Positions 1 to 64,000 of a stretch of 64,000 nt of DNA are shown here, piece by piece. Position numbers and translations under genes: made by a program. The notes under the pieces are model-generated. The model made no database searches. It was given only the letters and a program-made list of their open reading frames with translations, and was not told the DNA's origin. Within the stretch, counting starts at the first letter, position 1; each line of letters starts with the position of its first letter. The DNA comes from Nocardia vinacea (lineage in GTDB: Bacteria; Actinomycetota; Actinomycetes; Mycobacteriales; Mycobacteriaceae): assembly GCF_035920345.1 (NCBI RefSeq), contig NZ_CP109149.1, positions 5,642,001 through 5,706,000 on the forward strand. The letters run 5' to 3'.

Positions 1-26
1 GTGATCACTTCCCTAGGATCGCAAAT

Positions 27-500
27 ATGAAGCAGCCGAACATCGCTCGCGCCGCGACAGTTCTGGCCGGAGCTGCAGTGGCCGCCGGAGTCCTCGGGGC
101 CGCCCCCGCCCAGGCCGCGACCGTTCAGTTCCCGCAGGTGCCGACGCTGGCGCACGGCGCCCTCTGCTGGACGACCATCCGCACCTGGGCCGACACCAGT
201 GCGCAGTGGCCGGGCCGGGCCGTTCTCAATGTGCGCGCGGATCCGGCGGTGGGGCTCGGACCCGGTGACTATCCGCTGGCTCCGCTGTGCGAGGTCCGCA
301 CCACCGTCGCGTGGCGCAATCTGAACACCGGCGCAACGGGCAGCTACGACAACAACGTGGTCACCGGCCTCTACGGCAGCATTCAGTACGCCCTGTTCCA
401 GGACACCGGTCCGGGACGCGTCGAGGTCACCGTCACCACCGACACCGCGAGCGTCCCCGCGCACGGGTGGTTCGACGTTCCCGGCGACCCGCCAGCCTGA
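27..500 (+). CDS. small secreted protein of unknown function
   Basis: The product is 157 aa. It begins with a Sec signal peptide: a basic start (MKQPNIARAA), an Ala/Val-rich core and a likely AxA cleavage near residue 30 (APAQA). The mature part has two cysteines (C47, C88) that could form one disulfide, and looks like a compact beta-rich extracytoplasmic domain ending in a Pro-rich tail. I recognise no family or catalytic motif. Only 26 bases of upstream sequence are visible and no clear ribosome binding site is seen, so the promoter lies outside the window. It is probably exported to the envelope or the medium; the function is unknown. Confidence 0.7.
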   Translation: MKQPNIARAATVLAGAAVAAGVLGAAPAQAATVQFPQVPTLAHGALCWTTIRTWADTSAQWPGRAVLNVRADPAVGLGPGDYPLAPLCEVRTTVAWRNLNTGATGSYDNNVVTGLYGSIQYALFQDTGPGRVEVTVTTDTASVPAHGWFDVPGDPPA

Positions 501-665
501 ATCGCGCCACGAGTTCGCTGCCTGCGGTAACCGTGTCTGCCGCACGGCGGCCTCATCTCGTGTTGCCTCGAACCGCAACAACTGATTTCGTAGATACATG
601 GGTAACTCATCGGGTACGCCCTGGAGCTGTGGCGCACCCAACCACCGGCCCGGACCGCAACTGCC

Positions 666-1580
666 GTGACTCCCGACGACCGGCAAAAGGCCCGGGGAGG
701 CGGGGGAGTATGGAAGACCGCGGTTGTGACGGGTGCCGCAACTGTATTGGCCGGTTCCGGCGCCGGGACCGCATGGTGGGCGACATATCGGCTGCTCATG
801 GCACAGGCCGGGGTCGCGCGCGGGGTCATCGGGCGCGATACCTCGAAACCGCCCGAGGCCGACGGCATCTACACCGCGGGCTGCCTCGCGCCGCAACCGT
901 GGCGCACCGGTCTGCCTGCCGACGTGCATCTGATGATCTTCGGCGATTCCACCGCGGCCGGGGTCGGCTGCGTATCACCCGAGGAAGTCCCCGGCGTGCG
1001 CATCGCCCGCGGCCTCGCCGAGGCCTCCGGACAGCGAATCCGGTTGAGTACCAAGGCCATATCCGGTGCGACCTCGAAGGGGCTGTCCGGACAGGTCGAC
1101 GCGATGTTCGTCGCCGGCCCCCCGCCGGATGCCGCGGTCATCTTCATCGGCGCCAACGATGTCACCAAGAAGCACTCCATCCGCGCCTCCGCGCACCGGC
1201 TGGCCGCCGCGGTGGCCCGCCTGCGCCGTGCCGACAGCATCGTGGTGGTCGGCACCTGTCCGAATCTCGGCACCGTCGTGGCAATTCCGCAGCCGCTGCG
1301 GACGGTGGTGCGTAACTGGAGCATCCGCTTGGCCCGGGCCCAATCGGTCGCGACCACGATGGCCGGTGGCATCCCGGTGGCAATGGGCGACCGGCTCGCC
1401 TCGGAGTTCCGTGCCGCACCCGAGCAGTTGTTCTCCGAAGACGGATTCCACCCCTCGGCGGCGGGTTACGAACTGGCGGCCACGCTGCTGCTCCCGGTCC
1501 TGATCGAGGCACTCGAGGAGGCGACCCCGGGTTCCCGCCCAACAGGACGCGACGTAGATTCGATCCGAACGCACAAGTAA
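666..1580 (+). CDS. SGNH/GDSL-family esterase, membrane-anchored
   Basis: A 304 aa protein with an N-terminal hydrophobic segment (about residues 17-45) that acts as signal or anchor, followed by an SGNH hydrolase domain. Block I is IFGDSTAAG with nucleophile S95, the G-x-N-D block is GAND at 162-165, and the C-terminal D-x-x-H is DGFH with D259 and H262, so the catalytic set is complete. It probably hydrolyses acyl esters at the outer membrane face. The start is GTG; a few downstream starts are possible. The thiolase follows 69 bp later on the same strand. The same pairing of an SGNH protein with a FadA-type thiolase is known in mycobacteria (Rv1075c next to fadA3), which supports the calls. 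Confidence 0.85.
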   Translation: MTPDDRQKARGGGGVWKTAVVTGAATVLAGSGAGTAWWATYRLLMAQAGVARGVIGRDTSKPPEADGIYTAGCLAPQPWRTGLPADVHLMIFGDSTAAGVGCVSPEEVPGVRIARGLAEASGQRIRLSTKAISGATSKGLSGQVDAMFVAGPPPDAAVIFIGANDVTKKHSIRASAHRLAAAVARLRRADSIVVVGTCPNLGTVVAIPQPLRTVVRNWSIRLARAQSVATTMAGGIPVAMGDRLASEFRAAPEQLFSEDGFHPSAAGYELAATLLLPVLIEALEEATPGSRPTGRDVDSIRTHK

Positions 1581-1649
1581 CAAACGGTTCGAAGACCGCG
1601 TTTCGGACACCGTCCCGGCGCACCCTGACCGTCCAACAAAGGAGTCCTC

Positions 1650-2870
1650 ATGCCCGAGGCCGTCATCGTTTCCTACGCTCGCTCGCCGATCGGCCGCGCC
1701 GGAAAGGGCTCGCTGGTGAGCATGCGGCCGGATGACCTCGCGGCCCAGATGGTCCGCGCGGCTCTGGACAAGGTTCCCGGCCTCGCCCCCACCCAGATCG
1801 ACGATCTGATCCTGGGCTGCGGCCAGCCCGCCGGTGAGGGCGGTTTCAACATGGCCCGCAATGTGGCCGTGCAACTCGGCTACGACACCCTGCCCGGCGT
1901 CACCCTGAACCGCTACTGCTCGTCCTCGCTGCAGACCACCCGGATGGCCTTCCACGCCATCAAGGCCGGTGAGGGCGACGTGTTCATCTCCGCCGGTGTC
2001 GAGACCGTGTCGCGGTTCCCGAAGGGCACCGCCGACGGCTGGCCGGACACCCACAACCCGGAGTTCGCCGAGGCCGAGGCCCGCACCGCCAAGCGCGCCG
2101 AAGGCGGCGCGGACCTGTGGACCGATCCGCGCGCCGCCGACATCCTGCCCGACGTCTACATCGCCATGGGCCAGACCGCCGAGAACGTCGCCCAGTACAC
2201 CGGCATCAGCCGTGAAGATCAGGACCATTGGGGCGTGCGCTCGCAGAACCGCGCCGAGGATGCCATCAAGGCCGGCTTCTTCGAACGGGAGATCACCCCG
2301 GTGACCCTGCCCGACGGCACCGTCGTCACCACCGACGACGGCCCGCGCGCCGGCACCACCTACGAGAAGATCTCGCAGCTCAAGCCGGTGTTCCGCCCGG
2401 ACGGCACCATTACCGCCGGTAACGCCTGTCCGCTCAACGACGGTGCGGCCGCGCTGGTCGTCATGAGCGACACCAAGGCCAAGGAGCTGGGCCTGACCCC
2501 GCTGGCGCGCATTGTCGCCACCGGCGTCTCGGGCCTGTCCCCCGAGATCATGGGCCTCGGCCCGATCGAGGCGGTTCGCAAGACCCTGAAGACCGCCAAG
2601 ATGACCATCGACGACCTCGACCTGTACGAGATCAACGAGGCATTCGCCGTCCAGGTCCTCGGTTCCGCCCGCGAGCTGAACATGGACCTCGACAAGCTGA
2701 ATGTGTCCGGTGGCGCCATCGCCCTCGGCCACCCGTTCGGCATGACCGGCGCCCGCATCACCGCCACCCTCATCAACAACCTCCAGACCCACGACAAGCA
2801 GTTCGGCCTGGAGACCATGTGCGTCGGCGGCGGCCAGGGCATGGCCATGGTCATCGAGCGCCTGAGCTAG
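1650..2870 (+). CDS. fadA: acetyl-CoA C-acetyltransferase (thiolase)
   Basis: A 406 aa thiolase, normal length for the family. It cleaves 3-ketoacyl-CoA with CoA, or condenses acetyl-CoA, in fatty-acid beta-oxidation in the cytoplasm. Visible active-site blocks are the acyl-accepting cysteine C90 in NRYCSSSL, the NEAF motif, H361 in GHPFGMTGAR and the general-base C391 in CVGGGQG. A clear ribosome binding site (AAAGGAG) lies a few bases before the ATG. The gene is followed by a strong hairpin at 2903-2946, so this transcription unit ends here. Paralogue assignment (fadA3-like) rests on the neighbouring esterase and is tentative. Confidence 0.93.
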   Translation: MPEAVIVSYARSPIGRAGKGSLVSMRPDDLAAQMVRAALDKVPGLAPTQIDDLILGCGQPAGEGGFNMARNVAVQLGYDTLPGVTLNRYCSSSLQTTRMAFHAIKAGEGDVFISAGVETVSRFPKGTADGWPDTHNPEFAEAEARTAKRAEGGADLWTDPRAADILPDVYIAMGQTAENVAQYTGISREDQDHWGVRSQNRAEDAIKAGFFEREITPVTLPDGTVVTTDDGPRAGTTYEKISQLKPVFRPDGTITAGNACPLNDGAAALVVMSDTKAKELGLTPLARIVATGVSGLSPEIMGLGPIEAVRKTLKTAKMTIDDLDLYEINEAFAVQVLGSARELNMDLDKLNVSGGAIALGHPFGMTGARITATLINNLQTHDKQFGLETMCVGGGQGMAMVIERLS

Positions 2871-2902
2871 TTTTCGCGCCCCTCGGGGCGACAAACGAAA
2901 TC

Positions 2903-2946
2903 CGTTGAACGGCTCCCCATCCGGCGCGATAGGGAGCCGTTCGACG
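2903..2946 (+). terminator. intrinsic terminator after the thiolase
   Basis: Arms CGTTGAACGGCTCCC and GGGAGCCGTTCGACG form a 15-bp stem with one G-T pair and a 14-nt loop, followed by TTTC. It begins 32 bp after the thiolase stop. Its arms share GAACGGCTCCC with the hairpin at 3423-3460. Confidence 0.8.
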
Positions 2947-3046
2947 TTTCATCGGTTGGGCTCCGCTCGCCGATGTCACACTCCCCACCCGGGCTCCGTC
3001 TACTCAGCGAATCACCAGCTGAACCCGTTCCGAAGGAGCCCATTCC

Positions 3047-3394
3047 ATGTACACCGCCTACGTCATCGTCACTGTTCTCGCCGCCGCGTGGGTCGGCTTC
3101 TCGGGCTTCTCGTTGCTGCGGCGGGCGAAGTTCGTCGTCGATCCGCTGGTCGAATACGGCGTGCCCGAATCGTGGTGGAACCTGCTCGGCCTGGCCAAGA
3201 CCGCGGGCGCGGTCGGACTCGTTGTCGGCCTTTGGATCCCGGTGATCGGATACGCCGCCGCGATCGGCGTCGTGCTGTACTTCACCGGCGCGGTCGTCAC
3301 CAATATCCGGGCCCGCGCCTACGGCCACATCCCGTTCCCGCTGCTGTACATGATCCCGGTCATCGTCGCCGCCGGTCTCGGCATCGCCGCCTGA
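3047..3394 (+). CDS. DoxX-like small membrane protein
   Basis: A 115 aa integral membrane protein with four predicted hydrophobic segments (about residues 3-23, 45-65, 66-85 and 95-113). Spacing and the early FSLLRRAKFVVDPLVEYG stretch resemble the DoxX-like family, small quinone- or redox-linked proteins whose exact reaction is usually unknown. An AAGGAGCC ribosome binding site precedes the ATG. The gene stands alone between two hairpins with the same stem sequence, so it is probably monocistronic with its promoter in the 100 bp after the first hairpin. Confidence 0.75.
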   Translation: MYTAYVIVTVLAAAWVGFSGFSLLRRAKFVVDPLVEYGVPESWWNLLGLAKTAGAVGLVVGLWIPVIGYAAAIGVVLYFTGAVVTNIRARAYGHIPFPLLYMIPVIVAAGLGIAA

Positions 3395-3422
3395 GCCCGA
3401 TGACGGTGCTAGGGGCACACGA

Positions 3423-3460
3423 AGAACGGCTCCCTACCCGAGCGGGAAGGGAGCCGTTCT
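3423..3460. terminator. bidirectional terminator between doxX-like gene and Bax-inhibitor gene
   Basis: A perfect inverted repeat with arms AGAACGGCTCCCT and AGGGAGCCGTTCT (13 bp) and a 12-nt loop lies between two convergent genes and can stop transcription in both directions. The core arms are the same as in the hairpin at 2903-2946. Confidence 0.8.
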
Positions 3461-3474
3461 CGGTAGCCGAATCA

Positions 3475-4320
3475 CTAGTCGTTGTTGAAGTAGCTCAGCA
3501 GGCGCAGGATTTCGATGTAGAGCCAGACCAGGGTGACGGTCAGGCCGAGGGCGACACCCCAGGCGGCCTTCTCCGGGGCCTGGGCGCGGATGAGCTGGTC
3601 GGCGGCGTCGAAGTCGAGCAGGAAGCTGAAGGCGGCGACCGCGATCACGACCAGGCTGAAGACGATGGCGAGGGGGCCGCCGTCACGCAGGCCGAGGCCG
3701 CCGTCGATGAAGAAGCCGGCGATCAGGTTGCCGACGATCAGGACCAAGATGCCGATCATCGCGCCGAAGATCATTCGGGTGAAGCGCGGGGTCACGCGGA
3801 TCGCGCCCGTCTTGTAGACCACGAGCATGCCCGCGAACACGCCGAAGGTGCCGAGCACCGCCTGCGCGATCATGGCACTGCCGCCGACGCCGCCGAATTC
3901 GATGTTGGTGAACATGAACGACAGCGCGCCGACGAACAGACCCTCGAAGACGGCGTACGAGAGCACGACAACCGGGTTGTCCATCTTTCTGGCGAAGGTC
4001 GCGACCAGCACCAGCACGAAGCCGATCAGACCACCGCCGATGACGAACAGCGGCGCCAGCGAGGTGTTCGCGTTGGTCAGGCCGTAGGAGATGATCGCCG
4101 ACAGCGCGAGCACACCGAGTGTGATGGCGGTCTTGGTGACCACATCGTCGATGGTCATGGCCCGGGTGGCCGGGGCCTGCTGATACTGGGGGTACTGCGG
4201 GTACTGGCCGTGCTGCTGGGTCATCTGGCCCGCGCCCGTCACCCCTGACCCGAAGTTGGCATAGCCACTGCCCTCTTGCCGAGGAAGTTGACGAAAAACC
4301 GGATTGCTAGTAGTGCGCAC
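3475..4320 (-). CDS. Bax inhibitor-1/YccA family membrane protein
   Basis: A 281 aa protein with a 50-residue hydrophilic N terminus rich in Gln, Tyr and Pro (QYPQYPQYQQ), then seven hydrophobic segments ending with the LWLYIEILRLLSYF block typical of this family. Members act as pH-sensitive ion (often calcium) leak channels; the role in actinobacteria is not settled. I chose the GTG at 4320 because the product then starts V-RTTSNPVFRQLP, the conserved N terminus of actinobacterial members, with GAAAGG just upstream; a longer frame upstream adds only low-complexity Arg-rich sequence. Confidence 0.88.
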   Translation of the reverse strand: MRTTSNPVFRQLPRQEGSGYANFGSGVTGAGQMTQQHGQYPQYPQYQQAPATRAMTIDDVVTKTAITLGVLALSAIISYGLTNANTSLAPLFVIGGGLIGFVLVLVATFARKMDNPVVVLSYAVFEGLFVGALSFMFTNIEFGGVGGSAMIAQAVLGTFGVFAGMLVVYKTGAIRVTPRFTRMIFGAMIGILVLIVGNLIAGFFIDGGLGLRDGGPLAIVFSLVVIAVAAFSFLLDFDAADQLIRAQAPEKAAWGVALGLTVTLVWLYIEILRLLSYFNND

Positions 4321-4478
4321 CGTTGATGCCTTTCTGGAGTCGTGGTCCACGTCGCCGTGGCCGTCAGTCCCGAGCCGTCTCATCCGAGCCGGTGTCCGAT
4401 ATCCAACTAGGTTGTCCAACGTGTATCGACCCGGCCGAGTTCCCGAGCGACCCTTCGGTACGGACAATTCGGACTCTA

Positions 4479-5627
4479 CTACCGCTGAACGTCGCGCAGC
4501 CCACGCACGGATCGCGTCACCGTGAATTTCCGATTGCGGCCGATCACCTCGGTCTGGCCGACCATCCGCTGGACCACGCCGCGATAGTTCAGATGCGAGT
4601 TGTAAACCGTCCACAGTTCACCGCCGGGACGCAGCACCCGACCGGTTTCAGCGAACATCTTGATCGCCGATCCGGTGTGCACGGCGGCGCCGACATGGAA
4701 CGGCGGATTGCAGAGCACCAGATCGGCGCTGTTGTCCGCGGCGGAGGACATGGCGTCGTCGCGCACCACGGTCACCCGATCGGCGACCTCGTTGACCACC
4801 GCGGTCGCCCGCGCCGACGCCACCGCGGCGGCCGACTGATCGGTGCCGACCACCCGGATGCCGGGCCGCGCCTTGGCCAGCGCGACCGCCAGAATGCCGG
4901 TGCCGCAACCGAGATCGATGGCATCGCGGGCATCGGGCTTCATCCACTTGAAGTGCTGCAACAGGAATCGGGTTCCGATATCCAATTTGGCGCCGGAGAA
5001 CGCCGCGCCGTGCGCGACCACGTCGATATCGATATCGTCGATCCGCTCATGCACCGGAAATGGCGGCGCGGCAACGGGTTTCGGCCCGCTCACCAATAGC
5101 GTGCGGGACTTCTGCCGGCCCCGGCTCGCGCGCACCTGCGAGAACGATTCGGCCAGTACATCGTTCATGGATTTGGTCAGATATTTGTCGCGCCCGCCCG
5201 CGAATACGGTCACCTCGGGATCCGCGTAGCGGGCGACGGCGTCGGCGACCTCGGTCAGTCCGGCGAGCATGCGCGGTAGTCGCAGCAGCACGACCTTGGC
5301 GTCGGCGAGCAATTCTTTGGAGAGCGCGTGTGCGGTATAGCGATCCGCGAGACCGAGCACGCGGGCATTGTTGGCCAACGCGAGTTCGCCGGTGAGCAGG
5401 TCCTGATGGACACGGATATCGCGCAGATCGTGTCCGGCGATCGCGCCGAGGGTGAGCGCGCCGTAGGCGTCGCCGATCACGGCGATCCGGCCGCTGCCTG
5501 CGGCATCGATGGCATCGGCGGCGACGTCGAGAATCAACCGGTCGGCGGCATCGACGGCGTAGAGGTTCAGCGCCTCCACATCCGGGTACCGCCGCAGCCG
5601 GCCAAGTACGTCCTCGACATCTCCCAC
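4479..5627 (-). CDS. class I SAM-dependent methyltransferase, RsmC/RlmG-like
   Basis: A 382 aa protein with two methyltransferase-fold halves, as in 16S and 23S rRNA guanine-N2 methyltransferases. The N-terminal half (1-185) is the degenerate domain. The C-terminal half carries the SAM-binding loop DLGCGTG at 238-244 and the catalytic NPPF at 307-310 followed by HVG, typical of N2-guanine methylation. It probably modifies rRNA in the cytoplasm; the exact base cannot be read from sequence. The start is GTG with GAGGT very close upstream, so a slightly downstream start is possible. It is divergent from the lipoprotein at 5756. Confidence 0.85.
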   Translation of the reverse strand: MGDVEDVLGRLRRYPDVEALNLYAVDAADRLILDVAADAIDAAGSGRIAVIGDAYGALTLGAIAGHDLRDIRVHQDLLTGELALANNARVLGLADRYTAHALSKELLADAKVVLLRLPRMLAGLTEVADAVARYADPEVTVFAGGRDKYLTKSMNDVLAESFSQVRASRGRQKSRTLLVSGPKPVAAPPFPVHERIDDIDIDVVAHGAAFSGAKLDIGTRFLLQHFKWMKPDARDAIDLGCGTGILAVALAKARPGIRVVGTDQSAAAVASARATAVVNEVADRVTVVRDDAMSSAADNSADLVLCNPPFHVGAAVHTGSAIKMFAETGRVLRPGGELWTVYNSHLNYRGVVQRMVGQTEVIGRNRKFTVTRSVRGLRDVQR

Positions 5628-5755
5628 ACCTCAAGTGTGCTAGATCGTTGCCGATGGATCGCGCCCACCCCGGCATGTCGGCGACACTCCGGTGCCGAAC
5701 ACCGGGTCATCGCAAATCCCCGACGGCGCGAGCCGCGACCAATACCATCAGCCAC

Positions 5756-6334
5756 ATGCGTAACAGGATGGTGCTGTTGGTCGCCGCCGCGGCGACGGTG
5801 CTCGTCGGCTGCGGCGACGGCGGGTCCAGCCCGAACACCACGACCACCGCGCCGACCCCGACCGGCACATTCACCGATGCGCCCGACACCGCACCGCACG
5901 ATGCGGGGCCCAAGCGCGGGACCCCGTCCAGCGACGCGGGCGTGACCGTGTCCGGCATCCGGATCGGGCACCACGCGGGCTTCGATCGCGTGGTCTACGA
6001 ACTCGGCGGTGCGGGCACGCCCGGCTGGATCGTGCAGTACACCGGGCAGGCCATCCAGGACGCCAGCGGCAAGGTAGTCGATGTCGCGGGCCGGTCGATT
6101 CTGGAGGTTCAGATCACCGGGTCGGCGTATCCGTTCGACAACGGCGTGACGCCGTATTCGGGTCCCGATCCGGCCACCGACCCCAGTGCGCCGGTAGTCG
6201 CGGGGGTGTATCGGAGCGGAGTTTTCGAGGGCACGACCCAATCGTTCATAGGGGTGAATACCGATCGCCCAGCCTTCGAGGTCAGCACCCTGACCAATCC
6301 CACCCGGCTGGTCATCGATATCGCGAATACCTAG
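5756..6334 (+). CDS. AMIN-like domain lipoprotein
   Basis: A 192 aa exported lipoprotein. The signal peptide ends in a lipobox LVGC with lipid-modified C19. A Thr/Pro/Asp-rich linker (about residues 22-60) leads to a single beta-rich domain with the features of the actinobacterial AMIN-like domain (FDRVVYEL early, RLVIDIANT at the end). Such domains are thought to bind cell-wall components; no catalytic residues are seen. I chose the ATG giving the compact lipoprotein signal rather than a longer upstream frame. It is divergent from the methyltransferase. Confidence 0.75.
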   Translation: MRNRMVLLVAAAATVLVGCGDGGSSPNTTTTAPTPTGTFTDAPDTAPHDAGPKRGTPSSDAGVTVSGIRIGHHAGFDRVVYELGGAGTPGWIVQYTGQAIQDASGKVVDVAGRSILEVQITGSAYPFDNGVTPYSGPDPATDPSAPVVAGVYRSGVFEGTTQSFIGVNTDRPAFEVSTLTNPTRLVIDIANT

Positions 6335-6397
6335 AAGGTGCCCAATACGGTCAGGGGGTATCGAAGGTCGCCGTGCGGCGCTCTCTAGAATGACGCT

Positions 6398-6802
6398 GTG
6401 GTCGAACCGCAGCCGTCTTCGCGCACCACCGGACTCGTCCGGGTGCTCGGCGTATTGGTGCTGCTCGCAGGCATTGTCGCCATGCACGCCGGAGTTTTCG
6501 CAGTCGCGCCCGCCGATGACCACCACGCGATGGCGACCATGGCACTGCCCGTCGACCACAACGCGGCCGCCGGACCGGACTGCACCTATGACGGTTGCGG
6601 CCACGCACACGGCGGCATGCACGCCTGCGTCTTCATCCTGACCGCCGGCGCGGTCGCCCTGATGCTCGTCCTGCTCTACTGGATCACCCTCGATCGACCG
6701 GGTGGCGGTATGTCGAAACCGCGCCAGTGGCGGCCGATACGCGAACGCGCACCACCGTGGACCGTGCCGTCCCTGGCCGAATTGTCGATTCTGCGGATCT
6801 GA
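6398..6802 (+). CDS. DUF6153-family small membrane protein
   Basis: A 134 aa protein with two hydrophobic segments (about residues 13-35 and 77-98) and between them a His/Cys/Met-containing loop (DDHHAMATM, CTYDGCGHAHGGMHAC) that looks suited to metal binding. Layout and loop resemble DUF6153 proteins, often found beside DUF305 copper-linked lipoproteins, and the next gene is exactly such a DUF305 protein 82 bp downstream. Start is GTG. A role in copper handling at the membrane is an inference from composition and neighbour. Confidence 0.65.
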   Translation: MVEPQPSSRTTGLVRVLGVLVLLAGIVAMHAGVFAVAPADDHHAMATMALPVDHNAAAGPDCTYDGCGHAHGGMHACVFILTAGAVALMLVLLYWITLDRPGGGMSKPRQWRPIRERAPPWTVPSLAELSILRI

Positions 6803-6884
6803 CAGACCCCACCGCGCCCGCAACCACGGACGCGGCTGCCGCCTGCCCAAAACCGTTCATTCGCAATTCCCCAGGAGCACAGAC

Positions 6885-7538
6885 ATGTTCATCACCCGTA
6901 GCCGTATCACCGTCGCCATTGCCGCAACGACCACCGCCGCAGCGCTTTTCGCCGGAGGTTGTAGCAATGACAACTCCATGCCCGGTATGGATCACGGCTC
7001 CTCGTCGGCGAGCTCCGGAAAGCCCGCTACCCGAAGCGATTTCAACGCCGCGGACGTGACCTTCCTGCAGACGATGTACCCGCACCACGCGCAGGCGGTC
7101 GAGATGGCCCGGCTGGTGCCGAGCCGCACCCAGAATGAGCAGGTGCGCGCGCTCGCCGCGGATATCGAGAAGGCGCAGTCACCGGAGATGGAGCAGATCA
7201 CCACATTGCTGGAGAGCTTCGGCAAGCCCGCGCCCACCAGCTCCGGCCATAGCGGGCACAACATGGAGATGACGACCACCATGAACATGCCCGGCATGAC
7301 CACAATGCCGGGCATGATGTCGAACGAGCAGATGAACGCGCTGGCAGCGGCCTCCGGTGCGGACTTCGACCGGCAGTGGTTGGAGCTGATGATCGAGCAC
7401 CACACCGGCGCGATCGCCATGTCGAACACCGAACTCGCCGGCGGCGTCAATCCGGACGCGAAGGCTCTCGCCACCGCCATCGTCGCCGCCCAGCAGGCCG
7501 AAATCGGCACCATGCGCGGGCTGCTCGGCCAGCGCTGA
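6885..7538 (+). CDS. DUF305 lipoprotein, Met/His-rich
   Basis: A 217 aa exported protein. The signal peptide ends at FAGGC (C26), a probable lipidation site. Two DUF305 repeats follow: FLQTMYPHHAQAVEMA in the first and MIEHHTGAIAMSN in the second, each with the paired histidines typical of the family. Between them and at the N terminus are Met- and His-rich stretches (SMPGMDHG, NMPGMTTMPGMM) suited to Cu(I) binding. DUF305 proteins are ferritin-like four-helix proteins often found in copper-stress loci. The ATG has CCAGGAG upstream. It probably forms an operon with the preceding DUF6153 gene. Confidence 0.85.
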   Translation: MFITRSRITVAIAATTTAAALFAGGCSNDNSMPGMDHGSSSASSGKPATRSDFNAADVTFLQTMYPHHAQAVEMARLVPSRTQNEQVRALAADIEKAQSPEMEQITTLLESFGKPAPTSSGHSGHNMEMTTTMNMPGMTTMPGMMSNEQMNALAAASGADFDRQWLELMIEHHTGAIAMSNTELAGGVNPDAKALATAIVAAQQAEIGTMRGLLGQR

Positions 7539-7758
7539 CACAGCGACGCGGAGCACACCGGGACAATCGCGTTCCGGTGCGCTCCGCACCGACCATGCGG
7601 TTCCTGACCAGTGCTTTTTCGGTCGTTCGATATCGGTTGGTCATCGATATCGGTTCGGTCGGCTGACGTCGACGGTTGCGAACAAGTACGGTCTTTACGT
7701 CCGGCTTCCTACGCGCCTCCAGCGGCCGGATGTTCGGAGGGGAGAGAGGGGAACCGAA

Positions 7759-8301
7759 ATGCGACGACTAGAGCGGACGGGCCTTGTCGCCGCGGCGGCA
7801 GCCACTGCGGTGGGTGTCCTGACCATCGGCGCGTGCTCGAAGCAGATCAACGGCAGCGCGCAGGTCAACCAGACCGAACTGGCCGCATACGCCTCCGAGG
7901 TCACGGCGTCGTCGGTGGCCGCGTCCTCCTCCCGCGCGGCGGCGGCCGAACGTGCGGCCGGGACCGCCTGCGACACGTTCACCAGCGCGAACAGCAGCTC
8001 GATCCGCACCTTCAACGACTACATCGACGCGAGCAACAACAAGGGCGTCAACGATCCGGAGACCAACGCCAAGGCCAATGACGCCGTCACCGCGCTGCGC
8101 AATAGCGCCCGGACCATCGACTCGAAGGTGACCTCCGACGTGCCGTTGGCCGTAGCCGGCCCGCTGCGCAGCTACCGCGACGACACCAACGCCCTGGCCG
8201 ACACCCTCGACCGGCGCGCGCCGACCGATACCCTCAATGTCGCGATCGATAAGTTCAACGCCACCAAGAACGTCGCCGAGGACGCGTGCAAAGCCTACTG
8301 A
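7759..8301 (+). CDS. lipoprotein of unknown function
   Basis: A 180 aa protein with a lipoprotein signal ending TIGAC (C26). The mature part is mostly helical, with Ala/Ser-rich sequence (VAASSSRAAAAERAAG) and a conserved-looking CDTF, and a second cysteine pair formed by the C-terminal CKAY. No enzymatic motif is seen. GGAGGGGAGAG just upstream gives a strong ribosome binding site. The 220 bp before it hold no gene. It ends 6 bp before the stop of the converging hydrolase remnant. Similar small helical lipoproteins are common in Nocardia and mycobacteria; the function is unknown. Confidence 0.65.
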   Translation: MRRLERTGLVAAAAATAVGVLTIGACSKQINGSAQVNQTELAAYASEVTASSVAASSSRAAAAERAAGTACDTFTSANSSSIRTFNDYIDASNNKGVNDPETNAKANDAVTALRNSARTIDSKVTSDVPLAVAGPLRSYRDDTNALADTLDRRAPTDTLNVAIDKFNATKNVAEDACKAY

Positions 8302-8307
8302 CGCAGT

Positions 8308-8970
8308 CTATTTCGCGTTCCCATCGGCACGGTTGAAGAACTCTTCGAGCAGTTCGTTGAACGGGGCACTGGTATCGGGCACCAGATGTCCCATACCGGG
8401 GCAGACGGCGCGCTCGGCGTCGGTGCGCTCGGCGAGTGCGTCACAGATCGCCTCGTAGACCGGTCGGTCACCGCCCGAGACGACCAGGATCGGGAAGGAG
8501 GCGGCGCGCAACGGGTCCAGCGGCGGCACCGCTTCGTCCGGCGGGCGCGCACCCTGGAGTTGCCGCATGCGGTCCAGTAGTACCTGCGGGATGGGGTCGG
8601 TGAGCGTTATCGGCACGCCCGCGACCGGGAGGAACCGCGCCAAACCGGCTTCCGGCGAGGCCGATGTGTCCTCGATGATGTCGCGCGTCACCTTACTCGT
8701 GGCATCAACTTCCGGATTGCCTTTCGCGACGGCGAACAGCGGCGGTTCGACGACGGTGAGCGATCGGATGTGCTCCGGGCGCAACGCGGCGGCGTACAGC
8801 GAGACCAGTCCGCCGTAGGAGAAGCCGACCAGGTGCACCGGCCGGCCCAGGAGCTGGTCGGCGACGAGCCGGGCTTCCGGTTCGAAATCCTGTCTGGCAG
8901 CGGGAGTTCCGCCGTGACCGGGCCGATCCGGGGCGAGCAGCGTCCACCGCTCGGCGAGCGGCTGTTGCCG
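8308..8970 (-). pseudogene. alpha/beta hydrolase, 5'-truncated
   Basis: The minus-strand frame reads as an alpha/beta hydrolase from RQQPLAERWTLLAPDRPGHG onward, with the nucleophile elbow GFSYGG, the C-terminal Asp region (PILVVSGGDRP) and the catalytic His in CPGMGHLVP. What is missing is the first 25-30 residues with the oxyanion HG motif: upstream of about 8970 homology stops, the frame has no start codon and runs into a stop at 9004. The first in-frame start is a GTG at 8838, inside the core fold just before the nucleophile. It therefore looks like the 3' part of a gene cut by a deletion. The sequence beyond the break belongs to a different gene on the other strand. Confidence 0.7.
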
Positions 8971-9104
8971 GACTGCAGCTCGCGGCGGATTTCGAGCCGG
9001 ATCTCATGCTGCATCCACCGGTCGACTTCGCCGCACCACTGGTGGCCGCCCAGCGCGGCATCGCATCGATCACCTACGGCACCGGACCGCTGCCGAAATA
9101 CGGC
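8961..9104 (+). pseudogene. glycosyltransferase-like fragment
   Basis: About 48 codons on the plus strand read LQLAADFEPDLMLHPPVDF and on through VAAQRGIASITYGTG, which resembles the region of EryCIII/GT1-type glycosyltransferases that ends the N-terminal domain (xPDLxxHxPxxxAAPLxAAxxGIPSxxxxxG). There is no start, no donor-binding C-terminal domain, and similarity stops near 9104. It abuts the broken hydrolase, so both look like what remains after a deletion that joined two neighbouring genes. The family call rests on pattern memory only. Confidence 0.45.
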
Positions 9105-9152
9105 AGATGCCAACGGCGGCAATGGTTGCCAAGGAACTATGTCAGGGATGAA

Positions 9153-9485
9153 TCAAGCGCCGGGCGGGACGGTCGGCTGCCAGGGGGCGGGCTCCTCCGA
9201 TGCACGCGGCTGTGGACGGCGGCCGCGCCGCTCGAAGAGCACGAGGGTGATACCGGTCAGCGAGGCGACGAGGGCGACGAGGGCGAAGATGAACGCGGTA
9301 CCCGGAAAACCGGCCGCCCCGATCACCGCAGCGACGATGGCGACGAGTCCGCCGATGATCAGCAGGACGAACCCGGGCCAATTTCTGGCGTCCGCCAAGG
9401 TAATTCCCGGCTTCGGCTCGGTCGCGCGGGCGATATCCGGAGCGTCGTCGAGCGGGGGAATTTCCCACGGCCCTTCCGCTGTCAT
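9153..9485 (-). CDS. UsfY-like small membrane protein
   Basis: A 110 aa protein with two hydrophobic segments (about residues 38-58 and 62-83), an acidic hydrophilic N terminus and a basic/Pro-rich C terminus. The block ARNWPGFVLLIIGGLVA resembles the HWPGYLLVVAGVIGG block of mycobacterial UsfY, a stress-regulon protein encoded near sigF. No sigma factor is present here. GTGAGGT lies close upstream of the ATG. The function is unknown; the UsfY similarity is moderate and from memory. Confidence 0.5.
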   Translation of the reverse strand: MTAEGPWEIPPLDDAPDIARATEPKPGITLADARNWPGFVLLIIGGLVAIVAAVIGAAGFPGTAFIFALVALVASLTGITLVLFERRGRRPQPRASEEPAPWQPTVPPGA

Positions 9486-9577
9486 GGTGGTACCTCACAT
9501 TTCGCTGTCAGGCTGGGTGCTTATGCCTGATGCCTATAAGGTGCCCCTGACGTGACGATCCGAAACAGGCAGGTGAA

Positions 9578-11179
9578 CTAGCCGACCGTGCGGCCGAGCA
9601 CTCGCGCGAGCGCACGGGTGAGGTCGTCGGCCGGATCCGGCGGGGTGATCGGCGCACGCCACGCGACGATCTGGTCGGGTCGCACGAGAAGTGCGCCGCG
9701 GTTGGTGATTCCGACCTGCACCGGCCAGTCCTGCTCCTCGACGACCACCGCCGGAAGGGAAACGAGCAGACGGGCGGCAACCTCCTGGGCGGCGCGTAAC
9801 CACTCCGCGTTGTCGCACGCGACGAGCAGCGTGAATCGGGACTCGACAAGGTCGAGTGTGGAGTGCCGGTTACCGTTTCGTGCCACCCACCCATGCGGGA
9901 GTCGGGATCCCGGAGTGCCGTCGAGGACGAGTTCGATGTCCTCGGTCGAGGGCAGTTCGGGCTGTGGTTCGATGACGGCTGCGGAGTCGTAGCGGTAGCC
10001 CATGTGCACGACCGGTGCGTTCACGATGCCCATCGCGGCCCGCCCGGCAGCCGCGGCCGGGCTCATATCCCAGTGCAGGTGTGGGGCTTTCAATCGAAGC
10101 AGGGCTTGGGACAAAGTGTTCGTCGCGACCGGCCGCCGCTCGGCATCGTAGGTGTCGAGGAGGGCGGGGGCGGCGGCACCGGCCAGCACCGCAGCCAGTT
10201 TCCAGGCCAGATTGTGTGCGTCGGCCGCGCCGGTGTTCAGGCCGAATGCGCCGAGCGGCGGTACCGCGTGTGCGGCGTCACCAACGAGGAACACCCGGCC
10301 CTGCTGGAATCTGTCGGCCACCGATCCTCTGGCTCGCCAAGGCAATCTGCTGACGACTTGTGGATCGAGTTCGGGGTCGCCGATTGCGGTGCGGATCAGT
10401 TCGCGGCAATGGTCGATGGTGAAGTCGTCGGCCGACTCGCCCCGCTCCGGGTCGTAATCACTGTGGAATACCCACTCTTTCGCGCCGTCCACGGTCATCA
10501 GGATGCCCGGCGCTGCGGGCGTGGTGATATCGCAAGCGACGAACTGTCGTCCCTGGGTATACGGACGCAGGTCGGCGTGGAAGAGAATATTCATCTTCGG
10601 ATTGCCCAGCGGCCCAGGGCCGGTCGTGCCGATACCGAGTGCCTTGCGTACGCCGCTGTGCACACCGTCCGCGGCGACCAGATAGTCCGCGCGAATCGTC
10701 TGCCCGTCATCGAGGTGCGCGGTGACACCATCGGCGTCCTGTTCGAAGGACAGCAGTCGCATTCCGTATCGAACGGTGGCTCCACCCCGCGTGGCCGCGG
10801 GCAGCAATACCGAATCGAGCCGATGCTGCGGGCAGGTGCCGCGGATGACGGCCGGGGTGACCGGATCCGAGCGCTGGTGTGATCGCGCGAGTGTGGCATC
10901 GGGCAGCCCGGCCAGGTTCGCCGAGGCGAGGGTCACCGCGGACAGCTTGCCGAGATTGCCTGTCGACATATCGACGGCCACGGCATCGACAGCGTCGATG
11001 ACACCGGCCTCACGTAGGTATTCCAGCGTGCGCGGGCCGAGACCGGTGGCCCGTGGGTGCACCGACGGCTCCCGCTGGGCCTCCACAACCAGCGCCGCGA
11101 CTCCGTGCCGGGCCAGCAATAGCGCCGTGAACAGGCCGACCGAGCCGCCGCCGACTATCAGAACCTTGGTGTGCAACAT
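9578..11179 (-). CDS. FAD-dependent aromatic monooxygenase (class A, PheA/TfdB type)
   Basis: A 533 aa flavoprotein, the usual length for phenol- or polyketide-hydroxylase-like monooxygenases. The FAD Rossmann loop is VGGGSVGL at 9-16, the DG motif is AADGVHS at 169-175, and the second FAD motif is FLVGDAAHAVPP at 297-308. The C-terminal thioredoxin-like domain is present. It would hydroxylate an aromatic substrate using NAD(P)H and oxygen in the cytoplasm; substrate unknown, antibiotic modification possible. GGGAG precedes the ATG. The gene is divergent from a TetR gene with a palindrome between them, which fits local repression and induction by a small aromatic compound. Confidence 0.88.
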   Translation of the reverse strand: MLHTKVLIVGGGSVGLFTALLLARHGVAALVVEAQREPSVHPRATGLGPRTLEYLREAGVIDAVDAVAVDMSTGNLGKLSAVTLASANLAGLPDATLARSHQRSDPVTPAVIRGTCPQHRLDSVLLPAATRGGATVRYGMRLLSFEQDADGVTAHLDDGQTIRADYLVAADGVHSGVRKALGIGTTGPGPLGNPKMNILFHADLRPYTQGRQFVACDITTPAAPGILMTVDGAKEWVFHSDYDPERGESADDFTIDHCRELIRTAIGDPELDPQVVSRLPWRARGSVADRFQQGRVFLVGDAAHAVPPLGAFGLNTGAADAHNLAWKLAAVLAGAAAPALLDTYDAERRPVATNTLSQALLRLKAPHLHWDMSPAAAAGRAAMGIVNAPVVHMGYRYDSAAVIEPQPELPSTEDIELVLDGTPGSRLPHGWVARNGNRHSTLDLVESRFTLLVACDNAEWLRAAQEVAARLLVSLPAVVVEEQDWPVQVGITNRGALLVRPDQIVAWRAPITPPDPADDLTRALARVLGRTVG

Positions 11180-11221
11180 GACAACTCCCTAATGGCTACA
11201 GCGTTACCAATAGTGATACAC

Positions 11222-11239
11222 CGTAGCCACACTGCTACG
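11222..11239. promoter_or_regulatory. palindrome in the monooxygenase/TetR intergenic region
   Basis: CGTAGC-CACACT-GCTACG has perfect 6-bp arms around 6 bp, in the 87 bp between the divergent starts at 11179 and 11267. A further GGCTAC at 11194-11199 pairs with the GTAGCC overlapping the left arm. This is the expected place and form for the TetR operator controlling both genes. Confidence 0.55.
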
Positions 11240-11266
11240 ATGTTCACAACAGCCAAAGGAGCAGCA

Positions 11267-11983
11267 GTGACTAATTCGGCGAAGAGCCCCGCGCTGGTCT
11301 GGAGCAAGGAGAGGCGGACCCCGCGCCGCCAGGCCCCCGGCGTGGAGCAGATCGTCCGCACCGCCATCGGACTGGCCGATGGCGAGGGACCCGATGCGGT
11401 GTCCATGCGCCGCATCGCCACCGAACTCGAATCCGGCACCGCATCGCTCTACCGGTATGTCGCCAGTCGTGACGATCTGCTGGATCTGATGATCGATGCG
11501 GTCCGCGGCGAGGTGGCGCCGCCCGAACTCATCGGTGACTGGCGCGCCGACCTCACCGCCGTCGCCACACACCTGCGCGACACCATGATCCGGCACCCAT
11601 GGCTGGCCTCCGAACTCACCGGTCGTCCCACCCTCGGTGCGAATTCCCTTCGCCTGCACGACACCTCACTCTCAGCGGCCACCGAGCTGACGTCCGATAT
11701 CACCGATGCGGCCGCGATCGTGGATACGGTGCACGCGTATGTCTTCGGCGTCACCGCCGCCCAGCTCGCCGAGGAACAGGCGCAACGTCGCACCGGACTG
11801 ACCGAGGATCAGTGGCGCGAAACCGTCGCGCCGTATATTCGCGAAGTGATCGAAAGCAACGAGTACCCGAATTTCGCTCGTCGCGTTCGTGATGCGGCCG
11901 ATACCGACGCCGATCAGCGCTTCGAATTCGGTCTCGGATGCGTGCTCGACGGCATCGCCGCCCGGGTACACCACCACTACTGA
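11267..11983 (+). CDS. TetR family regulator of the monooxygenase
   Basis: A 238 aa regulator with an N-terminal helix-turn-helix (about residues 30-75: ISMRRIA-like VSMRRIATELESGTASLYRYV) and a helical ligand domain of the type found in TetR proteins controlling drug- or flavin-monooxygenases. I chose the GTG at 11267 because AAAGGAGC lies 6-11 bases upstream; a longer frame from 11171 would cross the presumed operator. It is divergent from the FAD monooxygenase and very probably represses it and itself. Confidence 0.85.
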   Translation: MTNSAKSPALVWSKERRTPRRQAPGVEQIVRTAIGLADGEGPDAVSMRRIATELESGTASLYRYVASRDDLLDLMIDAVRGEVAPPELIGDWRADLTAVATHLRDTMIRHPWLASELTGRPTLGANSLRLHDTSLSAATELTSDITDAAAIVDTVHAYVFGVTAAQLAEEQAQRRTGLTEDQWRETVAPYIREVIESNEYPNFARRVRDAADTDADQRFEFGLGCVLDGIAARVHHHY

Positions 11984-11989
11984 GCTGCC

Positions 11990-12254
11990 GATATTCGACA
12001 TCGCGAACGGCGTTGGCAGCTAACGGCTTTGGAGCTCTATCGCAGCGGGCGACAGACGCAGGCGCCAGCGGCGTTGCGGCGGGTCCGGGAGCTGGTGGTC
12101 GACGAGTTCGGCGTCGAGCCGGGGCGCACTGCACGAGTTGGAACGCCGCTTGCTCGACCACGATCCGGCGCAGCTGCGCGATGCCGCGGTGGCGACGACC
12201 CGCCGTCGAGAGGCCGTGCTTCGGCCTGGCTGGAATCGGCTGTCCGCCAGTTGA
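11990..12254 (+). pseudogene. SARP/AfsR-type activator fragment, frameshifted
   Basis: The stretch encodes part of a bacterial transcriptional activation domain: ERRWQLTALELYRSGRQ, then ALRRVRELVVDEFGVEPG in one frame, and after a shift near 12119-12126 the continuation ALHELERRLLDHDPAQLR in another frame, ending at a stop at 12254. The order matches BTAD domains of SARP/AfsR regulators (ALYRxGRQxxAL, ELGVEPGxxLxxLExxILxxD). There is no DNA-binding domain and no start, so it is a dead remnant wedged between the TetR and GlxA-type genes. Confidence 0.65.
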
Positions 12255-12256
12255 AG

Positions 12257-13207
12257 TCAGCGGACTCGACTCTGGAAGGCGGTGCGGTAGGTGTGCGGGC
12301 TGGTCCCGACCACCCGTTTGAAGCGGTCGCGGAAGGCGGTGGGCGAACCGAAGCCGACCTGGGTGGCGATGCGGTCGACCGGATGGTCGGTAGCTTCGAG
12401 GAGGTATTGGGCCTGGCGGATGCGGGCGCGGTGCAACCACTGCAGCGGAGTGGTGCCGGTCTGTTCACGGAAGCGGCGGTTGAGCGTTCGCGGACTCATA
12501 CTGGCCTGGGCCGCAACATCTTCCAGGGTGAGTGCGTTTGCGGCGTGCTCCTCCAGCCAGCGCAGCAGCGGTTCCATCGACGCACCCTGCGGCGTCGGCG
12601 GCTGGTCGTGCACGATGAATTGCGCCTGTCCCCCTTCGCGTTCCAATGGCACGACCGCGAGGCGGGCGGCGTCGGCCGCCACCGCGGAACCGTGATCGCG
12701 GCGAATCATGTGCAGGCACAGGTCGATTCCGGCGGCGGCACCGGCGGAGGTAAGGAATTGTCCGTTGTCGACGTAGAGCACATCGGGGTCGACATCGATG
12801 GCGGGATAGCGGGCGGCGAGGGTCGGGGCGGCGAGCCAGTGCGTGGTGGCGCGCAGCCCGTCGAGCAGACCGGTGGCGGCGAGGATGAACGCGCCGACGC
12901 AGATCGAGGCGATGCGGGTGCCGTTGGCCGCCGCCGCGCGCAGTGCCTCGATGACATCGTCCGGGACCGCAACGGTGGGGTCCGCGCAGCCGGGAAGCAC
13001 GATCGTGTCGGCCTCAGCCAATGCCTCCAGCCCCCAGCGCGCCTTGATGGTGAACAGTTCGGTCTCGACAGTCGGCGCGGCCGCGCAGACGCGAACCCGG
13101 TAGGCGGGGCGGCCGTCGGGTAGGCGGCTGCGGGTGAAGGATTCGATCGGCGTGGACAGGTCGAAGGGCAGGACCTGGTCCAGCGCGAGGACAGCCACAG
13201 TGTGCAT
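12257..13207 (-). CDS. GlxA-type regulator (DJ-1/PfpI domain plus AraC HTH)
   Basis: About 316 aa from the chosen start MHTVAVLALDQV. Residues 1-190 form a DJ-1/PfpI-like domain with the nucleophile-elbow region ASICVGAFILAATGLL; residues 215-310 hold the double AraC helix-turn-helix (LEDVAAQASMSPRTLNRRF and IATQVGFGSPTAFRDRFKR). Such proteins usually activate or repress neighbouring catabolic genes in response to amine or aldehyde-like ligands. A longer frame reaches 13261 and a GTG at 13228 has GCGGGA upstream, so the start is uncertain. Divergent from a vestigial DJ-1 frame at 13386, which may have been its target. Confidence 0.82.
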   Translation of the reverse strand: MHTVAVLALDQVLPFDLSTPIESFTRSRLPDGRPAYRVRVCAAAPTVETELFTIKARWGLEALAEADTIVLPGCADPTVAVPDDVIEALRAAAANGTRIASICVGAFILAATGLLDGLRATTHWLAAPTLAARYPAIDVDPDVLYVDNGQFLTSAGAAAGIDLCLHMIRRDHGSAVAADAARLAVVPLEREGGQAQFIVHDQPPTPQGASMEPLLRWLEEHAANALTLEDVAAQASMSPRTLNRRFREQTGTTPLQWLHRARIRQAQYLLEATDHPVDRIATQVGFGSPTAFRDRFKRVVGTSPHTYRTAFQSRVR

Positions 13208-13385
13208 GCCGAAACCGTAGGCGATCACGAGGTTCCCGCCAATGGGTGTGACCTGCGGCATTACCGATTTATGCAGATCAGCGTGATTGGCGAGAATCCG
13301 TTGGCTTATGGCAATTCCGCCAGTTCCCGCACCACTCGGCGATCATTACCGTCGGCAGCACCTACAAGATGAAGGAGCTGACACG

Positions 13386-13490
13386 GTGCTCGCCCAGTTC
13401 GTATTATTCGACGGATTCGATCCGCTGGATGTCATCGCGCCGTTCGAGGCCGGCAAGCTGCCCGGTGGCGCCGCCGCCATCGCGATCTGA
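13386..13490 (+). pseudogene. DJ-1/PfpI family remnant (internal deletion)
   Basis: A 34-codon frame starts at GTG with GAAGGAG well placed upstream and reads VLAQFVLFDGFDPLDVIAPF, the exact sort of N terminus seen in DJ-1/PfpI proteins that accompany GlxA regulators. The expected next 150-170 residues are absent: after PFE it jumps to AGKLPGGAAAIAI and stops. A deletion that kept the frame is the simplest reading. The next gene starts 9 bp later, so this may still serve as a translated leader for it. Confidence 0.55.
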
Positions 13491-13499
13491 GCGCCGCCC

Positions 13500-13943
13500 G
13501 TGACGAAACTTCTACTCTCCCTGCATGTGCTGGCGGCCATTATCGCCATCGGCCCGGTAACGGTGGCGGCAAGTATGTTCCCCGCCACCGTCCGCCAGGT
13601 ACAGACAGACCCACATCGCTTGGCCATCGCACACAACCTGCACCGCATCTGCCGCGTCTACGCCACCATCGGCCTCGCCGTCCCGGTCTTCGGGCTGGCC
13701 ACCGCCGCCGGCCTCGGTGTACTCAGCGATATCTGGCTCACCGTATCCATTGCTCTGACCGGTGTGGCCGCCGGAATCCTCGCGCTGGCGATCCTGCCCG
13801 ACCAATCCCGCATCCTCGCCGCCTTGCCACAAACCATTCCCGCCACCGGCCAATTGGCCATGCTCACCGGCATCTTCAACCTCCTGTGGGCCGTGGTCAC
13901 CGTCCTGATGATCGTCCGCCCCGGTTCGACGACCGGCGCTTGA
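13500..13943 (+). CDS. four-helix integral membrane protein (DUF2269-like)
   Basis: A 147 aa protein with four hydrophobic segments (about residues 4-24, 55-75, 80-100 and 118-138) and few charges. The LLLSLHVLAAIIAIGPVTVAAS start resembles small predicted integral membrane proteins of the DUF2269 type. There is no signal cleavage site and no enzymatic motif. The GTG start lies 9 bp after the DJ-1 remnant, implying co-transcription. It ends 8 bp before the stop of the converging oxidoreductase gene. Function unknown. Confidence 0.65.
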   Translation: MTKLLLSLHVLAAIIAIGPVTVAASMFPATVRQVQTDPHRLAIAHNLHRICRVYATIGLAVPVFGLATAAGLGVLSDIWLTVSIALTGVAAGILALAILPDQSRILAALPQTIPATGQLAMLTGIFNLLWAVVTVLMIVRPGSTTGA

Positions 13944-13951
13944 CCAAAGAT

Positions 13952-14992
13952 TCAGTGCGGCAGTGAGTTTCCGGGTACGAGGACAACTTTGCCGGTGACG
14001 GTGCCGGATTCGGCGAGCTCCATCGCGCGGGCGGCCTCGATCAACGGAATACGAGCGGCCACCTGCGCACGCAGGCTACCCGCCGCGGCCAACTCGAATA
14101 CCGCGCCGAGATCCGCCGCGATCGCGGCGCGGAAACGGGTGCGGTTGCGCTGGCCCGCCCAGATATTGAAGAAGTGCGCATTCCGCTTGTTGGGCAATAG
14201 GTTCCACCAAATCAGTCGGCCCACCAGCGCGAGCACCGGGAGGCGCGAGTTGCCCGGATCGTCTTTGGTGGATGCGGTGCCGTAGGAGACCAGGGTGCCG
14301 TGGGGCGCGAGCAGGCGGAACGAGTCGACGATCCCCGGCCCACCGACATGGTCGAAGACGGCGTCCACCCCGCCCGGCGCAAGCGCTCGAACCTGTGCCA
14401 CCACATCGCCGCGGTAGTCGATAGCCTCGGCGCCCAGCGCCGCGACGGCCTCGGCATGCCGTGCGGACGCAGTGCCGATCACACGAATACCGGCGTGGCG
14501 GGCCAGCTGCACGAGCGTCGAGCCGACGCCGCCGTTGGCGCCGTGCACCAGAATGGTCTGACCTGCGCGAACCTTGGCGATGCGGTGCAGCATCTGCCAT
14601 GCGGTAATGCCGTTCACGACGAAGGTCTCGGCCGCAGCGGGATCCAGGCCATCGGGCACCGGAACCAGATCCGCAGCGGCCAGCACGATATGACTCGACC
14701 AACCGCCGATCTTGGTCAGTGCGGCGACGCGTCGTCCGAGCAGCGCCGGATCGACCCCGGGTCCGATCGCGGTCACCGTGCCGACCAGGTCATACCCGGG
14801 CACGAACGGGAAGGGCGGCTGGTCGTAGTACTTCGCGCGGCGCATCTGCTGTTCGGCGAAGGAGACACCACTGGCCTCGATGGCGATCATGGCCGCACCG
14901 TCGGCAGGTGCGGGCAGTTCACGGTGGGTGACCTGCAAGCCCATCGGGTCGACGGGGCCGGGCAGCAGAATCTGGGTTGCCTGGATGTTCAT
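13952..14992 (-). CDS. zinc-free medium-chain dehydrogenase, NADPH:quinone reductase type
   Basis: A 346 aa MDR-superfamily oxidoreductase. It has the GroES-like N-terminal half and a Rossmann half with HGANGGVGSTLVQLA (150-164), the quinone-reductase form of the nucleotide loop. The zinc-ligand cysteines of alcohol dehydrogenases are absent, which fits a quinone or enone reductase using NADPH. It probably detoxifies electrophiles. The promoter region carries a 20-bp site (15014-15033) almost identical to the site in front of the next gene, a TetR regulator, so it is very likely the target of that repressor. Confidence 0.87.
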   Translation of the reverse strand: MNIQATQILLPGPVDPMGLQVTHRELPAPADGAAMIAIEASGVSFAEQQMRRAKYYDQPPFPFVPGYDLVGTVTAIGPGVDPALLGRRVAALTKIGGWSSHIVLAAADLVPVPDGLDPAAAETFVVNGITAWQMLHRIAKVRAGQTILVHGANGGVGSTLVQLARHAGIRVIGTASARHAEAVAALGAEAIDYRGDVVAQVRALAPGGVDAVFDHVGGPGIVDSFRLLAPHGTLVSYGTASTKDDPGNSRLPVLALVGRLIWWNLLPNKRNAHFFNIWAGQRNRTRFRAAIAADLGAVFELAAAGSLRAQVAARIPLIEAARAMELAESGTVTGKVVLVPGNSLPH

Positions 14993-15013
14993 GGGTTTGC
15001 CTTTCGATGCAGA

Positions 15014-15033
15014 GTGAGTGATCGAACAGTCAC
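15014..15033. promoter_or_regulatory. probable TetR operator before the quinone reductase gene
   Basis: GTGAGTG-ATCGAA-CAGTCAC: same half-site and same 6-bp spacing as the perfect palindrome at 15664-15683, with one mismatch. It lies 22 bp upstream of the reductase start, overlapping the likely promoter. Confidence 0.7.
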
Positions 15034-15090
15034 TCTGTGGTTAAAAAGAGTGCCCCCGCAGGGGCAACGGTCGTTTGAAACAACTACCCC

Positions 15091-15663
15091 TCACGTCGTC
15101 GGATCGACGTGCCGAATACCGGCACTCAGCATTCGCGCCCAGTCGGCATCGAGACCGTCGAGTCCGAGCGTGGTGATCAGATGACAGAGTTGCCCGTAGG
15201 CGATGAAGCGCTGCACCGCCGCGTCATCAGCACCGGAGCGCGTCTTCGCGTAGGTCGTCACGCGCTCGAGCCCACGGCGCACCGCCTCGGCGACCTCCGG
15301 AATATCGACCGCCGATTGCGCATGCACCTGCAGCAGCAACAGATTTCGATCGGCGATCAACTCCGCATACGCCGCACCCATTTCGTGCAGGATGGCATCG
15401 GGTTCGGCACCAGCAACCCGCGCGGCACCCGCGGACAGCGCTCGCTCCACAAGCTCGTAGCACCGGTCCAGCGCCGCGATGAACAGCGCGATCTTGCCGG
15501 GAAACAACTTGAATACGTAGGCGGGCGAGATATTCGCCCGCGCCGCAACGGCATTGATGGGCGTCCCGCGATATCCGGTCTGCGCGAATTCGGCGATCGC
15601 GGCATCGACCACCGCCTCGCGCCGGATCTCCGACGTAGAAAGAACAACTCCGGGCCTGCTCAT
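15091..15663 (-). CDS. TetR family repressor of the quinone reductase gene
   Basis: A 190 aa regulator. The helix-turn-helix spans about residues 12-58 (NAVAARANISPAYVFKLFPGK). The C-terminal domain contains the LLLLQVHAQSAVDIPEVAEAVR helix typical of TetR proteins that sense hydrophobic or electrophilic compounds. The ATG is one base from a perfect 20-bp palindrome, so autorepression is expected, and the same site lies before the downstream reductase. Order on the minus strand is regulator, then reductase, each with its own operator. Confidence 0.88.
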   Translation of the reverse strand: MSRPGVVLSTSEIRREAVVDAAIAEFAQTGYRGTPINAVAARANISPAYVFKLFPGKIALFIAALDRCYELVERALSAGAARVAGAEPDAILHEMGAAYAELIADRNLLLLQVHAQSAVDIPEVAEAVRRGLERVTTYAKTRSGADDAAVQRFIAYGQLCHLITTLGLDGLDADWARMLSAGIRHVDPTT

Positions 15664-15683
15664 GTGAGTGACTATACACTCAC
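15664..15683. promoter_or_regulatory. perfect TetR operator upstream of the TetR gene
   Basis: GTGAGTG-ACTATA-CACTCAC: 7-bp perfect arms with 6 bp between, directly next to the start codon at 15663. The half-site recurs at 15014-15033 before the quinone reductase gene. Confidence 0.75.
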
Positions 15684-15704
15684 TTCTCCCGTTGCTGTCA
15701 ACCG

Positions 15705-16061
15705 TCAGACGTCGTCAGACCAGCGCTGAACCCAGATCTGAAGTGGTCCAAGGGCTTCGACGAGGTCGAGGCCGTCGGCGGTGAGGCGATAGCCGCTCGG
15801 GTCGGTCTCGACAATGTTCACCTCGCGCAATTCGCGCAGCCGATCATTCAGGACACTGGCCGACACCCCACCGGTCAGACTCTGCAATTCACGGAAGGTG
15901 ACGCTCGCACCGTCACGTAATTCCCACAGCACCCGCAACGTCCAGCGCCGTCCGAGCAGATCCAGCAGCGCCATGATCGGGCGGCCGGTGCGTGATCCGC
16001 GCACAGACTTGCCGACCATCGATGCCTTGCCTGCTTCGGATTCCGAAGCTACCATCGACAT
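15705..16061 (-). CDS. HxlR-type winged-helix regulator
   Basis: A 118 aa regulator with the single HxlR winged helix: MALLDLLGRRWTLRVLWEL at about 30-48, the recognition region FRELQSLTGGVSASVLNDRLREL at 57-79 and the wing with YRLT. HxlR proteins respond to aldehydes, quinones or other reactive species. It lacks the conserved N-terminal Cys seen in redox-sensing members. It is divergent from an AhpD-like gene 53 bp away and likely controls it. Confidence 0.87.
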   Translation of the reverse strand: MSMVASESEAGKASMVGKSVRGSRTGRPIMALLDLLGRRWTLRVLWELRDGASVTFRELQSLTGGVSASVLNDRLRELREVNIVETDPSGYRLTADGLDLVEALGPLQIWVQRWSDDV

Positions 16062-16114
16062 AGTCCTTGCTCTGTTTTTCGAAGCATGCCGACAAGTCTA
16101 GCGAGGTTTGATCG

Positions 16115-16705
16115 ATGACCACCCGAATCGCCCCACTGCGCCCGCCCTACGCACCCGAGATCGATGCGCAACTGAAGAAGTGGATGCCGCCGGAAGCCGC
16201 ATTCGAGCCGCTGGCGCTGTTCCGCACGCTGGCCGTGCACGACGAACTCTTCTCGCGTATGCGGCCACTCGGCGCCGGAATTCTCGGCCACGGCCGAGTG
16301 CCGCCGCGCGACCGCGAGATCGTCATCCATCGCACCTGCGCTCGGGCGGGCGCCGAGTACGAGTGGGGCGTGCACGCGGTGGTCCAGGGTCCTGCCGTGG
16401 GCCTGACCACTGCCCAAATCGACGCCGCCGCAAGCGGTCCGGCCGATGATCCGGCCTGGACCGCCGCGGACAGCGTGCTGGTTCGGCTGGCCGACGAACT
16501 GCACGACACCGGGAATATCTCCGATGCCGTCTGGGCCCGACTGGCCGAGCGCTATGACGACGACCAGATCCTGGAGCTGATCATCATCGCGGGTTGGTAT
16601 CGCTTGCTCAGCACCGTAATCAACAGTGCCCGAATCGAATTGGAACCCTGGGCGCGGCGGTTTCCGGCAGGTACCCCTCAGTTCGGTGTCGCGGCCAGGT
16701 CGTAG
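16115..16705 (+). CDS. carboxymuconolactone decarboxylase/AhpD-like protein
   Basis: A 196 aa all-helical protein of the AhpD-like superfamily. The core block is REIVIHRTCARAGAEYEWGVHA with C75, E83 and H87; the second cysteine of the CxxC peroxidase pair is replaced (C-A-R-A), so it resembles decarboxylase-like or single-Cys members rather than true AhpD. Possible roles are lactone decarboxylation or peroxide/electrophile defence. GCGAGG precedes the ATG. It is divergent from the HxlR gene. Its last 28 bp overlap the 3' end of the converging glycosyltransferase gene. Confidence 0.8.
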   Translation: MTTRIAPLRPPYAPEIDAQLKKWMPPEAAFEPLALFRTLAVHDELFSRMRPLGAGILGHGRVPPRDREIVIHRTCARAGAEYEWGVHAVVQGPAVGLTTAQIDAAASGPADDPAWTAADSVLVRLADELHDTGNISDAVWARLAERYDDDQILELIIIAGWYRLLSTVINSARIELEPWARRFPAGTPQFGVAARS

Positions 16706-18699
16706 ACCGCGACATTGCCGATGTGAACGGCCTGGTAGTGCGCGGCGACCCAGTCGCCGATGTCCTTGTGGCCGATGGGTCGCCACGGCTCGTCTTCCGG
16801 GGCCGGTGTCGCGGCATCACCCTGGTTGCGCACGCGCCAGGAATCGGGCAGTTGCACTTCCTGTGCCAGGTAATAGCGGACCTGGTGGGTGCGGACCAGT
16901 TCCTGGAACTGATCGAGGGTGGGCACCGGATCCTCGGAGGTGAAGCCGCCGATCGCGATAACCGCTGTGCGGCTGGCCAATTCGAGAGTGGCCGCGGTCG
17001 AGGAGCGGTCTACGGCCGCCGACCAGCGGGTCGTGGTGTCGCTCAACATTTTCACCACCTGCGGCTCAGCGAAGTTGCCACCCATGATCCGGCCCACCTG
17101 GGATTGCTGTTGGGAATCGGGCTTGCGTGCCTTGGCAGGCCCGACCGTCGGGCCGCCACCCGTATGCGACTGCGGCAGCGTCGCCACCGCGTATGCCGTC
17201 GAACCACCCAGACCCGCGATGATGCCCGCGATCACCAGCACGGAGGTCACCCGGTCCCGCAGGCGCCGTCGCCCGGCCGCCGGAACAGATGCGATGAGCA
17301 GACCGACCGCCGCGAGCACCGAGATCACGATAATCGTCCAGCGCAGCCACGGCTGCCAATCCGAATTCCGCTGCAGGACAATGAAGGCCCACACACCGGC
17401 GGTGAGAATGAGTGCGGCGGAACCGATACGACCGAATGCATCGGCGCGGCGACGCCACATTTCGTGCACACCCAGTGCGAACATTCCGGCCACGGCGGGC
17501 CCGATCGCCAACGTGTAGTAGGCGTGCATGCCGCCCTTCATAGTCGAGAACGCGATGCCGTCGATGATCAGCCACAAGCCGAAGGTCAATGCCGCGCCAC
17601 GAACCAGATCGGTGCGTGGTGCGCGCCACCGGGATGCCAGCACCAAGGCGAAGGCGAGAATCGCCGCGGGCAGCAACCAGGAGATTTCATAGCCGATTTC
17701 CCCGGTGAACAGCCGGTCCGGACCCGAACCGAATCCGCCGAACCCCTGTCCGCCTCCGGCATTGTGCGGCATTTGGTAGCCGGGTGGCAGCTCGAAGCGG
17801 TTGCCGCCCTTGTGGTTCCGGCCGAGGAAGCGGGCGAAGCCGTTGTAGCCGAGCACCAGATCCATGAATGTGTTATTCGTGGATCCGGCAAGATACGGCC
17901 GCGAGGATTCCGGCCACAGCATGGTCAGCACCACGAACCAGCCGGAGGAGACGACCAGCGCGCCCGCCGCGGCCAGCAGATGCCACAGCCGCGTGCGCAG
18001 TTCGGTCGGCGCGACGATCAGATAGGCGATGCTCAATGCGGGCAAGACCATCAATCCCTCGAGCATCTTCGCCAGGAATGCGAAGCCGAGCGCGACACCG
18101 GCCAGCATCAGCCACCGCACACTCGCCTGCCGCAGGGCTCGGATCGTGCAGTACGCGCCCGCCGTCATCAGCAGGACCATCACCGCATCGGGATTGTTGA
18201 ACCGGAACATCAACGCCACCACCGGTGTCATCGCGAAGACGGCACCGGCGAGCAGTCCCGCGCCGCGGCTCTGCGCCGCCCTGGTCACCGCGCCATACAT
18301 CAGCGCGACCGTCGCGACGGCCATGAGTGCCTGCGGTATCAGCATGCTCGCACTGCTGAATCCGAACAGCTGACCGGAAAGTCCCATCACCCACTGCGAT
18401 ACCGGCGGCTTGTCGACGGTGATGAAATTCCCGGGATCCAGCGATCCGAACAGCAGCGCCTTCCAGTCCCGCGAGCCCGACCAGGCCGCGGCGGCATAGA
18501 AGCCATTGCCCATGGCATTGACGGTGATATTCCATAGATAGGCCACGGCCGTCGCGATCAGCAGCACCGCCAGCCCGATGCGCTCCCACCGTCTGATCGG
18601 CGGCAACGCTGCCGCGGGTGCGGGCGGGGTCGTATGGGGCGGCGTCGTATCGGGTGGGGTCGTATCGGGCAGGGACGCCGGGGCACTGGTCACTGTCAC
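16678..18699 (-). CDS. GT39-family membrane glycosyltransferase (ArnT/PMT-like)
   Basis: A 673 aa polytopic membrane protein, the usual size for actinobacterial GT39 proteins. The first periplasmic loop has the acidic donor/acceptor site NITVNAMGNGFYAAAAWSG and LDPGNFITVDKPPVSQW, followed by about eleven hydrophobic segments and a soluble C-terminal domain (about 500-673). Such enzymes move a sugar from a polyprenyl phosphate donor to an extracytoplasmic acceptor (lipid, arabinogalactan or protein). The N terminus is a short Thr/Pro repeat (TTPPDTTPPHTTPP) encoded by tandem copies of GTCGTAT at 18628-18667. Acceptor unknown. Confidence 0.87.
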   Translation of the reverse strand: MTVTSAPASLPDTTPPDTTPPHTTPPAPAAALPPIRRWERIGLAVLLIATAVAYLWNITVNAMGNGFYAAAAWSGSRDWKALLFGSLDPGNFITVDKPPVSQWVMGLSGQLFGFSSASMLIPQALMAVATVALMYGAVTRAAQSRGAGLLAGAVFAMTPVVALMFRFNNPDAVMVLLMTAGAYCTIRALRQASVRWLMLAGVALGFAFLAKMLEGLMVLPALSIAYLIVAPTELRTRLWHLLAAAGALVVSSGWFVVLTMLWPESSRPYLAGSTNNTFMDLVLGYNGFARFLGRNHKGGNRFELPPGYQMPHNAGGGQGFGGFGSGPDRLFTGEIGYEISWLLPAAILAFALVLASRWRAPRTDLVRGAALTFGLWLIIDGIAFSTMKGGMHAYYTLAIGPAVAGMFALGVHEMWRRRADAFGRIGSAALILTAGVWAFIVLQRNSDWQPWLRWTIIVISVLAAVGLLIASVPAAGRRRLRDRVTSVLVIAGIIAGLGGSTAYAVATLPQSHTGGGPTVGPAKARKPDSQQQSQVGRIMGGNFAEPQVVKMLSDTTTRWSAAVDRSSTAATLELASRTAVIAIGGFTSEDPVPTLDQFQELVRTHQVRYYLAQEVQLPDSWRVRNQGDAATPAPEDEPWRPIGHKDIGDWVAAHYQAVHIGNVAVYDLAATPN

Positions 18700-18819
18700 C
18701 TGGGGAGTATCACAGCCGTCCCGGTGGAGCCCCTTTGCGTTTCCTGTCAGTCCGCTGTGAGCCTGCCCCTAACCCTGTGACCATGGGATTTGGGCCGCTA
18801 GGTGCGGTGACTGATCTGT

Positions 18820-20016
18820 TCAGATCGCCGGAATTTCGCGTTGGAACCAGTCGAGGATTTGCGGGAGCGCGACGCGCGCGGTGGCGGAGTGGTCGATATC
18901 GCCGAGATCGGTGAGGGTGGCCCGGTCGGTGCGCATGGCTTGCAGACAGTGTTCGGCATTGGCGTAGAGCACATTTCGATCGCCGGTGGCGGCGTAGAGG
19001 TGGACCGGAACGCGCGGGGTCCAGTCGCACGTGCCATCGCTGGCAGCCACCGCTTCGCGCGCGGTTCCGGTCGGATCTTGTGCCAGGGCAAGGAACTTCG
19101 GCGTCAGCAAGAGTTCGGGGCGCACGGGTAGGGCAGTGCCGATGGTGATCTCGTTCTGCCGTCCGTCGAAGAGTTGTTCGACGCGATCGGCAATCGGTTC
19201 CTGGAAGGCGTCGACGGGCCGGTCGTAGAGGTGATAGATCCGGTTCATCGCGGTGATCCAATAGGCGAGGTAGAAGACCGCGACCGCCGGGAGGACCCGG
19301 CCCTCGATGGCGCCGGGCGTCTCGACGTGCTGAACGTCGTAGGGGCCGCTGATCGGTGCCAGGGCGGCCAGTCCGAAGCCAGGGGCGTCACCGCCCTGTA
19401 GCGCCTTGCCCAGTGCCGTCGCGGCCTGGCCGCCCTGGGAGAAACCGGTGACGAGGACATCGGAATCGAGGTCGTGCTGCTGTCCGGCGGCCATAGTACG
19501 GGCAGCGCGCAGCAGATCGACCGAGGCGCTGACCTCCGAGGGCGCATGGGTGTAGGGATGTGCGCCCGGGCCTTCGCCGAGGCCGAGGTAGTCCGGCGCG
19601 ATGGCCGCATAACCCGCCGCGGCGAACATGATGGTGCGGGCACGATCGGCACGCGTGTCGTTCACCGAGGGCGCATCGCTTTTCAGCACCAGCGTGCCGT
19701 GCTCATAGGTGACGACGCGCAGCCGCCGAGACTCGGTACGCGGCAGGACGACAAGGCCGCTCGCCGTGGTCGGGTCGCCCTCCGGGGTGACTGTTCGGTA
19801 GACGACACGATAGGCATCGACGCCATTGCGCGCGGGAGTGCCGATATTCGCGCTGGCCAGATAGGTCGTTGTCTGTTCCGCTGACAGCTGCACGACCGGC
19901 GTGGTGCTGACAACCTCGCCGCGCGCGACCGCCAGTGGGTTATCGGACCCGCAGGCGGGGGCCACGAGCAGTGCCGCGGCGAGCAGTGCGATTACCGAAC
20001 GCGGTGTGCTGCGCAT
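18820..20016 (-). CDS. secreted lipase, LIP family (PF03583-like)
   Basis: A 398 aa exported lipase. The signal ends in VAPAC (C22), probably a lipoprotein site. The alpha/beta hydrolase domain has nucleophile S193 in GFSQGGQAATAL, preceded by the PDYLGLGEG oxyanion-side loop, and the catalytic His in DIDHSATARVAL near the C terminus. Secretory LIP-type lipases hydrolyse triacylglycerols or wax-like esters; related actinobacterial proteins act on host or storage lipids. I chose the ATG at 20016 that gives the signal peptide; the longer upstream frame is not credible. It is divergent from the next lipase gene. Confidence 0.85.
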   Translation of the reverse strand: MRSTPRSVIALLAAALLVAPACGSDNPLAVARGEVVSTTPVVQLSAEQTTTYLASANIGTPARNGVDAYRVVYRTVTPEGDPTTASGLVVLPRTESRRLRVVTYEHGTLVLKSDAPSVNDTRADRARTIMFAAAGYAAIAPDYLGLGEGPGAHPYTHAPSEVSASVDLLRAARTMAAGQQHDLDSDVLVTGFSQGGQAATALGKALQGGDAPGFGLAALAPISGPYDVQHVETPGAIEGRVLPAVAVFYLAYWITAMNRIYHLYDRPVDAFQEPIADRVEQLFDGRQNEITIGTALPVRPELLLTPKFLALAQDPTGTAREAVAASDGTCDWTPRVPVHLYAATGDRNVLYANAEHCLQAMRTDRATLTDLGDIDHSATARVALPQILDWFQREIPAI

Positions 20017-20224
20017 GAATTCGGGTTCCTCTCGAACGACCACACGGACCATCGTGACACCGCCGACTCGTATTTCCGCGACTCGCCAGCCGACCGAGCA
20101 TATTTGCTCCGCATTCGCTGCCATGTTATTAACCAGGCGATCGTCAGCCGTTTCGGCCCAGATCACCGAGCCGATGGCGTGTTTCGTTTGCAGGTCCCGA
20201 TTTGTGAGCGAAGGAGCGTTTGCG

Positions 20225-21145
20225 GTGTTTGCGAAAAGTTCGCGTCTCCTCCTACCGATTATCGTGCCCGCGGTACTCATCGGCACCCTGTTCGGCGTGC
20301 GCGCTCCGGCGCACGCCGACGATGCACGTCCGGACGGGAGCGTGCCACCGGCCGGTGCCAATGATTGGACCTGCCGCCCGTCGGCGGCACATCCCCAACC
20401 CGTTGTCCTGGTTCACGGCACATGGGGGAATCAGAACTCGTGGGATGTGCTCGCACCACAGCTGAAAGCGCAGGGCTACTGCGTATTCTCGCTGAGTTAC
20501 GGGCGCGCGATCTCCAGTATGCGAGGTGCACAACCCGGGGTCTACGGCACTGCGGATATGCGCAACTCGGCCAGGGAAATCGCGCGATTCGTCGACGAGG
20601 TGCGGGCGGCCACCGGCACACCGAAGGTGGATATCGTCGCGCATTCCCAGGGCGGTCCGCTGGTTCGGCAATTCATGCGGTTCGACGGCGGTGCGAATCA
20701 GCGGAATCCGGCGGAGAACAAGGTGGACCATCTGGTCACCATCGCGGCGACCAATCACGGCACCACCGCGGAAGGGCTCGGCTTCCTGCTGCCGACCGGA
20801 AGTGCGCAGGCGCCGATACTCGGCGTGATCGCGAGATATCTGGGCACGGCCGCGGCGCAACAGCTGATCGATAGTGAATTCCTGCGCAGCCTCAATGCCG
20901 GGGGCGATACCGAGCCGGGAGTCACGTACACGGTTATCGCCAGCCGTCTCGATCGGGTCGTCACTCCGCCCGAGGCCACTTTTCTCACCGCCGGAATCGG
21001 GGCCACCGTCGACAATGTCTGGGTGCAGGACCTGTGCCCGGACGACGAGTTCGACCATGGCGCGCTACCGGAATCCCCCACCGTCGAATACGTCGTGCAG
21101 AAAGCCCTCGATCCGGCGTATAGCGGTCCCGCCTGCCAGGGCTGA
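20225..21145 (+). CDS. secreted triacylglycerol lipase/esterase (lipase class 2-like)
   Basis: A 306 aa exported lipase. The signal peptide is about residues 1-31 (ending APAHA-D). The mature domain has the oxyanion motif VLVHGTWGN at 61-69 and nucleophile S141 in AHSQGGPLVR, plus a C-terminal HGALPES block with the catalytic His. Three cysteines are positioned for disulfides typical of secreted actinobacterial lipases. I chose the GTG at 20225 because GAAGGAG lies about 10 bases upstream. It is divergent from the LIP-type lipase, so two different lipases share one intergenic region. Confidence 0.85.
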   Translation: MFAKSSRLLLPIIVPAVLIGTLFGVRAPAHADDARPDGSVPPAGANDWTCRPSAAHPQPVVLVHGTWGNQNSWDVLAPQLKAQGYCVFSLSYGRAISSMRGAQPGVYGTADMRNSAREIARFVDEVRAATGTPKVDIVAHSQGGPLVRQFMRFDGGANQRNPAENKVDHLVTIAATNHGTTAEGLGFLLPTGSAQAPILGVIARYLGTAAAQQLIDSEFLRSLNAGGDTEPGVTYTVIASRLDRVVTPPEATFLTAGIGATVDNVWVQDLCPDDEFDHGALPESPTVEYVVQKALDPAYSGPACQG

Positions 21146-21264
21146 CCTGCGCGGATTACGGGCACCGACGCACTTGCGTCAACGCTGTTATCGTCGATAA
21201 CGCCCATGGTGCTCCGGTGGTGGGACCGTGCGCCGCACCGTCCCCCGCGAGGAATGAAACTTTC

Positions 21265-22389
21265 GTGAAATACGTCCCGCGTATCGTCCTGTTTCTGGCG
21301 ATTCCCGCCCTGCTTTTCCTGGTGCCTTGGTGGACCTTGATCGGCGCCACGACCGACGGGGCGCTGTTCTGGCTCGGCTCGGCGATTTTCCTTGCCGGAT
21401 TCGTATGTCTGCCCGCGGCGATGTTTCTCGGCCATGGTCCGCAGCAGCATGATGCGGCATCCATCGTCGGCGACACGCTGCTCGGGCTGATGTGGGTGGT
21501 TTTCAGCTGGTCGGTGCTCGGCAATGTGGTCGGGCTCGGACTGTCCGTGAGCGGGGTGGACGATCCGGCGCGGTCCAGGATCGTCGCCGCCGGAGTATTC
21601 GTGATCGCCGCCGCGCTATCCGTCTGGGGTGTGGTCGAGGCGCGCCGGGTGCCACGGGTGCGCACTCTGGATGTCGCGATCCGTGGGCTCGGACCGGCAC
21701 TCGATGGACTGCGCATGGTGGTCATCACCGACACGCACTACGCCGCGCTGGACCGGTTGCGCTGGTCGGAAAAGGTCGTCGATGTGGTGAATGCCCAGCA
21801 GCCCGATATCGCTTGCCACGCAGGCGATCTCGCGGACGGCTCGGTCGAGAAGCGACATCGGCAGGTCGATCCACTGGGTAAGATCGAGGCTCCACTCGGG
21901 CGGTTCTACATCACCGGCAATCACGAATACTTCGGCGACGCAGCGGGCTGGATCGAGCATATGACCTCGATCGGCTGGCAGCCGCTGCACAACCAACACG
22001 AGACGATCACCCGCGGCGATGACCGGCTGGTGCTTGCGGGCATCGACGACCCCACCGGCGTCGGCCTGCCCGGACACGGGCCCGACCTCCCGGCCGCCCT
22101 CGCGGGCGCGGACTCGAACGCACCGGTCGTCCTGCTGGCCCATCAACCCAGGCAGGTCATCGAGGCCGCCGCGGCCGGCGTCGCCCTGCAGATCTCCGGT
22201 CACACCCACGGCGGCCAGATCTGGCCGTTCCATTATCTGGTCCGCCTCGAACAACCCGTGGTCGCCGGTCTCAGCCGCCACGGCGAGCACACCCAGCTCT
22301 ACACCAGCCGTGGCACCGGGTTCTGGGGTCCGCAATTCCGGGTCTTCGCGCCCAGCGAAATCACCGTCCTCGTATTGCGCGGCGCCTGA
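21265..22389 (+). CDS. membrane-anchored metallophosphoesterase
   Basis: A 374 aa protein with four transmembrane segments in its first 125 residues, then a calcineurin-like phosphoesterase domain. Metal-binding blocks are in order: ITDTH (154-158), GD (187-188), GNHE (218-221), the His in LLAHQP and GHTHGG near the C terminus. This is the YkuE/YaeI-like architecture that acts on lipid head groups such as UDP-diacylglucosamine or cyclic nucleotides; the true substrate is unknown. The GTG start with GAGGAA upstream is preferred over a longer frame from 21217. Confidence 0.87.
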   Translation: MKYVPRIVLFLAIPALLFLVPWWTLIGATTDGALFWLGSAIFLAGFVCLPAAMFLGHGPQQHDAASIVGDTLLGLMWVVFSWSVLGNVVGLGLSVSGVDDPARSRIVAAGVFVIAAALSVWGVVEARRVPRVRTLDVAIRGLGPALDGLRMVVITDTHYAALDRLRWSEKVVDVVNAQQPDIACHAGDLADGSVEKRHRQVDPLGKIEAPLGRFYITGNHEYFGDAAGWIEHMTSIGWQPLHNQHETITRGDDRLVLAGIDDPTGVGLPGHGPDLPAALAGADSNAPVVLLAHQPRQVIEAAAAGVALQISGHTHGGQIWPFHYLVRLEQPVVAGLSRHGEHTQLYTSRGTGFWGPQFRVFAPSEITVLVLRGA

Positions 22390-22460
22390 ACGAGACTTGC
22401 CCCGTAGGGGTATAGCTTCGCGTGGTGGACGCTGGTCTGGCACACGCTAATCGAGCACGA

Positions 22461-23024
22461 TCACATGACGTAGCGGCGCCAGACCTGTTCGAGGTGAGCC
22501 GCCATATCGATGGTCGGGTCGATCAGCCAGCGGGCTTGGAGGCCGTCGGCAAGGGCGAAGAACATGGTTGCGGCGCTGTCGGTGTCGATATCGACGGGAA
22601 GGGTGCCCGCTGTTTGCATTTCGCGGAGCGCGTGGGAGAAGGCTTGGATGCCCAGGCGATAGCGTTGTCGCATGTAATCGTGGGCCGGATGGGTCGGGTC
22701 GGAGGCCGCGGCCTGCATGTGGGTGAACAGTTCGATCAGGCCGGGGACCTCGGTATTGCGGCGGACAACCTCGATGAATGCCTCGGGTGCGGAGCCGTGT
22801 AGTGCGGAGGCGTCGGATTCGTCGCGCTTGCGCAGTACGGCGATGAACAGTTCCTCCTTCGAGCCGAAGTAGTGCAGCAGCCCGCCCTGGCTCAGCCCGA
22901 CCGCATCGGCCAGCTCGGCGATGGAGGTGGCCGAGTACCCGCGCTCGGCGATCGTGCGCAGCGCGGCATCGAGGATCTGCTCCCGTCGTTCTATGCCCTT
23001 GCCGTAGGGACCCCGTTTTGCCAT
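22461..23024 (-). CDS. TetR family regulator next to beta-glucosidase
   Basis: A 187 aa regulator. The HTH is at about residues 15-55 (SIAELADAVGLSQGGLLHYFGSK), with the BetI-like C-terminal half (LADGLQARWLIDP). It is divergent from the secreted GH1 gene, with an 8-bp inverted repeat in the 94 bp between them, which fits repression of the glucosidase. Members with this C-terminal domain often accompany glycoside hydrolases or sugar transporters in actinobacteria. The 3' side faces the metallophosphoesterase gene. Confidence 0.87.
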   Translation of the reverse strand: MAKRGPYGKGIERREQILDAALRTIAERGYSATSIAELADAVGLSQGGLLHYFGSKEELFIAVLRKRDESDASALHGSAPEAFIEVVRRNTEVPGLIELFTHMQAAASDPTHPAHDYMRQRYRLGIQAFSHALREMQTAGTLPVDIDTDSAATMFFALADGLQARWLIDPTIDMAAHLEQVWRRYVM

Positions 23025-23064
23025 CGGGCCAGTTTAGGCACGAATCGCGGATCGTCTTGTCAGC

Positions 23065-23089
23065 CAAAACCGAGCATTGTACGGTTTTG
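23065..23089. promoter_or_regulatory. inverted repeat between TetR and GH1 genes
   Basis: CAAAACCG-AGCATTGTA-CGGTTTTG: perfect 8-bp arms with 9 bp between, centred in the divergent promoter region. It is a good candidate operator for the TetR at 22461-23024. Confidence 0.6.
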
Positions 23090-23118
23090 TAACTCTCGAC
23101 GAACAGGAGCACCATCCG

Positions 23119-24426
23119 ATGCGACTCCGCGCCCTCTGTGTGGCCGTTTGGGCCGCCGCACTCCTGCCGAGCTCCCCCGCTTTCGCGCGGCCGGAGCCGC
23201 CCGCGCAGGTCGCGCCGCTCGGCTCGGACTTCCTCTGGGGTGTCGCGGCCTCGGGCTACCAGTCCGAAGGCCATGCGCCGGACAGCAATTGGAGCCGCTA
23301 TGTCGCGGCGGGTAAAACCGATGACCCGTACCGTGATTCGGTCGACTTCTTCAGCCACTACGCCTCCGATATCGAACTGGCCGCAGGCTTGGGTGTGCAG
23401 GTGTACCGGATCAGTGTGGAATGGGCACGCGTGCAGCCGCAGCCGGGCGTGTGGTCGGCGGAGGGATTCCGCTTCTACGACAATGTGATCGGGAAGATCA
23501 AGGCCGCCGGGATGCGTCCGATGATCACCCTTGATCACTGGGTGTTCCCAGGTTGGGAGGTCGATCGCGGCGGTTGGCACAACCCGGACATGGTGGCGGA
23601 CTGGCTCGCCAACGCCCGCACCGTCGTCGACCGCTACGCCGCCGACAACCCACTGTGGGTCACCTTCAACGAACCCACCGTCTACGGCCTGAACGAACTG
23701 CGCCACGGCGGACTCCAGGCCAACGATGTGCCAGGGATGCAGGACCGACTCGCCCAGGCGCACAACGCCATCTACGACCACATCCACCAGTTACAGCCCG
23801 GTGCCATGGTCACCAGCAATGTGGCCTATATCCCGGCCGCCGAGGACGTGGTCAACAAGCCGTTCATCGACAAGATCGCCGACAAACTCGACTACGTCGG
23901 CATCGATTACTACTACGGCTTGACCCCCGACACCGTGACGGCACAGATCGACAACCTGACCAAGCTCTGGAACAACCCGCTGCAGCCCGAGGGCATCTAC
24001 TACGCCCTGCAACACTATTCGCGCCAGTTCCCCGGTAAGCCGCTCTACATCGTGGAGAACGGGATGCCCACCGAGAACGGCAATCCCCGCGCCGACGGCT
24101 ACACCCGCGGCGACGATCTGCGCGACACCATCTACTGGATCCAGCGCGCCAAGGCCGACGGCATGAACGTCATCGGCTACAACTACTGGAGCCTCACCGA
24201 CAACTACGAATGGGGCAGCTACACACCACGTTTCGGCCTCTACACCGTCGACGTACTGACCGATCCGACCCTCACCCGCAACCCCACCGACGCGGTGCCC
24301 GCCTACACCGCGATCACCCGCAACAGCGGTGTTCCCGGCGACTACCGTCCGACTCGGGCACCCCAGCCCTGCTCACTGGTCGACGCGGCAGCCAGCTGCA
24401 CCGACCCGATCACCGTTCCGCGCTGA
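23119..24426 (+). CDS. secreted GH1 beta-glucosidase-like enzyme
   Basis: A 435 aa glycoside hydrolase family 1 protein with an N-terminal signal peptide (about 1-23, ending AFA-RP), unusual for bacterial GH1. Catalytic residues are present: acid/base E185 in TFNEP and nucleophile E313 in YIVENG. The GH1 entry motif FLWGVAASGYQSEG and the RISVEWARV block are also clear. It probably cleaves beta-linked glucosides outside the membrane. A ACAGGAGC ribosome binding site supports the ATG at 23119. The 3' end overlaps the converging AlaDH/PNT-like gene by 17 bp. Confidence 0.9.
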   Translation: MRLRALCVAVWAAALLPSSPAFARPEPPAQVAPLGSDFLWGVAASGYQSEGHAPDSNWSRYVAAGKTDDPYRDSVDFFSHYASDIELAAGLGVQVYRISVEWARVQPQPGVWSAEGFRFYDNVIGKIKAAGMRPMITLDHWVFPGWEVDRGGWHNPDMVADWLANARTVVDRYAADNPLWVTFNEPTVYGLNELRHGGLQANDVPGMQDRLAQAHNAIYDHIHQLQPGAMVTSNVAYIPAAEDVVNKPFIDKIADKLDYVGIDYYYGLTPDTVTAQIDNLTKLWNNPLQPEGIYYALQHYSRQFPGKPLYIVENGMPTENGNPRADGYTRGDDLRDTIYWIQRAKADGMNVIGYNYWSLTDNYEWGSYTPRFGLYTVDVLTDPTLTRNPTDAVPAYTAITRNSGVPGDYRPTRAPQPCSLVDAAASCTDPITVPR

Positions 24427-25339
24427 ACGCAGTACGACTTTTCAGCAAGGCGGCGGTGGCGGCGCTGTAGGCGTGACTCGCTTCCACCGGACGCAGGGTC
24501 GGGTAGTTCGACCGGTGCGTGACGATGACGCCGTTCGGGAGGGTTACGGTGCGATCCGGGACGGTGGCAACGCAATTGCCGCCGGATTTGGCGACGAGGT
24601 CGACGATCACCGTCCCGGTGCGGAGTGCATCGAGTGCGGTGGCGTCCAGCAGCAGTGGGCCGCGGGAGCCGCGGTGCACGGCGGCGCAGATGATGAGATC
24701 GGGCGGGTCGGCGGTGAGGTGGGCGAGAAGCCCGTCCGGATTCGGCAGGAATGCCTTGGCACCGTGTCGGATTGCGGTGGACTCCTGTTCCTTGCGGTTG
24801 CCCATGGCGGTCGGCTCGTCGCCGCGGGCAGCGGCCGCGGCGATGGCGGCAAGTCCGGCCTGACCGCAGCCGAGGATCAACGCGCGCACGGGCCCCTCGG
24901 TCGAAAGGAGTTGTCGCCCTTGCTCGTAGGCGACATCGCCCGCTATCCGGCTCATCGCGGAGAGCGCATCGATATCGGGGCGGGAGTGCGGAACGGTTTC
25001 ATAGCCGACGGATTCGATGCCGCGAGCGCGCAGTCTCGCAATCAGGTCGTGGCGATGCACGGGGTCCTGGAATCCGATGAGGGTCATCCCCGGTCGCACC
25101 GAATCCAGTTGGTATGCCGGAGGTTTCACCCACACGACCACATCGCAACGTGCGAAGATTTCCGCACGCTCGCCCACCTGCGCCCCGGCCGCCACGTAGG
25201 CCGCATCGTCGAACCCGATGGACCGGCCCGCATCGTGCTCCACGATGACCCGCACGCCCGCGAGCCCGCGCACATCGTCCGGTATCAGCGCGACGCGCCG
25301 CTCCTCAGCAGCGGTCTCCCGCAGAACTCCGATAATCAT
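24410..25339 (-). CDS. alanine dehydrogenase/PNT-like NAD(P)-binding protein
   Basis: A 309 aa protein with the AlaDH/PNT fold. It has R15 in AEERRVAL and K72 in VKPP, which bind substrate in alanine dehydrogenase, and a Rossmann loop LILGCGQAG (154-162). The block FQDPVHRHDL where AlaDH has its catalytic His region differs, and the protein is shorter than AlaDH (about 370 aa), so it is closer to transhydrogenase alpha-subunit-like or lysine/saccharopine-type reductases of unknown substrate. Its ATG overlaps the stop of the aminotransferase gene (ATGA), so the two are translationally coupled. Confidence 0.7.
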   Translation of the reverse strand: MIIGVLRETAAEERRVALIPDDVRGLAGVRVIVEHDAGRSIGFDDAAYVAAGAQVGERAEIFARCDVVVWVKPPAYQLDSVRPGMTLIGFQDPVHRHDLIARLRARGIESVGYETVPHSRPDIDALSAMSRIAGDVAYEQGRQLLSTEGPVRALILGCGQAGLAAIAAAAARGDEPTAMGNRKEQESTAIRHGAKAFLPNPDGLLAHLTADPPDLIICAAVHRGSRGPLLLDATALDALRTGTVIVDLVAKSGGNCVATVPDRTVTLPNGVIVTHRSNYPTLRPVEASHAYSAATAALLKSRTAFSAER

Positions 25340-26775
25340 TGTTGTTCGATGACGGGCAAACCGCACCCGGCCAGCACTTTGGGATAGGTCAGCCCATTCC
25401 GGATCTCATACAGAAGCTGTTCGAGCCGGTCGAATAATTCGTCGACCAGATCCGCCGACTCGTGCCCGGGCGCCTTGCGCGGCGCGAGCACGTTGAATCG
25501 GACACCGAGGCGCTCGGATCCGGTCCGGTCCAGCGCGACATTATCGATTCCGGCACCGGCAAGCAGCAGATCCTCTATCTCCGCACTGGTTTCGACGCCC
25601 GCCTGGTCGAGGACCGCATCGTCGAAGACCACGGTAAGGAACATGCCCTGCCGACTACCCAGCGGCCGAATGACGTTCGCACCGAGCCGAGCATTGATCG
25701 CATCGATGTGGCCGTGCGCGCGATCCAGCTGGTCGAGCATCCGCACGCGGTTCTGCGCGAAGTAACTCTCGGGCGTGTGCTCGACAATCGCCCGCGCCAG
25801 ATGCGTCGACTCGCGCTGGAACGAAATGGTCAGCCGCTCTCGAATCCTGGCCAGCCATTCGGCATCACCCGAGCAGGCCGCGCCCAATTTGCATGGTCCG
25901 AAGGCGTTATAGCCCTTGGAGTTTCCGGTAATGGTGAGCACCTGGTCGTACAGCCGACGCACACCATCGTCGGTCGCGAACTCCACTGCGGCGATCGGAA
26001 TATGCTGTTCCACCATGCAATCGAAGGCCATATCGCAGATGACCGGTACCCGACTGGCAACGAGCACCCGGCCGATCGCCAGCAACTCCTCGGCCGAATA
26101 GTCGGTGAATACCGGATTTCCGGGCAGCGTGAGCAGCACCCCGCACAGTTCGTCACGGTCGGCGAAGTAGTCCAGGCAGGACGCGAGCAGATCCGGATCG
26201 ATCTTGAAGGAGTCGTCCGGCGCAACAGGGCACGCCTCCATCCGCAAACCGTACTTCTCCACATGAATGCCTGAACTCTTGTACAGGCCTTCCGGATACA
26301 CGATCACACCGCCGGGGCGGGCCAGCGTCGCGACCGCCTCTTCGAGCAGCATGGTGCTCGAGTACGGACAGACGATGACCTCCTCCGGCGATACCCGGAC
26401 TCCAGGTATCCCGTCGGCCGGCTCCGCCAATCGCCCGAACAGCTTGTGCGCTGCCAACTCTCGCAATACCAGCGGCTGTCGCTTGTGATACAGCGTGCCA
26501 TCGGCGTATTCGTCCGGCGGTTGGGTATGCATCAGTTCGCGCCATGCCAGATCCAGTGCGGCGACGGCACTTTCGGCCAGCGGCAGACCGGTCTCGCCGT
26601 GGTAGGCGTCCAGCACATCCGAAAACGTCCGCTCGCCCGTCCCCGCGAACCGCGGCCGCGCACCCAGATGCCGACGCACTTCCCGCTTGCGCTCCTCAGA
26701 GCGATTGGTGCGGGCGGCGAGGCTGGGTGCCGGTGTCCGCCAAGGCAGCCGATCGTTATCAGCCAGCCGAGTCAC
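25336..26775 (-). CDS. PLP-dependent aminotransferase (fold type I, class I/II)
   Basis: A 479 aa enzyme. The PLP-binding lysine is K287 in TITGNSKGYN, the pyridine-nitrogen Asp is D248 in ICDMAFD and the NPxxxxY block is GNPVFTDYS at 219-227. The first 60 residues form an extra Arg-rich N terminus not usual for aspartate aminotransferases. It would transaminate an amino acid; substrate unknown. It is the middle gene of a coupled unit: 4-bp ATGA overlap with the XRE regulator upstream and with the AlaDH/PNT-like gene downstream. Together they could interconvert an amino acid and a keto or imino acid. Confidence 0.82.
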   Translation of the reverse strand: MTRLADNDRLPWRTPAPSLAARTNRSEERKREVRRHLGARPRFAGTGERTFSDVLDAYHGETGLPLAESAVAALDLAWRELMHTQPPDEYADGTLYHKRQPLVLRELAAHKLFGRLAEPADGIPGVRVSPEEVIVCPYSSTMLLEEAVATLARPGGVIVYPEGLYKSSGIHVEKYGLRMEACPVAPDDSFKIDPDLLASCLDYFADRDELCGVLLTLPGNPVFTDYSAEELLAIGRVLVASRVPVICDMAFDCMVEQHIPIAAVEFATDDGVRRLYDQVLTITGNSKGYNAFGPCKLGAACSGDAEWLARIRERLTISFQRESTHLARAIVEHTPESYFAQNRVRMLDQLDRAHGHIDAINARLGANVIRPLGSRQGMFLTVVFDDAVLDQAGVETSAEIEDLLLAGAGIDNVALDRTGSERLGVRFNVLAPRKAPGHESADLVDELFDRLEQLLYEIRNGLTYPKVLAGCGLPVIEQQ

Positions 26776-27821
26776 GACACCTCACTTTCGAAGGACGGCT
26801 CTCCCGGCGCGGTCATCCCGCGCCACCTCTGTTCCAGCGCCGCACGGAACAGACCGCGGCAATCGCCCTCGGTGAGGCGCTCGTAACCGGCCAGTTCCGG
26901 TGACGCGACGATATCGTCGACGACAATGCCCGAACCGGCGACCTTGAGCTCATAAAGACGCTCGAACCGGCGCACCGCGAATGCGACATCATGCTTCAAG
27001 GCCGAGAACCGGGTCGCCACGCGCGCCTGCCGGGAATAGTCGTATTCACCGACGGCGACGTACCTTTCGTCGACGATGAGCATGCTCTGCGCGTTGCGCG
27101 CGTGCTCACGCTTGACCAGCACGCTCTCCACGCCGGCACGCGCCTGTTTCCACAATTTGTCGTCATAGGGCCACACATCCTCGATCGTGTCGAGGACATA
27201 CATGCGTCGCACATCGATTCGAGGCGGATGGGTCGTATCGGCCAGGCGCAGGATCGCGGCGTGATAGTCGTCGCCGACATCGCCGCCGATGGTGCCCAGA
27301 TCAGCGGTGTGGATCGCGCGTACCGACGCCTTGGCCTGCTCGAGGATCATCAACCAGTCGCTGACGGTATTCCATTCCCAGACGGTCGCGCTGCGCGAAG
27401 GGATCTGCGCCAGGATTTCCTCGGCCCGCTCCAACTGCCGATCCGCGATCATGCGCAGCGGTTCGATCTCCTCCCGCGCGAAAGTCGCATCGATCAAGCT
27501 GCCCGCGATGCCGAGCGCGCGCTCGACGAGTTCAGGGTCCTTGCCGAGCAGGACATTGAAGCGCATGCGCAGATCGTGGTATCCGCCGCTGGCGAGATCG
27601 TCGGCGATACCGTCGGTCGAGGGCAATTCCTGGCCGAGCGCCAGGCTGAGACGTTCGCGCAGCGGTAGCGGTGGCACCCGAGTCCCGTTCTCGATCTGCT
27701 GGATCAGGCTGCGCGAACAACCTGTCTTGGCCGCGAGTGCGGCCTGGGTGAACCCGCGTTCCGTGCGGAGCCGACGGACCAGATCCCCGACCTGCTCACC
27801 GTCCGGCCCTGAGCCAGCCAT
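26772..27821 (-). CDS. XRE-type regulator with a long sensor-like C-terminal domain
   Basis: A 349 aa protein. Residues 10-66 form an XRE/Cro helix-turn-helix (FTQAALAAKTGCSRSLIQQIENG). Residues 90-330 are an uncharacterised region; SMLIVDERYVAVGEYDYS near 255-275 loosely resembles the truncated PLD-like sensor fold found in some regulators, a weak inference. GGAGG lies upstream of the ATG. Its stop overlaps the start of the aminotransferase gene, which is unusual for a regulator and its target and implies fixed stoichiometry. The 400-bp upstream region holds AT-rich palindromes. Confidence 0.75.
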   Translation of the reverse strand: MAGSGPDGEQVGDLVRRLRTERGFTQAALAAKTGCSRSLIQQIENGTRVPPLPLRERLSLALGQELPSTDGIADDLASGGYHDLRMRFNVLLGKDPELVERALGIAGSLIDATFAREEIEPLRMIADRQLERAEEILAQIPSRSATVWEWNTVSDWLMILEQAKASVRAIHTADLGTIGGDVGDDYHAAILRLADTTHPPRIDVRRMYVLDTIEDVWPYDDKLWKQARAGVESVLVKREHARNAQSMLIVDERYVAVGEYDYSRQARVATRFSALKHDVAFAVRRFERLYELKVAGSGIVVDDIVASPELAGYERLTEGDCRGLFRAALEQRWRGMTAPGEPSFESEVS

Positions 27822-28223
27822 GCCGCGCCTCCATCCCTACGCTCGGATTTTCAATGCTCACGATGTGTCATCCGACGTCATCATAGCTACGTTACGCCGC
27901 GAGGCAGTGATAGCGACGATGGAAGTTTTCTGGTCGATCGCTGGAAACCGTACGGGCGGGCAGATATTGCGCAAGACCGCTCCGATACCTAGGACCTCGA
28001 ATGCACGTTGCGGTACTCAAAGCTGCTCTCACGGAGCAGATTCCAGATACACAAGGCCGAATTTGCTTATATCTAAGCAATATTGATTGAGAAATATCTT
28101 CAGATAGCTTCTATGCTTAGTTGACATCCAGAAGTGGCGATCCATAGCATTGTTGTCAGCGTCACATCCGATCCGGAGCTCGCTTTCCGGGACAGATGGG
28201 TTCGATCGACCAAGGGAGGGGTC
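27822..28223. promoter_or_regulatory. 402-bp divergent intergenic region with AT-rich repeat
   Basis: No gene is seen. From 28060 to 28125 the sequence is clearly AT-rich. TTGCTTA-TATC-TAAGCAA (28063-28080) is a perfect 7-bp inverted repeat with a 4-bp centre, and TGCTTAG recurs at 28114-28120 in a form that pairs with CTAAGCA at 28073-28079. The region separates the XRE operon (minus) from the small gene at 28224 (plus), so these may be binding sites for the XRE protein or a nucleoid-associated protein. Confidence 0.45.
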
Positions 28224-28556
28224 ATGACATTGAGGCTGACCGACTGGTTGATCACCAGCGACATCACCCCCGAAACCGCCCGCTACACCGGCAGCGGCTG
28301 GGTTCTGAGCTGGCTGCCCGGCCAACTGCTGACGCGAGAGCAGGCCATGACCGGCATGGTGCTCGACGAGACCCTGAGCGATCCGGATCCCGAAGACTAC
28401 GTGCTCGCCATGGAGATTGCCGCCATCCGGGCCGCTGATCTCGGCCTCGAATTGGCTCAGGCGGTCGTGCTGCTGCACGCCCGCATCGTCGAACGAGACC
28501 GGCGGCAAGCCGGCACCAACTGCCGCATCGCGGTACCGACCACACCGGCCGCGTAA
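28224..28556 (+). CDS. small protein of unknown function
   Basis: A 110 aa soluble protein with GGGAGGGG upstream of the ATG, starting LRLTDWLITSDITPETARY. The middle is acidic (LSDPDPEDYVLAMEIAAI) and the second half is a long amphipathic helix (RAADLGLELAQAVVLLHARIVERDRRQ). There is no signal, membrane segment or known motif. It is divergent from the XRE operon and followed by a strong hairpin, so it is monocistronic. The clear ribosome binding site and terminator support that it is real. Confidence 0.55.
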   Translation: MTLRLTDWLITSDITPETARYTGSGWVLSWLPGQLLTREQAMTGMVLDETLSDPDPEDYVLAMEIAAIRAADLGLELAQAVVLLHARIVERDRRQAGTNCRIAVPTTPAA

Positions 28557-28602
28557 CGGCAGTTGGCGCCGCGGAGGGGTCGGCGCCACCTGACGTCGCG
28601 CC

Positions 28603-28643
28603 GAAACAGGGTCCGGCGAGTACCGCTCGCCGGGCCCTGTTTC
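28603..28643. terminator. strong bidirectional terminator
   Basis: Arms GAAACAGGGTCCGGCGAG and CTCGCCGGGCCCTGTTTC form an 18-bp stem with one G-T type mismatch and a 5-nt loop, between the small plus-strand gene ending at 28556 and minus-strand genes. A second smaller repeat TGGCGCC/GGCGCCA lies at 28564-28588. Confidence 0.8.
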
Positions 28644-28770
28644 ACGAGTCGGAACGCCGAAGACGCTTGGCGGAGCGCGACTTTCGCCCGGTGCGCGCTA
28701 TTCGCGGATCGTCGGCGACCTCGTCGCGCCGCACATACAAGCCCAGGAATGCCTGCACGGTGGCCGTCAT
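28642..28770 (-). CDS. putative 42-aa basic small protein
   Basis: A short frame starts at ATG (28770) with GAAGGA spaced 5 bases upstream and ends at the edge of the hairpin at 28603-28643, which would be its terminator. The product starts MTATVQAFLGLYVRRDEVAD and ends with a basic tail containing SRSAKRLRRSDS. Ribosome binding site, stop and hairpin are in the right order, which is the main support. I know no family. It could be a small protein or chance. Confidence 0.35.
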   Translation of the reverse strand: MTATVQAFLGLYVRRDEVADDPRIARTGRKSRSAKRLRRSDS

Positions 28771-28811
28771 CCGAATCCTTCAGCAGCCGTTCGCGTAACT
28801 GCGAACCCTCG

Positions 28812-29195
28812 CTACGGCACCGAACCGAACGCCTGCTTGAAGTCGGGGCACTCGACCAGCGGCTGGTGGGTGCAGGTGGCTGCGTGGCGGAGGCTGTCGC
28901 GCATGCGAGTGAGTCGAGCGATGTCCTCGTCCAACTGCCGAGCCTTCTCTGCCATATGGCGGCGGAGTTCGGTATCCGCGGGCGTGGCCACGAGGAATCG
29001 CGCGATCTGCGCGAGTGTGAAACCCGCTGCGCGAGCACAGGATACGAGCGCCAGGCGGTCGATCACCTCGGCCCGATAGGTGCGCCGCAAACCGTTGCGC
29101 CCGTCGGATTCGATGAGCCCGCGCTTCTCGTAGTACCGCAGCGCCGACGGCGCCAACCCGGACCGCGCGGCCACTTCCGCGATATCCAGCACCAT
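28812..29195 (-). CDS. MerR family regulator
   Basis: A 127 aa regulator with an N-terminal winged helix (DIAEVAARSGLAPSALRYYEKRGLI) and the dimer helix, then a C-terminal region with two cysteines (TCTHQPLVECPDF), placed where MerR proteins bind metals or sense redox. AAGGAG lies just upstream of the ATG at 29195; a longer start at 29225 would run through the operator. A 24-bp palindrome lies between this gene and the divergent esterase gene, with the 19-bp promoter spacing typical of MerR activation. Confidence 0.87.
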   Translation of the reverse strand: MVLDIAEVAARSGLAPSALRYYEKRGLIESDGRNGLRRTYRAEVIDRLALVSCARAAGFTLAQIARFLVATPADTELRRHMAEKARQLDEDIARLTRMRDSLRHAATCTHQPLVECPDFKQAFGSVP

Positions 29196-29204
29196 CACTA
29201 CTCC

Positions 29205-29235
29205 TTGACTTGAAGCACGCTTCAAGTCAGACGAT
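29205..29235 (+). promoter_or_regulatory. MerR-type promoter/operator for the esterase gene
   Basis: The palindrome TGACTTGAAGC-AC-GCTTCAAGTCA (29206-29229, 11-bp perfect arms) lies inside a promoter with -35 TTGACT (29205-29210) and -10 GACGAT (29230-29235), a 19-bp spacer typical of MerR-controlled promoters. The downstream ATG at 29242 lies about 7 bp after the -10, so the esterase mRNA may be leaderless. Confidence 0.7.
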
Positions 29236-29241
29236 AGTGCA

Positions 29242-30177
29242 ATGAGCGAAACAAAAGAAGAGCTGCACCCCCAGGTTCAGGCATATCTGGATCGTCTCGT
29301 CCGCGCGAATTTCGGCTCGGTGCACACATTTACCCCGGAGCAGGCACGCGAGGGATGGCGGCGACAGATCGCCCTACTCGGCGAACCGGAACCCGTTGCC
29401 AATATCGAGAACCGCACCGTCGCGGGCATAGGCGGACTCCGGATCTACACCCCGGATGGTGAAGGCCCCTTCCCCGCATTGGTGTTCTTCCACGGTGGCG
29501 GCTTCATGCTCGGCGATCTGGACACCCATGACGGACTGTGCCGCGGTCTGGCGAACGGTGCGGAATGTGTCGTGGTCTCGGTCGACTACCCCCTGGCTCC
29601 GGAGCACAAGTTTCCCGCCGCACCCGACGCGTGCTTCGCGGCGACGCAGTGGGTCGCCGATCATGCGGCGAGCATCGGCGTCGACGCCACTCGCATTGCC
29701 GTCGGCGGCGACAGTGCGGGCGGCAATCTGGCGGCGGTTGTTGCGCACATGGCACGCGACAACGGCGGTCCGGAACTGACCTTCCAACTGCTGATCTATC
29801 CCGATCTCGATTTCCGCAGAACGAATTTCAGCATCACGGAGTATGCGGGCAAGTACGGAAATATCAGCCGCGATGCCCAGCACTGGTTCATGGACAGCTA
29901 CTTGAATGGTTCCGAGGAGAAGCTCGACCCGCGGGTTTCCCCACTGCTCGCCCCCGACCTGGCCGGGCTACCTCCGGCACTCATTGTCACGGCCGAATAC
30001 GACGCCCTGCGCGACGAGGGCGAAGAGTACGGTCAGCGACTCGAGGAAGCAGGGGTCCCGGTCACGGTCGCTCGCTATCCGGGGATGATCCACGAATTCG
30101 TCCGGCATCCTTTCGACGACAGTAGGCGCGCCCGACTCGATGCGACGACGGCGCTGCGGAAGGCATTCGCCCGGTAG
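29242..30177 (+). CDS. HSL-family alpha/beta hydrolase (esterase)
   Basis: A 311 aa carboxylesterase of the hormone-sensitive-lipase family. The oxyanion motif is HGGGFM (H84-G87), the nucleophile S158 is in GGDSAGGNLA, the acid lies in TAEYDALRDEG and the base in MIHEFVRHP. Length is normal. It is cytoplasmic, with no signal peptide, and hydrolyses short-chain esters. No ribosome binding site lies between the -10 and the ATG, so leaderless translation is likely. Divergent from the MerR gene, which very probably activates it. Confidence 0.9.
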   Translation: MSETKEELHPQVQAYLDRLVRANFGSVHTFTPEQAREGWRRQIALLGEPEPVANIENRTVAGIGGLRIYTPDGEGPFPALVFFHGGGFMLGDLDTHDGLCRGLANGAECVVVSVDYPLAPEHKFPAAPDACFAATQWVADHAASIGVDATRIAVGGDSAGGNLAAVVAHMARDNGGPELTFQLLIYPDLDFRRTNFSITEYAGKYGNISRDAQHWFMDSYLNGSEEKLDPRVSPLLAPDLAGLPPALIVTAEYDALRDEGEEYGQRLEEAGVPVTVARYPGMIHEFVRHPFDDSRRARLDATTALRKAFAR

Positions 30178-30186
30178 CGAATTGCG

Positions 30187-30945
30187 TCAGTCGCGGTTCG
30201 ACGGTGCTCGGGAAAGGACAATGGGCATCCGCCACGACAGGCGGACCGGATTGTCGGTCGCGCGACGCACGAGCAGCCATTGGGCGACAGCCGCCATGGT
30301 GGAACCGAGCGAGGTCGCTACCGCGAGAAATCCCCAGTGCGTAAGGCCGGCGGATGCGTAGCTGGCGGTACTGGTGCCCGGGATGGCCAGTTTGCCTCGA
30401 CCGGTAGCCCAGTTCAATATCTGTCCGACTTGGCCACCCAGGTCATAGGTGCGACCGGTCATGGCCTTGAGTTCGGCACCTTTGCCATTGAGGTAAATCA
30501 AGCACAGGATCACGAAAAGTGACGCACACGCCAGCGAAATCGCGGTAAGGCGGGCGAGAAGTTCGTTGCGAAGGCGGATATTCAGCACGATGGCGCAGAA
30601 CGCGGTGATGATGGCGGCGCTGGCGAGGATGGCCCACGTGCCGGTGACCGGCGGGGTTTTGGGCGCCGCTTTCGACCAGACATTCATCGCGTTCGTGGTT
30701 ATTTCGAGCCGACCGAACGCATTGGCGGCGACCCTGCCGTCGGGCCCCTGTGCGGTGATCCACGATTGGAACAGCATGAGGAGGGTGGCGGTACTGCCGA
30801 CCGCGGCCAGTATGTAGCCCCAGTAAGATTGGAGCGGTCCCAGCCGCGCCCGGAGATCGGCCAACTCCGCGGCGCGGCCTTGTGTCGGTCCCGGCGGAGC
30901 GGTCCCGCGTCGAGATGTGATGGCTCGGGAGGAGTTCTGCTCCAT
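30187..30945 (-). CDS. four-helix membrane protein, paralogue of the one at 41884
   Basis: A 252 aa protein with a hydrophilic N terminus and four hydrophobic segments (about residues 43-63, 105-125, 132-152, 203-222). The blocks LFQSWITAQGPDGRVAANAFGR and IYLNGKGAEL (shown in part) are shared with the protein at 41884-42747 (LFQPWISATGPNG, SYLNGKAPEL), so the two are paralogues about 11 kb apart. Such proteins are common in Nocardia and have no known function. The ribosome binding site is weak. It converges on the esterase gene. Confidence 0.65.
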   Translation of the reverse strand: MEQNSSRAITSRRGTAPPGPTQGRAAELADLRARLGPLQSYWGYILAAVGSTATLLMLFQSWITAQGPDGRVAANAFGRLEITTNAMNVWSKAAPKTPPVTGTWAILASAAIITAFCAIVLNIRLRNELLARLTAISLACASLFVILCLIYLNGKGAELKAMTGRTYDLGGQVGQILNWATGRGKLAIPGTSTASYASAGLTHWGFLAVATSLGSTMAAVAQWLLVRRATDNPVRLSWRMPIVLSRAPSNRD

Positions 30946-31077
30946 GAACTCAGCTTAGGCGTGGAGCAGTGACGCGACTCACCTCCAGTGGGAACGTCAG
31001 TCGGCGGTGACTGGGAACAGATCCGGTCACCGACTCTGTTGCCACTGCCGGGGGTTCGAACGAGAGCGAGGTCGACC

Positions 31078-31791
31078 GTGCGGGTCGAGATCTGGACCGA
31101 CATCAATTGCCCCTTCTGCTACCTGGGCAAGAAGCGGTTCGAACAGGCATTGACCGACTTCCCGCACCGCTCCGACGTCGAGGTGGTGCACCGCTCGTTC
31201 GAACTGGATCCGACGCTGCCCGCCGACGAATCCGGCCCGGTGATCGCCAAGATCGCGCACAAGTACGGCATCAGCGAGGCGCAGGCGGCCGCCAATGAAC
31301 GCGGCATCGGCGCACAAGCCGCCGCGATCGGCCTGCCCTATCTGACCGAAGGCCGCGATTACGGCAACTCCTTCGATATGCACCGCCTGCTGCACTTCGC
31401 ACTCGCCGAAGGCAAACAGGACGCCCTCCTCGACGCGCTGTACCGCGCGAATTTCGCCGAAGAACAATCCCTGTTCGCCGATAACGAGCGCCTGGTGCGA
31501 CTCGCCGTCACCGCCGGACTCGACGAATCAGCCGCACGCACCGTCCTCGACGACCCGAATGCCTACGCCGACGCCGTCCGCGCCGACGAGCAGGAGGCCG
31601 CCCGACTCGGCGCCCGAGGCGTCCCATTCTTCGTCTTCGACCGCAAATACGGTGTCTCCGGGGCGCAACCCTCCGAAGTCTTCACCCAAGCCCTGGACCA
31701 AGCCTGGGCCGATCGGGAACCCGTCATCCAAACCATCGGCGGAGCCGACGTCTGCGGGCCGGACGGATGCGAGTTGCCGGCGCACAATTAA
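31078..31791 (+). CDS. DsbA-family oxidoreductase (FrnE-like)
   Basis: A 237 aa thioredoxin-fold protein with the CxxC motif CPFC at 11-14 (TDINCPFCYLGKKR) and the helical insertion typical of FrnE/HCCA isomerase-like DsbA proteins; cis-Pro is in GVPFFVFD. A second cysteine pair, VCGPDGCELP, sits at the C terminus as in FrnE proteins. No signal peptide, so it works in the cytoplasm, probably in thiol-disulfide exchange or isomerisation under oxidative stress. The GTG start has GAGCGAG upstream. Confidence 0.88.
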   Translation: MRVEIWTDINCPFCYLGKKRFEQALTDFPHRSDVEVVHRSFELDPTLPADESGPVIAKIAHKYGISEAQAAANERGIGAQAAAIGLPYLTEGRDYGNSFDMHRLLHFALAEGKQDALLDALYRANFAEEQSLFADNERLVRLAVTAGLDESAARTVLDDPNAYADAVRADEQEAARLGARGVPFFVFDRKYGVSGAQPSEVFTQALDQAWADREPVIQTIGGADVCGPDGCELPAHN

Positions 31792-31803
31792 CCTGCGGCA
31801 GTC

Positions 31804-32040
31804 CTATTCGGTTTCTTCAGTCGACTTCGCCGCAGGACCGAGCCGCACCACACCGGCGTCGAGATCGATCTCGACGCGCGGTCGGTGCACCTGACCGTCG
31901 CTGTCCTCACTCCCCTCATCGGCCAGCTTCTGCCCGGGGAACAGTTCACCCATAACGCCCATAGTTCGACGATAGTCCGCATAGCGAGAGACATCGCCAG
32001 GTCCGCCTCCTCCGAGTTCACCGGACCGGGCGGTACTCAT
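31804..32040 (-). CDS. small acidic protein of unknown function
   Basis: A 78 aa protein. The conserved-looking core is DYRRTMGVMGELFPGQKLAD, followed by a charged stretch (EGSEDSDGQVHRPRVEIDLDAGVVRL) shown here only in outline. Similar short proteins with an LFxPGxK..DE..L motif and a C-terminal beta stretch ending in ...DLDxGxVxx occur in many actinobacteria without known function. An ATG at 31962 would give 52 aa; neither start has a strong ribosome binding site. It converges on the DsbA-like gene. Confidence 0.55.
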   Translation of the reverse strand: MSTARSGELGGGGPGDVSRYADYRRTMGVMGELFPGQKLADEGSEDSDGQVHRPRVEIDLDAGVVRLGPAAKSTEETE

Positions 32041-32127
32041 CACGGCGGCACCGCCGACGTTGCGGCCGGAGTGGCAATCACTCCCATCACAGGCGACCGG
32101 CGACCATAGCCACCTACACTGGCCCGC

Positions 32128-32469
32128 ATGTCTGTGCCACGGATGCTCGCATTGTCCGCGTTCGCCCTGCTCACGCCCCTCGCGGGGGCGGCGTGCTCGT
32201 CCGAGGGAGCCGGGTATAAGTCCGAGTGCCAGGTCAGCGGTTGTACGGTCACCTTCACGCGTGGCGTGAATGCGAAGGCCAGTGTGCTCGGCATCGAAGC
32301 GGAACTCGTTGCGGTGCAGGGCAATACGGTCACATTGAAGGTGGCCGGTCAGCAGCTCGATATTCCGGTCGGGCAGACCCAAGCCACCAACGGGTTCAGC
32401 GCGACGGTGCAGGACGTCACCGATGACAAGGTCGTGGTTCGGATCAACACCGGCGTCAACGGCAATTGA
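32128..32469 (+). CDS. small exported protein, probable lipoprotein
   Basis: A 113 aa protein with a signal sequence ending PLAGAAC (C23), an imperfect lipobox. The mature part has one disulfide-capable pair (C34 and C39, ECQVSGC) and two beta-rich stretches (VNAKASVLGIEAELVAVQG, DDKVVVRINTGVNG), probably a small extracellular beta domain. No catalytic motif. It converges on the dialkylglycine decarboxylase gene, whose stop is 3 bp away. Function unknown. Confidence 0.65.
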   Translation: MSVPRMLALSAFALLTPLAGAACSSEGAGYKSECQVSGCTVTFTRGVNAKASVLGIEAELVAVQGNTVTLKVAGQQLDIPVGQTQATNGFSATVQDVTDDKVVVRINTGVNGN

Positions 32470-32472
32470 TCC

Positions 32473-33891
<1,419 letters not shown>

Positions 33892-34812
33892 ATGCTGAAC
33901 CCTTGGCGACTGCGCCTGCTCAGCCAGCTCGACTCGCTCGGCACTGTCCGCGCGGTCGCGCAGGCGGCCCACCTCAGCGCGTCCAGCGTGTCCCAGCAGC
34001 TCGCGGTGTTGGAGGCCGAAACCCGCACCCAGCTGCTGGAACGCACCGGCCGCCGGGTTCGGCTCACCCCCGCCGGACTGATGCTGGCGCGCCGCGCCAG
34101 GGGCATTCTCGATCAGATGGACAGCGTCGAGGCAGAGCTGCGCAGCCTCGGCGAGGAACCGGTCGGGTCGGTCCGGCTCGGCGCATTCCAGAGCGCCATC
34201 CATTCGCTGTGTGTGCCCGCGGTGACGCGCCTCGCCCGGACGCATCCGCATCTCGATGTCGAACTGATCGAGCTGGAACCGCACGAGAGCATGCCCGCGC
34301 TGCGGGTCGGTGACGCCGACATCATCATCACCACAACTGATTTCGTCGAACATCCGCTCGGCTCGGATGTGGATATCGTGCCGTTGGCCACCGATCCGAT
34401 CGTGCTCATCCTGCCACCGGAGCGCGCTGCCCGCGGGCCCGCCGACCTCGCCGCCTACGCCGACGAGCCGTGGGCCTTCGATACGCCGAAGTCGTATATG
34501 GCGAATCTGGCCACCCGGCTGTGCCGGGAATCCGGATTCGAACCGCGGGTGGTGTGCAGGTTCAGCAATTACCTGATGACGTTGCAGCACGTCGAAGCAG
34601 GACTTTCGATCGCTCTGCTCCCCGGCTTGGCGGTCGATCCGCGCTATCGCGTCGCGACCCGGGAACTCGCCGATCCCGTCACCCGCACCATAACCGCCGT
34701 AATTCGCCGCGGCGCACCGCCACGTGCCGCCGTCCATCTGGTTCTCGAGGAACTGCGTCGAATTCGTGAATTGCCGGTCGACCCGCGTCTATCGACGACT
34801 TTCGAAGCGTGA
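33892..34812 (+). CDS. dgdR: LysR-type regulator, probable DgdR-like
   Basis: A 306 aa LysR protein. The winged helix is at about residues 3-62 (RLLSQLDSLGTVRAVAQAAHLS, SVSQQLAVLEAE), followed by the linker helix and a periplasmic-binding-like effector domain (residues 90-300) with the IIITTTDFVEHPL block. It is divergent from the dialkylglycine decarboxylase gene and likely activates it in response to aminoisobutyrate or a related amino acid. Symbol by context only. The gene before it on this strand is 1 kb away. Confidence 0.8.
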   Translation: MLNPWRLRLLSQLDSLGTVRAVAQAAHLSASSVSQQLAVLEAETRTQLLERTGRRVRLTPAGLMLARRARGILDQMDSVEAELRSLGEEPVGSVRLGAFQSAIHSLCVPAVTRLARTHPHLDVELIELEPHESMPALRVGDADIIITTTDFVEHPLGSDVDIVPLATDPIVLILPPERAARGPADLAAYADEPWAFDTPKSYMANLATRLCRESGFEPRVVCRFSNYLMTLQHVEAGLSIALLPGLAVDPRYRVATRELADPVTRTITAVIRRGAPPRAAVHLVLEELRRIRELPVDPRLSTTFEA

Positions 34813-34991
34813 CAGCTACTTTCGACCTCCCCCGTAGTCGCCGAGTCCCCGCTCCAAAACCGCAATGGCGCGTCGAGCCCGGGCGCCACAGGCGCGAACA
34901 ACCCAGAAACCTCCTCGGTGGATCGAGACTAAGCGGCTTGGTCCGCGAATTGGTGGAATCGGGGGAGTTGACAGGCTATCTGGACGCGGCA

Positions 34992-35486
34992 CTAAGTGCC
35001 CGCCAGTTCGGTGACCGGGGCGGGGTGGTTGAACAATCTGTTCCAGTAGACCAATGGCACTCGGTCGCTGATGTAGGTCGAGTGGACTCGGCCGGTCAGG
35101 ATGCTGTGGTCGCCGCCGTCGACGACGTTCACGAGTTCGCAGGCCAGGCGAGCGGCGGCGTGTGGGAGGCCGGGTAGGCCGAGTTCGCAGGGGTGCATGT
35201 CGCCTGCGGCGAAGCGGTCTACGCCGGATTTCGCGAAGCGTAGTGCGACGTCGGATTGGTCGGCGGCCAGGACATTGATCAGGAAGAGCTGTGCCGAGAC
35301 GAAGGTTGCGTGGGTGCTTGCCGATTTGTCCAGGCAGATCAGTGCCATGGGTGGGTCGAGGGACAGCGAGCTGAACGAGCTGCCGGTGAAGCCTGCGGGG
35401 CCGGATAGCCCGATCGTCGTCGCGACGGCGACCGGGCTCGGGATCCGGGACATGGTGACGAGAAAATCGGCTCGATCGATGGTCAT
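34992..35486 (-). CDS. flavin reductase-like FMN-binding protein (HsaB/HpaC type)
   Basis: A 164 aa flavin-reductase-domain protein, the reductase of a two-component monooxygenase. Visible features are SRIPSPVAVATT, TGSSFSSLSLDPPMALICLDKSAS and the GDHSILTGRV block. It supplies reduced FMN or FAD to an oxygenase partner. It lies 14 bp downstream of the C-terminal fragment of an acyl-CoA dehydrogenase-like oxygenase, so its partner is the broken gene. GCGAGGGG precedes the ATG. It may now be an orphan, or serve another oxygenase elsewhere. Confidence 0.82.
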   Translation of the reverse strand: MTIDRADFLVTMSRIPSPVAVATTIGLSGPAGFTGSSFSSLSLDPPMALICLDKSASTHATFVSAQLFLINVLAADQSDVALRFAKSGVDRFAAGDMHPCELGLPGLPHAAARLACELVNVVDGGDHSILTGRVHSTYISDRVPLVYWNRLFNHPAPVTELAGT

Positions 35487-35500
35487 GGGTCGGCCCCTCG

Positions 35501-35784
35501 CTATCGGCGCATCTTCAGCGGACCGCCCAGCAGATACTGGCCGACCATCTCGAAATTCGTCGGCGACAGCGTCATATGCTTCACCGCCGCGTGCACATCC
35601 CGGAATGCGCGCTCGAGCCGGCTGCTGGTGTAGAGCGAACTGGTACCCGCCATGGCATGTGCGATATCGACCGCGGCCACGGCCTGCTCCCCCACGGTCG
35701 AGCTGGTCAGCCGCACCAGCGCGCTGAGTGCGTCGCCACCGGTTTCGCCGAACGCCGTAACGACCGCTCGCCGGTGCCGAAGCA
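35501..35784 (-). pseudogene. acyl-CoA dehydrogenase-type monooxygenase, 5' deleted
   Basis: Only about 95 residues at the C terminus remain, from about AVVTAFGETGGDALSALVR through VGEQAVAAVDIAHAMAG, SSLYTSSRLERAFRDVHAAV and the GGPLKMRR end. This is the helical C-terminal domain of the HsaA/acyl-CoA dehydrogenase 2 type, which pairs with flavin reductases of the type found 14 bp downstream. The N-terminal 280-300 residues are lost and the sequence fuses at about 35785 to a luciferase-like monooxygenase fragment in another frame. Confidence 0.7.
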
Positions 35785-36156
35785 GTGCCAAATCTGGCGC
35801 ACCGCAAGGACATATTCGCGCATGCGGGCGGCGGGCGCGGACCACGGCATGCTGAACCGGCGGGTTATGTGGTTCTGCTTCTGGGTGCCGAGGCCGAGGG
35901 TGAACCGGCCCTTCGCGACCAATTGCAGATCATTGGCAATCATGGCGGTGGACATGGGATTGCGGGCGAAGGCGACCGCCAGTCCGGTCGACAGCCGCAC
36001 CCGCTCGGTCCGGGCGGCCGCCAGCGCCAGGCCGACGAATGGATCGTGATTCGTCTCGGCGGTCCAGATGGAATCGAATCCGCCCTGCTCCAGTTCCGCG
36101 GCGACGTCGCCGAGCACCTCCGGCGACATCGAGGTGGTGTGGAAGTCGAACCTCAT
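35785..36156 (-). pseudogene. F420-dependent LLM-class oxidoreductase, 3' deleted
   Basis: An ATG at 36156 with ACGGAGG upstream begins MRFDFHTTSM and continues as a luciferase-like F420-dependent oxidoreductase for about 124 residues (TERVRLSTGLAVAFARNP, LVAKGRFTLGLGTQ, MREYVLAVRQIWH). The normal length is about 340 residues. After QIWH the frame leaves the family and stops after about 25 more codons, at the point where acyl-CoA dehydrogenase sequence starts in another frame. The promoter and start are intact, so a truncated protein may still be made. Confidence 0.72.
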
Positions 36157-36283
36157 GGGGATACCTCCGTATCGGGTCTCTGCGACGATGCAAACATTTC
36201 GCGGACCATGCCGACGATTCCCCGAAAGATGTATTTGATCGCTGTTTGAATCGCATTGGATCCCATTGCGGAAGAGTCGAATC

Positions 36284-37213
36284 ATGTACAACTACATCAT
36301 TACCGCGCCGGGTCAGGGAGTTCAGCAGCCGGGCATGCTCGATGCCTGGCTGGCGGCCGTTCCGCAGGCGCATACGCAACTCACCGAATGGTCCGATATC
36401 GTCGGCTTCGATATGGTGTCGGCCAGCCGTGACGAAGTAATGCTCGGCGATACCGCGATCGCGCAACCATTGATTGTTGCCGCCGCACTACTGTCCTTCG
36501 AGCTATTGCGCGATCGGATCGATCCGGATGACGTCCTGTTCGCCGGACATTCCGTCGGCGAATTGGCCGCTGCCGCGGGCGCCGGATATGTCGGCGCGGC
36601 AACGGCGATCACCCTGGCCGGTGTGCGCGGAGCGGCCATGTCGGCGGCGTGCGCGCTGACCGAGACCGGTATGGCGGCGGTCATGCCGACCAAGCGCGAC
36701 GGCGCGTCGGATGCTGCCATCGTCGCCGCGGTCGGCGCGGCCGGACTGACCGTCGCGAATTGGAACGGTAGCCACCAATTCGTCGCGGCCGGAGCAAAAT
36801 ACCGCATCGATGCCTTCATCGAAGCGCGACCGCATGGACTGCGGATCGTGCCGCTCACCGTCGCAGGCGCATTTCATACCGATGCGATGGCCACGGCGAC
36901 ACCGAGTTTCGCAAAGGCCGCAGCCGAAGCCACTTTCCTGGAACCGGCCTCGGCGATGGTCGGCAATAGTGACGGCGCGCTCATAACAAGTCCAGATGAC
37001 TTGCGACAGCGACTGATCGCCCAGATCACCGCACCCGTCCGCTGGGATCTGTGCGCGCAGACAATCGCCGCACTCGCCGCCACGGACGCACCGCACCTCG
37101 AACTCGCACCGGCGGGGCCGCTTACGCGACTCCTCGAGCGCGAACGCCCGGAGGCTCGCGCGCTGGCGCTTCGCACTCCGGAAGATATCGACCCCACCGC
37201 CGAGGCCGCATAG
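36284..37213 (+). CDS. fabD: malonyl-CoA:ACP S-malonyltransferase-like
   Basis: A 309 aa acyltransferase of the FabD family. The N-terminal block is ITAPGQGVQQPGM, the nucleophile S90 is in AGHSVGELAAAA, the arginine that holds the malonyl carboxylate is R115 in AGVRGAAMS, and the catalytic His is H198 in AGAFHTDAM. It loads malonyl groups onto an acyl carrier protein. It is not next to acpM or kas genes, so it is not the main FAS-II copy; the facing hadB/hadA-like genes are the only fatty-acid genes nearby. GGAAG lies near the ATG. Confidence 0.82.
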   Translation: MYNYIITAPGQGVQQPGMLDAWLAAVPQAHTQLTEWSDIVGFDMVSASRDEVMLGDTAIAQPLIVAAALLSFELLRDRIDPDDVLFAGHSVGELAAAAGAGYVGAATAITLAGVRGAAMSAACALTETGMAAVMPTKRDGASDAAIVAAVGAAGLTVANWNGSHQFVAAGAKYRIDAFIEARPHGLRIVPLTVAGAFHTDAMATATPSFAKAAAEATFLEPASAMVGNSDGALITSPDDLRQRLIAQITAPVRWDLCAQTIAALAATDAPHLELAPAGPLTRLLERERPEARALALRTPEDIDPTAEAA

Positions 37214-37216
37214 CGC

Positions 37217-37252
37217 AGTGTGTCCGGGCCCCACCGAGGGCCCGGACACACT
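37217..37252. terminator. bidirectional terminator
   Basis: A perfect inverted repeat, arms AGTGTGTCCGGGCCC and GGGCCCGGACACACT (15 bp) with a 6-nt loop, lies between the converging malonyltransferase and hadB-like genes. Confidence 0.85.
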
Positions 37253-37266
37253 AATGCACTTGTGGC

Positions 37267-37746
37267 TCAGGCGAGTTGCACGATCGTCTTCGCATGACTG
37301 AGCACCTTGACGCCCTCGGAGGTCACGGTGAAATCCACCCGCACCCGTCGTTGCGGCAGCTGTGCCGCGACCACCGCGGCCACCACGATCCGTGCTCCGG
37401 CATCGTCATCGGGGACGAACACCGCGTCACGGCACCGGACGCTGGCCTCCAGTACCGCGCCCGGATCCCCGAGCCAGTCGGTGAGCACGCGGTTGGCCAG
37501 CCCCATGGTCAGCGCGCCCTGCATGATGACCTGCGGCAAACCACCCAGTCGCGCATACCGGTCGCTCCAGTGGATCGGATTGAAGTCACCGGACGCGCCC
37601 GCGTACCGGACCAGATCCGCACGAGTGACCGCAATCTCCCGTGGACCGATCTCGAAGCCGACCGGGATGTCATCGAACGACGGCACCGCGGTGGGCCGAC
37701 GATCGGAGAGCGAATCGAAAAGCCAAGTGCTGGCTACCAATGCCAT
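37267..37746 (-). CDS. hadB: (3R)-hydroxyacyl-ACP/CoA dehydratase, HadB-like (MaoC)
   Basis: A 159 aa hot-dog-fold dehydratase with the hydratase-2 catalytic motif GDFNPIH (53-59) in the right position, followed by the MQGALTMGLANRVLTDWLGDPGAV block seen in HadB. It would dehydrate 3-hydroxyacyl-ACP in fatty-acid or mycolate elongation, as the catalytic partner of a HadA-like subunit encoded immediately upstream with 1 bp between stop and start. Here the pair is separate from kas and inhA genes. Confidence 0.8.
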   Translation of the reverse strand: MALVASTWLFDSLSDRRPTAVPSFDDIPVGFEIGPREIAVTRADLVRYAGASGDFNPIHWSDRYARLGGLPQVIMQGALTMGLANRVLTDWLGDPGAVLEASVRCRDAVFVPDDDAGARIVVAAVVAAQLPQRRVRVDFTVTSEGVKVLSHAKTIVQLA

Positions 37747-37747
37747 C

Positions 37748-38176
37748 TCAGGCCACCTCCGCGACTGCCGGCGTCTCGGCCCGCTGCACGAACGACGACG
37801 TCGCCACACATACCAATTCGTCATCGGCGGAATGTATTTCGGTGCGGAAACCGAAGACGCCGTGCCCGCCGAGATCGTCGACCTGGGTAACCGTCTGGGC
37901 GAGGGTCAGTGCGTCACCGGCATGGACCGGTCGCAGATGGGTGAAGTTGAGGTCGCGGTGCATCAGCCGGGCCCGCGCCAGCCCGAACTCCGGATCGGAC
38001 ATGGCCCGGTCGTCGGCCATCAGGGTCAAGGTGACCAGGAAGGTCGGAGGTGCGACAAGATCCGGATGGCCGAGCGCGCGTGCCGCGGCCACATCGTGAT
38101 AGGCCGGATTGTCGTCACCGAGCGCCGAGGCGAATTCGCGAATCTTCTCGCGACTCACCTGGTATGCCCGGGTCAC
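37748..38176 (-). CDS. hadA: HadA-like dehydratase subunit, start unclear
   Basis: A 142 aa MaoC N-terminal-type hot-dog protein (SREKIREFASALGDDNP, GHPDLVAPPTFLVTL, LNFTHLRPVHAGDALTLA), the substrate-binding partner of HadB. The first residues of the family (a VGRxYP block) are still visible before the GTG at 38176, as GGRVYPVTRAYQ, but a TGA at 38195-38197 stands in their frame and no start codon precedes them. So the gene may have lost its true start and use an internal GTG, or be decaying. Confidence 0.65.
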   Translation of the reverse strand: MTRAYQVSREKIREFASALGDDNPAYHDVAAARALGHPDLVAPPTFLVTLTLMADDRAMSDPEFGLARARLMHRDLNFTHLRPVHAGDALTLAQTVTQVDDLGGHGVFGFRTEIHSADDELVCVATSSFVQRAETPAVAEVA

Positions 38177-38745
38177 CGGGTAGACCCGGCCACCTCACAC
38201 TCGCCGAACATCTGCACGAGCCCAGGACCGTCGAGGGTGCGACGGTCATGCCGCGACTGATCGCGCTGGCCCTGCAAAGCCTCGCGCCGCACTGAGTTTC
38301 GGCCTCCTCGCCGGAGCCGCCCCACCACCCCGACATCCGCGCGCCGGCTGCGCCCCGAATGCCGCCCGGGCTTCGTCGTCTCCCGGACAGCTCGGCCGCC
38401 TGGGTCGAGCGTTCGCCAGTCAGTAGCTATGCTGGACATATACGTTTGCTGATCGAAATGCCGGTTCCCCACCGCCGCAGCGACTCTCGCCAACTCGACA
38501 CCAACAGTCGTTAATACCGAACGGTATTCGGCCGTCGGCAGCCGAGAAGTGAGGATTCCGTGCCACATTCACCTCGGCCGACATTTTGGATACCGAAAGG
38601 TATTGATACCGAAAGGTATTCTTATCCGCGTATCCGGCGGAAATGCCGCGCTCGGCCATAAATCTGAAGAATTCGCCTTCCATCACCTGTCCGCAGTGTG
38701 TAGCGTCTGGACCGCTGGAATCCCCGAAATGACAGGCCGGGCGCG
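38177..38745. other. 569-bp region without a clear gene
   Basis: No credible gene. The plus strand at 38191-38295 has a short open stretch ending LIALALQSLAPH, possibly the 3' tail of a lost gene and the other side of a scar that cut hadA. From 38420 on the sequence is AT-richer and holds the palindromes at 38513-38620. A six-codon frame (38729-38749) ends with a TGA that overlaps the GTG start of the next gene. Confidence 0.4.
38513..38620. promoter_or_regulatory. three 16-bp operator-like palindromes upstream of the Roadblock operon
   Basis: AATACCGAACGGTATT at 38513-38528 is a palindrome with 7-bp perfect arms. GATACCGAAAGGTATT occurs twice, head to tail with no gap, at 38589-38604 and 38605-38620. 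All share ATACCGAA-GGTAT. This is the form of a TetR-type operator present in three copies, 126 bp or more before the first Roadblock gene. Confidence 0.65.
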
Positions 38746-39135
38746 GTGATCGGTATCGACGACTGCTTGAAACGCATCATGGACATTCCCGGTGCGCGCA
38801 GCGTGACGATGGTGGACAGCGCGAGCGGTCTGGCGATCGCCGCGGCAGGTCGGCACGACCACGTCGATCAACACGAGGACGCTGCTACCACGACTGATGT
38901 GGTCCGCACGGTGCTCGGCTGTCCGGCGCTGGCGACCGATCACGAGGACGACCTCACCGAGATCATCGTGTGCGGCACCCGCGGCTATCACCTGTTGAAT
39001 CTGGTGCACGGCGACTTCGACGGTCGCCTTTTCGTACACGTGCTATTCGACGAGGACACCGGAAATCTGGCCATCGCGAGATTTCGACTCCACACAATTC
39101 TCGGCGAATTTGTCGAGGACGCTAATGGTCGTTGA
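38746..39135 (+). CDS. Roadblock/LC7-like small protein (first of operon)
   Basis: A 129 aa single-domain protein of Roadblock type: CLKRIMDIPGARSVTMVDSA, then IVCGTRGYHLLNLV and GNLAIARFRL near the end. Length and order match the other short Roadblock gene at 40356. Roadblock proteins bind small GTPases and help switch them. No clear ribosome binding site lies before the GTG; a mini frame ends in an overlapping TGA (GTGA), which could couple translation. It starts the four-gene operon. Confidence 0.65.
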   Translation: MIGIDDCLKRIMDIPGARSVTMVDSASGLAIAAAGRHDHVDQHEDAATTTDVVRTVLGCPALATDHEDDLTEIIVCGTRGYHLLNLVHGDFDGRLFVHVLFDEDTGNLAIARFRLHTILGEFVEDANGR

Positions 39136-39877
39136 CGTCGCGACCGAACTGCGGCGACTGGAAAAGCAAAGATGCACCGGGGTACTGTGCGCGGGCGATG
39201 GCGCATTTCACCTCGCGGACGGTGCGATAACCGCGGCCGACTGCCTGCGCACCACCGATCTGGAACGGCTCGCGATCGCGGCCGGTGTAGCGACCGCAGC
39301 GGAATGGCAACGGGCTGTGTCCGGCGATCCAGGCCGTGTGCCGGTCCTACCACGACTGGAAACCCTGGCGTTGCTGTCGGTCTTCGACGCCGCCTACTTT
39401 CTACTCGCCACGCCGGTCGTTCCAGAATTCCGATCGGCGCCGCCGCACTGGTTGGCCCCGGTCTGCCAGATCCCGCCGCGGGTGCTGCTGCACGAATGCG
39501 CCCGGCGGGGTGATCCGGAGGCCGAACCATGGCCCGCGGAGCTGGTCGACCGCGCTCCCGTCGTGCCGGTGCGCCGTGTCCGGCGCAGACGCGTCGCACT
39601 CAGCGGCGGCCAGACCGAAGTACTCGCCGCCGTCGACAGCAGGCGCAGCATCACCGGCATCGCCCGCGACCTGGGCCGCACCAGCTACGGCGCGCTGGTC
39701 GCCGTGCGTGAGCTGACCGCGGCGGGCCTGATCGAGCCGCCCGATCTGGGCACCGAGCCGCGGCAATTTCTCCCGCGCCGGGTGCGCCGGGCCCCGGTCG
39801 CACACCCGCAGAGCTGGGAGCCGGTCGATCGCGATGTGCTCATCCGCCTCCGTGCGGCGTTGGAGGAGCTTGCGTGA
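39125..39877 (+). CDS. winged-helix-containing protein in the Roadblock operon
   Basis: A 250 aa protein. The N-terminal half (LRRLEKQRCTGVLCAGDG, FHLADGAITAADC) resembles DUF4388/PATAN-like domains that bind gliding or signalling partners. Residues 165-215 look like a winged helix (SRRSITGIARDLGRTSYG, LVAVRELTAAGLIEPP). It starts 11 bp inside the previous gene and its stop shares GTGA with the next start, so translation is coupled on both sides. Possibly a transcriptional or scaffold output of the Roadblock proteins. Confidence 0.55.
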   Translation: MVVDVATELRRLEKQRCTGVLCAGDGAFHLADGAITAADCLRTTDLERLAIAAGVATAAEWQRAVSGDPGRVPVLPRLETLALLSVFDAAYFLLATPVVPEFRSAPPHWLAPVCQIPPRVLLHECARRGDPEAEPWPAELVDRAPVVPVRRVRRRRVALSGGQTEVLAAVDSRRSITGIARDLGRTSYGALVAVRELTAAGLIEPPDLGTEPRQFLPRRVRRAPVAHPQSWEPVDRDVLIRLRAALEELA

Positions 39878-40359
39878 CCGCGCGGAAGAAACTGCTCGGC
39901 GAGTTGATGGGAAGGTTGACGAAGGTGGCGATGTCCGGACCCGAACCGAATGCGGCGGTGCTGGCGGAACTGAAGGCGCTACGTAATCGTCTGCCTCATC
40001 TGACCGGCACGCTCGTCGCCTCCAGCGACGGACTGCTCGTCGCACACGATCTGCCACCCGATATCGAGCCGACCCGCATGGCCGCGCTGGCCTCGGCCCA
40101 TCTGTCGCTGTCGTATCAGCTGGCCGCCACCGCGTACGGCGGCGGATTCCACGAGGTCGTGGTGCACGGCACCGGCGGGCACGCGGTGATCTACGCGGCG
40201 GGCTGGGCCTCGCTGATGGTGCTCGCCGGACCCGAGGTGAATGTCGGCCGCCTGCACCTGGAATCGCGCCCGGTCGCTCGCAACATCGCCGATCACCTGA
40301 CAGCCACCGACTCCGGAAAAGACCGGACCTGGAAAACCGATCGAAAGGAACCGATATGA
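39874..40359 (+). CDS. Roadblock/LC7 domain protein
   Basis: A 161 aa protein. The Roadblock/LC7 domain occupies about residues 33-125: LTGTLVASSDGLLVAHDLP, AALASAHLSLSYQLAA and ASLMVLAGPEVNVGRL. This is the form found beside MglA-like or conservon GTPases, but no GTPase gene is near. GTGA overlap upstream and ATGA overlap downstream place it firmly in the operon. Confidence 0.8.
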   Translation: MTARKKLLGELMGRLTKVAMSGPEPNAAVLAELKALRNRLPHLTGTLVASSDGLLVAHDLPPDIEPTRMAALASAHLSLSYQLAATAYGGGFHEVVVHGTGGHAVIYAAGWASLMVLAGPEVNVGRLHLESRPVARNIADHLTATDSGKDRTWKTDRKEPI

Positions 40360-40727
40360 CGAATATGGATCTGGCGCTGAAGGACATGATGGGGATAGAC
40401 GGCGCGATCGGCGCCGCCGTCGTCGACTACAGCAGCGGCATGGCCCTCGGCATGCTCGGCAGTTCCAAGGCGCTGGATCTGCAGGTCGCCGCGGCGGGTA
40501 ATACCGAGGTGGTGCGCGCCAAGCTGCGGACCATCGAGCAGCTCCAGATCAAGGAGGATATCGAGGATGTCCTCATCACGCTGACCGGCCAGTACCACAT
40601 CATCCGCCCGATGACCGGCCGCAAGTCCAAGGGGCTGTTCCTCTATATCGCCCTGGACCGTGGCCGGGCGAACCTCGCGCTGGCTAGGCACCGCCTCAAG
40701 TCCATCGAAGAGGACCTCGAGGTGTGA
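40356..40727 (+). CDS. Roadblock-like small protein (last of operon)
   Basis: A 123 aa protein similar in layout to the first gene: DMMGIDGAIGAAVVDYSSGM, then ITLTGQYHIIRPM and ANLALARHRLKSIEEDL. So the operon holds two short paralogous Roadblock-like proteins, one classical Roadblock protein and one winged-helix protein. The ATG overlaps the previous stop (ATGA). A hairpin follows at 40752-40786. Confidence 0.7.
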   Translation: MTNMDLALKDMMGIDGAIGAAVVDYSSGMALGMLGSSKALDLQVAAAGNTEVVRAKLRTIEQLQIKEDIEDVLITLTGQYHIIRPMTGRKSKGLFLYIALDRGRANLALARHRLKSIEEDLEV

Positions 40728-40751
40728 CCTTGCGGTGCAACACCTTTCGCA

Positions 40752-40786
40752 GCCGGGCGGTGTGGACATCGACCGCACCGCCCGGC
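40752..40786 (+). terminator. terminator-like hairpin after the Roadblock operon
   Basis: GCCGGGCGGTG and CACCGCCCGGC form a perfect 11-bp stem with a 13-nt loop, 25 bp after the last Roadblock stop and before the TetR gene. There is no T run, which is common in GC-rich actinobacteria. Confidence 0.65.
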
Positions 40787-40878
40787 GTCGAGGTGAATCG
40801 CGTTGCGGGCAACGGAAACTAGCGCCGCAAGTTTTATCCGGCTGCTGCAAGAATGCGAGCACCGAGAGGAGGCGATAC

Positions 40879-41529
40879 ATGGCTCGACCCCGCCGACCGC
40901 TGCTCACCCACGAGCGCATCATCGAGACCGCATTGACCCTCGTCGATGCGGATGGGCTGGCTGCGGTTTCGACCCGCCGTCTCGCCGCCGAACTCGGCGT
41001 GCAGGGACCGTCGCTGTACAACCACGTCGGCACCAAGGACGAAATCATCGATGCGGTGGTCGATTCCGTGCTCGGCGAGGTGGATACCTCGATGTTCGGC
41101 GAGCTGTCGGCCGATAATCCGGACTGGCGATCGGCGCTGCGCCGCTGGGCCCATTCCTATCGGAGCGCGGTCGCCGCGCATCCCAATATCGTCCCGGCAC
41201 TGGCCGGCGGACCCGGCCTCCGGCCCAATGCATTACGCATGGCCGATGCTGTATTCGGCGGTTTGGTCGCGGCGAATTGGCCGCGCCGGGAAGCCACGAC
41301 CGTGGGCACGCTGATGCGCTACTTCCTCACCGGATCGTCGCTCGGTTCGTTCGTCGCAGGCTTTCCCGCCGACGCCGAGGTTTATGCCGAGGAGTACCCG
41401 CACCTGAACGAGGCACATCTGCTCGCCGAGCGGCAGCAGCGGATCGATCAGGACGCATTCGAGGTCGGTCTCGAATCGCTGCTGGATGGGCTCGAGGGGC
41501 GCTACCGGTTGCTGCCGCGCACTCGTTAG
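40879..41529 (+). CDS. TetR family regulator (TetR/AcrR, C-terminal TetR_C-like)
   Basis: A 216 aa regulator with the HTH at about residues 8-52 (ALTLVDADGLAAVSTRRLA, LGVQGPSLYNHVGTKDEII) and a ligand domain of the tetracycline-repressor type (RALRRWAHSYRSAVAAHPNIV). GAGAGGAGG lies upstream of the ATG. It stands between the Roadblock operon and a membrane protein gene; palindromes at 38513-38620 and 41778-41795 are both possible targets. Confidence 0.85.
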   Translation: MARPRRPLLTHERIIETALTLVDADGLAAVSTRRLAAELGVQGPSLYNHVGTKDEIIDAVVDSVLGEVDTSMFGELSADNPDWRSALRRWAHSYRSAVAAHPNIVPALAGGPGLRPNALRMADAVFGGLVAANWPRREATTVGTLMRYFLTGSSLGSFVAGFPADAEVYAEEYPHLNEAHLLAERQQRIDQDAFEVGLESLLDGLEGRYRLLPRTR

Positions 41530-41777
41530 TTCGATCCCGGTGCGCTGGTAGGCATCCCGAGGCGGCTGTCTATCGGGTCACAGTCGGCGCGGTTGTCGGT
41601 ACCGCACCGGCGCGGCTGCCCGTGCAATTTGCCGACCGCGAAAACACCTACAAGAGAGCAAGTTTCATCGAATTCATCCTCCTCAGCGGCGCTCGTATCA
41701 CGGCCGTTTCACAAGTTTCGTGTGCATGGGGTCACGTTGCCCCGCCGACCACAGAGTCCTAACGTAACTTCTTGTTA

Positions 41778-41795
41778 ACAGACGATGTCGTCTGT
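41778..41795. promoter_or_regulatory. 18-bp palindrome before the membrane protein gene
   Basis: ACAGACGA-TG-TCGTCTGT has 8-bp perfect arms around 2 bp. It lies in the 354-bp gap 41530-41883, which holds no gene, about 90 bp before the start at 41884. GTTAAC (41774-41779) lies just before it. It may be an operator for the TetR encoded upstream. Confidence 0.5.
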
Positions 41796-41883
41796 ACCAA
41801 TTCCTATTATTCGTCCCAGGAGGACATGCCCCGCAGCGTCCGCTTCCTCGAAACCGGAAGTGGCACAGCAGGTGTGGTTAGAA

Positions 41884-42747
41884 ATGGCACACACAACGCC
41901 TTGGCAAGAAAACAATGTTCAGCTCGGTCGCCCCGAGAACGATGACGATCTCATCGGCGAGGTGACCGTACAGCGTTTCGATCTACGGTCCGACTGGGGT
42001 TATCTGTGTGCCCCGGGTCTGGGTCTGGTCACCTTCCTACTGCTTTTCCAGCCCTGGATTTCGGCAACCGGACCCAACGGCACCGTCACCTCCAATGCAT
42101 TCGGCCGGATCGACGGATTCACCACCGGCTCATTCCAATCCGTGGTGAGCATCAGCAGCACCTGGGCCGTCCTCACCACCCTGGCGGTCGCCGGTGCGGT
42201 CGTCGCGACCGTAATGTATTTCCGGCTCCGTAGTCGGCTGCTTTCATATCTGGTGCTTGGCTGCAGCATTGCCGCCGCCCTTTTCGTACTCGCCGCCTTG
42301 TCCTACCTCAACGGCAAAGCGCCGGAGTTACGCGAAATCACCGAATCCGCAAACCAGACCGGACTTTTCGGCTGGCTCTTCGGTAACAATTCGGCGACCG
42401 ACCTCGGGGGTGAGCACCGAATCGCCAGCGCCGGTCTCGATTCCGCCGCCACGCTCAGCGCCGTCACCGCATGCGGTGCCGCACTGGCCGCCGGTGCCAT
42501 GAGCCTGCGCAAGCAAGGCTTCACAGTTCGACTGATCTCGGCTCCCCAGCCGAATGTCGCTGCGGCGGAAAGCACGCCGGAGCAGTCCGCCCAGAAAGCA
42601 TCGGACACCAACGTATTCCTCTGGGAACAGCTGGCTTTCGACGATGACCTGGCCGTTTACGACCCCCAGGTCCGCCGCCGGATGGTTCGTCGAACCAAGA
42701 CAGCCGATCGCCGCCCGCCCGCGCGCGAAACGGCACTGTCCAGGTAA
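41884..42747 (+). CDS. four-helix membrane protein, paralogue of the one at 30187
   Basis: A 287 aa protein with four hydrophobic segments (about 40-60, 88-108, 118-140, 195-215) and long hydrophilic ends; the C terminus is basic (RRRMVRRTKTADRRPP). It shares LFQPWISATGPNG, NAFGRI and SYLNGKAPEL with the protein at 30187-30945. Start is uncertain: the ATG at 41884 lacks a strong ribosome binding site, a GTG at 41860 is in frame, and AGGAGGA at 41818 sits before an out-of-frame ATG at 41826 that opens a 39-codon frame. Function unknown. Confidence 0.65.
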   Translation: MAHTTPWQENNVQLGRPENDDDLIGEVTVQRFDLRSDWGYLCAPGLGLVTFLLLFQPWISATGPNGTVTSNAFGRIDGFTTGSFQSVVSISSTWAVLTTLAVAGAVVATVMYFRLRSRLLSYLVLGCSIAAALFVLAALSYLNGKAPELREITESANQTGLFGWLFGNNSATDLGGEHRIASAGLDSAATLSAVTACGAALAAGAMSLRKQGFTVRLISAPQPNVAAAESTPEQSAQKASDTNVFLWEQLAFDDDLAVYDPQVRRRMVRRTKTADRRPPARETALSR

Positions 42748-42869
42748 CGCCCGCAACGAAAGACCCGCATATCGGTGCCGATATGCGGGTCTTGGCAAAA
42801 GAGGGCCGGGCGGCCGATAGGCGCCCGGCCCGCTTGCATTGTGTTCGATTACCTCCGATGCGTGACCTA

Positions 42870-43421
42870 TCACGGGAACGGCGAGAAGAAGCCGATCGCC
42901 GCACCGATCGCTGCGCCGATCGCGCATCCGAAGATCGCGCCGACCAGGAAGAACCAGATACCGATCGCGACGCCGACCAAGCAACCGATGGTTGCGCCGA
43001 CAGCGATCGAAATCGGTCCCCAGGCCTGGTGCACGCCGGGCATATTCTGGGAGTTGACGGCCTCAGTTGTCGGTCCGCCGACCGGCGTGAGGGTCAATTG
43101 CGTGCTGGTCCTGTCCAGCGACGGTGTCACCGCGAGGCTCTGTCCGGCTTCGGTACGCAGGGTTGTCGGGATGCTGCCGACTACCGCACCATTGTCCGCG
43201 AGGACCGTGACGGCATCGGGTGTGACGACGAATCTGCCGGAGGCCAGGCTCACCAGAGCACTTGTGTGATCGGCTGCGAGAGTCGTTGTGTAGGCGATCG
43301 GGCCGTCCGCGGCGTTGAGGCTGACATCGGTCAGCATCCCCTCACCATGTGCGGTGGCAGTGGCTATGCCGGTCGCCGCGACGGCCATAAAGGCGGTCGC
43401 TATCAATTTCTTGAAGAACAT
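42870..43421 (-). CDS. exported protein with C-terminal glycine-zipper membrane segments
   Basis: A 183 aa protein with a signal peptide (FFKKLIATAFMAVAATGIA, cleavage near TAHG). The middle is a beta-rich extracellular domain. The C terminus holds two glycine-zipper segments (ISIAVGATIGCLVGVAIGI and GAIFGCAIGAAIGAAIGFF), each with G-x-x-x-G spacing that packs helices or forms pores. GGAAGTCC precedes the ATG. A similar layout occurs in the protein at 51219-51950. Function unknown; such proteins are common in Nocardia. Confidence 0.7.
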   Translation of the reverse strand: MFFKKLIATAFMAVAATGIATATAHGEGMLTDVSLNAADGPIAYTTTLAADHTSALVSLASGRFVVTPDAVTVLADNGAVVGSIPTTLRTEAGQSLAVTPSLDRTSTQLTLTPVGGPTTEAVNSQNMPGVHQAWGPISIAVGATIGCLVGVAIGIWFFLVGAIFGCAIGAAIGAAIGFFSPFP

Positions 43422-43733
43422 TGGACTTCCAATCATTTCCGCTTTCTCTTGACGTTCCCCGACAAACGGCACCGGATAGCTATAATGATGCTCCGCGTAT
43501 TTGATTGAGTCGACAACTTATTTGCGGAATGACAGTCGGTTTTGCTCCCCTAGGGGATAGGAAATCGGATTCCGATCGAATAACATCGAGAGGTCGATTC
43601 GATTTCTCCGCCGAGCGCATCGTCGAACTACGCACAGCGCCACCGAACGCGGAAAGTCGATCGCCGATCGGGGGCGAAATTCGGGTACCGCACTACTCGA
43701 TACTTCGCGGCTCGACGGGCCCACACTCATTGC
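43422..43733. promoter_or_regulatory. 312-bp AT-richer divergent region before the DUF2235 cassette
   Basis: No gene. The base composition is clearly lower in GC than in the flanking genes. A perfect TATAAT at 43481-43486 with TTGACG at 43449-43454 points toward the plus strand, although the 26-bp spacing is too long for a classical pair. It marks the left border of the three-gene cassette. Confidence 0.4.
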
Positions 43734-44777
43734 GTGTCCACCGGTAAGAACATCGTCATCTGTCTCGACGGAACAGGCAATCAGGTCCGCGCCAGCGGTA
43801 GCACCAATGTGGTCCGCCTGTTCGAGATGCTGGACCTGAGCGATGCCACGAAACAGATCGCCTACTACGACCCGGGTGTCGGTACCTTCAGCTCTCAGGG
43901 CGCATGGACGCCACCGGCCCGGTGGTTCTCGCGAGTGCTGGGCCTGGCGGTCGGCCGCGGGCTGCGTTCGAATCTCGCCGAGGCATACTCCTACTTGATA
44001 GCGCACTGGCAGGCGGGCGACCGGGTGTTCATATTCGGATTCAGCCGCGGCGCGTATACCGCGCGAGCGCTGGCTGGATTACTGCATGAGCCCGGCCTGC
44101 TGCGTCCGGGTAGTGAGAATCTCGTCCAGTACGTCGTCAGCGCCTACACCCGCAAGACCACGAACTGGCCGGAACTTCGCCGATACGCGCGCACCTTCTG
44201 CTCGAAGTCCTCGGACGGCGACTTCTCGATTCCCATCGAATTCCTCGGCGTATGGGACACGGTCAAAGCGGCCGGGCTGCTGCGCTGGGAACTGAAATGG
44301 CCCTACACCAGGCAGGTGCCCAATGTGGTGAAGGCACACCACGCTGTTTCGATCGATGAGAAGCGCCGTCCGTACGAGGAATATCTGGTCACTCCGAAGG
44401 GAAACCGGCCGGTGCTCACCGAGGCCTGGTTCGCCGGTGTCCACTCCGACGTCGGCGGTACCTTCGAGGACGATCCGAAGCTGGCCGAAATCGCGCTCAA
44501 GTGGATCACCGACGCTGCGCTCGAGGCCGGATTGCTGCTGCGCGCCGGGACGTACGTGGACGCCTGCGCGATAAGCCCCGAGCATGCGAATGGCAGCGTG
44601 CACCGAATGGGCTGGATCTGGGCGCTGCTCACCTACCGCCGACGGAAGGTTCCGGCGGGTGCTCGGGTGCACGCGAGCGTGCGCTCACGGTGCGAGAGCG
44701 ACACGACGTATGGAAAACGAATCCCCCCGGATGTCATGTGGGAAGACGAGCAATGGACGAAACTGCGAATTCAGTAG
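43734..44777 (+). CDS. DUF2235 alpha/beta hydrolase (T6SS lipase-like catalytic domain)
   Basis: A 347 aa single-domain protein. The start is IVICLDGTGNQ, the nucleophile S104 is in FGFSRGAYTARALAG, the acid D175 is in FLGVWDTVKA and the base H237 is in WFAGVHSDVGG, all as in DUF2235/Tle1-type phospholipases. No signal peptide or membrane segment, so it is cytoplasmic. The family is known both as T6SS effectors and in other contexts; no T6SS genes are near. Start is GTG. It overlaps the next gene by 25 bp and leads a three-gene cassette. Confidence 0.82.
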   Translation: MSTGKNIVICLDGTGNQVRASGSTNVVRLFEMLDLSDATKQIAYYDPGVGTFSSQGAWTPPARWFSRVLGLAVGRGLRSNLAEAYSYLIAHWQAGDRVFIFGFSRGAYTARALAGLLHEPGLLRPGSENLVQYVVSAYTRKTTNWPELRRYARTFCSKSSDGDFSIPIEFLGVWDTVKAAGLLRWELKWPYTRQVPNVVKAHHAVSIDEKRRPYEEYLVTPKGNRPVLTEAWFAGVHSDVGGTFEDDPKLAEIALKWITDAALEAGLLLRAGTYVDACAISPEHANGSVHRMGWIWALLTYRRRKVPAGARVHASVRSRCESDTTYGKRIPPDVMWEDEQWTKLRIQ

Positions 44778-46633
44778 AGTACGCGAGCGGAATCTGTCCA
44801 CCGGCCCGGCGCAGACTGCGTACCTTCGCATTCGACCCGATGTCGACGCGGCTGTCCGGCCAGTTCCTCACACTGGATATCCCGTTCGAACACATCCGGG
44901 GACCGGGCCCCGACGGCGCACTCGTGCAGGTGGTCGACTTCGACGCCAGCCGCAATGCCTGGTACGAGCCGGTCGACCTCGACGATCCATTTGTCTTGGC
45001 GCAGGACGGAATTCGACCGACAGAAACCGATCCCCGTGCGCATCAACAGATCGTCTATGCGGTCGCGATGAGCGTCATCGAGCGATTCGAACGGTTCATG
45101 GGACGTCGATTCCGGTGGCACCGAGACCAGATCCTGCGTCTGGTCCCGCACGCTTTCGAGGGGCAGAACGCCTATTTCGATCCGCGGCGCCGCGCCTTGC
45201 TGTTCGGCTATTACCAAGCCGATGCCGAGAATCCGGGCGCCAATCTCCCCGGACAGGTCATCTTCACCTGCCTGTCGAGCGACATTATCGCGCACGAAGT
45301 GACACATGCGATCGTGCATCGAATCCGGCGGCTGTACAACGAATCCACAAACCGGGATGTCTTTGCCTGGCACGAGTCCGTCGCCGACTTGATCGCGCTG
45401 TTCCAGCATTTCGCCCACCGAGACCTAGTGCTCGACGCAATCGCGACCACGTCGGGAGTACTCGAGAAAAGCGCCGGGCTGCTGGACCTGGCCAGGGAGT
45501 TCGGTGAGTCCACCGGACGCGGCGCGGCCTTGCGTTCAGCGATAAAGGACCGCAGCCGCACACCCGAACGATTTCGCGCGGCACAGGAGCCGCACGAACG
45601 CGGTGCGTGTTTCGTGGCGGCGGTATTCGACGCGTACTTGGACGCCTACCAAAGCGCGATCGCGGATCTGCTGCGGATCGCCAGTGGCGGCACCGGAGTG
45701 CTGCCGCCCGGTCGCCTGCACCCGGATCTGGTATCTCGGATCGCCGACGAGGCGGTCAAGACCGCGGACCGAATGCTCGGGATGGTCGTTCGGAGTTTCG
45801 ACTATCTCCCGGTATTGGACGTCACATTCGGCGATGTCGTCCGGGCGATCGTCACCGCGGATCGCGGTCTTTATCCGGAGGATCGGCAACACCTGCGCAG
45901 CACGCTCGTGGAGGCGCTGCGGCGGCGCGGCATCTGGCCGGTAAGCGTCACTTCGCTGACCGATGAAGCGCTGGTCTGGCAGCGGCCGGACACCCGGCTG
46001 AACCTCGGCGACGGCGATCACCCGGTGGATTTGTCCCGGGTCATCCTGTCCGCATCGAAGGATCTCGACCCGATCGGTACTCCGGGTGAATTGCGTACAC
46101 CCGCCGTACCCGACGGCAACGGCACCTCCGGTCTGGACAGTTCTTCGACCCGACATTCCGTTTTCGAGCAGGTGGCCCAGGAGCTCATCGGATGGGCCAA
46201 CGCGAACGCCGCCCGAATCGGACTGGATCCGAACTTCAAAATCAGCTGCGAGGGAATCCACGTCTCGTACCGAATGGCGGGTGATCGGTTGCCGCGTCCC
46301 GAATTGGCCATCCAGTTGCTGCAGCGTCGCGCGGATCTCGAAGATGCGGGGCAAGGGAAGCAACAACCGGTGATCCGCGCCGGTACCGCGCTCGTCGTCA
46401 GCGCCGACGGGAGCGTGGACTATGTGATCGCCAAGCCGCTGCCGTTCAGCGACGAGTCGTCGGCGGCTGACGACACTTCCATCGCGTTCCACCGGGCGGG
46501 CAAGCTGCGGCTGGCCGCGATGCGGGAATGGTTCGACCGACTGGAAGCCGACGACGCGCTGAGCGCATGGACGGCCGAGCACGCAATCCACCGCCTCGAC
46601 TTCGCGGCGATCCACGCGCTAACAGCTGAGTAG
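44753..46633 (+). CDS. HExxH zinc metalloprotease-like protein (gluzincin type)
   Basis: A 626 aa protein. The zinc motif is HEVTH at 181-185 in DIIAHEVTHAIVHR, and the third ligand is probably E208 in AWHESVAD, a gluzincin arrangement (HExxH...ExxxD). The N-terminal 170 residues prepare the active site; the C-terminal 350 residues are of unknown fold. No signal peptide is seen, so the protease would act inside the cell. The ATG lies inside the DUF2235 gene, so translation is coupled. I recognise no named family for the full length. Confidence 0.7.
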   Translation: MDETANSVEYASGICPPARRRLRTFAFDPMSTRLSGQFLTLDIPFEHIRGPGPDGALVQVVDFDASRNAWYEPVDLDDPFVLAQDGIRPTETDPRAHQQIVYAVAMSVIERFERFMGRRFRWHRDQILRLVPHAFEGQNAYFDPRRRALLFGYYQADAENPGANLPGQVIFTCLSSDIIAHEVTHAIVHRIRRLYNESTNRDVFAWHESVADLIALFQHFAHRDLVLDAIATTSGVLEKSAGLLDLAREFGESTGRGAALRSAIKDRSRTPERFRAAQEPHERGACFVAAVFDAYLDAYQSAIADLLRIASGGTGVLPPGRLHPDLVSRIADEAVKTADRMLGMVVRSFDYLPVLDVTFGDVVRAIVTADRGLYPEDRQHLRSTLVEALRRRGIWPVSVTSLTDEALVWQRPDTRLNLGDGDHPVDLSRVILSASKDLDPIGTPGELRTPAVPDGNGTSGLDSSSTRHSVFEQVAQELIGWANANAARIGLDPNFKISCEGIHVSYRMAGDRLPRPELAIQLLQRRADLEDAGQGKQQPVIRAGTALVVSADGSVDYVIAKPLPFSDESSAADDTSIAFHRAGKLRLAAMREWFDRLEADDALSAWTAEHAIHRLDFAAIHALTAE

Positions 46634-46640
46634 GTACGAA

Positions 46641-47888
46641 ATGTCAACGCCGACAACGATTGCCGTCCGGATGTACAACGTCGGATTCGGCGACGCGTTC
46701 ACCGTGACGGTGCGGCGCAAGAACGAAACCTGGCGCATGTTGGTCGACTGCGGCGTACACAGCCAGGGCCGGGCACGCCCGATCCGCGACTCCGTACAGG
46801 CCATCATCGCCGACCTCACCGAGGCCGATCCGCACCACCGACCGCACCTTGACATCGTGGTCGCCACCCATCACCACGCCGATCACATCACCGGATTCGC
46901 CTGCCGGGAATGGGAACAGGTGACCGTGGACGAGGTGTGGGTGCCATTCGTCGAGGACGCCGACGACGAAGACGCACGACGGATCCGCAGCGGGCAGGTC
47001 GATGCCGCGAACGGTCTGCTCGCGCTGATCGAGCGGCGCGGCAACGGGCGTCGCATGTCGGCGACCGTCGAACAGGCACAGGCATTCGCGGTGAACTCGC
47101 AGGGCAATGCCGCCGCGACCGATCGACTCCTCGGCCGCAATTTCAGCGGATTCGCCGCACCCCACCGGGTGCGGTACCTGCCGAGCAAGGACGAAACCGA
47201 GAATACGATCGCCGTGGATCGCGTCGGGCTCGTCGCACATATCCTCGGGCCGCCGCGCGATGCCCGATTCCTGAAGCGCATGGATCCGCCTGCGAAGCAA
47301 TCGTGGCCCTTGGTGCGCGCGAGCGCGTCCGCGGAGAGCGACGGCAGGCCGACGCCGCTGTTCAATCGGCGCTATATCGCGCGGAATACCCTGCCGGACC
47401 GCCTGCTTCAGGCGAAGGCGGATCTGGACCTGGACGAACTCGTCGACGATGACGATCGACTGCTGCGCGCCGCCTCGATTCTCGAGAACGCGGTCAACAA
47501 CACCAGCGTCTTCTTCGTGCTGGATATCGCCGGAACCCGGTTGCTATTTCCGGGAGACGCGCAGCAGGGTGCATGGGAGCACGTCCTGTCCGATCCGCGG
47601 AATGTCGATCTCGTGTCCCGCCTGGCCTTCTACAAGGTCGGACATCACGGTTCGCACAATGCCACACCCCGGCGTTTCGTCGAAAAAGATTGGCAGACAG
47701 AAGGTTACGCAATGATTCCGTTCGGACTCGTCAAGCGCTGGGCGAAGACCATTCCGAAGAAATCGCTGGTCGATTCGCTGGTGAGTCACGATCACACCGT
47801 CATCCGAGCCGACACGGCTCCCGATGTCGTCCCCGGCAAGATTGCCGTGAACGGTGACCTGTGGTCCGAGGTAACGCTCACCGCCTGA
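46641..47888 (+). CDS. MBL-fold hydrolase (ComEC/Rec2-like)
   Basis: A 415 aa metallo-beta-lactamase-fold protein. The metal motif is ATHHHADHITG with H77, H79, D81 and H82; further ligands are in LLFPGDAQ (D306) and YKVGHHGSHN (H335, H336). This is the ComEC/Rec2-associated MBL layout without the membrane channel part. Such soluble forms occur in nuclease, RNase and conflict systems. It begins 7 bp after the protease stop, so the three genes form an operon. Its 3' end overlaps the MFS remnant by 11 bp. Confidence 0.82.
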   Translation: MSTPTTIAVRMYNVGFGDAFTVTVRRKNETWRMLVDCGVHSQGRARPIRDSVQAIIADLTEADPHHRPHLDIVVATHHHADHITGFACREWEQVTVDEVWVPFVEDADDEDARRIRSGQVDAANGLLALIERRGNGRRMSATVEQAQAFAVNSQGNAAATDRLLGRNFSGFAAPHRVRYLPSKDETENTIAVDRVGLVAHILGPPRDARFLKRMDPPAKQSWPLVRASASAESDGRPTPLFNRRYIARNTLPDRLLQAKADLDLDELVDDDDRLLRAASILENAVNNTSVFFVLDIAGTRLLFPGDAQQGAWEHVLSDPRNVDLVSRLAFYKVGHHGSHNATPRRFVEKDWQTEGYAMIPFGLVKRWAKTIPKKSLVDSLVSHDHTVIRADTAPDVVPGKIAVNGDLWSEVTLTA

Positions 47889-48549
47889 TCCTCATCCCTG
47901 ATAGCTGATCGCATCCTCGAGATCGCGGATACGAGTGATGCGAGCAGCGATCAGCCAGCACGGCCAAGGGTGCCGTCAGCAGCTGGACGAGCCAACCGGC
48001 CAGGGCCGGACCCGCTACCTGTGACACCGATTGGCTCGCCTCCATCGCCGCCTGACCGGCTGTCAGTCGACCGCGCGGCACGACCATGGGTACCAGCGAC
48101 AACATGGCGATATCGGCGAAAACCGCGAATGCCCCGGTCACGAACGCCACCGCCGACAACAGCGCGAACGTCAGCAGGCCCATCGCATCGGCCAACGGCA
48201 CCACCGACAGCGTCAATGCCTGACCGATGGCACAGACCAGGCAAACCTGCCGCCGCGGCAGCCGGTCGATCCACACCCCGGCGGGCAGCCCCACGAACAG
48301 GTAGGGCGCACGGCCATAAGCGACCAGCACTCCCATCTGCCATGCACTCGCCCCCAGCGTGATCACGGCGATCAGCGGAAGCGCGAGAATAGTGACCTGC
48401 GAGCCGACCAATGAGACGCTGTGGCCCGACCAGAGCAGCACAAAAAATCGGTTCCGCCGTAGCGGCGTCTCGCTGCTATCGGTCAACGCGGCGACGCCGG
48501 TCGAGCGTGGATCGCCAGGGGCCGAACCGTCATCGCGCACCACCGACAC
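47878..48549 (-). pseudogene. MFS transporter, 3'-truncated
   Basis: The first about 200 residues are a typical MFS_3-type transporter (FVLLWSGHSVSLVGSQVT, YLFVGLPAGVWIDRLPRR, ALAGWLVQLLTAPLAVLAD), six hydrophobic segments. After LAVLAD the frame leaves the family (RCSHHSYPRSR) and stops 11 bp inside the MBL gene, so the second half of the transporter is missing. The break coincides with the end of the three-gene cassette, which suggests that the cassette inserted here or that a deletion joined them. Confidence 0.75.
47904..47955. repeat. hairpin at the cassette/MFS junction
   Basis: GCTGATCGC (47904-47912) and GCGATCAGC (47947-47955) pair perfectly, with a nested GCATC/GATGC. It lies inside the broken part of the MFS gene just after the MBL stop and could act as terminator for the cassette or be a scar of recombination. 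Confidence 0.4.
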
Positions 48550-48638
48550 CGTAGTGCCGCGAGCGGTGCCGATAAGAGCGATGGGGTTCCGACCGATTCA
48601 GCCAGACTTGGCGAGATGAGGCGTTGCGGTCGCCGGCG

Positions 48639-49874
48639 TTAGCCGCCGCGCAGCCAGCGTTCCTTCAACATCCAGTGGTTGGCCCACCAGGCGCGTACGA
48701 CTTCGGGATCTGCGTTCAGCGGTGGTGGTGGGGACTCACCGGGAAAGAGCCAGTTGCCGTCCGGCGCGCCGACGGTGGTCGGAGTCGGTGCGGTCGATGT
48801 CGGCGCTTCGGTCGTGGTCGAGCCGGGTTCGGTCAGGGGTGCTGAGCCGGGCGTCGTCTCCGTTGCGGGTGCGGCGCCGGGTTCGGTCGTCCGCGTTGTC
48901 GGTGCGGAGGCGGTTGCGGGCGGGGTGCGGCGTGCCGGTGGCCGTGTGGGTGCGATCGGCGAGATCTGTTGCGGCGGCGGTTCGATGGCGATCGGGGTAG
49001 TGCGCGGTGCGGATTCGATGGTGATCGGCGCGGATGGGATGGCGGCTGCGGGCGTGCTCGGTAGCAGCGATTCGGCTGCTCGGCCGATGGCCTCGCTCGA
49101 GGGGTCGTCGAGGATCTGCGCCACAGCGATGCCAGACGCACCCAGTACCGTCGCAACGGCGGCGGCGCCCAGCAGTAGTCGTCGTTTCCGACGGCCGTTG
49201 CTCGGCACCGCCACCGGTAGCTCACGCAGCCGCTCGGCGGCAATCAGTGCCGCCCCGCGGGCCGCGCCATCGGCGTGATCCGGAACCACGATCACCGGCG
49301 CCTCGAATCCGAGTTGCAGCACGGGCGCGATATCGGGATCGCCCGCCCCCGAACCGCAGACAGCGACGGCGTCCACGTCGACAGATTCCAGGATCGGCAA
49401 TATCCGGCCGATCATGTGGCCCGCGGAATCGGCGTCGACTGTGCCGGAAGTCCAAGAGTCGGCTGCCGATACCGCGTCGCGCGCCGGACCGACGATCACG
49501 AACGATATCTGGCCGTCCACAAGCTCCAACATGAGCACAGTGCCGAATTCGTCGAGTCCGCGCTCCTCCCTGGCCAGCACAGCCAGCGCCGAACGATCCG
49601 AGACCAGCGACGACGACGCCCACTTCCCGGCCGCCAGCTGCGATACGATCGCCCGCCGCTCGGCCACCGACCGGTACACGATGGCAACGTCCTCGACCCC
49701 GGTTTCGTCACCCAACTCCTCGGCCACACCGTCCAGCACACCGCTGATCGCAGCACCGACCGCACCCCCGCGCAGACGTCGCTGTATTGAACGCAAAACA
49801 ACCCCCGGCGGCCCCGCCGCCAGCACAACCCCGCGCACCACCGACTGCTCCACCGATATACCGACTGTGGCCAT
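48639..49874 (-). CDS. membrane protein with ASKHA-like cytoplasmic domain and Pro/Thr-rich exterior
   Basis: A 411 aa protein. Residues 1-220 have features of an actin/Hsp70-like fold: MATVGISVEQSVVRG start, EFGTVLMLELVDG, VDAVAVCGSGAGD and DGAARGAALIAAERLREL, which fit phosphate and adenosine loops of ASKHA proteins, although degenerate. A basic stretch and one transmembrane helix (233-252) follow, then about 160 residues very rich in Pro and Thr outside, ending with WWANHWMLKERWLRGG. Nocardia and mycobacteria carry related proteins of unknown role. GTAGGGGTG precedes the chosen ATG. The MspA gene lies 72 bp upstream. Confidence 0.6.
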   Translation of the reverse strand: MATVGISVEQSVVRGVVLAAGPPGVVLRSIQRRLRGGAVGAAISGVLDGVAEELGDETGVEDVAIVYRSVAERRAIVSQLAAGKWASSSLVSDRSALAVLAREERGLDEFGTVLMLELVDGQISFVIVGPARDAVSAADSWTSGTVDADSAGHMIGRILPILESVDVDAVAVCGSGAGDPDIAPVLQLGFEAPVIVVPDHADGAARGAALIAAERLRELPVAVPSNGRRKRRLLLGAAAVATVLGASGIAVAQILDDPSSEAIGRAAESLLPSTPAAAIPSAPITIESAPRTTPIAIEPPPQQISPIAPTRPPARRTPPATASAPTTRTTEPGAAPATETTPGSAPLTEPGSTTTEAPTSTAPTPTTVGAPDGNWLFPGESPPPPLNADPEVVRAWWANHWMLKERWLRGG

Positions 49875-49946
49875 ACCGAACACCCCTACTCGGAGACAAC
49901 TCTCCTCTGTCATTCGCGACCGACACGTCAACCGATTTGAATCGGA

Positions 49947-50942
49947 TCAGAAGATGAACTGGCTGCCGTAGGCGGTGGTCTGCGCAATTCCCACCGGAGT
50001 ACCCACCGAGGCGGTGATGAAGGGGACGGCCGATACCGGTGAGGCACACTGGCCGACGTTCAACGCGGCGTTGTTGAAAATGAAGTGGTACGGGAACACG
50101 GTCTTTTCGTCCAGGTTGGCCGTCACTGTCGTGACGGTGGTGATCTGGCCCGGTGCCAAAGTGGCTTCCAGGAGCTCTGTCAGGCCCAGGGTCCCGCCGA
50201 CAGTCGGTCCGAGGCTCGCGCTGGGCGGGCTGGCCGAGGCACTCGGGGATGTGGTTTCGATACTCGGCGAGGTGGTGGCGGCGCTTTCGGAAGTGGTGGC
50301 AGCGCTTTCGGAAGTGGTAGCAGCACTTTGGGAAGTGGTAGCAGCACTTTGCGAAGTGGTAGCAGCACTTTGCGAAGTGGTAGCAGCACTTTGCGAAGTG
50401 GTAGCAGCACTTTGCGAAGTGGTAGCAGCACTTTGCGAAGTGGTAGCAGCACTTTGCGAAGTGGTGGCGGGACTCCGGGAAGTGGTGGCGGCACTAGGTG
50501 TTGTGGGCACCGGCGCGGACGTCACACTTGGCAGGCGGGCGGCAACGTTCGACTGGCTGAATTCGGGGGAAATGCTGGCCAACAACCCCTGATTGGGATC
50601 TATTCCGACGGTGAAGCCATTATCCAGACTGATCGCGCAGCCGACGACGAACCCCGCGACGGCCTGGCCGGACGTCACCCCACCGCCCTCCACGCTCAGC
50701 GAGTAGTCGCCGGACAACTGCGCGGCATGCGCGAATGTCATGAGGTAGTTCGGAGTCCGGTCGCCGGCCGGGTCCACTCTGACGTCGTGCACCGCTGCCG
50801 TCAGATGAATCCCGGCACCTGATACGTCCGCACCGGGCGGCGGTTGGGCTCGGCTCAGCTCGATGCCACCGGGCCGCAGCACCACGACAGCCAGGACGGT
50901 CGCGACCACACCGGTCGCGACAACGATGAATGGAGGTCGCAT
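49947..50942 (-). CDS. MspA family porin with inserted Ser/Thr repeat
   Basis: A 331 aa protein. It has an N-terminal hydrophobic signal (RPPFIVVATGVVATVLAVVV), an MspA-like first half (FVVGCAISLDNGFTVGIDP) and second half (LLEATLAPGQITTV, VFPYHFIFNNAALNVGQC, TAYGSQFIF). MspA forms outer-membrane (mycomembrane) channels. Between the halves lies an insertion of about 80 residues made of AATTS(Q/E/P/R)S heptads, absent from normal MspA, encoded by a 21-bp tandem repeat. This may decorate a surface loop. Order on the minus strand: porin, then the ASKHA-like gene. Confidence 0.8.
   Translation of the reverse strand: MRPPFIVVATGVVATVLAVVVLRPGGIELSRAQPPPGADVSGAGIHLTAAVHDVRVDPAGDRTPNYLMTFAHAAQLSGDYSLSVEGGGVTSGQAVAGFVVGCAISLDNGFTVGIDPNQGLLASISPEFSQSNVAARLPSVTSAPVPTTPSAATTSRSPATTSQSAATTSQSAATTSQSAATTSQSAATTSQSAATTSQSAATTSQSAATTSESAATTSESAATTSPSIETTSPSASASPPSASLGPTVGGTLGLTELLEATLAPGQITTVTTVTANLDEKTVFPYHFIFNNAALNVGQCASPVSAVPFITASVGTPVGIAQTTAYGSQFIF
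50268..50493 (-). repeat. 21-bp in-frame tandem repeat within the porin gene
   Basis: The plus-strand unit is GAAGTGGTAGCAGCACTTTGC, 21 bp, in about eleven copies; the central six are nearly identical and the outer ones diverge. It encodes seven TTSQS, two TTSES and single SPS/SRS heptads. The length is a multiple of three, so copy number change would keep the frame: a probable variable-number repeat. Confidence 0.85.
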
Positions 50943-51218
50943 ACCTGATCCTGTTTCGAATCGGATGTACACCAATGGCGGCGAAATCGCTTGAACAGAC
51001 CCACTTGGCTAACGACTGGCAAGCATAGCGGGATTGCGGCCCGGCACATTGAGATAGAGGGCGTGTCGCGCATCCGCAGCGCGCAGCCACAGATTTGCTG
51101 GATGATTCGAAAATTAACCCGACCCGGCCGTGCGCGCCGCTTAAGCTAACTGCGCCGCAACATGCGACAAACACTCAGGTCGACAAAATCTACGTGGTAG
51201 ACGTCCAGGAGGTACGGA

Positions 51219-51950
51219 ATGCCGAAAGCCGGTCATTGGCGTGGATCACGACCGATATTGATTGCGAGCATGTTGCCGCTTGCGGTCGTTCTCGGAACCG
51301 GAGTAGCGAACGCATCCCCGGATGACACCGCGCTGGCGCCTGCCATCCCATCGACGACAGCGGACTGGCTATCCCTGACGCAGCATGAGCCGGGGCACGG
51401 TCCTTCCCCGTTGCCGAGCCTGTTCGCTCTACTCGGCCGGTCGCCGGTCGACCTCGTACCTCCGCTCGACAGCCGCCGCGGCGATCGAGCTGTCGGCCCA
51501 GCGAATCCGCTCGTCGCCGACAGTTGGACCCGAGTCGAGACGGTGGACGCGCCGGAAACGCCGCCGGCCGTGGATCAGCAGCCGATCCAGGCCTTCTGCG
51601 AGCGCGTCCCGGTAGATCCCGACAGATGCACCGTCACCGCCGTCGACGCGGGCGTCGGTGCGGCGATCGGTGCAGGCATCGCCGCGGGAGTGTCCGCGCC
51701 CGTCGCGATAGCCGCCGGAATGGTCGGCGCGGCCGCCGGGTTCGTCGCCGGTATCCCGTTCATGCCGACCGGCTTGGTTGTCGGCCCGCTCCTCGGCGCG
51801 GCCGTCGGCGTCGCCGTCGTAGCCGGACCTGCCGCCCTGCTCGGCGCGGCGCTCGGGGCGTCGGTCGGGGCGATAGTGGGCATCACCACGCCTCTCCCGC
51901 AAGACGGCCGAACCGATGGATCCGGCGCGGCCACCACCTCGCCGAGATAA
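51219..51950 (+). CDS. exported protein with C-terminal glycine-rich membrane segments
   Basis: A 243 aa protein. CCAGGAGG lies 6 bases before the ATG. The signal peptide is about residues 10-32 (LIASMLPLAVVLGTGVANA). The mature part has a Pro-rich stretch, then two cysteines (FCERV and RCTV) and three glycine-zipper segments (VGAAIGAGIAAGV, IAAGMVGAAAGFVAG, LGAALGASVGAIVGI). It resembles the protein at 42870-43421 in layout. Its stop lies 7 bp from the end of the NRPS gene, so the two converge. Function unknown. Confidence 0.7.
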   Translation: MPKAGHWRGSRPILIASMLPLAVVLGTGVANASPDDTALAPAIPSTTADWLSLTQHEPGHGPSPLPSLFALLGRSPVDLVPPLDSRRGDRAVGPANPLVADSWTRVETVDAPETPPAVDQQPIQAFCERVPVDPDRCTVTAVDAGVGAAIGAGIAAGVSAPVAIAAGMVGAAAGFVAGIPFMPTGLVVGPLLGAAVGVAVVAGPAALLGAALGASVGAIVGITTPLPQDGRTDGSGAATTSPR

Positions 51951-51957
51951 AACGCGG

Positions 51958-54900
51958 TCATCGATCCAGTTGTGCGTTGAGGATCCGGGCGATCTGGGCA
52001 ACCGCACCCGGTTCGGTCATTGCGAGGTGGGCCGCATCGATGTCGAAAGTCGAAATCTGCCCGCGGACCACCTGCGCCCATCCCTCGTGACCCGCAGCAT
52101 CGGATCGCCTTTCACGTGTCGCGGTGAAGTAGAGCATGTCGCTGTCGAATACCGCGGGCCGCCAGACGCCGGCCGCCCGGATCGCCAGGTTGTAGGCGTC
52201 GGTCAGGCGCTCGATCGTTGCGGCGTCGATGCCGAGGCTGTCCCCCAGGTGCCGTTCGATCAGGTCGGCGGCCTCCTCGGCGGTCGCATCGGGGCGCACG
52301 AAATCGACGCCCATGACCGGGCCGAGATTGCTGATCAGTTCGCCGGCCGTGACGGCGGAGAGCGTCGACTCGTCGACACCGCCCACCTCGGCGTCCAACA
52401 GTGCCAGTAGCGCAACCTGTTCACCGGCGGCGCGCATCTCGACGGCAATGGCATGGGCGATCACACCACCCAGCGACCAGCCGAGGAGGTGATAGGGGCC
52501 GTGTGGCTGAACCGCGCGAATCTCGTCGAAGTAGCGTTCGGCCATTTCTTCGATCGACGTCGGACCGGGCACCTCGCCGCCGATTTGTGGCGCCTGAAGG
52601 CCGTAGATCGGTCGACCGTCGGAGAGGTAACGGTCGAGTGTGCGGTAACACCACGACAGGCCGACGGCCGGGTGGATACAGAACAGTGGTGGTCGTTCAC
52701 CGCCGGTCCGGATCGGCAGCAGCACGTCGAAGCCGACAGTCCGGTCGACGGTGGGCCCGGAGCGCATTCCGGATTCGATCCGCTTTGCCAGGTCGGCCGG
52801 GCAGGGATCCGACAGCATCCAGCTGATCGGAACCTCGTAGTCGAGTTCTTTGCGCAACTCGCTCACCACTTGCACCGACTTCAGCGAGTTACCACCCAAT
52901 GTGTAGAAGTCGTCGTCGGCGCCCACCCGATCCATGCCGAGTACCGCTCCGAAGGCCCGTGCAACCTCCGCCTCCAGCCACGACGAGGGCTCCCTGAATT
53001 CCCTTAGCGCGAGCACCGGCTCCGGTAACCGCGTGCGGTCCAGCTTGCCCGACGCGGTGAGGGGCACCGTATCGAGCACCATCACCGTGGTGGGCACCAT
53101 GTAGTCGGGCAGTTCGGTTGCCGCGTGCGCCATGACCACCGCGGTGTCGACAGTGGCGCCGGCGGCAGGCACCAGGTAGCCGACGAGGTGGTCCACCGCA
53201 CCGGTGGAGTGCACCACAGCGATCGCCCGGGCGACGCTCGGGTGCTCGGCGAGCACTGCCTCGACTTCACCGAGTTCGATACGCAGGCCGCGCAGCTTCA
53301 CCTGGAAATCGGTGCGTCCCAGGTATTCCAATTCGCCGGTGTGGCGCCAGCGCACCAAGTCGCCGGTGCGGTACAGGCGCCTGCCGTCACCGTACGGGTC
53401 GGGCACGAACCGTTCCGCGGTCAGGCCCGGACGTGACCGATAGCCGCGCGCGAGCTGGGCGCCCGCCAAGTACAGCTCCCCGGCAACACCGGGCGGTACC
53501 GGATGTAGCCGGTTGTCGAGCACATACGCCCGCGAGTTCCATACCGGTGTGCCTATCGGCATGCTCCCGCTGTCGGCCTCGGTCACCCGATGCGCGGTCG
53601 CGCACACGGTGAACTCGGTCGGCCCGTACAGATTGTGCAACTCGATCCCGGGCACTATTCGCTCCACCGCGGCCACCACCTCGGGGCCGAATGCCTCACC
53701 GCCCACCAGGAGCGTCCGCATCGACTCCAGCGACTCCGCAGGCACCGCGTCCGCAAGAACCGCCAGCATCGACGGAACGAACGCGGCGATCGTGACCCGT
53801 TGGGTGGCAATGGTTTCGGCGAGATAGGCCGGGTCGGTATGCCCGTCGGCTCGGGCGATCACCATCCGCGCCCCCATCGCCAGTGTCGCGAACAGCTCCC
53901 ACACCGACATGTCGAACGTGGCCGGGGACTTCTGCAGCACCACGTCATTCGGCGTCAGTGCGTAGCTCTCGTTGACCCACCGCAGCTGGTTCACCACCGA
54001 ACTATGCAATACCGCAACACCTTTCGGTCGCCCGGTCGACCCCGAAGTGAAGAGCACGTACGCGATGTTGTGCGGTCGCAGCGGTGCGAGCCGATCGGCG
54101 TCGGTGACCGGCGCGTCATCGAATCCGGACAGCTCCAGCCCATCGAGGGACGACAGCTCCAGCACCGGCGCGGCGACCGACAGCAGGTACGCGATGCGGT
54201 CGGCCGGAAGGTCCGGATCGATCGGCACGTACCCACCGCCGGCAGCGTGCACTGCGTACATGGCGGTGACTTGGTCCAGTGAACGCCGCATCCGCAGCGC
54301 CACCAACGACTCCGGCCCCACTCCACGGGAGATCAACCACCGCGCCAACCGGTATACGCGAGACGCGAATTCCGCATAGGTCAGCGACTGTTCGCCGAAT
54401 GTCACCGCGGGCCGGTCCGCATGCGCCTGCACGGAGTGGGCGAAGACCGAGGCGAGCGTCTCGCCGGGAGGGAGCCCGCGATCGGTCGAATTCCACTGCA
54501 CCAGAACGGCTTCCCGCTCATCGGCACCGAGCAGATCCACCTCGTGCACCGGCTGTGCCGCATCGGTGACCAGTGCGCCGAGCAACCGCAGCAGGCGATC
54601 GACGATCGTGGTCACCGTCGTCGCGTCGAAGAGGTCGCTCGCATAGGTCACCGCGCCGCTGATGCCGGCCGGGGCACCGGCGGAGTCGTAGGAATCCGAT
54701 ACCGCGATCTGCAGATCGAACAGTGCGGTGTCGGTGTCGGCCGTCATTGCCGACACCGAGAGCCCCGGAAGTTCGAACTGGGCCCCGCCGATGTTCTGGA
54801 ATGCCAGCATCACCTGGAACAGTGGATGGTGGGCGTGCGACCGCACCGGGTTCAGCTCCTGCACCAGCCGCTCGAACGGAACATCGGCGTGCCCGAACGC

Positions 54901-55875
54901 GGCCAGATCGGTTCCGCGCACATGCTCGAGCAGCTGGGTGAACGTCATCCCCGGGGTCAACCGGGTCCGCAACACCAGGGTGTTGACGAACATCCCGACC
55001 AGATCGTCGAGCTCCGGCTCGCCGCGTCCCGCATACGGAGTGCCGATCGCGATGTCGTCGGTATCGGCCAGCCGGGCCAACGTGGCCGCCAGCGCGGCGT
55101 GGAAGACCATAAACAGTGTCGTGTTGTGTGCCCGCGCGACCCGCTGCAATCCCGCGTGCAGATCGGCGCCGACGGTTATCGGTACGCTCGCGCCCGTGTG
55201 GGTCTGCACGGGCGGGCGCGGTCGGTCGGTCGGCAGCTCGAGCAAAACCGGAAGTTCCGCCAATTCGACTGTCCAGTAGTCGATCTGGGCGCGTAGCAGC
55301 GAGTCGGGATCGTCTTCGGTCCCCAGCACGGTCCGCTGCCAGATCGCGTAGTCGGCGTACTGCACCGGCAGCGGCGGCCGGCTCGGTGTCTCCCCGACAA
55401 GGTGTGCCGTGTACGCGGCCATCATGTCCTGTGCCAGCGGGCCGAGCGATGCCCCGTCGCAGGAGATGTGATGCACCACCACGGCCAGGATCCACTCGTT
55501 CGGCCCGAGCTCGAACAACCGGAGTCGCACCGGCGCCTCGACAGTCACATCGAACACTGTCGAGACGAACGCCGACAACGCTTCGGCCAGTTCATATTCC
55601 GCGACCGAAGTCACGGTCACCGGCGCGATCGCCTCGGCGGTGGGAAGGACAACCTGCGACGGCTCGCCCTCCCCATACGGGTATACGGTCCGCAGTACCT
55701 CGTGCCGGGTCAGCACATCCTCGACGGCCGCGCGCAGCGCGTCGAGATTCAGCTTTCCGGACAGCCGTAGCACGATCGGAATGCTGTAGGCCGCCGAGCC
55801 GGGGTCGAGCCGGTTCAGGAACCACATTCGCTGCTGTGCGTACGACAGGGGAATTCGCTGCGTCCGTTGCTGTGC
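51958..55875 (-). other. NRPS module 4: C4, A4, PCP4 and TE
   Basis: C4 has VVHHISCDGAS (H2824, H2825, D2829). A4 is of a different clade from A1-A3 (ATFDMSVWELF, YGPTEFTVCAT) with pocket D3344, M3345, W3348, A3387, L3412, G3414, L3438, V3446, C3447 (DMWALGLVC). PCP4 carries S3686. The thioesterase has nucleophile S3823 in GWSLGGVIAH, acid D3850 in LLALLDAE and base H3972 in DIDAAHLAM, so product release is complete in this gene. Confidence 0.85.
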
Positions 55876-58800
55876 GGTCAGCGCCACCCGACCGGTGTCG
55901 GCCCGCGATTCGGCGCGCGCGGCCAACCGCGCGACCGTCGGCGCCTCGAAAATCATCGACGCCGGGATGGTCGCGTCGAGGGCGGCACCGATCCGCGCGG
56001 CTAGGCGGGTGGCCACCAGGCTGTTGCCGCCCAGTTCGAAGAAGTCGTCGTCGGCGCCTACCGGACTATCGATGCCGAGGACCTCGGCGAATACGCCGGC
56101 CACTATTTCCTGCACCGGCGATGCCGGGGCCCGGAATCGCTTGGCCTCGACGACGGGTGCGGGCAGGGCCGCGCGGTCGAGTTTTCCATTCGGCGACAGG
56201 GGGATCGTGTCCAGGATCATCACCGCGGCGGGCACCAGGTACGACGGCAACACCTCGGCCAACGACGCCCGCAATTGTTCGCCCGACAAGCTCACCCCCG
56301 CTTCCGGCACCGCATAGGACACCAATAGCACCGAACCGGTGTCCTCCCGCCGCGCCACGGTGACCGCGTATGCGACATCCGCCCGCGCGCTCAACACCGC
56401 GTCGATCTCGCCGAGCTCGATACGGTAACCGCGGATCTTTACCTGGGAATCGTTGCGCCCCAAAAATTCCAGGGCACCGTCGGTATTCCAGCGCACCACA
56501 TCACCCGTGCGATACATGCGATGTCCCGGTTCCCCGAACGGGTGCGCCACGAACCGCGCCGCGTTCGTCGCAGCCCTGTTCAGGTACCCGCGCGCCAGCG
56601 CAGGACCCGCCAGATACAGCTCTCCGGCCACCCCCACCGGCGTCGGCTGCAACCGGGCATCCAAAACCAGCGTCTGTACTCCCGGCAGCGGGGTACCGAT
56701 CGTCGGCCGGTCGGCCGGTCGCAGCGCACCCGTCGCCGTGGCGGCGATCGTGGCCTCGGTCGGCCCGTACAGCACCTGGAACTTCCTGGCGCCCGCGATG
56801 TCGGTGCCCGCCCATCGGCTCACCAGATCCGCCGGGACCTCCTCACCACCGGACATCACCAGCCGCAAGTCGTCCAGCCCGGCCGGATCCACCGAGGCGA
56901 GCGCGGCCGGGGTCAGAAAGGCGTGGGTGACTCGCTGTACGCGCATGAGCTCGGCCAGCTCGCCGCCGCCGTAGATCCCTGTCGGCGCCACGACCAGTAC
57001 AGCGGCCCGGCTGACCGCGATCAGGATCTCCATCAGTGCGGCGTCGAACGACGGCGACGCGAAGTGCAAGACCCTGGACGTGTGCCGAAGCTCGCGGTCG
57101 GCGCGCCACGCCGAGACGAAGTCCGCGATGCCGGAATGTGTGACGGCGACGCCCTTCGGCACGCCGGTCGATCCGGAGGTGAAGATCACGTAAGCGACAT
57201 CTGAGGCCCGCAGTGGCCGCGGCCGCTCGTCATCGCCGATCGGGCCGCTGGCCGACGCGTCGATCCGCGCGGCGACGGCCGGGTCGTCGAGCACGATCCA
57301 GTTCACCGAATTGGGCACCTTGGCACGCGCCGACGACACCGTAATTCCCAGCGTCGCATCGGAATCCGAGACCATCTGCTCGATCCGGCTCGCGGGATAG
57401 CCCGGGTCCACCGGCACGTACGCCGCGCCCGTCTTGACCACCGCCCACCACGCGACGACGGATTCCAGCGACCGCGCTGCCGCCACCAGCACCGGATGTT
57501 CCGGTCCGGCGCCACGGCGGATCAGTACCCTCGCCAGCCGGCTGGACCGCTCGTCCAGCTGCGCGTACGACAACGTGACATCCCCCGCGACGACGGCGAT
57601 ACCGTCGCCACTGTCCCGCACGGCCGAGGCGAACACGTCCGGCAGCAATCCGGAGGGCTCCCGCGCCGCCACGGTATGCGCGCCCACCCGCGACGTGAGC
57701 GCCGAGCGCTCGTCGGCTTCCAGCCAGTCGATATCCCCGATCACTACGGCCGGATCGTCGGCGACGGCTTCCAGCACCCGCACCAACCGTCGGACGATCG
57801 CCGCCGCGGTCGCCTCGTCGAACAGATCCCGCGCATAGGTCATCGTTCCCGAGATGCCCTGCACCACACCGGCATTGCCGTACGAATCGGACAGCACCAG
57901 TTGCAGATCGAACTGGGTCGCCCCGGTATCCACATCCACTCGGGTGACCCGGACACCGGGCAGCGTGATATCGGCCGTCGACACGTTCTGGAACGCGAGG
58001 GCCACTTGGAACAACGGATGCCGCGCCGCCGATCGTTCCGGGCTCAACGCCTCCACGACCTGCTCGAACGGCACGTCCGTGTGCTCGAACGCAAGCAGGT
58101 CCGTCTCGCGAGTGCGCATCAGCAACTCGGCGAACGGCTCGCCCGTATCCACCCGGGTCCGCAATGCGAGGGTGTTCACGAACATGCCCACCAGATCGTC
58201 CAGAGCGGGCTCGCCGCGCCCTGCGACCGGCGTGCCGATCACTACATCATCGCTGTCACCGAGACGCCCCAATACCGTTGCCAGCGCCGCATGCATCACC
58301 ATGAACAGCGACGACCCGCGCGACCGTGCCACCGCGAGCAACCGCTCGTGCAGCCTGGCATCGATCTCCACCGGAACCCGGCTTCCCGACAGCGATGCGA
58401 CGGCCGGGCGTGATCGGTCCGCGGGCAGTTCCAGCCGGTCCGGTGCACCCGCGAGTGTCGAGCGCCAGAACTCCAGCTGCGCGGACATCAACGACTCCGG
58501 ATCGTCCTCGGTCCCCAGCATCTGCCGTTGCCACCACGCGAAATCCGCGTACTGCACGGCGAGCGGCTCCCATTCCGGCGCACGCCCGGCCAGTCGCGCG
58601 GCATACGCCGCCATCACGTCACGGGCCAGCGGCCGCATCGACTGACCATCGCCTGCGATGTGATGGACCACCAGCACCAGCAGGAATTCTCCTGTGTCAC
58701 CGTCGAGCTCGAACAATCCCACTCGCATCGGCACTGCGGCCGTCACATCGAATCCGCGCCGCACGAACTCACCCACCACATCCGGGACCGAATCCGCGGG

Positions 58801-61800
58801 CACCCGCACCGGCTCGACCGGCACCGCGGGCTCGTCGAGGACGACCTGCCGCGGCTCACCGGAGACTTCCGGATATATCGTCCGCAGTACCTCGTGACGT
58901 GTCATCACATCCGCGAGTGCGGCCGCCAGCGCCGTGGTGTCCAGCCGTCCCGACAGCCGCAGCATCACCGGGATGTTGTATGCCGCAGAGTCCGGCTCGA
59001 ACCGGTTCAGGAACCACATCCGCTGCTGTGCCAGCGACAGCGGCACGGGGTCGGGGTGCACTCCGGGCAGCAGGGGCAACCGGCCCCCACCGCTGAGTGT
59101 CCTCGCGAGCGCGGCCAATTCGCCGACGGTCGGCGCCTCGAACACCGACCGCACCGGCACGCGCACGTCCATGGCCGCACCTATGCGTGCCACCACCAGC
59201 GAGGCGCTCAGCGAATCGCCGCCCAGCGCGAAGAAGTCGTCGTCGACTCCCACCTGGTCCACGTCGAGTACCTGCTCGAATGTCCGCGCGACCAACTCTT
59301 CCAACCCCGGCGATGGCGCCCGGAATTCGCGGGCGACCGCAACCGGTTCGGGCAACCGCTCGCGATCCAGCTTCCCGTTGGCGGTCAGCGGCACCTCGTC
59401 CAGCACCACCACCGCGGACGGCACCATGTACCGGGGCAACGCCTCGGCCAGCGCCGCACGCAACTCCTCGCCCGATACCTCCGCCCCGGGCGCGGGCACG
59501 ACATAGGACACCAGCAGCACCGGTCGTCCCTCATCGCTCCGCGGCACGGTGACGGCGTATGCCACATCCGCACGCGCACCCAGCACCGCGTCGATCTCCC
59601 CCAGCTCGATCCTGGTGCCGCGCACCTTCACCTGAAAATCGTTGCGCCCCAAGAACTCCATCTCACCATCAGCTGTGCGACGCACCATGTCACCGGTCGC
59701 GTACATGCGCTGACCCGGCTCCCCGAACGGGCATGCAACGAACCGCGCCGCAGTCAACCCCATCCTGGCGACGTACCCATGGGCCAGGCCGGGGCCGAAC
59801 AGGTACAGCTCGCCCGCGACACCGGCTGGGACGGGCCGCAACCAGGTATCCAGGACCACGGCCGCGACCGGGCCGACCGGCCTGCCGATCGTGATCGCGG
59901 AACCCGGTGCCAGAGCGTCGGAGGTAGCCCAGATAGTGCATTCCGTCGGCCCGTAGACATTGACCATGGCGCGATGCGGCGCCCACCGCTCGACCAGTTC
60001 CGGTCCGACCGGCTCGCCGGCCGCTGCCAGCACGCGCAGCCCGTCGAGACCATCGCACGGGACTGTCGCCAGCGCTGACGGGGTCACTATGGCATGCGAA
60101 ATACCTTCTCGCCGGATCAGATTCGCCAGCTCGGGACCGGCGTAGACATCGGCAGGCGAGACGACGAGCCGACCGCCCGAGCCGTGCGCCATCAACAGCT
60201 CGAACACCGAGGCGTCGAAGCTGGGCGAGGCGACCTGCAGCACCACCGACGTCGGGTCGACGCCGAGTACTCGCCGCTGAGCCGCGACGATATCGACCAA
60301 GCCGCGATGGCTGACGAGAACGCCTTTGGGCGTTCCGGTCGACCCGGAGGTGTAACTCACGTACGCGGTCTGATCCCGCCGAATCGGCCCGCCGCGTTCG
60401 GCATCGGTGATCGGCGCGGCAGGGACCGAGTCCAGGGCGCCGAGCGTCTGCTCCGTGTCGAGGATCAGCCAGTCGGTGCCATCCGGAAGGTGCTTCCTGG
60501 TGGACGTATCGGTAAGCCCGAGGATGGTTTTCGAGTCCGATAGCAGAAATTCGATGCGGTCCGATGGCAGGGCCGGATCAATCGGCAGGAAGGCGGCGCC
60601 CGTCTTGGCCACGGCCCACAGTGCCACCGTCGCCGCAAGGGATCGCGGAAGCACAGATGCGACGACCTGTCCCCGCCGGGCGCCGTGCCGCAGCAGGACC
60701 CGAGCCAGACGTGCAGAGCGCTCGTCGAGCTGCCGGTAGGTCATGGCGGCCGTACCGCACCGCACCGCGATCGCGTCGAGTTCGGCGGCAGCGGACGCGG
60801 TGAGTATGCGGTCCAACGTGTCCGGAATCGCAACTTCCGCGACCGAATCCGGCCACAACGGCCCCGGTTCCTCGTCGAGCGGCAGCTCGCCCAGCCGCAC
60901 ATCCGCGTTCGCGGCGATCCGGCACAGCAACTCGACGAAGCGGTCGAGGATGCGACGCGCCGAGGCGGTGTCGAATGCACGCTCGTGGAATCGGAGGATG
61001 ATCCGCAGCCCCTGTGCCTCGCCGTCCTCGGACTGCTTCGGTTCCACAGCCAGGATCAGCGGGTACGGCGTCGCGTCCACACCACTGAGTTCGTCCACCC
61101 GCAGGCCCGCCGAATCGACGAGTTCCTGCAGCGCCGTCCGGTCGACGGGGAACGACTGGAAAGTGATCGCGGTATCGAAGAGTTCGGGCAGGCCGACGCT
61201 GCGGTGAATCTCGGGCAGGCCGATATGGTGATGCTCCAGCATGCGCGCGTGCCGCGCTTGAATGCCGGTCAGCAACTCACGCACCGTCATGGTGGGTTCG
61301 AGCGGGACTCGCACCGGAACCGTGGTCAGGAACATGCCGAGCGTCTGATCGACTTGCGGCAACTCCGGGGGCCGGCCCGACACCGCGGCGCCGAAGATCA
61401 CATCGGTCTCACCGGTCGATACGCGCAGATTCAAGGCCCAGGCCGCGGCCACCGCCGTATTGATGGTGACGGCCGCTTCCGCCGCCACTCGACGGAGTTC
61501 TGCGAAACGATCCGCGGTGAGTTCGGCCGCGACCTCGGCGGCGGATACGGAGCCCGCCGCAGCGGCTTCGCGGGACACCCGGGTGGGTGCGTCGACATCC
61601 GAAAAGGCTTGCGCCCATGCCGCTTTGGACGCAGCGCTGTCCTGTCGACCCAGCCAGGACAGATATTCGCGGTAGGAGGGAGCGGGCCCGGCGGAGTCGA
61701 TATGTGCGGGAGATCCGTAGTAGTCGAGCAGTTCTCGCATCAGCAACGGCATCGACCAGCCATCCAGGATCACATGGTGATTCGTCACGAGCAGCCGGAA

Positions 61801-64000
61801 AGAGCCCGCATCGAGGCGGATCAGCGTCAAGCGCAGGAGCGGAGGAGCCGACAGGTCGAATCCCGCCGCCGCGTCCGCTGCCGCAATGGATCCCGGGTCG
61901 GCGGGGGATTCCGGATCGCCACCACCGGCGAGATCGATCTCCCGGAACGGGATTTCGGCATGGTCCAGCACGATCTGGCACGGCCCTGCGGCCGTCTCCA
62001 CAAAGGCGGCCCGCAGGATATCGTGCCGGTCGACCACGGCCTGGGCAGCACGTCGCAGGCGCTTACCGTCGACCGCGCCGGATAATCTGATCATCGTCTG
62101 GACGGTGTAGTTGTCCCCGGCATCCGGGTCGAACGTCGAGTCGAAGTGCATCCCGGATTGCATGGGCGACAACGGCCAAATGTCGGACAGGCCGCCGTAC
62201 TGCCGTTCGAGCCGATCGATCTCCTGTTCTGTCAGCGCGACGAGCGGATAATCCGAGGTGCGATCCGTCGTCGGGCGTCGCGGGGGTTCCTCGATGGTCA
62301 CCGGAGCCGTATCGCGGCCCGCCAGTGCGGCGAGGGCGGCAACCGTCTTGCCTTCGAACACATCTCGCGGCGTGAACGTGAGCCCGGCGGATCTCGCCAG
62401 CGCCACCAGCCGCATCGAGACGATGCTGTCCCCGCCGAGCGCGAAGAAGTTGCTGTCGGCGGACACCGTGTCGAGATGGAGCACATCGGCGAAGAGTTGC
62501 GCCACGACCTGCTCCGTAGGCGTCGACGGTGGCCTGCCGCCCGCGGCGTCGAGATCGAAGGTGCGCTGCCGCAATGCTTTCCGATCGATCTTTCCCGTTG
62601 GCGTGCACGGCATCTCCTCGAGCTGCACGATCGCCGCGGGATTCAGATAACGGGGTAGCCTGCCCGCGAGATCGCCACCGAGTGCCGCCACATCCACGGC
62701 AGCGCCCGGCGCGGCGACGACATAGGACACCAGAACCGGTTCGCCCGCAGGCCCTTGCACCGCAACGGTGGCGGCGCTCGCCACGTCCGGGTGCCGGGCC
62801 AGGAGGGCATCGATTTCCCCCGGCTCGATCCGCAGGCCGTGAATCTTGACCTGTTGATCGCAGCGGCCCAGGTATTCCAATGCCAACCCGGCGCGTCCGC
62901 GCACCCAGCGCACGGAATCACCGGTGCGGTAGATCCGCTCGCCACGGGTGGATCGCGGATCCGCAACGAAGCGCGACGCGGTCACGCCCGGTCGATCTAT
63001 GTACCCGCGGGCAAGTCCGGGCCCACCGATATAGAGTTCGCCCGCGACACCGATCGGAACCGGTCGCAGCCACGTGTCGAGAACCATCGCGGACGCGCCT
63101 CGGATCGGGCCACCGATCGTCACCGGCTCGCCGGATGCGAGGGCATCCGACCCCGTCGCCCAGATCGTGCACTCGGTCGGTCCGTAATGATTCATCAGCC
63201 GTCGCCCAGGGGCCCACCGGTGCACGGTGTCCGGCCCGGTCGCTTCGCCGACGACCGCGAGCGTTGTCAACGACGGCGTCCGGGACGGATCCATGGTGTT
63301 CAACACGGACGGGGTGATGATCGCGTGCGAAACCTGCTGCGACCGAATCAATTCCTCGAGGTCGGTCCCCGCGTACACCTCTGGTGGCGCCACCACGAGA
63401 CATGCGCCGCTGCTGTGCGCCAACAGCAACTCCGACAGGCAGGCGTCGAATCCTGGCGACGCGACCTGCAACACCACCGAATCCGTACCCACACCGAAGG
63501 CGTCGACTTGCGCCGCGACCAGGTCGGCCATGCCTCGATGGCTGAGGTGGACCGCCTTCGGTTTGCCGGTCGATCCGGACGTGTAGATCACGTATGCCGC
63601 ATTGTCGGCCGACAGCCTGTCGGCCCCGGCCGGACGAGGTAGACCCGCATGAGCGTCCGAAGCCGAAGCGTCCAGCATCAACCAGTCGACAGTGTCCGGA
63701 AGCTGCGGCGCCACAGCGCTGGTCGTCACGCCCAGGGTGGTCCGCGAGTCGGACAACAACTCCCCGATCCGCGCGGCGGGATTGCCGGGATCCAACGGCA
63801 GGAAGGCGGCGCCTGTTTTCGCCACCGCCCAGATCGCGACGACCAGTTCGGCCGAACGGGGAACGGCCAACGCGACGATCGACTCGGCGCGAGCACCATG
63901 GCCGGCCAGCAGGCGAGCGAACCCGTCGGCGCGACGCTCCAACTCGCGATAGGTCCACGTGGTGTCACCGCACCGGACAGCAACGGCATCCGGATACCTG
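51958..64000 (-). CDS. nonribosomal peptide synthetase, partial (A-PCP-(C-A-PCP)x3-TE)
   Basis: A single frame of at least 4014 codons that is open at the right edge of the window, so the true start and any first C or loading domain lie beyond 64000. Residues below are counted from the TTG at 63942. Domain order: A1 (to about 465), PCP1 (470-545), C2 (580-1035), A2 (1040-1530), PCP2 (1545-1615), C3 (1630-2085), A3 (2100-2595), PCP3 (2608-2680), C4 (2690-3140), A4 (3155-3645), PCP4 (3655-3725), TE (3738-3994). All phosphopantetheine serines are present. There is no epimerisation, methyltransferase, oxidase or ketosynthase domain. It should assemble at least a tetrapeptide and release it by hydrolysis or cyclisation. 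No mbtH, tailoring or transport gene lies in the window on this side. Confidence 0.93.
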   Translation of the reverse strand, partial: RYPDAVAVRCGDTTWTYRELERRADGFARLLAGHGARAESIVALAVPRSAELVVAIWAVAKTGAAFLPLDPGNPAARIGELLSDSRTTLGVTTSAVAPQLPDTVDWLMLDASASDAHAGLPRPAGADRLSADNAAYVIYTSGSTGKPKAVHLSHRGMADLVAAQVDAFGVGTDSVVLQVASPGFDACLSELLLAHSSGACLVVAPPEVYAGTDLEELIRSQQVSHAIITPSVLNTMDPSRTPSLTTLAVVGEATGPDTVHRWAPGRRLMNHYGPTECTIWATGSDALASGEPVTIGGPIRGASAMVLDTWLRPVPIGVAGELYIGGPGLARGYIDRPGVTASRFVADPRSTRGERIYRTGDSVRWVRGRAGLALEYLGRCDQQVKIHGLRIEPGEIDALLARHPDVASAATVAVQGPAGEPVLVSYVVAAPGAAVDVAALGGDLAGRLPRYLNPAAIVQLEEMPCTPTGKIDRKALRQRTFDLDAAGGRPPSTPTEQVVAQLFADVLHLDTVSADSNFFALGGDSIVSMRLVALARSAGLTFTPRDVFEGKTVAALAALAGRDTAPVTIEEPPRRPTTDRTSDYPLVALTEQEIDRLERQYGGLSDIWPLSPMQSGMHFDSTFDPDAGDNYTVQTMIRLSGAVDGKRLRRAAQAVVDRHDILRAAFVETAAGPCQIVLDHAEIPFREIDLAGGGDPESPADPGSIAAADAAAGFDLSAPPLLRLTLIRLDAGSFRLLVTNHHVILDGWSMPLLMRELLDYYGSPAHIDSAGPAPSYREYLSWLGRQDSAASKAAWAQAFSDVDAPTRVSREAAAAGSVSAAEVAAELTADRFAELRRVAAEAAVTINTAVAAAWALNLRVSTGETDVIFGAAVSGRPPELPQVDQTLGMFLTTVPVRVPLEPTMTVRELLTGIQARHARMLEHHHIGLPEIHRSVGLPELFDTAITFQSFPVDRTALQELVDSAGLRVDELSGVDATPYPLILAVEPKQSEDGEAQGLRIILRFHERAFDTASARRILDRFVELLCRIAANADVRLGELPLDEEPGPLWPDSVAEVAIPDTLDRILTASAAAELDAIAVRCGTAAMTYRQLDERSARLARVLLRHGARRGQVVASVLPRSLAATVALWAVAKTGAAFLPIDPALPSDRIEFLLSDSKTILGLTDTSTRKHLPDGTDWLILDTEQTLGALDSVPAAPITDAERGGPIRRDQTAYVSYTSGSTGTPKGVLVSHRGLVDIVAAQRRVLGVDPTSVVLQVASPSFDASVFELLMAHGSGGRLVVSPADVYAGPELANLIRREGISHAIVTPSALATVPCDGLDGLRVLAAAGEPVGPELVERWAPHRAMVNVYGPTECTIWATSDALAPGSAITIGRPVGPVAAVVLDTWLRPVPAGVAGELYLFGPGLAHGYVARMGLTAARFVACPFGEPGQRMYATGDMVRRTADGEMEFLGRNDFQVKVRGTRIELGEIDAVLGARADVAYAVTVPRSDEGRPVLLVSYVVPAPGAEVSGEELRAALAEALPRYMVPSAVVVLDEVPLTANGKLDRERLPEPVAVAREFRAPSPGLEELVARTFEQVLDVDQVGVDDDFFALGGDSLSASLVVARIGAAMDVRVPVRSVFEAPTVGELAALARTLSGGGRLPLLPGVHPDPVPLSLAQQRMWFLNRFEPDSAAYNIPVMLRLSGRLDTTALAAALADVMTRHEVLRTIYPEVSGEPRQVVLDEPAVPVEPVRVPADSVPDVVGEFVRRGFDVTAAVPMRVGLFELDGDTGEFLLVLVVHHIAGDGQSMRPLARDVMAAYAARLAGRAPEWEPLAVQYADFAWWQRQMLGTEDDPESLMSAQLEFWRSTLAGAPDRLELPADRSRPAVASLSGSRVPVEIDARLHERLLAVARSRGSSLFMVMHAALATVLGRLGDSDDVVIGTPVAGRGEPALDDLVGMFVNTLALRTRVDTGEPFAELLMRTRETDLLAFEHTDVPFEQVVEALSPERSAARHPLFQVALAFQNVSTADITLPGVRVTRVDVDTGATQFDLQLVLSDSYGNAGVVQGISGTMTYARDLFDEATAAAIVRRLVRVLEAVADDPAVVIGDIDWLEADERSALTSRVGAHTVAAREPSGLLPDVFASAVRDSGDGIAVVAGDVTLSYAQLDERSSRLARVLIRRGAGPEHPVLVAAARSLESVVAWWAVVKTGAAYVPVDPGYPASRIEQMVSDSDATLGITVSSARAKVPNSVNWIVLDDPAVAARIDASASGPIGDDERPRPLRASDVAYVIFTSGSTGVPKGVAVTHSGIADFVSAWRADRELRHTSRVLHFASPSFDAALMEILIAVSRAAVLVVAPTGIYGGGELAELMRVQRVTHAFLTPAALASVDPAGLDDLRLVMSGGEEVPADLVSRWAGTDIAGARKFQVLYGPTEATIAATATGALRPADRPTIGTPLPGVQTLVLDARLQPTPVGVAGELYLAGPALARGYLNRAATNAARFVAHPFGEPGHRMYRTGDVVRWNTDGALEFLGRNDSQVKIRGYRIELGEIDAVLSARADVAYAVTVARREDTGSVLLVSYAVPEAGVSLSGEQLRASLAEVLPSYLVPAAVMILDTIPLSPNGKLDRAALPAPVVEAKRFRAPASPVQEIVAGVFAEVLGIDSPVGADDDFFELGGNSLVATRLAARIGAALDATIPASMIFEAPTVARLAARAESRADTGRVALTAQQRTQRIPLSYAQQRMWFLNRLDPGSAAYSIPIVLRLSGKLNLDALRAAVEDVLTRHEVLRTVYPYGEGEPSQVVLPTAEAIAPVTVTSVAEYELAEALSAFVSTVFDVTVEAPVRLRLFELGPNEWILAVVVHHISCDGASLGPLAQDMMAAYTAHLVGETPSRPPLPVQYADYAIWQRTVLGTEDDPDSLLRAQIDYWTVELAELPVLLELPTDRPRPPVQTHTGASVPITVGADLHAGLQRVARAHNTTLFMVFHAALAATLARLADTDDIAIGTPYAGRGEPELDDLVGMFVNTLVLRTRLTPGMTFTQLLEHVRGTDLAAFGHADVPFERLVQELNPVRSHAHHPLFQVMLAFQNIGGAQFELPGLSVSAMTADTDTALFDLQIAVSDSYDSAGAPAGISGAVTYASDLFDATTVTTIVDRLLRLLGALVTDAAQPVHEVDLLGADEREAVLVQWNSTDRGLPPGETLASVFAHSVQAHADRPAVTFGEQSLTYAEFASRVYRLARWLISRGVGPESLVALRMRRSLDQVTAMYAVHAAGGGYVPIDPDLPADRIAYLLSVAAPVLELSSLDGLELSGFDDAPVTDADRLAPLRPHNIAYVLFTSGSTGRPKGVAVLHSSVVNQLRWVNESYALTPNDVVLQKSPATFDMSVWELFATLAMGARMVIARADGHTDPAYLAETIATQRVTIAAFVPSMLAVLADAVPAESLESMRTLLVGGEAFGPEVVAAVERIVPGIELHNLYGPTEFTVCATAHRVTEADSGSMPIGTPVWNSRAYVLDNRLHPVPPGVAGELYLAGAQLARGYRSRPGLTAERFVPDPYGDGRRLYRTGDLVRWRHTGELEYLGRTDFQVKLRGLRIELGEVEAVLAEHPSVARAIAVVHSTGAVDHLVGYLVPAAGATVDTAVVMAHAATELPDYMVPTTVMVLDTVPLTASGKLDRTRLPEPVLALREFREPSSWLEAEVARAFGAVLGMDRVGADDDFYTLGGNSLKSVQVVSELRKELDYEVPISWMLSDPCPADLAKRIESGMRSGPTVDRTVGFDVLLPIRTGGERPPLFCIHPAVGLSWCYRTLDRYLSDGRPIYGLQAPQIGGEVPGPTSIEEMAERYFDEIRAVQPHGPYHLLGWSLGGVIAHAIAVEMRAAGEQVALLALLDAEVGGVDESTLSAVTAGELISNLGPVMGVDFVRPDATAEEAADLIERHLGDSLGIDAATIERLTDAYNLAIRAAGVWRPAVFDSDMLYFTATRERRSDAAGHEGWAQVVRGQISTFDIDAAHLAMTEPGAVAQIARILNAQLDR
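55903..59055 (-). other. NRPS module 3: C3, A3, PCP3
   Basis: C3 begins PLSLAQQRMWFLNRF and has VVHHIAGDGQS (H1760, H1761, D1765), a standard L-L type condensation domain. A3 pocket residues are D2300, A2301, M2304, F2342, M2363, G2365, L2391, I2399, A2400 (DAMFMGLIA), a hydrophobic pocket. PCP3 carries S2641 in LGGNSL. Confidence 0.82.
59098..62205 (-). other. NRPS module 2: C2, A2, PCP2
   Basis: C2 starts with DIWPLSPMQSGMHF and has the active-site NHHVILDGWS (H722, H723, D727, G728); the GMFLTTVPVRV and FDTAITFQSFP blocks show it is a C and not an E domain. The wording is unlike C3 and C4, so its acceptor/donor stereochemistry may differ. A2 pocket residues are D1243, A1244, F1247, I1285, A1306, A1308, V1329, I1337, W1338 (DAFIAAVIW); A1 and A2 are close relatives. 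PCP2 carries S1577 in LGGDSL. Confidence 0.82.
62308..64000 (-). other. NRPS module 1: A1 (partial) and PCP1
   Basis: A1 has the core motifs YVIYTSGSTGKPK, HYGPTECTIW, YRTGD and GKIDRKALRQR. Binding-pocket residues aligned by eye to GrsA positions 235, 236, 239, 278, 299, 301, 322, 330 and 331 are D166, A167, S170, I208, A229, V231, H252, I260, W261 (DASIAVHIW). I cannot assign an amino acid. PCP1 has LGGDSI with S506; the D-S-I form is often seen in carriers before epimerisation domains, yet a C domain follows here. Confidence 0.8.

Follow-up and report, generated by a model that had tools for sequence, protein, structure and literature searches.

MBL-fold pro-nucleases with conserved Ile cleavage sites in their gating loops have been described that are activated by trypsin-like proteases (PMC12799240). 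In Hachiman (HamM/HamAB), AVAST type 1, Lamassu and DRT pairs, an MBL of the ComEC-nuclease type is matched with a protease partner, whose trypsin-like domain forms a fusion with a defence enzyme. A further precedent for a protease–nuclease couple is found in canu (caspase–nuclease, KaeCanABC) loci, where the protease is caspase-type with an Ig-like fold and conserved Gly sites are proposed. The Hachiman, AVAST and canu MBL–protease loci that were tested are anti-phage (PMC12799240). This protease-activated mechanism gives published footing to a sequence-only reading of the locus described here, which had linked the pairing of a protease with a soluble MBL to bacterial conflict.

The window, the whole stretch of DNA that was analysed, comprises 64,000 nucleotides of Nocardia vinacea (NZ_CP109149.1, positions 5,642,001 to 5,706,000). 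It contains three plus-strand genes: a DUF2235/Tle1-like serine hydrolase, probably a phospholipase (43734..44777, 347 aa), a probably intracellular gluzincin protease (44753..46633, 626 aa) and a ComEC-nuclease-like MBL-fold hydrolase with an insertion (46641..47888, 415 aa). Their ORF coordinates agree with the 25-bp overlap and 7-bp gap first noted by the sequence-only reading. The complete catalytic residues that it listed for each gene are likewise borne out, the motifs being present and the key residues conserved in alignments, and so is its AT-richer left border: the 234 bp left of the first gene have 55% G+C versus 66% for the window. The right border had been noted to coincide with a truncated MFS gene. 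The fragment is real, matching MFS_1 positions 1-150 of 347, but it does not mark the edge of the cassette, because it is absent from the compared N. vinacea and N. anaemiae loci with these flanks. In those loci, the next shared segment begins at most about 120 bp after the MBL gene.

The protease contains a HEVTH zinc motif (45293..45307, plus strand) and a third zinc ligand, E208 (45374-45376, plus strand); H181, E182, H185 and E208 are invariant in 74 of 74 aligned sequences. A structure-model search matched residues ~20-406 to the thermolysin/fungalysin fold. The HExxH motif, the downstream Glu and the fold all place the enzyme among thermolysin-like gluzincins (M4/M36), yet unlike the M36 fungalysin and M4 thermolysin families it has no Pfam match, and it differs from them in an extra C-terminal part. 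This part gave no usable fold match in whole-model searches that effectively covered residues 16-406 only. By-eye inspection alone found no hydrophobic leader at the N-terminus. Among 7,998 candidates scored, 4,396 relatives were found at E ≤1e-3; the 120 matches listed are mostly unnamed or annotated as 'hypothetical protein'. Some relatives carry fused S8 (subtilase), TPR-S or EVE domains. A search of solved structures by sequence and an IMG/VR scan gave no useful lead.

The MBL protein has the HHHADH, GDAQ and GHHGSH motifs, and its metal motif is complete, with H77, H79, D81, H82, D306, H335 and H336 conserved in 90 of 90 sequences. The closest fold to its model is the ComEC nuclease, relative to which it has about 150 extra residues. 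Family models give weak, partial matches (Avs1a and 6A-MBL from NCBIfam; LmuA, RTasMBL and PDC-M48B from PADLOC; and ComEC_Rec2). Membership of AVAST type 1 (NF041809, 42.9 bits against a cut-off of 420) and of 6A-MBL (NF058524, 42 bits against 220) can be rejected. Residues 225-242 are the sole segment with pLDDT below 50, and the surrounding insertion (residues ~222-252; 47304..47396, plus strand) varies in length and is poorly conserved overall, making it a candidate gating loop. Within positions 217-252, only Phe241 (codon 47361..47363, plus strand) has an entropy below 0.5 bit: it is F in 91 of 93 MBL sequences, while another alignment gives 88 of 90. Phe241 is thus a candidate protease cut site in the modelled loop. 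The rows of the 93-row (A2) and 74-row (A3) alignments behind these counts were picked by hand from the homologues and loci listed.

The DUF2235 protein contains a full PF09994 catalytic domain, scoring above the gathering threshold (241.6 bits against a cut-off of 27, E 1.5e-71), like the Tle1-like phospholipases of this family. The serine of its GFSRG motif, S104, is kept in 19 of 20 DUF2235 sequences, and D175 and H237 in all 20; the set comprises the window's protein and 19 from related loci, some of which do not adjoin a protease–MBL pair. Unlike the Tle1-like enzymes, it is co-inherited with an intracellular protease and an MBL, and the flanking genes examined at the window locus include no secretion-system gene. 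A lipase of one of several types lies within 500 bp of the pair in 40 of 80 named loci and in 10 of 18 loci from plasmid or phage records. The lipase type switches many times on a tree built from the window and 89 of the 98 loci (L011, L031, L034, L038, L041, L044, L080, L086 and L112 had breaks or missing genes or were not included). Sequence comparison thus indicates that the lipase is a replaceable module, with DUF2235, patatin, PLD and perhaps alpha/beta-hydrolase types. Around the pair, lipase genes are enriched 73-fold (50 in 95,552 bp versus 9 in 1,256,785 bp), a value biased upwards by lipase profiles built largely from genes adjoining the pair; the 2 DUF2235 matches in the whole host genome are a less biased yardstick.

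The linkage of protease and MBL is far beyond chance: of 148 Nocardia genomes, the 8 that carry the protease are also the 8 that carry the MBL. Each of them has a close DUF2235 gene, decayed in one. Beyond the genus, the MBL gene lies directly downstream of the protease gene in 77 of the 80 named loci, spanning about 12 phyla, and two of the three exceptions are cut off by the end of a contig. When plasmid and phage records are added, the pair persists in 95 of 98 loci, the genes usually overlapping or standing a short gap apart. These counts rest on profile searches because several called ORFs are wrong-strand shadows; an apparent protease–MBL fusion in one locus (L055) is an artefact of the ORF caller, the two genes being in different frames. 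The cassettes of four distant Nocardia share blastn homology with the window over 43658-47881, 43676-47881, 43743-47884 and 43740-47888 (pieces of at least 300 bp, E up to 1e-20), which delimits the cassette as a DNA unit at 43658..47888; the same setting found no flank homology to the window in these four. The co-occurrence in Nocardia and the conserved pair order beyond it rule out a chance trio, and the restriction to 8 of 148 genomes rules out a core Nocardia locus. Neither of the two outcomes that the sequence-only reading had held against itself was therefore found, as the trio travels as a unit, is patchy and has flanks that differ between Nocardia lineages. Its view of the three genes as one coupled unit stands for Nocardia but not as a fixed trio beyond it, where the lipase is replaceable. 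On this comparative evidence, the conserved core is the protease–MBL pair, and the Nocardia trio a mobile cassette built round this widespread, unstudied pair.

The pair resembles those of Hachiman, AVAST type 1, Lamassu and DRT in its ComEC-nuclease-type MBL with a protease partner, in moving between contexts and, as far as the model's one low-confidence segment indicates, in a putatively disordered insertion with a conserved residue (PMC12799240). It differs in that the protease has a thermolysin fold, is mostly stand-alone and is encoded upstream of the MBL; in that the conserved loop residue is Phe rather than Ile; in that one disordered loop is seen rather than two; and in the lipase partner. 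With canu it shares the position of the nuclease gene, here a putative one, downstream of the protease gene, and TPR and other accessory domains around them (PMC12799240). Its metalloprotease sets it outside canu. The conserved Gly sites proposed for canu are a further difference, and the word 'lipase' is absent from the main text of that paper. The unit is probably best read, by analogy, as a variant of the nuclease–protease pairs in which a metalloprotease replaces the trypsin or caspase. A literature search, with subscription papers and preprints mostly beyond its reach, listed no account of a system that combines metalloprotease, MBL and lipase; fig. S2 of PMC12799240, on other protease families, may include the clade, and passages of PMC12419801 do not describe this unit.

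On balance, the locus probably encodes a module for regulated self-damage, most likely phage defence of the abortive-infection type. This reading draws on the fixed order and shared distribution of protease and MBL, on the ComEC-like fold with a near-invariant Phe in a variable, low-confidence loop, and on the protease fold taken together with the published gated MBLs (PMC12799240). It draws further on the nearby lipases with their many switches, on the fused S8, TPR-S and EVE domains, and on some plasmid copies that stand beside defence genes. The MBL would be synthesised as a pro-nuclease, held inactive by a disordered insertion that covers or disturbs its active site. A signal of infection or damage would reach the protease via its C-terminal part or, in relatives, via the fused EVE, TPR-S or subtilase domains. 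Cleavage of the insertion by the protease at (Leu/Pro)-Phe241, a conserved site, would then release nuclease activity. In parallel, the lipase, here DUF2235, would damage the membrane, perhaps likewise under protease control, and infected cells would stop or die before phage release. A bolder proposal, which we regard as tentative and rather doubtful, is a cross-phylum immune module in which an intracellular thermolysin-like initiator protease, with EVE, TPR-S or subtilase sensors, unlocks a gated MBL nuclease at Phe and controls an interchangeable phospholipase, so that DNA and membrane are destroyed simultaneously. If the main reading is right, a third, unrelated protease class would have become linked to a gated MBL effector of this kind, and proteolytic unlocking of a pro-nuclease would have evolved or been re-wired several times. 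The single residue Phe241 makes the proposed mechanism directly testable, and the repeated exchange of lipase types provides replicates in nature in which the contribution of the lipase can be studied.

That the same biochemistry serves not phage defence but a death programme tied to stress, plasmid competition or development, or antagonism between strains, we consider unlikely. The sequence-only reading had called for a check of defence islands, and the outcome is divided. PADLOC matches were few among 124 neighbours (of 127) of 24 mainly actinobacterial loci, one of them from Bacillota (L024), and not clearly more numerous than among 124 control genes (of 140), a result that favours a role other than phage defence, as does the presence of the protease on 46 plasmid records. 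Contexts were taken from 17 of these records, hand-picked from 30 listed; of the 16 that are annotated, 8 have defence-type neighbours by annotated name, including CBASS (cyclases), Hachiman (HamAB), ThiF/JAB, NACHT and SIR2 genes, and 8 do not. The defence-type neighbours, and the anti-phage activity of the tested MBL–protease loci (PMC12799240), speak against a role other than phage defence. Less probable still is that the MBL acts as a phosphodiesterase on phospholipid or teichoic-acid head groups, the whole unit attacking lipids under regulation by the protease: the family matches, all weak, are to Avs1a, 6A-MBL, LmuA-type and ComEC_Rec2 models, and identity is higher to ComEC (23% versus 16-17%). 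That the three genes are mere hitchhiking neighbours, as 48 of 98 loci without a lipase within 500 bp and an internal deletion of DUF2235 in one Nocardia locus (L011) might suggest, is already disfavoured and highly improbable against a pair so regularly kept, mostly with short gaps or overlaps, and cassette-sized homology between unlike flanks. Relatives of the left-flank gene occur in 95 of 148 Nocardia genomes, and one cassette-bearing genome (G134) has its best matches to the two flank genes millions of bases away from the cassette.

Metalloproteases paired with an MBL-fold partner are real and widespread, and they are accompanied by exchangeable lipases. In a scan with one genome per species, the MBL gene lies downstream of the protease on the same strand in 77 of the best 80 of 589 protease relatives. 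The other three are two contig ends (L041 and L080; L numbers denote loci with protease relatives) and a single locus from which the MBL gene is missing (L031). Gaps between the two genes are mostly -23 to +31 bp, the wider ones in L034, L044 and L086 coinciding with breaks or start choice. By record title, these 80 loci span about 12 phyla and include many MAGs, a tally in which the name parser misplaced one Rhodococcus title (L027) and another title has no phylum. The protease is also found on 46 plasmid records, 29 of them predicted conjugative, and in 4 of 296 phylum-wide genomes (E ≤1e-20, that of the window counted). Among phage records, only two match it, one weakly, and a two-pattern scan of IMG/VR confirmed no protease match. 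Protease and MBL distances agree closely (Mantel r 0.89, n = 90; maximum of 0.07 in 2,000 permutations), and the nearest neighbor is the identical row for both proteins in 55 of 90 cases; this agreement shows co-inheritance of the two genes, not function.

The three plus-strand ORFs of the Nocardia vinacea unit were borne out: a DUF2235 hydrolase (43734-44777), a protease predicted to be intracellular with a thermolysin fold (44753-46633) and an MBL-fold protein (46641-47888), separated by a 25-bp overlap and a 7-bp gap. The first has the complete PF09994 domain, scoring 241.6 bits where the cut-off is 27; the second has no family match in Pfam, NCBIfam, PADLOC or PHROGs, and the third is matched weakly by models for Avs1a (2.6e-11), 6A-MBL (6.3e-11) and LmuA (6.4e-18). 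The sequence-only reading treated these genes as one coupled unit. They do stand together in eight Nocardia genomes, but the core is the protease-MBL pair, intact in 95 of 98 loci (80 contig, 17 plasmid and one phage), while the lipase is swapped.

A lipase gene lies within 500 bp of the pair in 40 of the 80 contig loci (19 DUF2235, 19 patatin and two alpha/beta-hydrolase-like) and in 10 of the 18 plasmid or phage loci (five patatin, four DUF2235 and one PLD); within this distance, none was found in the remaining 40 and eight, respectively. Its orientation differs among loci. Pfam confirms the patatin or PLD assignment in representatives L016, L075, L090, L097 and L099; of the alpha/beta-hydrolase-like genes, that of L046 has only matches below the cut-offs and that of L056 has no Pfam match. 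When lipase labels ("none" counted) are mapped onto a quick tree of 90 proteases, they require 26 changes against a shuffled mean of 39.3, and are thus partly inherited; lipase-bearing rows by themselves give 10 changes. Well-supported branches require at least six changes for DUF2235 and at least 14 for patatin, each against all other rows. Two Mycolicibacterium pairs close to each other on the tree (L057 and L063) carry patatin in one and not in the other.

Within Nocardia, the expected co-occurrence holds. Protease, MBL and a close DUF2235 (78-100% identity) are found in the same 8 of 148 genomes, that of the window counted, with DUF2235 decayed in one of them (genome G009: residues 1-102 with two stops). 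The trio is thus no core locus of the genus. The remaining DUF2235 matches in the 148 genomes (E ≤1e-15) are all at most 40% identical. Flanking DNA is common to the window, N. anaemiae (L012) and another N. vinacea (L013). L139, L140, L141 and L142 come from four Nocardia that are further removed; their DNA homology to the window, counted in pieces of at least 300 bp at E ≤1e-20, covers 43658-47881, 43676-47881, 43743-47884 and 43740-47888, respectively, and then ends; the trio is therefore a cassette in different surroundings. The last three share one additional downstream stretch. In N. pseudovaccinii (L011), DUF2235 has an internal deletion and the pair is intact. Broken copies also occur, with protease and MBL both in pieces in L007 (genome G072) and the protease in two pieces in N. 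seriolae (L034).

Nuclease-protease pairs have been described in several defense systems. According to PMC12799240, a trypsin-like partner protease in Hachiman and AVAST cuts an MBL pro-nuclease with disordered insertions at conserved Ile residues, and HamM degrades DNA once cut. In canu, CanC becomes a nuclease through the action of a caspase complex, the proposed sites being conserved Gly residues, and other nuclease homologs are partnered by proteases from diverse further families (PMC12799240). The words metalloprotease, lipase and patatin are absent from the main text of that paper. Compared with these systems as described there, the Nocardia unit has the same parts list, but with a metalloprotease. 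As far as the open-access literature was searched, the pair is undescribed, a variant of nuclease-protease pairs. Linkage, predicted fold and conserved motif are established for the unit, and we lean slightly towards reading it as a gated-nuclease defense. The protease would trigger unlocking of the MBL protein by cleavage at Phe241, a near-invariant residue in a low-confidence insertion, and thereby its putative nuclease activity, while the lipase may be a second effector aimed at the membrane.

On the suggestion of a phage-defense or programmed-death system, the neighborhood points both ways. Plasmid contexts comprised 17 hand-picked records of the 46, 16 of them annotated, and eight of these 16 have defense-type genes by name within 7-8 kb: NACHT (L095), ThiF (L096, L102 and L104), CBASS cyclase (L097 and L109), DUF1837 with a DEAD helicase (L097 and L098) and SIR2 (L100). 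By the same measure, none was found in L099, L101, L103, L105-L108 and L111. The L097 cyclase is confirmed by PADLOC models, as are the ThsA-like SIR2 of L100, the SAVED effector of L109 and the E1/JAB domains of L102; the E1 match in L104 is weaker. In two Rhizobiaceae plasmids (L097 and L098), HamA and HamB lie about 0.1 kb 3′ of patatin-protease-MBL (PADLOC E ~1e-145 and 0). HamA of L097 retains the GESK motif described in the main text of PMC12799240, and so looks like an ordinary Hachiman neighbor, not the fused type. However, 124 genes that lie near 24 mainly actinobacterial loci, up to six per locus, show no clear defense-gene enrichment over 124 control genes from actinobacterial genomes. 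At E ≤1e-20, the 25 of 41 families listed for near genes include BrxL, PglZ, PD-T4-6, mad6 and C3a189 with one member per model, and the 25 of 28 listed for controls include the helicase-type matches GajB and RTasHel, one member each.

Additional domains and genes accompany the protease. An N-terminal subtilase is present in L058, L062, L084, L085 and L108, and by annotation also in L100 and L107; a TPR-S domain is found in L071, and an EVE domain in the relative P0116, with a weak match in L018. An astacin/matrixin-like zinc protease recurs beside the pair, downstream in L014 and L034 and upstream in L020 and L021, and carries hemopexin repeats in Mycobacterium. Two distantly related pairs stand in tandem in L030 and L040, the latter with a stand-alone subtilase between them. 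Related genes lie near the pair in the unrelated genomes of L030 (4794-6161, a tyrosinase-domain protein) and L053 (6800-8119). The pair is also present in L112 (MT836994.1), a "Bacteriophage sp." record of 9.5 kb that comes from human feces and carries no annotation.

To the right of the cassette, half an MFS transporter gene (47878-48549, minus strand; MFS_1 positions 1-150 of 347) overlaps the MBL stop. It is missing at the same place in L012 and L013, and its remaining matches within the host genome are at most 33% identical. Further right is an MspA-family protein (49947-50975, minus strand; E 5.1e-17) that contains a tandem repeat of the SAATTSQ type as an insertion. L012 and L013 share the DNA of the window to the right of about 51467, and a very large minus-strand ORF (51958-63942; 3,994 aa) resembles a non-ribosomal peptide synthetase by eye.
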